The position numbers and the translations under genes were made by a program. Below the pieces are notes generated by a model. The model had not been told where the DNA came from. It saw nothing but the letters and a program-made list of their open reading frames with translations, and ran no database searches. From a virus, in the IMG/VR virus record IMGVR_UViG_3300035162_003726, positions 1 through 36,378 of that record: a stretch of DNA of 36,378 bases; one strand, written 5' to 3'. Shown piece by piece: positions 1 to 36,378 of this stretch; the first letter of the stretch is position 1, and the number at the start of each line of letters is the position of its first letter.

Positions 1-1725
1 GACTTCCGTGTTAGAAAAGGAGCAGGTCAAGCATCTGCATTTACTAATCCAACTAGTGCTTCAATAGTTGATCAATACACTGTATTAAAATTAGATTTTG
101 ACGAAGACAGTGGATCACAAGTACTTGTTGATAATGATACATTTATTCAAGACGTTGAGTTTAGCGGAGGCGGCACTGCTACTGCATTAACATTTATTGA
201 TCACTCAGACTTTGGTGGCGAAATTAGAAGTATTGCAAGTGCAAGTGTTTACGGTAATTACGGTATTCACGGAACAGGCAGTGGTTCGATTGTGTATGCT
301 ATTGGGATGAACTTAGCTTATATTGGCACAGGTAAAGACGTTACTAATGATGTAACTGAAGTTATCCAAGCAAACGAAGTTGTTGCTAACAGCGATGCAA
401 ATATATACTTTAGTACAGTTGACCACAAAGGTGACTTTAGAGTAGGCGATTTATTTAGAGTTAATCAAGAAACAGGCGAAGTAACATTTACTAACGCAGA
501 ATTCTTATTTAATAACAACCAAGGTATTACGTTTACTGACGGTACAAACACAACGATTATTGATGGCACAAAGGTTGAAGCTGGAAATATTAGAGTTAGC
601 GGAAATACTATTAGTAGTACTAGCGGCGACATTAATATTAACAGTTCAACAGGCAACATTAATTTACAAGACAACGTTAATATTACTGGTAACTTAGATG
701 TAACTGGCAATGTAACAGTTGGCGGAAATATTACACTCGGCGACGAAGATACTGACACAATTAATATCAACGCAAGAATTGACAGTGACATTGTTCCAAA
801 TGTTGACGATACATATAAGTTAGGAACAACATTACTTAATTGGTCAGAAATAAATGTTGGCAAGGTATTTGTCGATGATATTATTATTGACAACGATACT
901 ATTACTACAAATGCAAGCAATGGCGATATTAATGTTACACCAAACGGAGTTGGTCAAGTTATTATTGATCAACTACAACTTAGTGATAACATTATTGCTA
1001 ACCTAAGTGGCGACATCATATTAGATCCAAGTAGTGAGTCTGTAACAATCGATGCTACAGGAGCATTAATACTTCCTAAGGGTACAACAGCACAGCGTCC
1101 TGGATCACCAATTACTGGTATGATTAGATATAACACTGATACTAGTGTTTTTGAAGCATATGACGGAAGCTGGATCCAGCTAGGCGGAGTATACGATGTT
1201 GATAGAGATACATACATTACACCCGAGTTAACACCGGGCGCCAACGATAATACACTAAGATTTTATGCAGGTGGTTCGCTTGTAGCTGATGTAACTACAG
1301 AACGATTTAACGTAGCAAGACTTGAAGTAGATGACATTGCTATACACGATAATGTTTTAGAAACAATTACTACTAACGAAGATTTAGTTTTACGTGCAAA
1401 CGGCAGTGGTTTTGTAACAATTGAAAACTTTAGTTTTAACGGAAATGTGATAACTAATACTATAGACGGTGCTGTTACTACTTTAAAACAAGCAGGATCA
1501 GGATACTTTAAAGTTGAAGGAACAGGCGGATTTGTTATTCCTGTTGGTAACAACGCTAACAGGCATCCTAGTCCAGAACTTGGAATGATGCGGTATAACA
1601 CAGTTGAAGACAGAGTAGAAATATACGATGTCGGCAATAACTGGGTTTCGGTTGCAGGTGCTACAGGTGCTGTTACATTTAATGATGCAGAGGAAATTGC
1701 AATAAAACTTGCATTACTATTATAG
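1..1725 (+). CDS. Tail-fibre-like virion structural protein, 5' end outside window
   Basis: The reading frame is open from base 1 to the stop at 1723-1725, so at least 574 residues are present and the true start lies upstream. A GTG at 292 is internal and is not the start, because protein-like sequence continues before it. Visible modules are a stretch near 424-450 reading HKGDFRVGDLFRV, also found in the two giant proteins downstream; a low-complexity run of short beta-repeats rich in Asn, Ile, Thr and Gly (about 590-1060), typical of trimeric fibre shafts; and two copies of a fibre module, LPKGTTAQRP followed by MIRYNT (about 1072-1135) and a diverged copy at about 1537-1600. No enzymatic motif is seen. 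It is probably part of the tail or fibre apparatus; the exact virion position is unknown. The next gene starts 9 nt downstream. Confidence 0.75.
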   Translation, partial: DFRVRKGAGQASAFTNPTSASIVDQYTVLKLDFDEDSGSQVLVDNDTFIQDVEFSGGGTATALTFIDHSDFGGEIRSIASASVYGNYGIHGTGSGSIVYAIGMNLAYIGTGKDVTNDVTEVIQANEVVANSDANIYFSTVDHKGDFRVGDLFRVNQETGEVTFTNAEFLFNNNQGITFTDGTNTTIIDGTKVEAGNIRVSGNTISSTSGDININSSTGNINLQDNVNITGNLDVTGNVTVGGNITLGDEDTDTININARIDSDIVPNVDDTYKLGTTLLNWSEINVGKVFVDDIIIDNDTITTNASNGDINVTPNGVGQVIIDQLQLSDNIIANLSGDIILDPSSESVTIDATGALILPKGTTAQRPGSPITGMIRYNTDTSVFEAYDGSWIQLGGVYDVDRDTYITPELTPGANDNTLRFYAGGSLVADVTTERFNVARLEVDDIAIHDNVLETITTNEDLVLRANGSGFVTIENFSFNGNVITNTIDGAVTTLKQAGSGYFKVEGTGGFVIPVGNNANRHPSPELGMMRYNTVEDRVEIYDVGNNWVSVAGATGAVTFNDAEEIAIKLALLL

Positions 1726-1734
1726 GGAAAAAAG

Positions 1735-2064
1735 ATGGCAACGAATTTTAAAAATATCATAGGAAAAGAAGTAGGCACAAGCCGGGTAGCAGTTTATACA
1801 ACTCCTGCCGCTACTAGTGCAACTGTTATCGGAATGAATATCGCTAATTTAACAAGTGGCATGGTAAGTGCTACCCTTGAAGTTGGTGACGAAGCAAGTT
1901 CGATTGGTGTACTAATTAAAGGGATGCCTATTCCTCCTAATACTGCAATGAAGCCGATTGGCAAGGGTGAGAAAATTGTTCTTGATGCAGGTAACGTATT
2001 ATACGTTACGTCGGATACAACTGAATCACTTGATGTGATTCTTAGCTTAGTGGAGATTGTATAA
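1735..2064 (+). CDS. Small virion-associated protein of unknown function
   Basis: This 109-residue protein has alternating hydrophobic/polar stretches that suggest an all-beta fold, with no signal peptide, transmembrane segment or cysteine. Its layout (short N-terminus, a VAVYTTPAA-type strand, then repeated beta strands) resembles the 108-residue protein at 12945-13271, so the two may be distant relatives that fill similar virion positions. The ATG follows a purine-rich stretch (GGGAAAAAAG) after the stop of the preceding fibre gene. Its stop overlaps the next start by one base (TAATG), which suggests translational coupling. I do not recognise a named family. A structural role is inferred only from its position between fibre genes. 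Confidence 0.65.
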   Translation: MATNFKNIIGKEVGTSRVAVYTTPAATSATVIGMNIANLTSGMVSATLEVGDEASSIGVLIKGMPIPPNTAMKPIGKGEKIVLDAGNVLYVTSDTTESLDVILSLVEIV

Positions 2065-2423
2065 TGTCAGATAACTTTCTAGGTCAAAGCATACAAAACA
2101 TGATTGACCAAACAGATGCAAGATATTTTTATGGATTGCGTAGAACAGACGATGGTGAATTGTATGTAGGTAAAGTTGATCAACTTACAAGTCATGATAG
2201 TATTGCAATTAACGCAGAAGGTGATCCAACAGATAACTATGAAGACTTTGATCAAGGTGAAAATTTCTTTGAAGGAAGAAATGTAAACCACGAGAGGCTT
2301 TATAAGAATTTAAATTATGAACAATTTAGATGGGATAACAGAAATATTAGTTACTATATTGACGATAGCGGAAATTTAGTAGCACGAATTAACGAAGATT
2401 ACACATACCCAACGGGTGTATAA
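2064..2423 (+). CDS. Hypothetical protein in the fibre region
   Basis: This 119-residue acidic protein is rich in Asp, Asn and Tyr and has no membrane segment. It starts at an ATG that shares one base with the upstream TAA, so it is probably translationally coupled. The N-terminal half (NMIDQTDARYFYGLRRTDDG) followed by ELYVGKVDQL looks like a small virion or connector protein of marine T4-like phages, but I cannot name a family. A late-promoter motif for the next gene overlaps its stop codon (2419-2426). Its role is unknown; a structural one is inferred from context. Confidence 0.6.
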   Translation: MSDNFLGQSIQNMIDQTDARYFYGLRRTDDGELYVGKVDQLTSHDSIAINAEGDPTDNYEDFDQGENFFEGRNVNHERLYKNLNYEQFRWDNRNISYYIDDSGNLVARINEDYTYPTGV

Positions 2424-2426
2424 ATA
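2419..2426 (+). promoter_or_regulatory. T4-like late promoter motif (TATAAATA)
   Basis: This is an exact match to the T4 late promoter core TATAAATA, ending 17 nt before the ATG of the 1857-residue virion gene and overlapping the stop of the upstream gene. T4-type late promoters are read by the gp55 sigma factor. The same core recurs before several structural genes in this window. Confidence 0.65.
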
Positions 2427-2443
2427 CTTAGAAGGTTGAGAAA

Positions 2444-5400
2444 ATGGCAGAATTTAAACTAAGCAGAATAAGATTTAATTGGAAAGGCGCATGGACAGGC
2501 GGCTCAGACTATATTGTTGATGATATGATCGAGTACGAAGGTTTTACATATGTTGCTTTACGAACACACACTGGCGCTACATTTTATAATGATCTTGCAG
2601 GTACTGATGTTACACCAGCATTACCAAAATGGAAAAAACAGTCAGAAGGTAAAGTTTGGAAAAATGGTTGGGCTACAAGCACGATATACGCAGTAGGTAA
2701 TATTGTAAAATACGGTGCTAGTATTTACGAATGTACTGAGTCTCATACTTCTGCCGCAACATTTGCTTCAGGCACAGACGGACTAGTTGCTGACATCGGA
2801 AAATGGACACTAGTTGCTGTTTCGTCAGCGGACTGGAAGTACAACTGGACAGTTAGCACACTATACAGAACAAACGATTTAGTACGTTACAATGGTAAAG
2901 TTTACAAAGCTGTTAATCAGCACGTATCTGCCGCAACAACACTTTCAGGCTTAGAAGCTAACCAAGGAGATTGGGCAACACTATCAGATAGTGATACTTG
3001 GAGAGCAAACTGGTCAATTGGTGTACGTTATCGTATAAACGATATTGTAAAATACGGCGGCATTGTTTACCAATGTGTTCAAGGACACACTTCAGCTGAT
3101 AACGCAACGCTAGGTTTAGAAGAAGATCAATCCAAGTGGACTATACAACTTGACGGCATTGAGTATGTTGCTATATCAACAACAGACGAAGATGGTGTTG
3201 TAACAATTTCATCAGAGTGGGTTTCATCTTACAGATATAAGAAAAATGATATCGTAAAGCGTGGCGGAAACTTGATGCAGTGTATACTAGGTCATACGTC
3301 ATCAACAGGGGCAAACGGATTTAATACTGATTATGCGGCCAATAACTGGACAACATATCTTCCAGGTAGTGAATACGAAGGAGTATGGGCTGATAACGTT
3401 TACTATCAACCAGGCGATACTGTACTATACGGCGGATACATTTATAAAGCAGTTACATTTAACTTTGCATTAGCACCAAGTACATATACAACTGATTGGA
3501 ATTTAACTTTTGAAGGTTATAAATTTAGGCAAGATTGGAACGCCGAAGATGGCGACAGTTCATTTATAAATTACAAAACAGGTGATATGGTTCGTCATTC
3601 AGGAAGTTTATATATTGCTATTCAAGATAGTACAAACTTACAACCTGATGCATGGCCTGCATATTGGGAACAAATTATAGATGGTCGTCAATACAGAAAC
3701 TTCTGGGAAGACAATGTTGAATATTTTCCAGGAGATATTGTTACTTGGCAAGGGACTTCATATCTTGCACTAACATATCATAGATCAACAGAATCGGCTT
3801 CTAGACCCGATATGGACATTAACCAACCAGATCAAAATTACTGGAAAGTAATGATCCTTGGTACACTAACTAACAAGTTAGCAAGACGCGGTGACTTAAA
3901 AACATTTGAAGATCAAGACTCAACTGCAATAGACACACAACGTCTTGCAATTGGCTCAACTGGTCAAGCATTAAGAGTTACCGGAACTGTTCCGGCATGG
4001 GACTCACTTGATCTACAAGCAAAACTTTATTATGTATCAACTAATGGCATTGATGATGCAACACAAGGCGGTACATTAAACGCTCCGTTTAGAACAATTA
4101 GATTTACAATGGCGTACTTGTTAGCAGACCAGGCTCACAGAGTTGGCGCTGGTGCTACTGTAAAATGTATGTCAGGTGAGTTTGCTGAAATTCTTCCAAT
4201 TAGTATTCCAAGTAAAGTTGCACTTGTTGGTGCTGAATTAAGAACAACAACGATTCGTCCAGCAGTTTCTACTGATGTTGTATTAGGTGAGAGAACTTAC
4301 ATCAACGGTGTTGTACAACCTCAATTAGTACTAAGTGTTGGGGATGATAACGTTAGATCAAATATGTTCTATGTTAGAAACGGAAGTGGACTTAGAAATT
4401 GTACACTTAAAGGACTTACTGGAGCACTAGTAGGACCAAACTCATACGGAACTAAGCGACCAACAGGCGGCGCATTTGTGTCACTTGATCCTGGTACAGG
4501 ACCGGACGACACAAGTGTTTGGATTGCAGATGCTAATAAAATGCAATATACACCAACAGCAGGTACATACGCTCCGGCATCTGGTGTAATGACATTAACT
4601 ATTCCTTCTGCAGAATATACACCTACAACAGGAACAACTTATGATCCAGCAAACGGGTTAATGACAATAGAATTTGGAACAGTACACGGATTACAGCCAA
4701 AAGAAGAAATTAGCTTTGATCCTAACAGTTTAACATTTACATGTGCAAAAGATGATTTTTTAACAACTCATACATATCCGAGAATAACAGATCCTGCATA
4801 CGGTGAAAAACGTAAAATTATTGCAGTTACGCCTACAAGCATTGTAGTAAATGTTGGAGTTAATCCAGACGGAGTTTACGAACACAGGTTTGTTAGTGCT
4901 ACTAACGACTCAATAAATTGGTCTCACAATATTACACCAGGACAATCAGTAAGTATAGATGCAAATAGTTTAGCATGGACCTGTGCTAGTGATGGTAATG
5001 CAACACAACTGTTACACCCAAGATCAACAGATCCATATTACAATAAGAAAATTGTAATTACTGGTACTTCTAGTACAACTATTACAATGAATGTCGGTAT
5101 TAGTTCAGAATTATCTGCACACACATTTGTAAGTGCAACAGCAGGCGCCGTAAATATGGAGAGAATCCAGGGTGGTAAATCAACATACGTACAAGGTGTT
5201 ACTACAATTGGTGATAACTGTGTTGGTATGAAAATTGACGGAGCACTACATAACGGCGGTAATAGATCAATCGTTGCTAACGACTTTACACAAGTACTAA
5301 GTGACGGTATTGGATATTGGGCAACAAACTTAGGACGTTCAGAGCTAGTATCTGTGTTTACATATTATGCACACATTGGTTACCTAGCAGAAAACGGTGG

Positions 5401-8017
5401 TATTTTACGTGCTACTAACGGTAACAACTCATACGGCACGTTTGGTAGTGTTGCTGAAGGATTTGATTCAACTGAAACTGCACAAACAGCTACAGTAAAC
5501 AACCAAAGCGGCGAAGCTACTATAGATGAAGTGTTTACTACTGGATCACAAATTCTTGCAGTAGCATATAAAAACACAGGACAAACATATACACAAGCAA
5601 CGTTATCAACTACACAAGCATCAGGTGTTGACTTTGATGCAAGATATGATGAATTTAGATACGGAGCAGTATCTAGAATTGATTTAGCACTACCTGATGA
5701 TAGTACTAACGTTGGTGGTAGAGGATTTAAATCCTTTGGTAACACTGGACAAGGTGGTGGTTTATCAACTCTTGTATTTGCGGCTTCTGAAGTTAGAACA
5801 AGAGCACAGTTGCTCGGCATGAGAATTAACATTACAGAAGGACTTGGAGCAGGACAATATGGATGGATACAGAATTATAATCCATCTACGTTTACTGCAA
5901 CAGTTTATAAAGAATCTACAAATACTCCTGGATGGGACAATATTGTTAATGGTAAATTAAATGAAACTGCGCTTGACGGCACAACTACATATACATATGA
6001 ACCAAGAATAACTATTAGTTCACCTACATTTGCAAAGACTAACAATAGTGTACAAACTGGTGCACAGGACCTCGGTTACAGTGACGGACTAGCAAAGTGG
6101 TATTATGCACCAACAGGAACAAATGACTGGTATACATCATCAGATGGTGCTGTTTGGGCTGACTTAGAATCTCCATATAGTTTAAGCTATACAGGCTTTG
6201 CTAAAACTGGTCCAATTATGGTAGGCGTTGCTGACGGTACTGACAAATTAGTTTACACCAATGACGGTATTAACTTTGATTACTCAACATTGCCAGCTAG
6301 TACAACTTGGAAGCATGTTGAAATTGGTGGGCCAAACGGTGATACAATTATTGCTCTAGCAACAGGTAATGCAAATGCATATGTTGCAACACTTACCACA
6401 GACGGCGATTCAACTGTTGTACCTTCAACTTGGAATACACGAGCAACCGGCGGCAGTAATACTACTTGGGTAGGATTAGCATACGGTGCAGGCAAATGGA
6501 TTGCATTAGCACAAAACGGAACTACAGTAATTTCCGTTGACAATGGAGCAACTTGGACAACTGGAGCGGCAAATTCACCAGTAGCACCAGAAGTATACAG
6601 TGACTTAGCGTTTGGTAGTAACTGTTGGGTTGCAACAATGAATCAGTCAGATAGAATTATATATAGTGATACAGGAACAGCATGGTCAGACTCAGGACTA
6701 GTAGGTGACTCGGGTAGAGAAAATTGGAAAATTGGTTACACTCAAGGGTTGTTTATGGTAGTAAGTAATACAGGAACTACACTAAGTTCAGACAACGGTT
6801 ATGGTTGGACAATTAGAGAAGTTACTGGAAACTTAACAACAATCGCAGGCGGAATTAGAAATAATTTACCAGCATTTGTTGGAATGTCATCAGCTGGTTC
6901 AGTAGGTAATATTATTACAGGTGGAGCTACAGCATACGCTCGTGTTGAGGTAGTAAACGGAAAACTTAACTTGTTTAAGATTTATAATCCAGGAAGTGGA
7001 TACATTACTGCTCCGACAATATCAGTTGAAGATCCAGAAGAATATGGCGAGCCGTACTTTACTGTTGATATTAACAACGGCGTATTACCTCAACCTACAT
7101 TTTATAATAGAGGTACAGGTTATCAAAGTGCGATTGTATTAATTACTGGTAACGGTTTTGGTGAAGAATTACAAATTGGTAACACAATGAGAATTAGTGG
7201 TATTACTACAGTTCCAGGACCAGGAGCAAACGTAAGATTTGCAGGCAACGCTACAATTTACAGATTAGTTAAAGTGAATTCACAATCAGGTGTAACACCT
7301 AACATTGAATTAACATTCCAAATTAGTCCAGTACTTGGTAGAACAACAGCACCAGTACACAGCACAGGTGTTACAATACGTGAACGCTACAGTCAATGTC
7401 GTTTAACAGGTCATGATTTCTTAGACATTGGTACAGGTAACTTTGCAGACACTAACTATCCTAATCTATATGTTGACGGACAGACATCGGCAAATGACAC
7501 TGTACAAGCTAACGAAGTACAAGAATCAAATGGCGGACGAGTATTTTACACAAGTAGTGACCAAGATGGTAACTACAGAGTTGGTGAATTGTTTAGAGTT
7601 TCACAAGCACAAGGTGGTGTTACACTAAATGCAGACTTCTTTAACTTAGAAGGATTAGACGAACTAAGACTTGGTGGTATTAGAGTTGGTGGTACGCAAG
7701 CTGTTATTAGAGAATTTACTACAGATAATACATTTGTTGCTAATTCAGATAATATTATTCCAACACAAAAGGCTTTAACAAGCTACATCGAAAATAGATT
7801 TACAGGTGGTGGATCCAACCTGTTTACAAACAAACTTACAGCAGGACAAGTTGTCTTAGAAGATAACGTAATGTCAAACACAGCAGGTTCAAATAATGCT
7901 CTTGCAATGACTGATATTAATGTAGGAATGACTATTAACGGACCACTAGGTGGCGGTTTACAAGCACTAGGTATGTTTATGGCGGCAAGAACAGAACGCG
8001 ATGACTTTAACGGATAA
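2444..8017 (+). CDS. Giant multidomain virion/tail-fibre protein with CBM-like array, beta-helix and Asp-box (BNR) repeats
   Basis: This 1857-residue protein is modular. Residues about 10-473 hold eight tandem modules of 50-70 residues with the pattern W...Y..nDiVkYGg.vY.c..gHts...W, like small chitin/carbohydrate-binding modules (CBM5/12 type). From about residue 529 a YYVSTNGIDD motif opens a pectate-lyase-like beta-helix region (NDFTQVLSDGIG, AHIGYLAENGG). Residues about 750-905 hold two copies of a repeat with FTCA...HTYPR.TDP, known from marine phage structural proteins. Residues about 1207-1493 contain Asp-box-like repeats (TSSDGAVW, SVDNGATW, SSDNGYGW), as in sialidase-type propellers. 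The C-terminus (CRLTGHDFLDIGTGN, QDGNYRVGELFRV) matches the next gene and part of the first gene. It is likely a host-surface-binding tail protein. It follows a TATAAATA late motif. Confidence 0.8.
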   Translation: MAEFKLSRIRFNWKGAWTGGSDYIVDDMIEYEGFTYVALRTHTGATFYNDLAGTDVTPALPKWKKQSEGKVWKNGWATSTIYAVGNIVKYGASIYECTESHTSAATFASGTDGLVADIGKWTLVAVSSADWKYNWTVSTLYRTNDLVRYNGKVYKAVNQHVSAATTLSGLEANQGDWATLSDSDTWRANWSIGVRYRINDIVKYGGIVYQCVQGHTSADNATLGLEEDQSKWTIQLDGIEYVAISTTDEDGVVTISSEWVSSYRYKKNDIVKRGGNLMQCILGHTSSTGANGFNTDYAANNWTTYLPGSEYEGVWADNVYYQPGDTVLYGGYIYKAVTFNFALAPSTYTTDWNLTFEGYKFRQDWNAEDGDSSFINYKTGDMVRHSGSLYIAIQDSTNLQPDAWPAYWEQIIDGRQYRNFWEDNVEYFPGDIVTWQGTSYLALTYHRSTESASRPDMDINQPDQNYWKVMILGTLTNKLARRGDLKTFEDQDSTAIDTQRLAIGSTGQALRVTGTVPAWDSLDLQAKLYYVSTNGIDDATQGGTLNAPFRTIRFTMAYLLADQAHRVGAGATVKCMSGEFAEILPISIPSKVALVGAELRTTTIRPAVSTDVVLGERTYINGVVQPQLVLSVGDDNVRSNMFYVRNGSGLRNCTLKGLTGALVGPNSYGTKRPTGGAFVSLDPGTGPDDTSVWIADANKMQYTPTAGTYAPASGVMTLTIPSAEYTPTTGTTYDPANGLMTIEFGTVHGLQPKEEISFDPNSLTFTCAKDDFLTTHTYPRITDPAYGEKRKIIAVTPTSIVVNVGVNPDGVYEHRFVSATNDSINWSHNITPGQSVSIDANSLAWTCASDGNATQLLHPRSTDPYYNKKIVITGTSSTTITMNVGISSELSAHTFVSATAGAVNMERIQGGKSTYVQGVTTIGDNCVGMKIDGALHNGGNRSIVANDFTQVLSDGIGYWATNLGRSELVSVFTYYAHIGYLAENGGILRATNGNNSYGTFGSVAEGFDSTETAQTATVNNQSGEATIDEVFTTGSQILAVAYKNTGQTYTQATLSTTQASGVDFDARYDEFRYGAVSRIDLALPDDSTNVGGRGFKSFGNTGQGGGLSTLVFAASEVRTRAQLLGMRINITEGLGAGQYGWIQNYNPSTFTATVYKESTNTPGWDNIVNGKLNETALDGTTTYTYEPRITISSPTFAKTNNSVQTGAQDLGYSDGLAKWYYAPTGTNDWYTSSDGAVWADLESPYSLSYTGFAKTGPIMVGVADGTDKLVYTNDGINFDYSTLPASTTWKHVEIGGPNGDTIIALATGNANAYVATLTTDGDSTVVPSTWNTRATGGSNTTWVGLAYGAGKWIALAQNGTTVISVDNGATWTTGAANSPVAPEVYSDLAFGSNCWVATMNQSDRIIYSDTGTAWSDSGLVGDSGRENWKIGYTQGLFMVVSNTGTTLSSDNGYGWTIREVTGNLTTIAGGIRNNLPAFVGMSSAGSVGNIITGGATAYARVEVVNGKLNLFKIYNPGSGYITAPTISVEDPEEYGEPYFTVDINNGVLPQPTFYNRGTGYQSAIVLITGNGFGEELQIGNTMRISGITTVPGPGANVRFAGNATIYRLVKVNSQSGVTPNIELTFQISPVLGRTTAPVHSTGVTIRERYSQCRLTGHDFLDIGTGNFADTNYPNLYVDGQTSANDTVQANEVQESNGGRVFYTSSDQDGNYRVGELFRVSQAQGGVTLNADFFNLEGLDELRLGGIRVGGTQAVIREFTTDNTFVANSDNIIPTQKALTSYIENRFTGGGSNLFTNKLTAGQVVLEDNVMSNTAGSNNALAMTDINVGMTINGPLGGGLQALGMFMAARTERDDFNG
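2474..3862 (+). repeat. Eight tandem CBM5/12-like modules (protein-level repeat)
   Basis: Eight units of about 50-70 codons repeat the pattern Trp, Tyr, Asn/Gly-Asp-hydrophobic-Val, Tyr-Gly-Gly, Tyr, His-Thr-Ser, Trp. Approximate residue ranges are 10-72, 73-131, 132-186, 187-255, 256-311, 312-361, 362-417 and 418-473. Units 2-5 are most alike; units 6-8 have lost the HTS motif. Confidence 0.75.
5273..5313 (+). repeat. 41-bp direct repeat, copy 1
   Basis: These 41 bases are identical to 11054-11094 and encode the same conserved beta-helix motif (VANDFTQVLSDGI) in the two giant paralogues. They mark the best-conserved stretch between the genes and could serve as a homologous recombination site. 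Confidence 0.8.
6063..6917 (+). other. Asp-box/BNR-like domain insertion within the giant protein
   Basis: This segment codes for repeats with S.DG..W-type Asp boxes and is absent from the paralogue at 8054-12913. In the paralogue, the flanking sequence (PR.....  then GG.......V..G.......PGSGY) is joined directly. It therefore looks like a module inserted into, or lost from, one copy. Confidence 0.6.
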
Positions 8018-8018
8018 T

Positions 8019-8026
8019 GATAAATA
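8019..8026 (+). promoter_or_regulatory. T4-like late promoter motif (GATAAATA)
   Basis: The core NATAAATA lies in the 36-nt gap between the two giant paralogues, 27 nt before the second one's ATG. A GGAGC ribosome-binding site follows at about 8044-8048. Confidence 0.6.
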
Positions 8027-8053
8027 TGTATAATATCAAGAACGGAGCAAACA

Positions 8054-11000
8054 ATGGCAGAATTTAAGCTAGGTAGAATTAGATTTATATGGAAAGATAC
8101 GTGGACTACTACAGCCGCATATCTAAAAGATGACGTCATCAGATATGGTGGACGTACTTATGTGTGTATTAAAGGACACACAGCAGATGCTAATTTCTAC
8201 ACAGATGCGGCACACTGGAACTTATTTAGTGACGGTACAAAATGGCAGAGTGATTGGTCAGGTGCAACTTTTTACAAAATCAATGATATTGTAAGATATG
8301 GTGGTATTATATATATTTGTAATAGCGGCCACACAGCGCAAGCAACACTAGAAGCTGATCAATCAAAATGGGATCAGTTTGCTACATCGATTGACTGGAA
8401 AGATAATTGGGTAGCTACTACTGTTTACAAAGCAAATGACTTGGTCAAATACGGCGGTAATATTTACCTTTGTAATACTGGTCATACAGCGGCGGCAAGT
8501 AATGCTCTTGGTCTTGAAGCTGACATTTTAAAATGGGACCTATTCTCCGAAGGTCAAGACTGGAAACAAAACTGGGCAATTAGCACACGTTATAAAATTA
8601 ACGATATTATTAAATATGGTGGCACACTTTATGTTTGTAATACTGGGCACACGTCTAATGCGGCTTTAGCAAGTGGACTTGAAGCTGATCAAAGTAAGTG
8701 GGACTACTTAAACAAAGGGTTTGATTATAAAGGTGAATGGACAAACCAAACACGTTATAAAGTAAACGATGTTGTAATGTTCGGCGCTACACTTTATATT
8801 GCTACGGCCCATCACACATCAGTTGTTACTAATGATAATTCACAATTAGGTACACTACAAGCAGATATTGCAAATTGGGAAATCTTTGTTCCGGGTATGG
8901 AATTTGAAAACTCTTGGAACCCTTATGAAAGATATCAACCAGGTGACTTTGTAACTTATGGTGGTAACCAGTATGTTGCTAATGATAACGTTTATGGTGA
9001 AAATCCTGCAAGTAGTGCTAAGTACGACTTAGTTACATCAGGATTTAATATAAGAGGTGAATGGGGAGATGACTCATCTAACCAAGACTATAGAATTGGC
9101 GATGTTGTAAGACTAGGTGGTTATACATATGTTGCTATTGCAGATAACGCGGCACAGCGTCCCCCAAACTCTACATATTGGGCAAGACTAAACCAAGGTA
9201 TTGAATGGAAAAATGCTTGGGGAACTTCTACACTATACGATGCAGGTGATGCAGTACGTGAAGGATTAATTAGTTATGTTTGTATACTAGCACACACATC
9301 AGCAAGTGGCAACAAGCCATCAGCAGATACAGATGGTACTTATTGGAATACACTAGCAAGTGGTGCAGAAGAAAGTGCATTAACTACAGAAGGTGATATA
9401 CTTTACCAATCAGGATCAGGACCTTCAAGACTTCCAATTGGAACTGAAGGACAAGTATTAAGTGTTAGTGCAGGCGGATTACCAGAATGGAAAGATTTTG
9501 GATCAACTCCGGATGTATACTATGTTGCTAATAACGGAGCAAATAATGCTTATCCAATAAACGGTGGAACATTAGACCGTCCTTGGAAATCAATTCGTTA
9601 CGCATGTGAAGAAATTGAAAAAGGTCCAAAGAAGCCTAGTTCAGTATCATTACTAGAAGAAAATAGAATGTTTATTGCACTTGAAACTGCTAAGTGGGCA
9701 AAGAGACAAATTGTTACACAAGTAAGTCCATTCTTTATTGGATTTGCTTTTTCTGAAGCAAAGTTTCAAAGACTAGCTGGCTTTGTAATTGACGCAATAA
9801 TCTTAGATATGAAAAAAGGCGGAAACGTTAACATACGTAGAGTTGCGCAAACATTCAAAGATAACCAAACTCCAGACTGGTTTGCAACAGGCGCAGAAAC
9901 ACAAAACGTTGCGGCACTTGTTTTTGTACTAGATTTAGCAGAAGATGTTATTAACAGTGCTACTCCTCCAGCAGACTACCAAGACTTAGACAGTGTTGCG
10001 TCAGGTGATAGGACTTTCCAAATTAAAGATGCTACTAGAGCTCCAGAAACAGACTCTTTAACAGAACTAACAGCGGCTATAGCTATTGCTAAATCTGCAA
10101 TCTCATTAGGTGCAGGATATACACTTCCTAAAGAACATATACCTCACAAAGTTGTATTTGTAAAAACAGGAACGTATACAGAAGTACTACCGATTAGAGT
10201 TCCAGAAAGAGTTGCTATTGTTGGTGACGAATTGCGTTCAACACGAGTTGAGCCAGCAGGATCAGTTACGGCGGCAGGTGATGCAACATACAGTTTAGCT
10301 GGTGTATTGCACATGAAATCAATACTTGATGATATCAGTGAAGGTACTGCTATTACAAGACAAACTGGTAATACACTAACACAGAACGTTACTAAGCCGC
10401 ATGGTACAAGTGCAACAAGCACCATACTTACAGACTTAGCTCAAGAATTGTATGACCAAATTGATTACCAAATTAATGGTGCATCAGGTGATTCTAGTGC
10501 TCCGGCATTTAGAGGCAATAATGGCATAGTAGACGATCAAGACAAGTATGCAACTGTAAGAAAACTATTGCTTAACAAAGACTTTATTGCACGTGACGTA
10601 ACAAAATATATTACAGTAGAATACCCTTCATACTCATTTAGTGTAACAGCATGTGAAGCAGATGTCAAGCATTATATTGATGCATTTATTCTTGATCTAG
10701 TACACAGTGTCCAAGAAGGTTCTAACTACTTTACATTAATGGCAGGACTGTACTATGGTAATAGTGTAAATGGTTCTACATTAGAAAATATGTACTTACT
10801 AAGAGACGGTACTGGTATTAGAAACCAAACATTGGGCGGACTAAATGGTACACTAGGTAGTGCAAATGCATATGGAACTAAGCGTCCAACAGCAGGCGCA
10901 TATGCATCACTTGATCCAGGTTGGGGTCCAGATGATGATAGAGTTTGGATTACTGCACGTTCTCCATACGTACAAGGTGTTACTAACTTTGGTACAGGTT

Positions 11001-12913
11001 GTGTAGGAATTAAAGTTGATGGATCTATCCACAACGGTGGTAACGATAGTATTGTTGCTAACGACTTTACACAAGTACTAAGTGACGGTATTGGTGCATG
11101 GGTTACTAACTTAGGAAGAGCAGAACTTGTTTCGGTATTCTCTTACTACGCACACATTGGTTACCTAGCAGAAAATGGTGGCAAAGTACGTGCTACTAAC
11201 GGTAACTGTTCGTACGGTGACAGAGGCGCAGTATCAGAATTTATTGACGTTACTGAAGTTCCTATTACAGGTGGTGTACAAAACAGAAAACTTGAAGCAC
11301 AAATTGGACGTGGTCTTACTGACGGTAGTAAAGTTATTAACTTAGAATACACTAATGCAGGTAATAACTATTCATCAGGTACATACACAATTAGTGGTGA
11401 CGGTTATGGCGCAGTAGTAAACGCGGCTGTTGTAAGAAACGGTGGTGTATTTGAAGTTAGACTACGCAATCCAGAAGACGGATCATCATATAACGCCTCA
11501 GATACTAACAACGATGGATTGTTTAATGACATTGACTCAGTTGGTGGACGTGGATATAGTTCAAGTGCTAACACAGCACAGGCAGGTAATGCAACTAGTA
11601 TTACAATATCAAACACTGAGACAGCAAACAATACAAAATACGTTGGTATGAGAATTGTTATTACAGCAGGTACAGGTGCAGGACAGTATGGATTTATTAG
11701 TGCATACAATTCGGGTACTAAAGTTGCTAGTATTGCTAAAGAATCAGATAACAGTGCAGGGTGGCAGACATGGCATCCGGATAACGCAGTTGCTTCAACA
11801 CTAGATGCTACAACAGCATATAGCATTGAGCCAAGAGTTCAAGTTGTTGAGATTGCTGGTGGTAGTGGTAGTGGTGCATTTGTAAGAGCAGAAGTATCAA
11901 CAGGCAGAATTACACAGTTTTATATCGTTAAGCCAGGATCAGGCTATAACTTAACTAGTCCTCCAACACTAACAATTACTGACCCAAGCGAAACTACTGA
12001 AGTTCCGTGGCAGGTTAGAGTTGGTAACGGTGTACTAGATCAGCCAACGTGGACTGCAAGAGGTACTGACTTTGAAACAGCTAGTGCAACAGTCGACGGT
12101 GACGGTTATGCAGACATTTATCAATCAGCACAGTATGTTAATGCTTATGGATTAACAGATCAGCCAGTTGAAGGATCCAACATACAATTTGATAATGATG
12201 ACAGATTCTTTAAAATTGTGTTTGTTAGAGAAGTAGTAGGTAGTGCTGGAAACTACAGTGCTAACTTACAAATATCTCCAGATACAGGGATTGAAACAGC
12301 ACCTGAGCATGGAACAAACATTACTATTAGAAGAAGATTTAGTCAATGTCGTTTAACTGGACACGATTTCTTAGACATTGGTACAGGTAACTTAGCAAAT
12401 ACTAATTATCCTGGTACACCAACAGTTGCTAATGACCCGAAAGACGAAGTTACAGAATCAGGTGGAGGACGAGTGTTCTACACAAGTACTGACCAAGATG
12501 GTAACTTTAGAGTTGGTGGCTTGTTCAACGTTGAGCAGTCAACAGGCTCTGCGAGCTTAAATACAAGTGCATTTAGTTTGGCAGGTCTACAAGAGTTGTC
12601 ACTGGGTGCAGTAGGCTTAGGACAAGGCGGCGCTGTTATTAATGAATTTAGTACTGATGGAACATTTAGTGCTAACTCAGATAATGTAGTTCCAACACAG
12701 AGAGCAATTATTACTTACATCAACTCACAAATTGGTGGAGGCAGTAGTTCTCTAAACGTTAACGCAGTTACAGCAGGTAAAATAAACATTACGGGTAATA
12801 CAATTAGTACAACCGATAATAGTCCAATTACTGTAACTACGGGAATGAACTTTAATGGCGGTGTAAGTGGAAGTCCAGTTGCATTTGCTTACTTTTTAAC
12901 AAGTAAATCATAA
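8054..12913 (+). CDS. Giant multidomain virion/tail-fibre protein, paralogue of the preceding gene
   Basis: This 1619-residue protein is built on the same plan as the upstream 1857-residue protein. The first residues are nearly identical (MAEFKLGRIRF against MAEFKLSRIRF). Eight CBM-like modules follow (residues about 13-437), then a beta-helix entry motif (YYVANNGANN) and shared motifs NDFTQVLSDGIG, AHIGYLAENGG, CRLTGHDFLDIGTGN and a C-terminal QDGNFRVGGLF. It differs by lacking the Asp-box domain and the FTC..HTYPR repeats. It carries two predicted helical insertions instead, at about 9612-10140 and 10300-10760. The second contains C..DV..YIDAFILDL, a helical module seen in marine phage structural proteins and also near the N-terminus of the 1980-residue protein. 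Host-surface or polysaccharide binding is inferred from the CBM-like modules. No catalytic residues were identified. Confidence 0.8.
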   Translation: MAEFKLGRIRFIWKDTWTTTAAYLKDDVIRYGGRTYVCIKGHTADANFYTDAAHWNLFSDGTKWQSDWSGATFYKINDIVRYGGIIYICNSGHTAQATLEADQSKWDQFATSIDWKDNWVATTVYKANDLVKYGGNIYLCNTGHTAAASNALGLEADILKWDLFSEGQDWKQNWAISTRYKINDIIKYGGTLYVCNTGHTSNAALASGLEADQSKWDYLNKGFDYKGEWTNQTRYKVNDVVMFGATLYIATAHHTSVVTNDNSQLGTLQADIANWEIFVPGMEFENSWNPYERYQPGDFVTYGGNQYVANDNVYGENPASSAKYDLVTSGFNIRGEWGDDSSNQDYRIGDVVRLGGYTYVAIADNAAQRPPNSTYWARLNQGIEWKNAWGTSTLYDAGDAVREGLISYVCILAHTSASGNKPSADTDGTYWNTLASGAEESALTTEGDILYQSGSGPSRLPIGTEGQVLSVSAGGLPEWKDFGSTPDVYYVANNGANNAYPINGGTLDRPWKSIRYACEEIEKGPKKPSSVSLLEENRMFIALETAKWAKRQIVTQVSPFFIGFAFSEAKFQRLAGFVIDAIILDMKKGGNVNIRRVAQTFKDNQTPDWFATGAETQNVAALVFVLDLAEDVINSATPPADYQDLDSVASGDRTFQIKDATRAPETDSLTELTAAIAIAKSAISLGAGYTLPKEHIPHKVVFVKTGTYTEVLPIRVPERVAIVGDELRSTRVEPAGSVTAAGDATYSLAGVLHMKSILDDISEGTAITRQTGNTLTQNVTKPHGTSATSTILTDLAQELYDQIDYQINGASGDSSAPAFRGNNGIVDDQDKYATVRKLLLNKDFIARDVTKYITVEYPSYSFSVTACEADVKHYIDAFILDLVHSVQEGSNYFTLMAGLYYGNSVNGSTLENMYLLRDGTGIRNQTLGGLNGTLGSANAYGTKRPTAGAYASLDPGWGPDDDRVWITARSPYVQGVTNFGTGCVGIKVDGSIHNGGNDSIVANDFTQVLSDGIGAWVTNLGRAELVSVFSYYAHIGYLAENGGKVRATNGNCSYGDRGAVSEFIDVTEVPITGGVQNRKLEAQIGRGLTDGSKVINLEYTNAGNNYSSGTYTISGDGYGAVVNAAVVRNGGVFEVRLRNPEDGSSYNASDTNNDGLFNDIDSVGGRGYSSSANTAQAGNATSITISNTETANNTKYVGMRIVITAGTGAGQYGFISAYNSGTKVASIAKESDNSAGWQTWHPDNAVASTLDATTAYSIEPRVQVVEIAGGSGSGAFVRAEVSTGRITQFYIVKPGSGYNLTSPPTLTITDPSETTEVPWQVRVGNGVLDQPTWTARGTDFETASATVDGDGYADIYQSAQYVNAYGLTDQPVEGSNIQFDNDDRFFKIVFVREVVGSAGNYSANLQISPDTGIETAPEHGTNITIRRRFSQCRLTGHDFLDIGTGNLANTNYPGTPTVANDPKDEVTESGGGRVFYTSTDQDGNFRVGGLFNVEQSTGSASLNTSAFSLAGLQELSLGAVGLGQGGAVINEFSTDGTFSANSDNVVPTQRAIITYINSQIGGGSSSLNVNAVTAGKINITGNTISTTDNSPITVTTGMNFNGGVSGSPVAFAYFLTSKS
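8090..9364 (+). repeat. Eight tandem CBM5/12-like modules (protein-level repeat)
   Basis: Units repeat W...Y..nDiVkYGG..Y.CntGHTa......W. Units 2-4 are the most regular. Units 6 and 7 lack the GHT motif, and unit 8 regains an AHTS. The number and order of units match the upstream paralogue. Confidence 0.75.
11054..11094 (+). repeat. 41-bp direct repeat, copy 2
   Basis: Identical to 5273-5313, in the corresponding beta-helix motif of the paralogous gene. Confidence 0.8.
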
Positions 12914-12915
12914 TG

Positions 12916-12923
12916 GCTAAATA
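12916..12923 (+). promoter_or_regulatory. Possible late promoter motif, diverged (GCTAAATA)
   Basis: CTAAATAC lies 21 nt before the ATG at 12945. It keeps the TAAATAC seen in other late-promoter-like sites here but has C in place of A at the second position, so it is weaker evidence than the others. Confidence 0.35.
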
Positions 12924-12944
12924 CTAACATAGGAGCATAGAAAA

Positions 12945-13271
12945 ATGGCATCAGGAATATTAGGATCAGGCGATCTAACAGCAAACACAAACACTACCGT
13001 TTACACGGTACCAGCTGATACGTATAGTGTTATCTCAGTGAACTTCTGTAATAGAAGTTCGAGTACGGCAAACTGTAGGTTATCAATTGGAACTGGAGAC
13101 ACTCCAGGAGCATCTGATTATCTAGAGTATGATATATCAGTAGGACCAAACGGTGTACTAGAACGTACAGGCATTGTACTTGATACATCTAAGAAAGTTG
13201 TAGTAAGAGCAAGCGTGGCATCTGTAACAGCGATGGTTATGGGTATAGAAACAGCCGTGCCAACGGCGTAA
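12945..13271 (+). CDS. Small virion-associated protein of unknown function
   Basis: This 108-residue, predicted all-beta protein contains a pattern (TTVYTVPADTYSVISV, then C..SSSTANCRLSIG) typical of small accessory virion proteins. It resembles in layout the 109-residue protein at 1735-2064. It has two cysteines, and no signal peptide or membrane segment is seen. An AGGAGC ribosome-binding site precedes the ATG. It sits between the second giant fibre protein and another fibre-like gene, so a structural role is inferred; no family is named. Confidence 0.65.
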   Translation: MASGILGSGDLTANTNTTVYTVPADTYSVISVNFCNRSSSTANCRLSIGTGDTPGASDYLEYDISVGPNGVLERTGIVLDTSKKVVVRASVASVTAMVMGIETAVPTA

Positions 13272-13290
13272 TTTAGGATAGGAAAAAACA

Positions 13291-13740
13291 ATGGGTAGAA
13301 GAATTTCAGTAGGTTCACCAGGTTTAACTGTCCCTTTTGGAACTACAGCACAAAGAGTTACAGATGCTGGCAATGGCGCAATCCGCTTTAATACTGAGTT
13401 AAATAACTTAGAATTATATAACGGTACTGCTTGGCTTCCAGTAGGGGTATTAAATGGTGTAACAGTTACAACAACATTTACGGCGCAGTCAGGACAACAA
13501 CTGTTCTGTGACACTAACGGCGGCGGCTTTACTGTCACGTTACCAGGGTCACCGGCAGTGGGGGACATTATTAGATTCTTTGATCTAAGAAAAACGTTTG
13601 ATTCTAATAACTTAACATTAGGACGCAACGGCAGACTTATTCAAGGCGATGCCGCAAATCTTACAATTAATACAGAAGGCGCGGCATTTGATATCGTGTA
13701 TTCGGGTAATAGTTATGGATGGCGAATCTTCACTGTATAA
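13291..13740 (+). CDS. Short tail-fibre-like protein
   Basis: This 149-residue protein begins with the fibre module LTVPFGTTAQRV followed by AIRFNT...LELYNGTAWLPVG, the same module present twice in the first gene. The rest (LPGSPAVGDIIRFFDL, then NLTLGRNGRLIQG and ending GWRIFTV) matches the small C-terminal domain often found in phage fibre or collar proteins. There is no enzymatic motif. The ATG is preceded by AGGATAGGA. It is probably a fibre tip or accessory fibre component; the exact position is not determinable. Confidence 0.7.
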   Translation: MGRRISVGSPGLTVPFGTTAQRVTDAGNGAIRFNTELNNLELYNGTAWLPVGVLNGVTVTTTFTAQSGQQLFCDTNGGGFTVTLPGSPAVGDIIRFFDLRKTFDSNNLTLGRNGRLIQGDAANLTINTEGAAFDIVYSGNSYGWRIFTV

Positions 13741-13773
13741 GAACTGTGCAAGAAATATTTAAAGGAACTATTA

Positions 13774-14613
13774 ATGGCTACATATAGCAGTTATAAAAAA
13801 ATTACATCAGCAGGTATACCAGATGGGTCCATTACTAGAGACAAACTTGCACCTGGTGCAGGAGCGTGTCGTAAAACTCAATGGGTATATAATGCACGTG
13901 GCATGCAATGTCATATGTGTGCAAGAACCAGTGGCTGTTGTGAACAAGCGAATGGTAAATGTTGCTATTGGTGTGTTCCTGACAATGTTTATAAAGTAAC
14001 ATTTGAAATTTGGAGTGGTGGTGGTGGTGGCCCAGGTCATACATGCTGTAACTGTTGTTCGTTCGCCATTGGCGGCGCAGGCGGCAATTTCGCTACTAAA
14101 ACAATTAATACTAACCCAGGGTGTCAATATAGTGTATGCGCTGGTGGTTCATGGCCGTGTGGTAAGTCACATACTTGTAGTGCAGGTATGGGATGTAAAT
14201 CATATATTAATGGACACAATCTAAGTAACTTCTGCGCTACTGGTGCATGTGGTGGTTGGATGTGTAATGGCGATGCTTGGGGACAAAGACATGCCACAAG
14301 CGATTGTGCAAACTGTAATATATGCGGCATATTTGGAGCTGACTTTGGAATGATGGGCGGCATGGGCATGAAAGCTGGTACAACAACATGTAGATGTCAC
14401 GGACAAACTAGTTTCTCAGGAGTTGCGGCAGGTATTGGAACAATGGGTGGAACAGCTACTAACGAAGCTTGGTGCGCATGTGGGTGCCACATTAATTGGC
14501 CATCAGGCGGTGGTCAACCAGGAACATCTAGTTATTGTGGAAACTGGGCAAAATGTTGTGCTGGTGGATCAGGTCAAGGCGGATCAGGTTTAGTGAAGAT
14601 TACATTTGTATAA
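13774..14613 (+). CDS. Cysteine/glycine-rich fibre-tip-like protein, tandem paralogue A
   Basis: This 279-residue protein has 31 cysteines (about 11%). The N-terminus (residues 1-30, with DGSITRDKLAPGAG) resembles a fibre attachment segment. It is followed by VYNARGM, a Cys cluster (CCEQANGKCCYWCVP), then FEIWSGGGGGPGHTCC and GGAGG...PGCQYSVCAGG. The last two are the layout of the glycine-rich domain of phage adhesins, with cysteine in many places. CxxC and CC pairs (CCNCC, CANCNIC, CACGC) suggest disulfides or metal sites. It ends SGQGGSGLVKITFV. There is no signal peptide. Two further copies follow directly. A receptor-binding tip is inferred from the poly-glycine architecture and the neighbouring fibre genes. 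Confidence 0.75.
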   Translation: MATYSSYKKITSAGIPDGSITRDKLAPGAGACRKTQWVYNARGMQCHMCARTSGCCEQANGKCCYWCVPDNVYKVTFEIWSGGGGGPGHTCCNCCSFAIGGAGGNFATKTINTNPGCQYSVCAGGSWPCGKSHTCSAGMGCKSYINGHNLSNFCATGACGGWMCNGDAWGQRHATSDCANCNICGIFGADFGMMGGMGMKAGTTTCRCHGQTSFSGVAAGIGTMGGTATNEAWCACGCHINWPSGGGQPGTSSYCGNWAKCCAGGSGQGGSGLVKITFV

Positions 14614-14628
14614 GGTAAGGAAATAATA

Positions 14629-15465
14629 ATGGCAACATACGCAAGTTATAAGACACTAACAGCAGATAATTTCGACAGTAACAGTATTACTGCCGAAAAA
14701 CTAGGTGCTAGTGCCGGAAATAAGTACAGCACACAGTGGGTATATAATGCACGTGGCATGGCATGTCATGCGTGTGCTGACGCAGGTGATTGTTGTGAAC
14801 AAGCAAACGGCAAATGTTGTTATTGGTGCGTTCCGGCAGGAGCATCAAAAGTAATTTTTGAAATTTGGAGCGGTGGCGGTTCAGGATCAGGTGCGACATG
14901 TTGTAACAACTGTATGCACACAGCAGGCGGCGCAGGCGGAAACTATGCTGTTAAATCAATTAGTACGTGCCCGGGATGCCAATATAGTGTGTGTGCCGGC
15001 GGAACATGGCCGTGTTCAAAGGTACATACATGTGGTCCAGGTATGGGTTGTAAGAGTTATATTAATGGACATAACCTAAGTAACTTCTGTACTACAGGTG
15101 CATGTGGTGGTTGGATGTGTAATGGCGATGCGCACGGACCAAGACATACACAATCATGTGCAAACTGTTTAATTTGCGGCATATTTGGAGCAGACTTTGG
15201 AATTATGGGATCAACTGGCGTCAAAGGTGGTCAAGGACAATGCCAATGTAAATCAGCAGACTGGCAACAATCAGGAGCGGCACCCTTTGTAGCTAAACGT
15301 ACAGCAGGCTCAAACGCAGAAGCGTGGTGCAACTGTGCATGTTATGTTAACTGGCCAGCAGGTGGTGGACAATCAGCACAGAGTTCATATTGTGGAAACT
15401 GGGCAAAATGTTGTGCGGCTGGAAATATGGGTGGATCAGGAATGGTCAAAATAACATTCGCTTAA
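14629..15465 (+). CDS. Cysteine/glycine-rich fibre-tip-like protein, tandem paralogue B
   Basis: This 278-residue protein has 30 cysteines and the same architecture as paralogue A: N-terminal segment ending SITAEKLGASAG, VYNARGMACHAC, CCEQANGKCCYWCVP, a glycine-rich core (WSGGGSGSGATCC, GGAGGNY, QYSVCAGG), GIFGADFG and a terminal GGSGMVKITFA. It is the most divergent of the three. Its core reads GSGSG where A and C have GGGPG, its segment around residues 195-235 (QCQCKSADWQQSG) is unlike the others, and its AGNMGGSG end lacks the GSGQ of A and C. A ribosome-binding site (AAGGAAAT) precedes the ATG. Confidence 0.75.
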   Translation: MATYASYKTLTADNFDSNSITAEKLGASAGNKYSTQWVYNARGMACHACADAGDCCEQANGKCCYWCVPAGASKVIFEIWSGGGSGSGATCCNNCMHTAGGAGGNYAVKSISTCPGCQYSVCAGGTWPCSKVHTCGPGMGCKSYINGHNLSNFCTTGACGGWMCNGDAHGPRHTQSCANCLICGIFGADFGIMGSTGVKGGQGQCQCKSADWQQSGAAPFVAKRTAGSNAEAWCNCACYVNWPAGGGQSAQSSYCGNWAKCCAAGNMGGSGMVKITFA

Positions 15466-15480
15466 AAGGAAAGAGAACAA

Positions 15481-16320
15481 ATGGCAACATATGCAAGTTA
15501 TAAAAAAGTAGCAACAGACAGTATTGTAAATGGTACAGTAACTAGTGATGATATTGCACACGGAAATGGCAATAACCTAGGAGTACAATGGATCTACAAT
15601 GCACGTGGCATGCAATGTCATCAGTGTGCTAGACAATCAGGTTGTTGTGAACAAGCAAATGGTAAATGTTGTTATTGGTGTGTACCAGATGGTGCAAGTA
15701 CAGTAACATTTGAAGTTTGGAGTGGCGGTGGCGGTGGCCCAGGTCATACATGCTGTAACTGTTGTTCGTTTACTATTGGTGGTGCTGGTGGAAACTACGG
15801 TTCAAAGACAATTAATACAAGTCCAGGATGCCAATACAGTGTATGCGCCGGTGGTTCATGGCCATGTGGTAAGTCACACACTTGTGGTGCAGGTATGGGT
15901 TGTAAAAGTTATGTAAACGGATATAACTTATCGAATTTTTGTACAGTAGGCGGCTGTGGTGGTTGGATGTGTAATGGAGACGCATGGGGTCCAAGGCACA
16001 CTCATTTTAGCTGTGAAAACTGTAATATATGTGGAATTTTTGGCGCTGATTTTGGTGCAATGGGATCAACAGGATGGATTCACGGACACGGTAACTGTCA
16101 CTGTAACTATCCATTTTCGGGTTCAGGTTCACCGCCAAAGATCGGAAAAATGTCAACTAGTGCTACTAACGAAGCATGGTGTAACTGTGGATGCCATATT
16201 GAATGGCCATCAGGTGGCGGCATGCCAGGCGTTAGTTCATATTGTGGAAACTGGGCAAAATGTTGTGCAGGTGGATCAGGCCAGGGTGGTTCGGGTGTTG
16301 TTCGAATAACCTTTATGTAA
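15481..16320 (+). CDS. Cysteine/glycine-rich fibre-tip-like protein, tandem paralogue C
   Basis: This 279-residue protein has 30 cysteines and is closer to A than to B (WSGGGGGPGHTCCNCC is shared with A). The variable segment near residues 195-235 contains a His-rich GWIHGHGNCHCNY, which adds candidate metal ligands. The N-terminus (TVTSDDIAHGNGNN) differs from both siblings. It ends GSGQGGSGVVRITFM. It is followed, after a late-promoter motif, by a gene with a tail-assembly-chaperone-like C-terminus, which supports a fibre role for the array. Confidence 0.75.
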   Translation: MATYASYKKVATDSIVNGTVTSDDIAHGNGNNLGVQWIYNARGMQCHQCARQSGCCEQANGKCCYWCVPDGASTVTFEVWSGGGGGPGHTCCNCCSFTIGGAGGNYGSKTINTSPGCQYSVCAGGSWPCGKSHTCGAGMGCKSYVNGYNLSNFCTVGGCGGWMCNGDAWGPRHTHFSCENCNICGIFGADFGAMGSTGWIHGHGNCHCNYPFSGSGSPPKIGKMSTSATNEAWCNCGCHIEWPSGGGMPGVSSYCGNWAKCCAGGSGQGGSGVVRITFM

Positions 16321-16322
16321 AT

Positions 16323-16330
16323 GATAAATA
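16323..16330 (+). promoter_or_regulatory. T4-like late promoter motif (GATAAATA)
   Basis: The NATAAATA core lies 19 nt before the ATG at 16350, with a TAGGAG ribosome-binding site at 16335-16340 in between. Confidence 0.6.
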
Positions 16331-16349
16331 GTTTTAGGAGCTGAATAAA

Positions 16350-17138
16350 ATGAGAATAATTAGTCAAGATTTTACTTACCCAATATGGGATGAGTGGAGA
16401 ACAAATAGTTTTACGCAAGGGCGTACTGGCACCTTTACATATGATGGTCCAGAATTTTTAACTTTTGAAGTACAAAATGATCCATCGACAGATGACTATG
16501 GAAAAGAATCAGGATGGTGCCTGTGGCGCAAGAATGATTTAGAAAGACCTGCTGGCGCTGATATCATGAGAGTAACAGTTGATTGCAAAGCCAATCCGTT
16601 ACTATGCGAAATTGGTAACGACACCGGCAAAGAATCAGGTGTCCAAATGCGGCGCGAAAGAGAATGGGAAGTTCTTTGGGACGCACCAGACGGATATCAA
16701 GACGTTGAATACACATCTAATATAGAACCAAGAGATGTCTATGACGAATGGAACATTACATGGGACTTTACAACTAATGAATTTGTATTAGGAGTTCATG
16801 ATTGGGCGGCAACAGGCGCAAACATGAATCTTACATGGGAAGAAGTTAGAGATGTAAGAGACGACGAATTACACGCTACTGATGCGAAAGTTGGTCAAAC
16901 AGATGCACCAGATTCGATACAACAAGTTTGGTTAGATTACAGACAGAGATTACGTGATCATCCAGCAGTTATGACTGCACGTGGATACGAACCGTGGCAA
17001 GCAGTTATGATGTTTCCAGTAGTACCAAAGGATATGAGAGACCCAAGTCCATCAAGTGATCCAGCAGATCCTTACAGAGATGGCGCATTTGCTGTTGATG
17101 TTGCAGTTGCAGGTCAAAAAGCCGCTGGTAAGAAATAG
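16350..17138 (+). CDS. Protein with tail-fibre assembly chaperone-like C-terminus
   Basis: This is a 262-residue protein. The C-terminal part from about residue 190 (VWLDYRQRLRDHPAV, then EPWQAVMMFPVVP) matches the pattern W..YRq.LRDlP...W.....P of the phage tail-assembly-chaperone family (Phage_tail_APC type). The first about 160 residues are Trp- and Asp-rich, predicted beta, and not recognised; they may be a structural domain or bind the client fibre. It lies directly after the three cysteine-rich fibre-tip-like genes, which are possible clients. The ATG is set by TAGGAG 9 nt upstream. A strong terminator follows. Confidence 0.65.
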   Translation: MRIISQDFTYPIWDEWRTNSFTQGRTGTFTYDGPEFLTFEVQNDPSTDDYGKESGWCLWRKNDLERPAGADIMRVTVDCKANPLLCEIGNDTGKESGVQMRREREWEVLWDAPDGYQDVEYTSNIEPRDVYDEWNITWDFTTNEFVLGVHDWAATGANMNLTWEEVRDVRDDELHATDAKVGQTDAPDSIQQVWLDYRQRLRDHPAVMTARGYEPWQAVMMFPVVPKDMRDPSPSSDPADPYRDGAFAVDVAVAGQKAAGKK

Positions 17139-17158
17139 TTCTTTTTAAATAAAATTAT

Positions 17159-17194
17159 AATCCCTGTATATTAGTTTATGCAGGGATTTTTTTT
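17159..17194 (+). terminator. Rho-independent terminator
   Basis: AATCCCTG at 17159-17166 pairs with CAGGGATT at 17181-17188 around a 14-nt loop, followed by a run of T up to 17194. It closes the fibre transcription unit and separates it from the sugar-modification operon. Confidence 0.85.
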
Positions 17195-17227
17195 GAACCA
17201 CGTTTACTGTCAGCAATCTATTCTCCC

Positions 17228-17235
17228 AATAAATA
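17228..17235 (+). promoter_or_regulatory. T4-like late promoter motif (AATAAATA)
   Basis: This NATAAATA core lies between the terminator at 17159-17194 and the first gene of the nine-gene modification operon, 22 nt before its start. It suggests the operon is transcribed late, with the structural genes. Confidence 0.55.
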
Positions 17236-17246
17236 TTTCTATACAC

Positions 17247-17253
17247 AGGAGAG
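17247..17253 (+). promoter_or_regulatory. Strong Shine-Dalgarno that sets a TTG start
   Basis: AGGAGAG lies 4 nt upstream of TTG at 17258. No in-frame ATG occurs nearby, and the N-terminal GT9-like motif begins within the first 20 codons, so the TTG is the likely start. Confidence 0.7.
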
Positions 17254-17257
17254 AACC

Positions 17258-18316
17258 TTGACACGCAAAAAAGCATATTTTATAAACGGTGGCGCCGGCA
17301 GAGTAGTTGCATCTATTCCTGCATTTGAAAAGTTATACGAAACAGACAAAGATTTTATTATTGTTTGTGAAGGAGGAATGGATTTTTATAAAGGACATCC
17401 TGTATTACACGAACTAGCATACGACAATTGGCATAAAAACTTGTTTAAAGATTACATTAAAGACAGGGATTGCTTCTCACCAGAACCATATAGAGTTTGG
17501 GAATACTATAATCAAAAATGTAGTTTAGCACAGGCATTTGATATTGCAATTAATAACGAAGGCCTTAGAGAGTTAACAGACCCAACAATACATATGAACA
17601 AGCAAGAAATGGTGCAAGGCTTTAAAGTCATTGAAGAAATTAAAGCAATGACTAAAAAAGACAAAGTTGTAGTATTCCAACCATTTGGTAGAACCGCAGA
17701 GAACATGGGAGACTTTGTAATTGATAGCACTTCTAGAAGTTTCCACCTCAACGATGTAATTCGTATTTGTAAAGACTTACGTGATGATTATGCTGTTGTT
17801 GTAATGAGCGAATTTCCAATTACAATCGAAGAAACTCCGACAGTGCCGATTGCAATTCCACAAATTAGTGATGTAAGAGTTTGGTCTAGCATTATTCAAA
17901 TTGCAGATCATTTTATTGGGTGCGATAGTTTAGGACAACATATGGCAAAAGCACTCGGTACTACGTGTACAAGTGTTATTGGCAGTACTTACCCTATTAA
18001 TATTTCATATCCTGATAGTCCAGACTTTGACATTGTTGATTTAGGTGAGGGTAGACGCAAGTTTAGTCCTATTAGACTTACAATGGAAGATGCAGTTGAA
18101 CGATTTAACGATGAAGTAATGGAATTAAACGATGAAAGTTTTAAGAAGATTATTACAAGTGTTCGCAAACGTTTAGGCAAGCCAAGATCATATACTGGTA
18201 ACTATGTTGCACAGCAACAAGAAGGTGAAGTTTGTCCTACACACGGAGTTGTCCATTCAAATGGTGTAACACACGGCTCTCAATCAGCACAAATTTTAGG
18301 CAGGACCGGAAAATAA
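17258..18316 (+). CDS. GT9 (heptosyltransferase)-like glycosyltransferase
   Basis: This 352-residue protein resembles ADP-heptose:LPS heptosyltransferases (glycosyltransferase family 9). The N-terminus has FINGGAGRVVASIPAFEKL, matching the G.GD.l...P....l motif. The C-terminal Rossmann half has HFIGCDSLGQHMAKALG from residue 218, then a GSTYP motif, where the sugar-nucleotide-binding H.IG.DsG..H.AaAlG.p...lfG.T.P is expected. The GT9 family transfers L-glycero-D-manno-heptose from ADP-heptose. Here the presence of GmhB, HldE and HldD genes supports heptose as donor, but the acceptor is unknown. An unusual C-terminal tail after about residue 310 contains C326, H329, H333 and H339. The start is TTG with a strong ribosome-binding site. 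The next gene starts immediately after the stop. Confidence is good for the fold, moderate for the sugar. Confidence 0.65.
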   Translation: MTRKKAYFINGGAGRVVASIPAFEKLYETDKDFIIVCEGGMDFYKGHPVLHELAYDNWHKNLFKDYIKDRDCFSPEPYRVWEYYNQKCSLAQAFDIAINNEGLRELTDPTIHMNKQEMVQGFKVIEEIKAMTKKDKVVVFQPFGRTAENMGDFVIDSTSRSFHLNDVIRICKDLRDDYAVVVMSEFPITIEETPTVPIAIPQISDVRVWSSIIQIADHFIGCDSLGQHMAKALGTTCTSVIGSTYPINISYPDSPDFDIVDLGEGRRKFSPIRLTMEDAVERFNDEVMELNDESFKKIITSVRKRLGKPRSYTGNYVAQQQEGEVCPTHGVVHSNGVTHGSQSAQILGRTGK

Positions 18317-18928
18317 ATGTCAGATCCGGGACAATTCTTAAATAGTTCATATACAGAACCGCTTGAGCTACCTAAAGCAGTATTGCCTAATCAAATTGAA
18401 ACTTGGATTATAGATGATATTTACTATCCTAAGTGGAAAAAGTTTTTAGCTTTATTTAAAGACGAAAATGAAGGACACAAAAATACAGGATTCAGTGGTG
18501 GCGTCCAATTTTATAAGCCTAATATGGATTATCCAACTGATATTGATCCTAGACTAGAATTTCAAAGTTTTATAAAATTTCAATTACAACAATTACCGAT
18601 TAATGTTGGGCAGTTTAAGAAAGCATGGGGTGTAAGATATCCAACGGGTGCATACAGTTTACTACATGATCATATACTAGGAAAGCAATTAACAGCTATA
18701 TTGTTTTTAGATGATTGTGACGCAGATATTAATCTTCCATATGCTGGAAATTTATTTACATTACAGCCTACAGAAGATAATACTATTCAATACCGTACAC
18801 ATCCTACACAAGCAGGTAAAATGGTAATTATGGACGGTAGGGTATTTCATGGAACATATCCTACACTTAATGAAAGAAAAGTATTTGTAGTTGATTTTAA
18901 TTATAATCCAACACCTACTTTTGACTAA
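18317..18928 (+). CDS. 2OG-Fe(II) oxygenase-like protein
   Basis: This 203-residue protein has a double-stranded beta-helix signature. H117-D118-H119 follow the strand WGVRYPTGAYSLL. A distal H178 lies in DGRVFHGTYP, with R187 nearby before a hydrophobic strand (KVFVVDF). That is the HxD/H...H...R layout of non-haem iron, 2-oxoglutarate-dependent dioxygenases, which hydroxylate or otherwise oxidise proteins or small molecules. The ATG directly abuts the stop of the GT9-like gene. It differs from the other oxygenases in the operon and the substrate cannot be predicted. The main uncertainty is whether the iron ligand pair is H117/H119 or H117 with another acidic residue. Confidence 0.6.
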   Translation: MSDPGQFLNSSYTEPLELPKAVLPNQIETWIIDDIYYPKWKKFLALFKDENEGHKNTGFSGGVQFYKPNMDYPTDIDPRLEFQSFIKFQLQQLPINVGQFKKAWGVRYPTGAYSLLHDHILGKQLTAILFLDDCDADINLPYAGNLFTLQPTEDNTIQYRTHPTQAGKMVIMDGRVFHGTYPTLNERKVFVVDFNYNPTPTFD

Positions 18929-18973
18929 TAATCGAACTAATAAAATTAAAACATAACAAAGGAAGATAAAACT

Positions 18974-20803
18974 ATGACGCAGTGGATTGGAGCAATTACA
19001 AGAGGACATAACGGCGGCGCTGTTCTTCTTAAAGACGGAGAGATTGTGTTTGCAATCGAAGAAGAACGACTAACACGTAAAAAATATGACGGTGGGCCGC
19101 TAGCCGCAATGATTAAATTTTTAGACTACACTGATAAACTTGATTATTTGGTAGTTGCACACACGCAACCATTAGCAGATTCAAGTAGAATTGATTTTAG
19201 TGGTGGAGACATGTATACTGGTCTAGCACGTAAGTTAGGATTAATTGATCGTTCAGACAGCGCATACTCGCAAGATGGAAAATACGAACATAGACAAGTA
19301 GTTGATCTATCTAGTGTACATCATAAGTTACATGCGGCTTGTGCATTTTATAGATCAGGTATGGAAACAGCAACAGCAGTAGTTGTTGATGGTGCTGGAA
19401 CATTTATACCTATGAATATCAATACTGGTATTTTTAACGATGAATTTATGACATGGGAAACTGAAAGTATTTTTAATTGTGCATATCCCGATGCATTTAA
19501 AACATTGTATAAACATCAAGGCGGAAATGGCCCGTTCCCAAGTACATGTATTCCGTATATTCCGTCAGATAGAGAAGGTGAAGAAGGATATCACGAACTA
19601 GTACTTGACGATACAGCAGGTATTGTAAAAGCATATGAAGCAGTAACACAATATTGTGGCTTCCAACCAATTGAAGCAGGAAAAACTATGGGACTTGCTC
19701 CATATGGCAAACCTAATAGTAATATTCCAACAATATATACAGATGGCAATGGTGGCAAGTGGAGAACAAGTGATAGAAATGTTGTTGTTCCAACATATCC
19801 TAATGCGGCTGTTATTAATGAAGGGAAATATGATTATCTTGACACATCAGAAGACGTAATTAATAGTAAAGTTGATTTAACTACACTAGAAAACCGTCGA
19901 GACTTAGCATATGCTGTACAAACAGAATCACAACAAGAAGTTTTAAGTCTTATTATGAAAGCAGTTGAAATGAGTGGCAACAAAAATGTTGTACTAAGTG
20001 GTGGCTATGCACTAAACTGTGTTGCTAACTATTGGTATCTTGATAAGCTACAAAAAGAAGGTATTACTTTGTATGTAGAGCCAGTTAGTAACGATGCAGG
20101 CACTGCAATCGGTGCGGCAATGATGATGTACCATCAAACAACTAAAGATACTAAAGTACGTCCGTTAGCAGAAACAATCTACGAAGGATTTGAATATCAT
20201 TATAGCGCAGAAGAAATTAAAGAAGTTGCTGACAAATACGGAGCAACAGTTGTAGAAGCAGATAATAAAAAAGTTGTTGATCTAATTCGTAATAAAAACA
20301 TTGTAACAATGTTTCAAGGAAAAAGTGAAAACGGCCCACGTGCATTAGGTAACAGAAGTATTATGTATGATCCAACTGACCCGAACGGTAAAGATCATGT
20401 TAATAGTGTTAAGCGTAGAGAATATTTCCGTCCATTTGCAGGAACTATCCTTGCTGAACATGCAAGTGAGTGGTTTGATATGCGAGGACTGGAAGAAAGT
20501 CCGCATATGATGTATGCAATGGATTGCCAAGAAGGTAAACAAGATTTAATTCCTAGTATTATACATGTTGATGGAACATGTCGCATACAAACTGTAACAA
20601 GAAAACAAAATAAGCACTATTATGATATTATTACTGAATTTTATGCGCAAACCAATGTGCCAATTATCTTTAATACTAGTTTTAACTTAGGTGGTGAGCC
20701 GTTAGTAGAAACACTAGATGATGCAATTCGTACACTTTACAATAGTGAAATGGAATACTGCTATTTGCCAGAATATAGTGTAATGATCGAAATGAAGAAC
20801 TAG
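18974..20803 (+). CDS. Carbamoyltransferase, NodU/CmcH family
   Basis: This 609-residue protein, a normal length for the family, transfers a carbamoyl group from carbamoyl phosphate (via carbamoyl-AMP) to a hydroxyl of a sugar or other small molecule. The N-terminal domain shows GHNGGAVLL near residue 11, EEERLTR near 29-35, the metal/nucleotide-binding HHKLHAACAF near 116-125 and VVVDGAG near 137-142. Further on are GGNGPFPS, KTMGLAPYGKP and LSGGYALNCVAN. The C-terminal domain shows GKSENGPRALGNRSI, REYFRPFAG and NTSFNLGGEPLV. All family hallmarks appear intact. The ATG follows AAAGGAAG. Its TAG overlaps the GTG of the next gene. Sitting beside a GT9-like enzyme, it is likely to carbamoylate a glycan. 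Confidence 0.9.
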   Translation: MTQWIGAITRGHNGGAVLLKDGEIVFAIEEERLTRKKYDGGPLAAMIKFLDYTDKLDYLVVAHTQPLADSSRIDFSGGDMYTGLARKLGLIDRSDSAYSQDGKYEHRQVVDLSSVHHKLHAACAFYRSGMETATAVVVDGAGTFIPMNINTGIFNDEFMTWETESIFNCAYPDAFKTLYKHQGGNGPFPSTCIPYIPSDREGEEGYHELVLDDTAGIVKAYEAVTQYCGFQPIEAGKTMGLAPYGKPNSNIPTIYTDGNGGKWRTSDRNVVVPTYPNAAVINEGKYDYLDTSEDVINSKVDLTTLENRRDLAYAVQTESQQEVLSLIMKAVEMSGNKNVVLSGGYALNCVANYWYLDKLQKEGITLYVEPVSNDAGTAIGAAMMMYHQTTKDTKVRPLAETIYEGFEYHYSAEEIKEVADKYGATVVEADNKKVVDLIRNKNIVTMFQGKSENGPRALGNRSIMYDPTDPNGKDHVNSVKRREYFRPFAGTILAEHASEWFDMRGLEESPHMMYAMDCQEGKQDLIPSIIHVDGTCRIQTVTRKQNKHYYDIITEFYAQTNVPIIFNTSFNLGGEPLVETLDDAIRTLYNSEMEYCYLPEYSVMIEMKN

Positions 20804-21405
20804 TGACACATCAATCTATATATTCTGTACCGGTATATAAAGCAAAGTTAGCCAACCATGTAGATATACAAGCGGATTTTACTGAAGTACTCAAAGGCGA
20901 TGAGTACTTTAGTGAAGTTCCAACATGGAATAGTAACGTAGATACAACTTTCGGTAATAGAGATGCTGATAGCTTACCTTGGCAACAGTTTATTAAGTCG
21001 GCTATTGCAGGTCTTAATGAGTACTTGGAAATTTACGAACTAGATCTTCCAAGAGATTACAGGATTGAATGTTGGCTCAATAGATACACCAATGGGCAAT
21101 TCCAAGAAGTTCACAATCATGCTGGAGAATCTATTATTAGTTGTGCATATATGATGCACACGCCTACTAATAGCGGAAACTTTACATTTTACAAAAATGC
21201 ATATGATTATTTCCATCAATCAGACTTACCAAAGTTAACTACACAGCCTTTTAAGTTTAACAATAGAATAACACCCCCACTAGACGAAGGTGACATTATA
21301 TATTTTCCAAGCACATTAGAACATTATGTTTCGCCTAACAATAGCACAGAAGTAAGAGCAACAATTAGTGCTAATTTTATTATTAAGGAACGTATAAATG
21401 AATAA
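20803..21405 (+). CDS. Putative 2OG-Fe(II) oxygenase (2OG-FeII_Oxy_5-like)
   Basis: This 200-residue protein has WLNRYTNGQFQEVHNHAG, with H104-N105-H106, a distal H174 in DIIYFPSTLEHYV and R185 near the end. These match the marine-phage-common putative oxygenase family with HxH...FPS.l.H.v....R. The start is GTG at 20803, sharing a base with the carbamoyltransferase stop (TAGTG), which implies coupled translation. It overlaps the next gene by 8 nt. It is likely a non-haem iron dioxygenase; the substrate is unknown. Confidence 0.7.
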   Translation: MTHQSIYSVPVYKAKLANHVDIQADFTEVLKGDEYFSEVPTWNSNVDTTFGNRDADSLPWQQFIKSAIAGLNEYLEIYELDLPRDYRIECWLNRYTNGQFQEVHNHAGESIISCAYMMHTPTNSGNFTFYKNAYDYFHQSDLPKLTTQPFKFNNRITPPLDEGDIIYFPSTLEHYVSPNNSTEVRATISANFIIKERINE

Positions 21406-22117
21406 AAATACAATTAACGAAGTAGAAACATTTGATATTAACCGAGACTTTGATGCAAGGCTATGGAGATTTGGACAACATAAAGTTCCAGTATTAGTAG
21501 TTGATAATTTTTATAAGAATCCAGATATGGTGCGACAACTTGCATTAGATATTCCAGCATCAACTAATAAACGTATTAGAGGAGGCAATCCTGCCGAGAG
21601 AGTAAATGCATTTTATGAGTTAAGCGGTATGGCTTGGGCATTTGATCAATTGAGTAGAACATATTTTCCAGAGATTATGGAACATAAACCACAAGAATAC
21701 ATGCAAAATAGTTTTATGAATGCAACCTTTATGGTTAATGTTATGCAGTCAGATAAGTTGCCGCCACTTGTGCCGCATCAAGATAATCCTTCAGGAACAA
21801 ATCTTGCTAGTACAATTTACTTAAACAATGCTAACGAGTGTAACGGCGGCACTAGCTTTTACGAGTTTGGAGGCGAAACATGCTTTACTGACCGAGTACA
21901 ACTAATAAACGGAGATATCGGAATGGATGTTACTGGTACTACTAAAGTAACAAAATACATAACTGATAGTTCACATGATTGGAAAATGATTGGAATGGTT
22001 CCAATGCAGTATAATAGAATGGTATTGTACAATCAATCCTTGCTACACTCGGCATATGTAAAGCCAAGCATGTTTACAGATAAAAATTATAGAATTAATC
22101 AACAATTCTTTATATAG
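21398..22117 (+). CDS. DUF6445-like protein with 2OG-oxygenase-type HxD...H motif
   Basis: This is a 239-residue protein. Its N-terminal VLVVDNFYKNPDMVRQLAL is typical of the DUF6445-type proteins that often neighbour tryptophan-halogenase genes in bacteria. It then has PHQDNPSGTNLASTIYLN (H127, D129), GGTSFYEF and a distal H217 in RMVLYNQSLLHSAYV, ending YRINQQFF. H127/D129/H217 would make a standard iron-binding triad with R232 as the 2-oxoglutarate anchor. It lies two genes before the halogenase here, consistent with that association. The exact reaction is unknown. Confidence 0.65.
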   Translation: MNKNTINEVETFDINRDFDARLWRFGQHKVPVLVVDNFYKNPDMVRQLALDIPASTNKRIRGGNPAERVNAFYELSGMAWAFDQLSRTYFPEIMEHKPQEYMQNSFMNATFMVNVMQSDKLPPLVPHQDNPSGTNLASTIYLNNANECNGGTSFYEFGGETCFTDRVQLINGDIGMDVTGTTKVTKYITDSSHDWKMIGMVPMQYNRMVLYNQSLLHSAYVKPSMFTDKNYRINQQFFI

Positions 22118-22128
22118 GAGAAAAATAA

Positions 22129-22704
22129 ATGAAAGATAATTTTGACGGACTTGAAGAATACTCGAATGTTTTTCCGATTGATTGGTGTAAGCAAATAATT
22201 AAACGCTTTGAAGAAATGTCTGCCAGTCAATTAACAAACCTTGAAAGCAGTACAAAGAATCAAGACGAAAGAATTATTATGGATTGGGCAAATCATAATT
22301 CAAGATACCATGCAGACGATGACTTGTGTCGTTATTTCTATGCTACTCTTAATAAAGTGTACACAGAAAAGTATCGTACTAAGTATGAAAGTTTAGGTAA
22401 CGTTTTACAGCATTCTCCTAAAGGAATGAGTATACAAAAGACTATGCCGCACCAAGGTTATCATGCTTGGCATTGTGAAAGCGCATCACTAAGTTCGTGT
22501 TCGCGGGTACTTGCTTACACAGTTTACTTAAATGCTGTAGAAGAAGGCGGCGAAACAGAATTCCTATACCAAGGAGTTAAAGTTAAGCCCGAACCAGGCA
22601 AGCTAAGTATTTTCCCTACAGCATTTACCCATCCACATCGCGGCAATCCTATTTACAAAGGAAGTAAGTACATTGTAACGGGATGGTATACATTAGATGA
22701 ATGA
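22129..22704 (+). CDS. 2OG-Fe(II) oxygenase, prolyl-hydroxylase-like phage family
   Basis: This 191-residue protein contains GYHAWHCESAS (H115, E117), VYLNAVEEGGETEF, KPEPGKLSIFPTAFTHPHRG (H168 and H170) and GSKYIVTGWY. This is the layout of the P4H-like oxygenases common in marine T4-like phages. Glu replaces the usual Asp of HxD, which is tolerated in the superfamily. Its ribosome-binding site is TAGGAG before an ATG 11 nt after the previous stop. It overlaps the halogenase gene by 8 nt, so the two are probably coupled. Confidence 0.75.
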   Translation: MKDNFDGLEEYSNVFPIDWCKQIIKRFEEMSASQLTNLESSTKNQDERIIMDWANHNSRYHADDDLCRYFYATLNKVYTEKYRTKYESLGNVLQHSPKGMSIQKTMPHQGYHAWHCESASLSSCSRVLAYTVYLNAVEEGGETEFLYQGVKVKPEPGKLSIFPTAFTHPHRGNPIYKGSKYIVTGWYTLDE

Positions 22705-24160
22705 CATGAAAATAGCAGTAGTAGGCGGCGGTACAGCAGGATTTGTATCAGCATTAATTCTAAAAACCACTTATCCAAACTATCAAGTAGACATTATCCG
22801 ATCAGAAAAAATTGGAACTATTGGAGTTGGTGAAGGGACAACAGAACATTGGTCAGTATTTATGGATCATGTTGGCATACAGACTGCACAACTTATTAAT
22901 GAATGTGATGCAACATTCAAAACAGGAATTATGTTTGAAGATTGGGGAGATAAACCATATCTTCAAAGTGTACATTCTCCTTTTGTGTTTGAACATTTAG
23001 GATTACCTGCCGCATTTGCAAAACTTATTGGTGAACAATGCAATCCAAGAGACATGACGGGTGATTATCTTTGGAATAACAATGTACCATTTAATAAATT
23101 TATAGATGAGCGTCCAAACGATACTGGAGTTAGTCAATATCACTTTAATACACAAAAATTAAATAATTTTTTAACTAAGTTTGCAATTGAAAAAGGATGT
23201 AATGTATTTGATGATGAAATAGTAGATGTAGCAGTCAACACCCAAGGTATAGATTACATTACAAGTAAAACTAAAACATATAATTATGATTTTTATATTG
23301 ATTGTACAGGATTTTCTAGACTATTAATTGGAAAGCTGGGAGCAACTTGGAATAGTTATAGTGATCATTTGCTAATGAAGGAAGCTATTGTATTTCCTAC
23401 TCCCCAAGAAGAAGAAACTCCGTTATGGACTCTAGCTAAAGCAATGGATGCTGGTTGGATGTTTCGTATACCGGTACAAGGGCGTAAAGGAAACGGGTAT
23501 ATTTTTGACAGTAACTTTATTACAGCAGAACAGGCACAAATAGAAGTTGAAAAATATTTAGGACATAGTATTGACGTAGCAAAACATATTAAATTTGACC
23601 CAGGTGCAGTTGATCGTCCTTGGATTAAAAATGTTTGTGCTATTGGCCTTAGTGCTAGTTTTGTAGAACCTTTAGAAGCAAGTAGTATTGGTACTAGTAT
23701 CAATCAAGCATTCTTATTAGCTCGTCGTATGATTAATTATAATGAACAAAGTATTAATCGATATAACATAGAAGTTAATGCTATAATGGAAAATGTTAGA
23801 GACTTTATTGCATTGCACTATGTTAGCAATAGGCGTGATACGCCGTTTTGGAACAAAGTAGCAAGTACTCCATTGCCACATACACTACAAGAAAATTTAA
23901 AAATGTGGAAGACGCGATTGCCCATTGCTGATGATTTTACATCATATACAAAGAAAGTGTTGTTTAACGAATATAATGTTGCACTAGTAATGCATGGATT
24001 AGATTTGTTTGATACTGATAGCATTTTAACACAATATAATATGTTGCCCGATGAAGTACTAATGCAAATTGATGAGATTTGTAAGCACAAAATAAATTTT
24101 GATCGATCAAAAACAATCCCACATAAGTTAATGCTAGAGTTATTAAGGCATCTAGTATGA
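22697..24160 (+). CDS. Flavin-dependent halogenase (tryptophan halogenase family, VirX1-like)
   Basis: This 487-residue protein uses reduced FAD and oxygen to form hypohalous acid, which a lysine passes to the substrate. The FAD site GGGTAG is at residues 10-15, followed by GTIGVGEGTT. The catalytic lysine is K75 in ATFKTGIMFEDW, matching K79 of PrnA. The W.W.IP halogenase signature reads WMFRIP (254-259), with Phe for the second Trp. FVEPLEASS (322-330) places E327 at the position of PrnA E346. Length is in the normal range. Phage halogenases are known: VirX1 of cyanophage Syn10 prefers iodide. No flavin reductase gene is visible, so reduced flavin would come from the host. The gene overlaps its neighbours on both sides (8 and 4 nt). 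Confidence 0.88.
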   Translation: MNDMKIAVVGGGTAGFVSALILKTTYPNYQVDIIRSEKIGTIGVGEGTTEHWSVFMDHVGIQTAQLINECDATFKTGIMFEDWGDKPYLQSVHSPFVFEHLGLPAAFAKLIGEQCNPRDMTGDYLWNNNVPFNKFIDERPNDTGVSQYHFNTQKLNNFLTKFAIEKGCNVFDDEIVDVAVNTQGIDYITSKTKTYNYDFYIDCTGFSRLLIGKLGATWNSYSDHLLMKEAIVFPTPQEEETPLWTLAKAMDAGWMFRIPVQGRKGNGYIFDSNFITAEQAQIEVEKYLGHSIDVAKHIKFDPGAVDRPWIKNVCAIGLSASFVEPLEASSIGTSINQAFLLARRMINYNEQSINRYNIEVNAIMENVRDFIALHYVSNRRDTPFWNKVASTPLPHTLQENLKMWKTRLPIADDFTSYTKKVLFNEYNVALVMHGLDLFDTDSILTQYNMLPDEVLMQIDEICKHKINFDRSKTIPHKLMLELLRHLV

Positions 24161-25017
24161 GGGTATTTGCATTTGGATGCAGTCTAACACAGTATTTTTA
24201 TCCCACTTGGGCAGATGTATTAATACATCATTACGTAGAAGAAGGTGCCACTGTTGGAGAGAACTGGGGACGTAGTGGTGCAGGTAATCAATACATATCA
24301 ACCCGACTATGGGAAGCAAACACTGAACACAAATTTAATAAAGACGATATCATCTTACTACAGTGGTCTAGTTTTTTCCGCGAAGACAGATATCATATGG
24401 GCCGAGGTTGGTGGACACCAGGTAACTTTAACGCTAATAATACTGATGAAGCATTTATTGTAAACAATTATCGTTATGAAAATTCTTGGGACTATGCAGA
24501 TCCTATATGGGCAACAATGAGAGACTGTGCATTAATAAGCAGTACACACAAAGCATTAGAAAATATTGGATGTAATGTTATATCTACTGGCTTTAGAGAG
24601 CCAACAGAGGGCTGGAACGAACTTAGTAAAGAATTTAATACTAAAAACAAATATTTAGAATTAGAAGATTGTAGAGCAATACTAGAAAAATACAAAGATG
24701 ATATTAAAACTACTTGTCCACCAATACTTAATGCACTAGGCTTTGGAGTCGACGACGAGTTTTTTAAAACAAGACCAACAAGTGTGCCTAGTAAAAATCC
24801 AGAACATTTACATATGAGTCAGCCCGAAGTGCATCCACTCACACACGAAGCCGCAAATTTTATACAAGAACACGTTTGCAAATTAAATAATAAAACTTTA
24901 GAGTTTGTTGAAACATGGAAGCAAACATTAACAGCCACTGATGATATTTTACTTTTTGAACTAGATTGGTTTAATAAAGAACAAGTAGGCTGGTCAGATG
25001 ATAGATGGAGACCGTAA
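24157..25017 (+). CDS. SGNH-hydrolase-like protein
   Basis: This 286-residue protein shows the blocks of SGNH/GDSL hydrolases. FAFGCSLTQ has the candidate nucleophile S9, GRSGAGNQYI has N44, and a C-terminal HPLTHE (about residues 227-232) supplies a catalytic-type histidine. The family removes or adds acyl groups on sugars and lipids; a deacetylase or O-acyl-transfer role on a glycan is plausible but not shown. There is no signal peptide, so it acts in the host cytoplasm. The ATG overlaps the halogenase stop (ATGA). The Trp- and Asn-rich middle is not recognised. Confidence 0.55.
   Translation: MRVFAFGCSLTQYFYPTWADVLIHHYVEEGATVGENWGRSGAGNQYISTRLWEANTEHKFNKDDIILLQWSSFFREDRYHMGRGWWTPGNFNANNTDEAFIVNNYRYENSWDYADPIWATMRDCALISSTHKALENIGCNVISTGFREPTEGWNELSKEFNTKNKYLELEDCRAILEKYKDDIKTTCPPILNALGFGVDDEFFKTRPTSVPSKNPEHLHMSQPEVHPLTHEAANFIQEHVCKLNNKTLEFVETWKQTLTATDDILLFELDWFNKEQVGWSDDRWRP
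25006..25010 (+). promoter_or_regulatory. Shine-Dalgarno that decides the gmhB-like start
   Basis: TGGAG lies 8 nt before ATG at 25019. An in-frame ATG at 24998 exists but would add seven residues, overlap the upstream gene and lack a ribosome-binding site; family similarity begins after 25019. Confidence 0.6.
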
Positions 25018-25018
25018 C

Positions 25019-25582
25019 ATGAGTACACCGGTAATTGGATTAGACAGAGATGGTACTATTAATGTAGATATTGGAACATATGTAACTCGCCCTGAGCAGT
25101 TTACACCAATTGAAGGTAGTTTAGAAGCTGTAAAAATGATTAGAGATAAGGGGTATGACGTTGTTATCCTTACTAATCAAGGTGGGATCAGTAAAGGAAT
25201 AATGGACGAAGTTGATGTTGACCTAGTACATAATCATATGCTTAAATTATTAGGCGACATTGGATGCAAGAGCATTAATGGCCTTTATTATTCAACCACT
25301 AGTCTTAAAGACGATATTTACGCAAAGCCTAATGTAGGAATGTTTAAACGTGCGGCCGCAGAAGTAGGATGTGATTGGAAAAACGGTTTGTATGTTGGAG
25401 ATAAAATTAGTGACCTTAAGGCCGCAGTAAAAGCAAAAGCAAGACCTGTGTTACTACGTACAGGATACGGAGCAGAAACTGTTAAGAAGTTAAATACGTT
25501 TGCAAACAAAGATCTTAAAAAGCAGACTGAAATTTTTGATAATTTATATCAATTTGCCCATAGTTTAGTAGATATATCATAA
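25019..25582 (+). CDS. gmhB: D-glycero-D-manno-heptose 1,7-bisphosphate phosphatase-like HAD protein
   Basis: This 187-residue HAD phosphatase closely follows GmhB. It has the catalytic LDRDGTINVD (motif I, first Asp nucleophile), TNQGGISKG (motif II) and VGDKISDLKAAVKA (motif IV). GmhB removes the C7 phosphate of heptose bisphosphate in ADP-heptose synthesis. The zinc-binding Cys/His loop of E. coli GmhB is missing: the region reads YYSTTSLKDDIYAKPNVGM, with no cysteine. Histidinol-phosphate phosphatases share this fold, but HldE and HldD genes in the same window favour the heptose pathway. It is the last gene of the operon, 1 nt after the previous stop. Confidence 0.75.
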   Translation: MSTPVIGLDRDGTINVDIGTYVTRPEQFTPIEGSLEAVKMIRDKGYDVVILTNQGGISKGIMDEVDVDLVHNHMLKLLGDIGCKSINGLYYSTTSLKDDIYAKPNVGMFKRAAAEVGCDWKNGLYVGDKISDLKAAVKAKARPVLLRTGYGAETVKKLNTFANKDLKKQTEIFDNLYQFAHSLVDIS

Positions 25583-25613
25583 AAATCTGTACTGTTGCAT
25601 ATCTTTATAAAAC

Positions 25614-25621
25614 GATAAATA
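25614..25621 (+). promoter_or_regulatory. T4-like late promoter motif (GATAAATA)
   Basis: The NATAAATA core lies in the 57-nt gap after the gmhB-like gene, 18 nt before the ATG at 25640, with TGGAGC at 25627-25632 as ribosome-binding site. It restarts late transcription for the second structural block. Confidence 0.65.
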
Positions 25622-25639
25622 CAATATGGAGCATGAACT

Positions 25640-26155
25640 ATGAATAAACTTCTAACAGGCCTATTTACAAAAGGCTCAAACCAAACAATTCATCTGCCGG
25701 ACAGATCTAGCTTTAGTTATAAAGGTAATTGGATCGGCTGTCACTACAACACGATTATGGATCAATGGCATGTTGGCGAATTCAGTAGTGTAACGTATCA
25801 AATCACAGTTGAATTTGATTCAAACGAAAAAGAAATTATGCAACTTTCAGTAGTTGCAAGACCTGATAGAGCAGTAGCAAGTGTATTTGGAAGATCAAGT
25901 ATTAACCAAGAACTAATTGCATTATCGGTTACTGTAGACGAAAGCATTTGCAAGATACACGTTAATCCGTCAAGTAGTATATACTCTGGCGCTAAATTAA
26001 TATATCATGCAACGTATGCAAAAACAATACATCAATTGACTCCGCCTGCTATTATTGCAGACGTGTCTAGTGTCGAGGAAGGCTCTGGAATAAATACTTT
26101 TGATGCAACAAGTACGTATTTTGATAATACGAACATAACATTTGATAAGGTGTAA
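25640..26155 (+). CDS. Virion structural protein of unknown position
   Basis: This 171-residue, predicted mainly beta protein begins NKLLTGLFTKGSNQTIHLPD and has no signal peptide, membrane segment or enzymatic motif. It sits first in the second structural block, behind a T4-like late promoter, and is followed 2 nt later by a fibre-like gene. The type is familiar from marine T4-like phages, but I cannot assign a function. A virion role is inferred from context and late promoter use. Confidence 0.6.
   Translation: MNKLLTGLFTKGSNQTIHLPDRSSFSYKGNWIGCHYNTIMDQWHVGEFSSVTYQITVEFDSNEKEIMQLSVVARPDRAVASVFGRSSINQELIALSVTVDESICKIHVNPSSSIYSGAKLIYHATYAKTIHQLTPPAIIADVSSVEEGSGINTFDATSTYFDNTNITFDKV
26089..26096 (+). 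promoter_or_regulatory. Possible intragenic late promoter motif (AATAAATA)
   Basis: AATAAATAC occurs inside the end of the preceding gene, 61 nt before the ATG at 26158. T4 late promoters are often placed inside upstream genes, but the motif alone is weak evidence in AT-rich coding sequence. Confidence 0.35.
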
Positions 26156-26157
26156 GA

Positions 26158-27633
26158 ATGGCAAAATCAATTTTAAATTTAGGAACAGCCGCAAACGACG
26201 GTACTGGTGATAGTCTTAGAGCAGGTGCTACTAAGATCAATACTAATACAGACGAACTATATAGTTCGTTAGGCGACGGTACAAACTTAAAGGACTTAGT
26301 GAACTCAAGTTTAGAACTTGATATTCCAAACGACGATAACAAAATTAACAAAGTATCATTTCATGCGTCAACGTTAAACCAAATGAACGCAATTAGTACA
26401 AGCACATATCATGGTGCAATGCTACATGTACACGAAGGCGGAACAGTTTATGTTGCACACTCAAGTGCATGGCGTAAAATGCTATTAGACGCTAGTGGCG
26501 GCGCAATTCCAAACTACACTGATCCACTGTCAGCAGTTGCATACACGGGAACTATTAATAGTTTAACTGATGTTGATACAACTTCACAAGCACCGCAAGC
26601 AGGTAACGTTCTTAAATGGGACGGAGGCAAATGGGCACCTGGGGTTGACGTATCATCAGGTGGCGCGGCAGTTGATGCTGGCACCCTTGATGGCTTTGAT
26701 AGCTCGTACTTTACAAACTATAATAACCTAAATAACAAGCCGACCATTCCAACAACGCTTGTTAGTTTAAGTATTACTGATGGGTCGAGTGGACAAGTAT
26801 TATCTGCAAACGGCAACGGTACATTTACATTTATTACACCAGCCGCAACTGGCATTCAGAACTTATTCGAAACAGTTGCAGGCGATACTGGAACAACAAC
26901 TGCAAATGCCGCAACTGACACATTAACACTAGCAGGCGGCACAAACATTACAACTAGTATTGTTGGTGATACGCTTACTATTAACTATGCAGGTGATGCA
27001 CTAAGTGGTGAAGCAAACCAAAATGCATTTAGTAATGTTCAAGCAGACTCAGGTCTTGCAGAAGCAGACAGTGCAACTGACACACTAACTATTGCCGGTG
27101 GTACAAATATTACTACAGCAATAACGGGTGATACAATTACTATTAACGGAACTTCTCCAACACTTGCAACACTTAGTGGTGTTGATGTTACTGGAGTTAC
27201 AACTGGTAATGTACTTGTATATAACGGAAGTTCTTGGGTAGACAGTGAACATACTATTGACCAAATAGCATATCCTGCAATTACAACATTAACTGTGACA
27301 GCAGATTCAAACAATGGATATAAATTTGATCAGTATGGTGCAACAGAAGATCCAACACTCTTTGCATTGGCAGGGGCAACTATTGCATTTAAGATTACAA
27401 CAGCAAATCACCCATTCCAAATTCAGAATAGTGGTGGATCGGTATACAGTACTGGATTAGTACACGTTGCGTTAGACGGCACAGAAACAACTGGTTCATC
27501 GGCACAAGGTAAAACATCTGGTACATTGTATTGGAAAATTCCTTCAAATATCTCAGGAAACTATGGATATGTATGTACATCACATGCATCAATGGCAGGA
27601 ACTATTACAATCAAATCGATAAGCGCAATTTAA
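26158..27633 (+). CDS. Fibre-like virion protein with C-terminal cupredoxin-like domain
   Basis: This is a 491-residue protein. The N-terminus (ILNLGTAANDGTGDSLRAG, then KINTNTDELYSSLGDG) is a common phage fibre/whisker module. The middle has linker motifs (NLNNKPTIP, GQVLSANGNGTFTFI) and two copies of a beta repeat ending TDTLT.AGGTNITT (about residues 240-340). From about residue 371 to 489 the sequence looks like a cupredoxin. A strand-rich region has H418 in ITTANHPFQI, and the C-terminal YVCTSHASMAGTITI gives C473, H476 and M479. His...Cys-x2-His-x2-Met is the full type 1 copper ligand set, with the spacing of amicyanin. There is no signal peptide. Surface exposure on the virion is inferred. 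Confidence 0.7.
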   Translation: MAKSILNLGTAANDGTGDSLRAGATKINTNTDELYSSLGDGTNLKDLVNSSLELDIPNDDNKINKVSFHASTLNQMNAISTSTYHGAMLHVHEGGTVYVAHSSAWRKMLLDASGGAIPNYTDPLSAVAYTGTINSLTDVDTTSQAPQAGNVLKWDGGKWAPGVDVSSGGAAVDAGTLDGFDSSYFTNYNNLNNKPTIPTTLVSLSITDGSSGQVLSANGNGTFTFITPAATGIQNLFETVAGDTGTTTANAATDTLTLAGGTNITTSIVGDTLTINYAGDALSGEANQNAFSNVQADSGLAEADSATDTLTIAGGTNITTAITGDTITINGTSPTLATLSGVDVTGVTTGNVLVYNGSSWVDSEHTIDQIAYPAITTLTVTADSNNGYKFDQYGATEDPTLFALAGATIAFKITTANHPFQIQNSGGSVYSTGLVHVALDGTETTGSSAQGKTSGTLYWKIPSNISGNYGYVCTSHASMAGTITIKSISAI

Positions 27634-27645
27634 TAAGGGAATACA

Positions 27646-28203
27646 ATGGCAACAGTAATTAACGATAAATTCCAAGCACAAAATGGATTTGAAAGTCCTT
27701 TCTTTACAGTCGACACAGCTGGTAAACTAACTACTCCTGTTATCGATGTTCAAAGCATTTTGCTCAACGGAACACCGTTTGTTGCTTATGTTCCTCCAGC
27801 AGATGATGCAGGTGACGATACGGGAACACAAGTATCAAATAGTTTTGATAGCCTTGCTGTAACCGGTGGTGTTTTTAAAGTTAACTACTTGTCTGACACT
27901 GCATTATCAGTAGTTAACGGCAGAGTAATTATTAAAAGTGTTGGAGCACTTCCGGGTAGCATAGACAATGTAGAAATTGGATATAATACTCCTTCACAAA
28001 TAAGAGTACACACAATTGATATGGCAACGAATCCAGACAGCTCAGCATCATCAATCAATATGAATGGTGCAAGCTTCGTCGGAGACGTAAATATCAGTAA
28101 CAATGTATTGTTGGTTAATCAACCTACACTGGGTACACACGCAACTAGTAAAAGTTATGTAGACGCAACGGCCACAGCCCTTGCAGTAGCATTTGGAGCA
28201 TAA
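27646..28203 (+). CDS. Small fibre-like virion protein
   Basis: This 185-residue protein begins ATVINDKFQAQNGFESPFF and ends HATSKSYVDATATALAVAFGA. The .HAT.K.YVD motif is common at domain ends of phage fibre proteins. The middle contains short beta repeats (SSASINMNGASFVGDVNISN-like). It has no cysteine and no enzymatic motif. It starts 12 nt after the previous gene and the next gene starts 5 nt after it, so it belongs to the same late unit. It is likely a connector or accessory fibre. Confidence 0.65.
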   Translation: MATVINDKFQAQNGFESPFFTVDTAGKLTTPVIDVQSILLNGTPFVAYVPPADDAGDDTGTQVSNSFDSLAVTGGVFKVNYLSDTALSVVNGRVIIKSVGALPGSIDNVEIGYNTPSQIRVHTIDMATNPDSSASSINMNGASFVGDVNISNNVLLVNQPTLGTHATSKSYVDATATALAVAFGA

Positions 28204-28208
28204 AGAGA

Positions 28209-31200
28209 ATGGCTAAGAAAAAGATTTATAATTACAAGTTTTATCCAGGTATTGGAGTAAACGACAACACGTATCCGAATGCATGGGCATTGTTAGATGC
28301 AAACATAGCATTTATTAAAGCGGAGGTGGCGGCTTGGATCGCACAGCAAGTAGCAGACGGGGCAGACGGCTTTAGTGGGTATGTTTACGATCAAGCAAGA
28401 TGTGAACGAGACACAGGGTACAACCTTGTTGCTTGGGCACACGATTTACGCTACACTGGTAACGAAGAAACAACAAGAATTTCAAAAACTTATTGGGAGC
28501 AAGACGTTGCTCAAGTCGACGGTGACAGAATAGCAGAAATTAGAGCTAAAGAATATACTCGTGACTTACTTGTTAACCATGTTTTTAATAACTCGCCACA
28601 GTCTACACCTTATCAAGGTAACATTGCTCAAGTAATTGACGGAACTAAGACTGTTGAAAACGCGGCTCCTGGACGTATTCAACTACTGTCAGGAATTGTT
28701 ATTAGTGTACTAACAACAGGCACAAGTGCATTACCGACCTTTGAGCGCAAAGGATTAGGTCATGTTAGATTCCAAGGTAACTATGATGCTAGTGACTTGT
28801 TAATTATAACAAACACTACTAAATCAGAAGTTATTTACAACTTTACAGATGTTCTAAAAGGCGGTAAAGTAACAAGAATTGATGACGTTACACCTAGAGA
28901 TTCAAGTGGATATGTTCCAAAGTATGATAGTGTGTCGGCTAATGAAAATGCTGACTTAGACTTTCCAAAATACTTACAAGTTACTGATGCAGTAACAATT
29001 ATTGACTTAAACTACAATACTTCGACGCACGTAGAATCAGATGAATTACAAATCTTTATTGATAGCCCAGAGCAAAGAACAAGACCATATGACTTTGGTA
29101 CTGATGCTATTGAACGTATGCGTATTGCACCTCCATTGTCAATGCTTGACGCTGACTTTGAGTACGGTCTACAGCCTACTAAATGGTCAGCTATTGGTAT
29201 GATGCGCGGATATCCAAGTGTGTACGAGCTACCAGGCACTGATACACAGGTGCTAACAGTACAAACAGATGCATCGTCTGGCACAGCTGGCATTGGATCA
29301 AGTTTAATTACAGTTACAACAGTTGGTGCCCATGGATTCTTAGCAGGTACCCCAATTACAATTAAAGCACTTGAAGATAGTGTTGGCGGCGCGGCACGTG
29401 GTGAAGGATCATTTATTATTCAATCCATTCCAACTAACACTACATTTACATTTTATGCTAAAGCAAAAGTTGGTACAACTAATGGCCAAATTCTTTCAAC
29501 AACGTATACACAGCTAAGACAGGGTGCATTTTATACAGGAGCAAGTGTTGGACAGCCGGCATTTACTTTGTTTAGTAATGGTACAAACGGTACCATGAGT
29601 TTAGCACTTACTGCACAAATTAGTGAGAACAGACTTGCATTTACAGGAGATGTTCCAGAAGTTGGTGCTCCGATTGTTAACGGAGCGTTACCAACAGGAA
29701 CACAAGTTACAGCTATTTCAAGTACACCAGACGGTAACGCACTACCACTAAACTTAACACAAGATATTAGTATTGGAAACACTGACATTGTAGTATCAAG
29801 CACAACAGGTATTGTTGTAGGACTAGCGGCAGACAACGGAAGTGGTGATGCTATATTTGTTAACAACATTTCAGGAACCACTCTTAGTATGAGTGGTGCA
29901 TTTACTGGAGCAGTTACAAGAAACACAGAAACCTATACAGGTGTAAGTGGTACTATTGCTACTCCTGCAGGTCTAAACGCACAATTTACAATTTCAAAAG
30001 GTGGTACAACATATACTATTGATGCAGTAACACAAGCAGGTAGTGGATATGTAATAGGTGACATACTACTAGTTACGGGTGACAATTTAGGCGGAACTAC
30101 TCCGACTAACGATGTATCAATAACTGTAAGTACAATTAATGGATCAGGTGGCATAACAGGTGGAACTATTGCAGGTACTGCACTTAGTGGAACAATTAGT
30201 TATACTGGCCCTACAAAAACATATATAAACGCAGGCGGAACAATTAACTCTGCGCAGTTTGATATTAACTTTGAAGGCTCTGGATTTAGTTCAGTTGATA
30301 TTAGTTCACCAAACGACAGTACAGGTTATGCAATTAACGACAGACTAAGAATTGAAGGTAGCCAGCTATTGGGCGGCACAGGACAAAACGGTAACGTAGC
30401 CAGTGGAGGCAATGACTTTGTTGGTAAAGTTACAGGAGTTGCCGCAGGCGGATCAATTAGTTCAATAGTTCCAGATAACAGTGGATGGAGTATAGGTACA
30501 CCACCAAGTCAATCAAGAAGTTATAGCTTTGGTGGGTCAAACTTAGCATTTACAGGTGGATCAGGTAGCGCCCTTGAATTTGGAATTAATGTAAACGGAA
30601 CAACGTATACATACCAGCAATCGGGTAATAATGGAACAGGTTATACAACAGCAGACACACTTGTTTGTGCTGGTAATTTATTAGGCGGTGCAACTCCAGC
30701 AAACGATTTATATCTAAGAGTAGTATCAGTTGACGGCGTAGGCGCTATTACTGATGTTCGTGTAGAAGGAAGTGATGTATCATCAGTACCAGCGGCATTT
30801 AACGGTGGTGCGTTTGAATCAAAGGTAATGGCTAATTTAGCAGGCGCAAGTGCAACGTTTAATGTTGCTAATGACGGTTCTACATTTACTACAACAGTTA
30901 CAGCAAATGGTACAAACTATCATGTTGGTCAAACTTTTGTAATAGCAGGTACAGAAATTGGCGGCACAACTACAGCAAACGATGCAACTATTACAATTGA
31001 TAGTGTTAATGGCGAAACTGGTGCTATTGGTACTGTAAGTATTGCAGGTACTGCTCCGGCACTACCAACAGTCTTTACAGGTCAAGCAGGTAGTAACGTA
31101 GCACATGCAGGTACAAGTGCTACATTTGATATTACTAGAACATCAGGCACACTAACTACCACAATCGGCTCAAGCGGTAGTGGATATAAAGTTGGTAACA

Positions 31201-34151
31201 CTTTAACAGTAGTAGGTACTAGCTTAGGCGGCGCAACTACAGCAAACGATGCAACTATTGTAGTAGCATCAGTAGACGGCAGTGGCGGACTATCAACAGT
31301 TACTATCACAGGTACTGGTGCAGGTGGAGGCGGCCTTAGCTTAGTAAACGGCGTTACACTAACAGACTTTACAACAGCAGAAATTAGTTCAAGTTCAAGT
31401 GTTAACTTTGAGGCACTAGCTACTATCGAAGTAACATGGCCTTACTCACATGGTATTGTTCCAGGAGATACTTTCTTAGTTGATGTTAACTCTGATGATG
31501 GCGGAACAAATAATCACGCACTAGCATCAGGATCATTCCTTGCTATTAATATTCCAACCACTAAGAAAATTAGATACAATACAAGAGCACCTGGTTCTAT
31601 TTTAGAATTTACAGCAGGCGACAGTACTGAAGATAGAATCCAAGGTAACGTGTACTTACGTCCAGATAGCTTCTTTATTCACAGACCATATGACGGTGGT
31701 GTACAACTAGGTACAGGCGGTCCACAGCACGGAGCGCAAGCAATACGTCAAAGTAAAAAATATATTAGATATCAGTCAGGTAAAGGTATTATGTATACAA
31801 CTGGTGCACTTTTTGCTCCGAGTTATGACGTAAGAACTATTACAGCAGACGGAACAGGCATTGGTGCTATTGTTACTATTACAACAGATGACAACGATCA
31901 CGGCGCCCAAGTTGGTGGAAAGATTAGACTTATTGGTGTTGAAACAGCAGGCTACAACGGCGAATATGTAATTACACAAATTATAGATGAAAGAAGTTTA
32001 AGATGTCTTTCAACTAGACGACTAGGCGCTACTACTGCAATCTTAGGATTTGCGGCACAAATGACCGTTGTTGGATGGCATGGCGCAACAGTGCGTTCAG
32101 GTGTATTTGATGATCAAAACGGAATTTATTGGGAGTTTGATGGATCAAACGTTAGTGTAGCACAGCGTACAAGTACAAAACAAGTTGCAGGAACTGTAGC
32201 AATTAATACAGATAGTAACTTGATGATAGGAAACAATACACGATTTAGAGATCAGTTAAAAGCTGGTGATAGAATTGTTATCAAAGGAATGACACACGTT
32301 GTTTCGAACGTTGATTCACAAACACAGATGACTGTAACACCAGATTATAGAGGTGTTAATAGCGTACTAGCGGCAAAGGTTAACTTGATTACAGATAAAA
32401 AAGTTCTGCAAGAAGAGTGGAACTTAGATAGGTTAGACGGCACAGGACCAAGTGGATACAATATGGATGTTAGATACATGCAGATGATTGGTATTCAATA
32501 CAGTTGGTATGGTGCAGGCTTTATTGACTGGATGCTACGTGGTGCAGATGGTAACTTTGTATTCTGTCACAGAATGCGTAACTCAAACGTAAACACAGAA
32601 GCATTTATGCGTTCAGGTAACTTACCAGTGCGTTATGAAGTTACTAACGAAGGATCTAACTCCGCATTACGCACAGATATTACAGCTAGTGAAACAATTA
32701 TTCCAGTAGTTGAATCTAAATTCTTTCCAGATGCAGGAACAGTCTACATTGATAACGAGTTAATTAGTTATACATCTATTGACCATGTTAACAAAAATCT
32801 TACAAACGTTACTAGAGGCACAACACTTACAAACTTCCAAGCTGGTGCTACTAGACAGTATAATGCAGGGCCTGCAACTTCACACATTGCAAGAACAGGT
32901 GTTATTTTAATTAGTAATACTATTACACCTTTGATTAGTCACTGGGGTAGTGCGTTTATTACAGATGGCGGCTTTGATGATGACCGTGGTTATATTTTCT
33001 CATACACAGAAACAGGACTAAGTGTTAGTACAACAAAACAAACAGCGTTCTTATTAAGACTAGCACCTAGTGTTAGTAATGCTATTGTTGGCGACTTAGG
33101 TGATAGAGAGCTACTAAACAGAGCTCAGTTGCTTATGCAAGGCTTAGAAATTACATCAGATGGTACGGCTGATGACGATACACCAATTAGAGGTGGTATT
33201 GTTATTGAAGGTGTGCTTAACCCACAGAACTATCCACTTAACCCAGGTGACATTGGTTGGACAGGACTTGCAGGACTTGCACAAGGTGGACAACCTAGTT
33301 TTGCACAGGTTGCTTCCGGTGGTAGTGTTAACTGGAACAGTGGTGATTCAGCAACATATACAACAGCGGCAGTTATGGCCCAGGTTACAACATCGGCACA
33401 ATTGATGCCATGGTGGAACTTTAGAACAAACAGAAGTTATGGCTACTTTGCTCAAGATAGCTGGGAAACAGCTAACTTAACAGCAGGTGATCAAATTGCT
33501 GATGGCGCAGGCGGTGGTGACTTTTTCCCTGCAGGAACTACAATCCAGCAGATTATTGACCAAACTGTTTATGGTAGATACTTAGTTTACTTCTCAAGCA
33601 ATCCAAACGCTAACAGTAGTAACGGTGCTTCACAATCATTCCAAAAGGGCGGCGATACTGTTAACTCAGCATTTGCACTCTTTACTAAGAGTGTTTGGGA
33701 CGCGGCAGGTGCCAAAGGTGGTACATCATTAGGCAATTCAGCTGGTGCTCCAACTAACCAAAGTGATATTACTTTTCCAGCTTCGTCAAGTGTTTCAAAT
33801 ATTGAAGGACCTTTATTGTTTGGTAATCAAGGCAGTGGCGGTATTGAATACTATAAGGTTACGTTTAACAACTCCTATAATGGCACATTGTCAGCAGGTG
33901 ATTTATTTAACTTTGAGTTTAGTCAACCACCATTTGCACAGCCAGGAGAAACTGTGTTCTCATTTATTGCGACACCGGGTGAACGTGCAACACTAGATCT
34001 AGGACAGTTGAAAGAACTTACAAATACTACACTAGGTGGTAGAGGTACTTTCCCAAATGGTCCTGACGTACTAGCACTAAACGTTTATAAGACGACTGGT
34101 GAAGCATTAGATGCTAACATTATTATTAAATGGGGTGAAGCGCAGGCTTAA
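28209..34151 (+). CDS. Giant (1980 aa) virion structural protein with internal beta repeats
   Basis: Near the N-terminus a helical segment (YDQARCERDTGYNLVAWAHD, about residues 57-76) matches a C.RD.GY module found in marine phage structural proteins and in the insertions of the 1619-residue protein. Residues about 576-1041 hold roughly five beta repeats of 85-95 residues with GSGY..GD.l.v.G..LGG.t..ND..I.v. Downstream, TGPSGYNMDVRYMQMIGIQY and GFIDWMLRGADGNFVFCHRM (about residue 1413 on) and FFPDAGTVYIDNELISYT form conserved structural segments typical of marine T4-like phages. No lytic or depolymerase catalytic motif was identified. It is likely a major tail or fibre component. The gene ends at a bidirectional terminator. 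Confidence 0.75.
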   Translation: MAKKKIYNYKFYPGIGVNDNTYPNAWALLDANIAFIKAEVAAWIAQQVADGADGFSGYVYDQARCERDTGYNLVAWAHDLRYTGNEETTRISKTYWEQDVAQVDGDRIAEIRAKEYTRDLLVNHVFNNSPQSTPYQGNIAQVIDGTKTVENAAPGRIQLLSGIVISVLTTGTSALPTFERKGLGHVRFQGNYDASDLLIITNTTKSEVIYNFTDVLKGGKVTRIDDVTPRDSSGYVPKYDSVSANENADLDFPKYLQVTDAVTIIDLNYNTSTHVESDELQIFIDSPEQRTRPYDFGTDAIERMRIAPPLSMLDADFEYGLQPTKWSAIGMMRGYPSVYELPGTDTQVLTVQTDASSGTAGIGSSLITVTTVGAHGFLAGTPITIKALEDSVGGAARGEGSFIIQSIPTNTTFTFYAKAKVGTTNGQILSTTYTQLRQGAFYTGASVGQPAFTLFSNGTNGTMSLALTAQISENRLAFTGDVPEVGAPIVNGALPTGTQVTAISSTPDGNALPLNLTQDISIGNTDIVVSSTTGIVVGLAADNGSGDAIFVNNISGTTLSMSGAFTGAVTRNTETYTGVSGTIATPAGLNAQFTISKGGTTYTIDAVTQAGSGYVIGDILLVTGDNLGGTTPTNDVSITVSTINGSGGITGGTIAGTALSGTISYTGPTKTYINAGGTINSAQFDINFEGSGFSSVDISSPNDSTGYAINDRLRIEGSQLLGGTGQNGNVASGGNDFVGKVTGVAAGGSISSIVPDNSGWSIGTPPSQSRSYSFGGSNLAFTGGSGSALEFGINVNGTTYTYQQSGNNGTGYTTADTLVCAGNLLGGATPANDLYLRVVSVDGVGAITDVRVEGSDVSSVPAAFNGGAFESKVMANLAGASATFNVANDGSTFTTTVTANGTNYHVGQTFVIAGTEIGGTTTANDATITIDSVNGETGAIGTVSIAGTAPALPTVFTGQAGSNVAHAGTSATFDITRTSGTLTTTIGSSGSGYKVGNTLTVVGTSLGGATTANDATIVVASVDGSGGLSTVTITGTGAGGGGLSLVNGVTLTDFTTAEISSSSSVNFEALATIEVTWPYSHGIVPGDTFLVDVNSDDGGTNNHALASGSFLAINIPTTKKIRYNTRAPGSILEFTAGDSTEDRIQGNVYLRPDSFFIHRPYDGGVQLGTGGPQHGAQAIRQSKKYIRYQSGKGIMYTTGALFAPSYDVRTITADGTGIGAIVTITTDDNDHGAQVGGKIRLIGVETAGYNGEYVITQIIDERSLRCLSTRRLGATTAILGFAAQMTVVGWHGATVRSGVFDDQNGIYWEFDGSNVSVAQRTSTKQVAGTVAINTDSNLMIGNNTRFRDQLKAGDRIVIKGMTHVVSNVDSQTQMTVTPDYRGVNSVLAAKVNLITDKKVLQEEWNLDRLDGTGPSGYNMDVRYMQMIGIQYSWYGAGFIDWMLRGADGNFVFCHRMRNSNVNTEAFMRSGNLPVRYEVTNEGSNSALRTDITASETIIPVVESKFFPDAGTVYIDNELISYTSIDHVNKNLTNVTRGTTLTNFQAGATRQYNAGPATSHIARTGVILISNTITPLISHWGSAFITDGGFDDDRGYIFSYTETGLSVSTTKQTAFLLRLAPSVSNAIVGDLGDRELLNRAQLLMQGLEITSDGTADDDTPIRGGIVIEGVLNPQNYPLNPGDIGWTGLAGLAQGGQPSFAQVASGGSVNWNSGDSATYTTAAVMAQVTTSAQLMPWWNFRTNRSYGYFAQDSWETANLTAGDQIADGAGGGDFFPAGTTIQQIIDQTVYGRYLVYFSSNPNANSSNGASQSFQKGGDTVNSAFALFTKSVWDAAGAKGGTSLGNSAGAPTNQSDITFPASSSVSNIEGPLLFGNQGSGGIEYYKVTFNNSYNGTLSAGDLFNFEFSQPPFAQPGETVFSFIATPGERATLDLGQLKELTNTTLGGRGTFPNGPDVLALNVYKTTGEALDANIIIKWGEAQA
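29935..31330 (+). repeat. About five tandem beta repeats within the 1980-residue protein
   Basis: The repeat units carry a GSGY..GD.L...G..LGG....ND motif every 85-95 codons. The fourth and fifth units share near-identical DNA around 30964-30994 and 31231-31261. The second unit is the most diverged. Confidence 0.7.
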
Positions 34152-34170
34152 CAGTACTGTAATCACCCAC

Positions 34171-34200
34171 AAAAAAAGGAGCAGTAATTGCTCCTTTTTT
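34171..34200. terminator. Bidirectional rho-independent terminator
   Basis: GGAGCA at 34178-34183 pairs with TGCTCC at 34189-34194 around a 5-nt loop, flanked by seven A on one side and six T on the other. It therefore works on both strands and separates the convergent structural and heptose genes. Confidence 0.85.
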
Positions 34201-34218
34201 ATTGACTTAAATTTAAAT

Positions 34219-34623
34219 CTATTCTTGATCTATAATTTCCATTGCTGGCTTTATCTTTTGGCTATCACCTGGACCAATGCGATAATTATCTTCTACACTA
34301 TCAGGAGTGCTTACTTCAGTAATACTACTTCCAGCTTCCATACATACTAACTGATGCGGCATTAATGGCGGATTATGCCATACTGAACCTTCTACAAGTT
34401 CTTGACTTTTGTACTCAGCAGTATCAGTGTCAATATAATTAAGTAAGAATCTGCCATTGTTTACAAACCAAGACTCGTCCTTTTCCCTATGGAAATGCAT
34501 ACTAAACTTAGCGCCTACTCGATTAAACACCATAATCTTTCCACAGTATTTTTCGTTAGTGGCCCAAATTAATTCGTAACCCCAGCCTTTATCTACCTTA
34601 CCTTCTAGTCTAGTCGGTTGCAT
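34219..34623 (-). CDS. Cupin-domain protein (sugar-isomerase-like)
   Basis: This 134-residue single-domain cupin has motif 1 intact: G37, H43-F-H45, E50 and G57 follow G(X)5HXH(X)4E(X)6G exactly. H90 in PPLMPHQLV supplies the second-motif histidine, so a divalent metal site is expected. The opening WGYELIWA and CGKIMV resemble the C-terminal cupin of type II mannose-6-phosphate isomerases and sugar-nucleotide-associated cupins. The ATG overlaps the end of the hldD-like gene by 14 nt, so it is co-transcribed with hldE and hldD. It may isomerise or bind a sugar phosphate in that pathway; this is inference. Confidence 0.65.
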   Translation of the reverse strand: MQPTRLEGKVDKGWGYELIWATNEKYCGKIMVFNRVGAKFSMHFHREKDESWFVNNGRFLLNYIDTDTAEYKSQELVEGSVWHNPPLMPHQLVCMEAGSSITEVSTPDSVEDNYRIGPGDSQKIKPAMEIIDQE

Positions 34624-35437
34624 TAATATACTCCTCTACAGTCATCCAATGTCTAATCGGTACAGCATTGTGTAACTTAGCATTGTCAGCACAAGTGTAT
34701 TCTTGGTATTGTGATTTTAACTTATCTGGCATCGGAATGTATTCAATTTTTGCATCATACTTTTTAGCTATTGTTCTAGCAACTTCTTCTACACTTGGCG
34801 CTTTGTTAGTGCCCATATTAAATAAGCCAGCTTCGTCTGTGTGCATTAGCTTTTCTTGTATTACTGCAATATCGTGTACACAAATACAATCTCTAAAATA
34901 CTTGTCGCTGTCTTCAAACAATTTAATTACACCATCTTGCGAAGCCTGTTTTTGAAACTTACTAACTAGGCTCATTTGATCGCCTTTGTGTCCTTCACCG
35001 GGTCCGTACACATTAAAATATCTAAAAGTTTGTACATTCATACTAAAGCTATCGTAGCCGTTATCATTTAGGAACTTGTCAACTAAAAACTTACTCCATG
35101 CATACGGTGTTTGTGGATACACTGCACTAGATTCATTAAACTCTGTCATGTTACCATACACTGCGGCTGTACTTGCTATTTGGATATTTGTTCCAAAGTG
35201 GTCACAAATTTGTAACAATCTTAATGTAAATTCATAATTGTGTTGCCACACTTTTTCTACATCACGTTCGGTAGTATCTGAAATTGCACCACAATGCACA
35301 ACCCAATCATACCCTTCAACATGCGGTACAACGTTTTCTACCCAGTCATAACCTTCAACTTCGTGACCTTGTTCTGTTAGGTAATTGGAAATATAACTCC
35401 CAATAAATCCTTTATATCCTGTAACTAATACTTTCAT
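34610..35437 (-). CDS. hldD: ADP-L-glycero-D-manno-heptose 6-epimerase-like (HldD)
   Basis: This 275-residue short-chain epimerase converts ADP-D-glycero- to ADP-L-glycero-D-manno-heptose using bound NAD(P). The N-terminal GYKGFIG is the nucleotide-binding loop. HCGAISDTTERD, NYEFTLRLL and STAAVYG match E. coli HldD closely. The YxxxK pair is Y112/K116, and FRYFNVYGPGEGHKG carries K151, the second catalytic lysine of HldD. RDCICVHDIA and QYQEYTCAD also match. It is about 35 residues shorter than E. coli HldD. ATG at 35437 is preferred over GTG at 35443 because AGAGG lies 5 nt before the ATG and overlaps the GTG. It follows the hldE-like stop by 23 nt. Confidence 0.85.
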   Translation of the reverse strand: MKVLVTGYKGFIGSYISNYLTEQGHEVEGYDWVENVVPHVEGYDWVVHCGAISDTTERDVEKVWQHNYEFTLRLLQICDHFGTNIQIASTAAVYGNMTEFNESSAVYPQTPYAWSKFLVDKFLNDNGYDSFSMNVQTFRYFNVYGPGEGHKGDQMSLVSKFQKQASQDGVIKLFEDSDKYFRDCICVHDIAVIQEKLMHTDEAGLFNMGTNKAPSVEEVARTIAKKYDAKIEYIPMPDKLKSQYQEYTCADNAKLHNAVPIRHWMTVEEYINATD

Positions 35438-35460
35438 TCTCACCTCTTTTATATATTATA

Positions 35461-36378
35461 CTATCTTTTGTTTAGTGTGTCAACTATTAAAGTTGTGCTA
35501 TGTCCTTCTAGTATAGGAAATATAACCACGTTGGCTAACTCGTTTCCTACTACGGTCTCTACTGTATAGTCACCGCCTTTTACTATAATACTTGGCTCTA
35601 ATTTGGTGATTGCTTCCAACGGAGTGTCTTCTTCAAACACTATTACTTCGTCTACAAAACCAAGCATTAATAGGCTTTCCTTGCGGGTGTGCTGATCGTT
35701 AATGGGTCTTAAATCACCTTTTAATCGCTTAACACTGGAATCGCTGTTAATGCCCACTACTAGGCGATTACCTAGTGTTTTAGCATGGCTAAGAAGCTTT
35801 AAATGCCCTATGTGTAGTATATCAAATACTCCATTAGTAAACACAATAGTATCCTCAATATCAGTTACTGTAAGCAAGTGTGTGCCTACATGTTTAACTG
35901 CTTCTCTAGAACCCCTAACGGCAAGTTCTAAACAATGCTTATAATTGTATTGCTTGGTTAATCCGTATACAAATGCGGCCAAGAAACAATCTCCTGCACC
36001 TGTAACATCTGACACTTCTACAGGCTCAACTGGAATATCGTAATCTACATTATCTATTGTGGCAACTACATTATTGCCTGCATTAGTTGTAATGATATTA
36101 CCCTGCCAGCTTGTAAATCCAAACTTAGTAAACTCACTATGATTAGGTTTTATTAACCACGCATCTTTATAATGTTTAGCATGTTCTTTAGGATCTACAA
36201 TTATTTTACAATTAAATCTGTTAATGTGTGCAATAATTTCTTTTGCATTGTCTAATACACCTTTGTCATAATCACTGAGTATTACATATTCGTATTGCGA
36301 AAAGTCATTAGACAATACATCAGCTAATACTGCGTTACCGCTTGCACGTTTATCATCGTCAATGCGTGTAACATAATG
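35461..36378 (-). CDS. hldE: Bifunctional heptose-7-phosphate kinase / heptose-1-phosphate adenylyltransferase-like (HldE), N-terminus outside window
   Basis: The frame is open to the window edge, so at least 305 residues of a protein expected near 470 are present; a TTG at 36315 is internal. The first part is a PfkB-type kinase with LSDYDKGVL, DPKEHAKHY, IKPN.SE and DVTGAGDCF, holding the catalytic Asp (about 35985-36010). The second is a nucleotidyltransferase with GVFDILHIGHLKLL (HIGH motif), GINSDSSVKRLKG, FEEDTP, VKGGDYTVE and GHSTTLIV, all as in E. coli HldE. The two domains phosphorylate heptose-7-phosphate at C1 and, after GmhB, attach AMP. It is the first visible gene of the minus-strand unit; its promoter lies outside the window. 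Confidence 0.88.
   Translation of the reverse strand, partial: HYVTRIDDDKRASGNAVLADVLSNDFSQYEYVILSDYDKGVLDNAKEIIAHINRFNCKIIVDPKEHAKHYKDAWLIKPNHSEFTKFGFTSWQGNIITTNAGNNVVATIDNVDYDIPVEPVEVSDVTGAGDCFLAAFVYGLTKQYNYKHCLELAVRGSREAVKHVGTHLLTVTDIEDTIVFTNGVFDILHIGHLKLLSHAKTLGNRLVVGINSDSSVKRLKGDLRPINDQHTRKESLLMLGFVDEVIVFEEDTPLEAITKLEPSIIVKGGDYTVETVVGNELANVVIFPILEGHSTTLIVDTLNKR

Follow-up and report, generated by a model that had tools for sequence, protein, structure and literature searches.

The window, by which we mean the whole 36,378-nucleotide stretch of viral DNA analysed here (IMG/VR record IMGVR_UViG_3300035162_003726), holds nine packed and overlapping genes, g1 to g9. An ORF check of the window confirmed all nine at the place and on the strand given in an earlier note made from the sequence letters (17258-25582, plus strand). 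g1 starts with a TTG codon, the overlaps between neighbouring operon genes are 1, 8, 8, 4 and 20 nt, and the nine genes form a single operon. The terminator that the earlier note had seen before the operon was found as well, with a z of -4.2. The operon and its borders are as follows.

17159..17188, plus strand: intrinsic terminator at the end of the fibre-tip block (stem of 12 bp followed by a U-tract; MFE -17.5, z -4.24)
17227..17235, plus strand: late-promoter-type motif CAATAAATA at the operon head (ATAAATA in 33/39 distinct g1 upstream regions)
17258..18316, plus strand: g1, GT9-fold, ADP-heptose transferase-like, with Arg15 replacing the GT9 catalytic Asp (Foldseek, alignment)
18317..18928, plus strand: g2, 2OG-Fe(II) oxygenase-like, HDH motif (phrog_81 1.8e-8; motif)
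18974..20803, plus strand: g3, NodU/TobZ-type O-carbamoyltransferase (Pfam C and N domains 5e-58 and 2e-27; PDB 7xb6 4e-51, TobZ 1e-43)
20803..21405, plus strand: g4, 2OG-Fe(II) oxygenase (2OG-FeII_Oxy_5 PF13759 4e-16)
21398..22117, plus strand: g5, DUF6445 protein, oxygenase-like, HxD motif (HQD) (PF20043 4e-21, phrog_1644)
22129..22704, plus strand: g6, prolyl-hydroxylase-type 2OG-Fe(II) oxygenase (2OG-FeII_Oxy_3 PF13640 4e-12, phrog_61 4.5e-40)
22697..24160, plus strand: g7, flavin-dependent halogenase (Trp_halogenase PF04820 3e-95; PDB matches including PrnA, 5uao and VirX1 6qgm 8e-42)
24157..25017, plus strand: g8, SGNH-like, putative esterase/acyltransferase (FGCS block and C-terminal ExHP, by motif only)
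24998..25582, plus strand: g9, GmhB-type heptose bisphosphate phosphatase (PRK08942 6e-39; PDB 4pnh GmhB 3e-22)
25613..25621, plus strand: late-promoter-type motif at the start of the next structural block (ATAAATA in 25/25 distinct upstream regions)

The late-promoter-like motif of the earlier note proved to be positionally conserved. ATAAATA occurs in the 60 nt before g1 at 33/39 distinct loci; the corresponding figures are 15/15 for the second fibre gene, 26/29 for the chaperone-like gene and 25/25 for the next block. Before the internal genes it was found in 0 cases for g2, g3, g4, g6, g8 and g9, in 1/44 for g5 and in 5/44 for g7. A whole-window count of TATAAATA showed no enrichment over chance, and only the positional test is informative. 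The g1 operon is co-regulated with the fibre genes by the same late promoter class.

A search for conserved co-occurrence, proposed in the earlier note as a check, was done in 58 IMG/VR loci, each covering 7.6 kb or more on the downstream side of g1. The order g2-g9 was conserved beyond chance: 37 of the 58 have it in full, and 51 have it if a missing or undetected g2, g3 or g6 is allowed. Across divergent g1 loci the carbamoyltransferase follows g1 in 42/44. The near-invariant core is g1 and the carbamoyltransferase only; the oxygenases, the halogenase and the SGNH protein differ among phages. This core is already present in the phages P-SSM2, S-SSM7, S-CAM1, S-CAM3 and Sf-FS3, annotated as LPS or hypothetical genes, and is therefore not new to phages.

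Both domains of g3 carry GH..GA, HH..HA, GPRALGNRS and N.SFN..GEP motifs. In g7 the GxGxxG motif, the active-site Lys region and FVEPLE are present, and WxWxIP reads WMFRIP (second Trp to Phe). The earlier note had proposed a halogenated sugar; because flavin halogenases act on aromatic rings, the halogen is more likely to sit on a protein, at Trp or Tyr, than on a sugar. The FGCS and ExHP blocks of g8 are conserved in the alignment, and its Asn block is not clear. Though found in 80 IMG/VR loci, g8 matched no Pfam family, nothing in INPHARED and, in a profile search, nothing in the PDB, and its assignment therefore follows from motifs only.

g1 was found to have a GT-B fold like that of WaaC, WaaF and TibC (Foldseek prob 1.00, E 2.9e-9 to 1e-5, TM 0.43-0.58), the matches including GT9 3tov (2.9e-9), TibC 4rb4 (1.3e-8) and WaaC 2gt1 (1.7e-6). 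The family search gave phrog_8954 (3e-142) and a weak RfaQ match (2.6e-4), and no Pfam family, the heptosyltransferase family included, at E 0.1. Since a search of PDB sequences with the g1 profile returned no relative, the assignment rests on fold and motifs. The C-lobe ADP-binding motif D-[ST]-x-x-x-H of WaaC/WaaF is present in g1 (D-S-x-G-x-H type). The catalytic Asp of the GT9 N-terminal G-D motif is absent from the alignment of g1: the site is Arg in all g1 homologues readable there and Asp in WaaC, WaaF and WaaU (Asp13 in WaaC/WaaF). Because of this Arg we describe g1 as GT9-fold rather than as a WaaC or TibC, and its activity is uncertain. We infer that g1 would use ADP-heptose as its donor. 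A cellular origin of g1 was rejected, as its matches in cellular genome contigs look like misbinned phage contigs.

The block closed by the terminator consists of an array of Cys/Gly-rich proteins and a chaperone-like gene:

13774..14613, plus strand: CGR1, Cys/Gly-rich fibre-tip protein, 279 aa, 11.1% Cys, 19.4% Gly (phrog_4205 1.6e-31; AF2 model; composition)
14629..15465, plus strand: CGR2, second array copy, 10.8% Cys (65% identical to CGR1; composition)
15481..16320, plus strand: CGR3, third array copy, 10.8% Cys (73% identical to CGR1; Cys columns)
16350..17138, plus strand: fibre assembly chaperone-like protein (Phage_tail_APC PF16778 8e-7; phrog_9740, tail fibre assembly phrogs)

The AF2 model of CGR1, which is of low confidence (pLDDT 55), best matched the cyanophage Pam3 fibre 7ypx (2.7e-6). 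In 108 unique array sequences, 21 Cys columns were invariant. Odd Cys counts were about as common as even ones and the variable Cys columns showed little joint loss, which speaks against pure disulfide pairing, a reading we rejected.

g1 was present in 55/55 loci found through the array. Conversely, 38 non-redundant divergent g1 loci had enough sequence to be scored, and in 35 of them the 5 kb upstream encode a protein with 5% Cys or more, the array being convergent just downstream in the other 3; set against a chance rate of about 20% for such a neighbour, the 35 give a binomial p of about 7e-22. P-SSM2, S-CAM1 and a relative of 262 kb have no Cys- and Gly-rich proteins of this kind apart from those of the array, and no array was found in any of three cyanophages that lack g1 (S-H38, S-SM2 and P-TIM68). 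In Aeromonas phage HJ05, of an unrelated lineage, g1 stands immediately behind a Cys-rich fibre (this g1 as query against viral contigs gave no match), and in Vibrio phage D505 immediately before a fibre carrying a Cys cluster. Thus, g1 is tightly linked to Cys-rich fibre tips, and a fibre-tip and g1 unit is common to phages of very different lineages. From this gene linkage we infer that the fibre tip would be the acceptor of g1.

The TibC/AAH bacterial autotransporter heptosyltransferases (PMC4358343) resemble g1 in their GT-B fold and in an adjacent adhesin-type protein, which is their acceptor; for g1 the adjacency is seen in the loci and the acceptor role is presumed. The BAHT features are missing from g1: it has no four conserved C-terminal Cys (the iron finger) and no N-terminal beta-barrel, its GT core beginning at residue 4, and the catalytic Asp is Arg. 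Whereas the TibC/AAH acceptor is a Ser-modified beta-helix, the presumed acceptor of g1 is Cys-rich.

The earlier note was right about the nine genes but not about the extent of the system, which is larger and takes in a minus-strand block at 34219-36378:

34219..34623, minus strand: cupin protein beside HldD (Cupin_2 2.5e-3)
34610..35443, minus strand: HldD-like ADP-glyceromanno-heptose 6-epimerase (TIGR02197 2.8e-63; PDB E. coli HldD 1eq2 5e-40)
35461..36378, minus strand: HldE-like bifunctional heptose kinase/adenylyltransferase, cut by the window edge (PfkB 4e-13, CTP_transf_like 2e-17)

Scores against the curated equivalogs were below cut-off for both g9 (GmhB, 133.5 of 178 bits) and the HldD-like protein (214 of 274.6 bits). 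The HldE-like protein has a GAGD motif and a HIGH-type sequence, and the N-part of its kinase lies beyond the window. A cupin homologue also stands near HldD in P-SSM2, S-SSM7, S-CAM1, S-CAM3 and Sf-FS3. No GmhA isomerase was found by an SIS_2 search in window relatives or cyanophages, and we reject the annotation of a cyanophage 'phosphoheptose isomerase', which is a capless HAD phosphatase of about 110 aa (DIDGTIC...TAR...DDKG). The window therefore encodes a near-complete ADP-heptose route in which GmhA alone is missing, and a host enzyme is assumed for that step.

The same layout is seen in the cyanomyovirus heptose/carbamoyltransferase cluster (T4-GC 302-308; P-SSM2, S-SSM7, S-CAM1, S-CAM3), whose order is fibre, Cys-rich array, g1, carbamoyltransferase, heptose kinase, adenylyltransferase, small phosphatase, cupin and HldD. 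The window differs in its four additional oxygenase-like genes, halogenase, SGNH gene and true GmhB, in having its heptose genes split off to the minus-strand block, and in coming from a T4-like lineage without psbA. A psbA search found none in window relatives up to 262 kb, and the same search recovered psbA in S-SSM7, S-CAM1 and P-SSM2. The gp23 proteins of two window relatives are nearest to those of Sinorhizobium phage Phosso and Vibrio phage 2.275.O. Both results disfavour a cyanobacterial host for the window, and its host is probably not a cyanobacterium.

Taken together, we consider it probable, though well short of certain, that these genes are a late-expressed virion-decoration cassette that makes ADP-heptose, puts it on the Cys/Gly-rich fibre tips and then tailors it. 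All functions are predicted from sequence. Host sedoheptulose 7-phosphate would be isomerised by the host GmhA, and the phage HldE, GmhB-type phosphatase and HldD would form ADP-heptose. In the cytoplasm, while the fibre is being assembled or earlier, g1 would move the heptose onto the neighbouring fibre-tip proteins, and g3 would then carbamoylate sugar hydroxyls. The 2OG oxygenases, the halogenase and the SGNH enzyme may add hydroxyl, halogen and acyl changes that vary among phages and fall mainly on fibre residues. The decorated tip would meet the host receptor, the environment or competing phages. The order of the steps and the benefit of the decoration are likewise conjectural. The earlier note had pointed in this direction with a carbamoylated heptose-type decoration of fibres, and that reading is now stronger because of the HldD, HldE and cupin genes in the window, the ADP-heptose transferase fold of g1 and its constant company of the array.

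A bolder version, possible but doubtful, is that g1 is a new class of protein S-heptosyltransferase. The invariant Arg in place of the base Asp would go with cysteine thiolate acceptors, so that each fibre-tip protein would carry carbamoylated heptose on its 26-32 cysteines. Such S-linked heptosylation would account for 10% Cys in cytosolically made proteins, for odd and even Cys counts being about equally common, and for the single loss of variable cysteines without an obvious partner.

The earlier note had also allowed for decoration of the host surface. Late carbamoylated heptose on host LPS or capsule could keep progeny from being trapped on debris, or keep rival phages out. The GT9 enzymes WaaC and WaaF do act on LPS, this is the usual interpretation of sugar genes in cyanophages and pelagiphages (PMC7029224), and the heptose genes of S-SM2 and P-TIM68 lie in large sugar clusters without g1 or array, so phage heptose genes can serve another purpose. 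However, g1 shares its late promoter with fibre genes and is linked to fibre tips across unrelated phages. A Pfam search of the operon found no ligase, flippase or export gene, and there are no other LPS-assembly genes around g1. Moreover, marine Synechococcus LPS is without heptose (PMC4515613), which leaves the cyanophage versions without an obvious LPS acceptor. For the promoter, the linkage and the heptose-free LPS of hosts of the cyanophage relatives, we regard host-surface remodelling as unlikely.

It is also quite unlikely, in our view, that g1 has the GT9 fold but transfers no heptose and, its base lost, serves as a chaperone or another transferase on the Cys-rich fibres while the heptose genes act elsewhere. 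This would fit the invariant Arg, the empty PDB sequence search and phages HJ05 and D505, which carry g1 and gave no match to HldD or the carbamoyltransferase. But the ADP-binding-type motif is retained, heptose genes recur in the same operon as g1 in distant phages, and the hosts of HJ05 and D505 are expected to make ADP-heptose themselves. A pathway for small-molecule or DNA-base hypermodification is very improbable: phage DNA modification also uses carbamoyltransferases and 2OG enzymes, but the oxygenases here match P4H/2OG_Oxy_3, Oxy_5 and DUF6445, TET/JBP is absent from the Pfam matches of the operon, no nucleotide enzymes are present, and the late promoter and fibre linkage point elsewhere.

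Chlorovirus-encoded glycosyltransferases modify virion proteins. We know of no ADP-heptose or carbamoyl group in the virion glycosylation of chloroviruses or mycobacteriophages, which involves other enzymes and other targets than this cassette. Virus-encoded glycosyltransferases have been suggested to modify virion proteins of a mycobacteriophage (PMC11256854).

If fibre-tip decoration is true, heptose and carbamoyl genes would be tied to one definite target, the exceptional Cys/Gly-rich fibre tips. Abundant marine phages would themselves finish their receptor-binding tips as glycoproteins, and host range and adsorption would therefore not be readable from protein sequence alone. Halogenases and 2OG oxygenases abound in phages, and to our knowledge no target has been assigned to them. 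The cyanophage 'LPS genes', including those of the cyanomyovirus cluster, would also gain a function; they have lacked an explanation since 2010, stuffer DNA being one option (PMC3037559), and the literature we searched gave no link to fibres. VirX1, the halogenase of cyanophage Syn10, is of the same flavin halogenase family as g7, and no native substrate is given for it (PMC8407142). Phage halogenases are distant from g7 (23-43% identity), and phage syn9 has two of them in a similar setting, flanked by fibre-assembly genes on one side and 2OG/'minor coat protein' genes on the other.

The window, a 36 kb virus record of the IMG/VR type, carries T4-like baseplate, fibre and tail genes. All nine closely packed plus-strand ORFs (g1 to g9) described in the earlier note are present, and a clear terminator stands ahead of them at 17159-17188. 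Its late-promoter reading was tested by position, and ATAAATA was found at the operon head and before fibre and structural genes. In 33 of 39 distinct loci the motif stood no more than 60 nt ahead of g1, and the same limit held for the second fibre gene (15/15 loci), the chaperone-like gene (26/29) and the next block (25/25). The same test placed none before g2, g3, g4, g6, g8 or g9, and few before g5 (1/44) or g7 (5/44). Because ATAAATA marks g1 and the fibre genes and is missing or rare inside, g1 to g9 form a single late operon under the promoter type common to fibre genes.

Directly upstream of this operon is the array, three paralogues of 278-279 aa in which Cys makes up about 11% and Gly 16-20% of residues; the order is long fibre genes, array, then a fibre-assembly-type chaperone. 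A low-confidence model of the array matched the cyanophage Pam3 fibre best (2.7e-6), then the Bxb1 tail tip and glycine-rich ALK domains, in line with a predicted fibre tip. We tested the linkage of g1 to the array both ways. Starting from array loci, g1 was present in 55/55 with enough downstream sequence. Divergent g1 homologues, mostly about 40% identical to the query, gave 44 loci once redundancy had been reduced at 80% identity; for 38 of them, 4.5 kb or more of upstream sequence was available. A protein with at least 5% Cys lay within 5 kb upstream of g1 in 35 of these 38 (chance, about one locus in five), and in the remaining three the array was convergent, just downstream of g1. A carbamoyltransferase followed g1 in 42 of the 44. 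The array proteins were the sole Cys- plus Gly-rich proteins of this kind in P-SSM2, S-CAM1 and a 262 kb relative (proteome median about 1% Cys), and none were found in S-H38, S-SM2 and P-TIM68, cyanophages that lack g1. Every array-matching INPHARED record had g1 except a 69.6 kb contig of the single-cell genome AG-345-E02, which carries g1 on another contig.

The pairing was also seen in two phages outside this group. In Aeromonas phage HJ05, the gene immediately ahead of g1 encodes a fibre whose C-terminus is Cys-rich, and in Vibrio phage D505 the gene immediately after g1 encodes a fibre that has a Cys cluster. Neither phage gave a match to carbamoyltransferase or HldD, as expected if their hosts, which probably make ADP-heptose, provide the donor. 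The D505 fibre (locus L169, 7747-13017) has 23 of its 41 cysteines at residues 101-400.

We then considered what g1 encodes. It had no Pfam match, and a weak RfaQ match alone in NCBIfam. Its AF2 model (pLDDT 74) matched, at probability 1.00, the GT9 structure 3tov (2.9e-9), TibC with ADP-heptose (1.3e-8), WaaC and WaaF. The C-lobe GCDSxGQH aligns with D-T-G-x-x-H of WaaC. The N-lobe G-D motif, home of the catalytic Asp (Asp13 in WaaC), is G-R in every g1 homologue readable at that site. The protein heptosyltransferase TibC, in which this Asp is Asp110 (PMC4358343), shares the fold, but its iron finger and N-terminal barrel are missing from g1. Weighing fold and C-lobe motif against these differences, we conclude that g1 has the GT9 fold and that heptosyl transfer is its probable activity, and we did not class it as WaaC or BAHT.

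The heptose system extends beyond the nine genes of the earlier note, to a block near the 3' end of the window:

34219-34623, minus strand, cupin
34610-35443, minus strand, HldD-like ADP-heptose 6-epimerase (TIGR02197, 3e-63; best PDB match E. coli HldD, 5e-40)
35461-36378, minus strand, HldE-like kinase/adenylyltransferase, truncated where the window ends

Since g9 is of the GmhB type (6e-39; PDB GmhB, 3e-22), g9 and the HldD- and HldE-like proteins together cover, judged by sequence, all ADP-heptose steps save GmhA, which was found in none of the relatives tested. A cyanophage "phosphoheptose isomerase" (T4-GC 306) was rejected as GmhA: it is a capless HAD phosphatase of about 110 aa with DIDGTIC, TAR and DDKG motifs and no SIS domain. 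Its annotation looks wrong from these motifs, and that of phrog_1238 is likely wrong too. It lies in four other loci (L-numbers are locus handles):

L009, 18024-18368, T4-GC 306 HAD phosphatase
L001, 20703-21038, the same
L007, 17922-18245, the same
L005, 15815-16138, the same

A 1980 aa protein (28209-34151), flanked on one side by the baseplate connector region and on the other by the heptose genes, has no Pfam match; S-CAM1 and S-CAM3 encode related proteins whose annotation reads virion structural protein. In S-SM2 and P-TIM68, HldD, HldE, HAD and cupin genes belong to large sugar clusters that also include transketolase and alcohol dehydrogenase genes and that lack g1 and the Cys-rich array, which may represent a second use of heptose genes in phages.

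Close relatives of the window keep the order of the nine genes (37/58 complete). Oxygenases, halogenase and SGNH vary from phage to phage. P-SSM2, S-SSM7, S-CAM1, S-CAM3 and Sf-FS3 have in common the array, g1, carbamoyltransferase, heptose kinase, adenylyltransferase (identified by profile, not annotation, in S-CAM3), small HAD phosphatase, cupin and HldD. Sullivan et al. 2010 described seven "LPS genes" that occur together in P-SSM2, S-SM2 and S-SSM7, without deciding between functional and stuffer DNA (PMC3037559).

The GxGxxG and FVEPLE motifs and the active-site Lys region are all present in the g7 halogenase, whose matches include Trp halogenases and VirX1, an enzyme characterised with no native substrate given (PMC8407142). 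Reviews count cyanophage halogenases as AMGs (PMC10452541). In syn9 (two halogenases), Sf-CH11 and HTVC008M they sit among fibre, neck or other structural genes, with 2OG or "minor coat protein" genes, neighbours that may point to virion proteins as their substrates; in S-PM2 and Syn1 the surroundings are different. The SGNH-like g8 (24157-25017) had no match among 50,697 phage records and occurs in 80 IMG/VR loci. It follows the halogenase in the window; in the distant loci L252, L400 and L408 a related gene stands after g1 and ahead of the carbamoyltransferase.

Taken together, we think it fairly likely that a late-expressed cassette makes ADP-heptose and decorates fibre tips with heptose, carbamoyl and residue changes. 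Late in infection, the phage would make fibre tips and the adjacent promoter would drive the modifying enzymes, which would make ADP-heptose and transfer heptose to the tips; the sugar would then be carbamoylated, and further enzymes would modify residues. Pelagiphage sugar genes have been interpreted as host-surface modifiers (PMC7029224); here late timing and fibre linkage favour the virion. Synechococcus LPS is heptose-free (PMC4515613), so that the usual acceptor is gone for cyanophage versions. We found no literature linking ADP-heptose to phage fibre glycosylation, or cyanophage fibres to cysteine-rich proteins, in a search that covered few subscription journals.

As a conservative guess, the glycosylated residue is Ser/Thr. 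The array has 21 invariant Cys columns in 108 sequences, odd and even counts are about equal, and variable cysteines are lost singly. Such an extreme and conserved Cys content and this pattern, with Arg for Asp in g1, make S-linkage of heptose to array cysteines a real option, albeit a rather unlikely one. Another possibility is that the cysteines bind metal, or pair as disulfides after release.

No psbA was found in relatives of the window of up to 262 kb, records that may be incomplete, by a search that finds it in S-SSM7, S-CAM1 and P-SSM2. The gp23 of two relatives was nearest to those of Sinorhizobium and Vibrio phages. On both counts the host is probably a heterotroph, in which case the cassette has moved between lineages. 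The cassette also occurs on contigs (L249-L258) filed as Euryarchaeota, Neomarinimicrobiota, Rhodobacteraceae, Woesearchaeota and other MAGs. Phage fibre genes lie on several of them, and the contigs are probably misbinned phage DNA.
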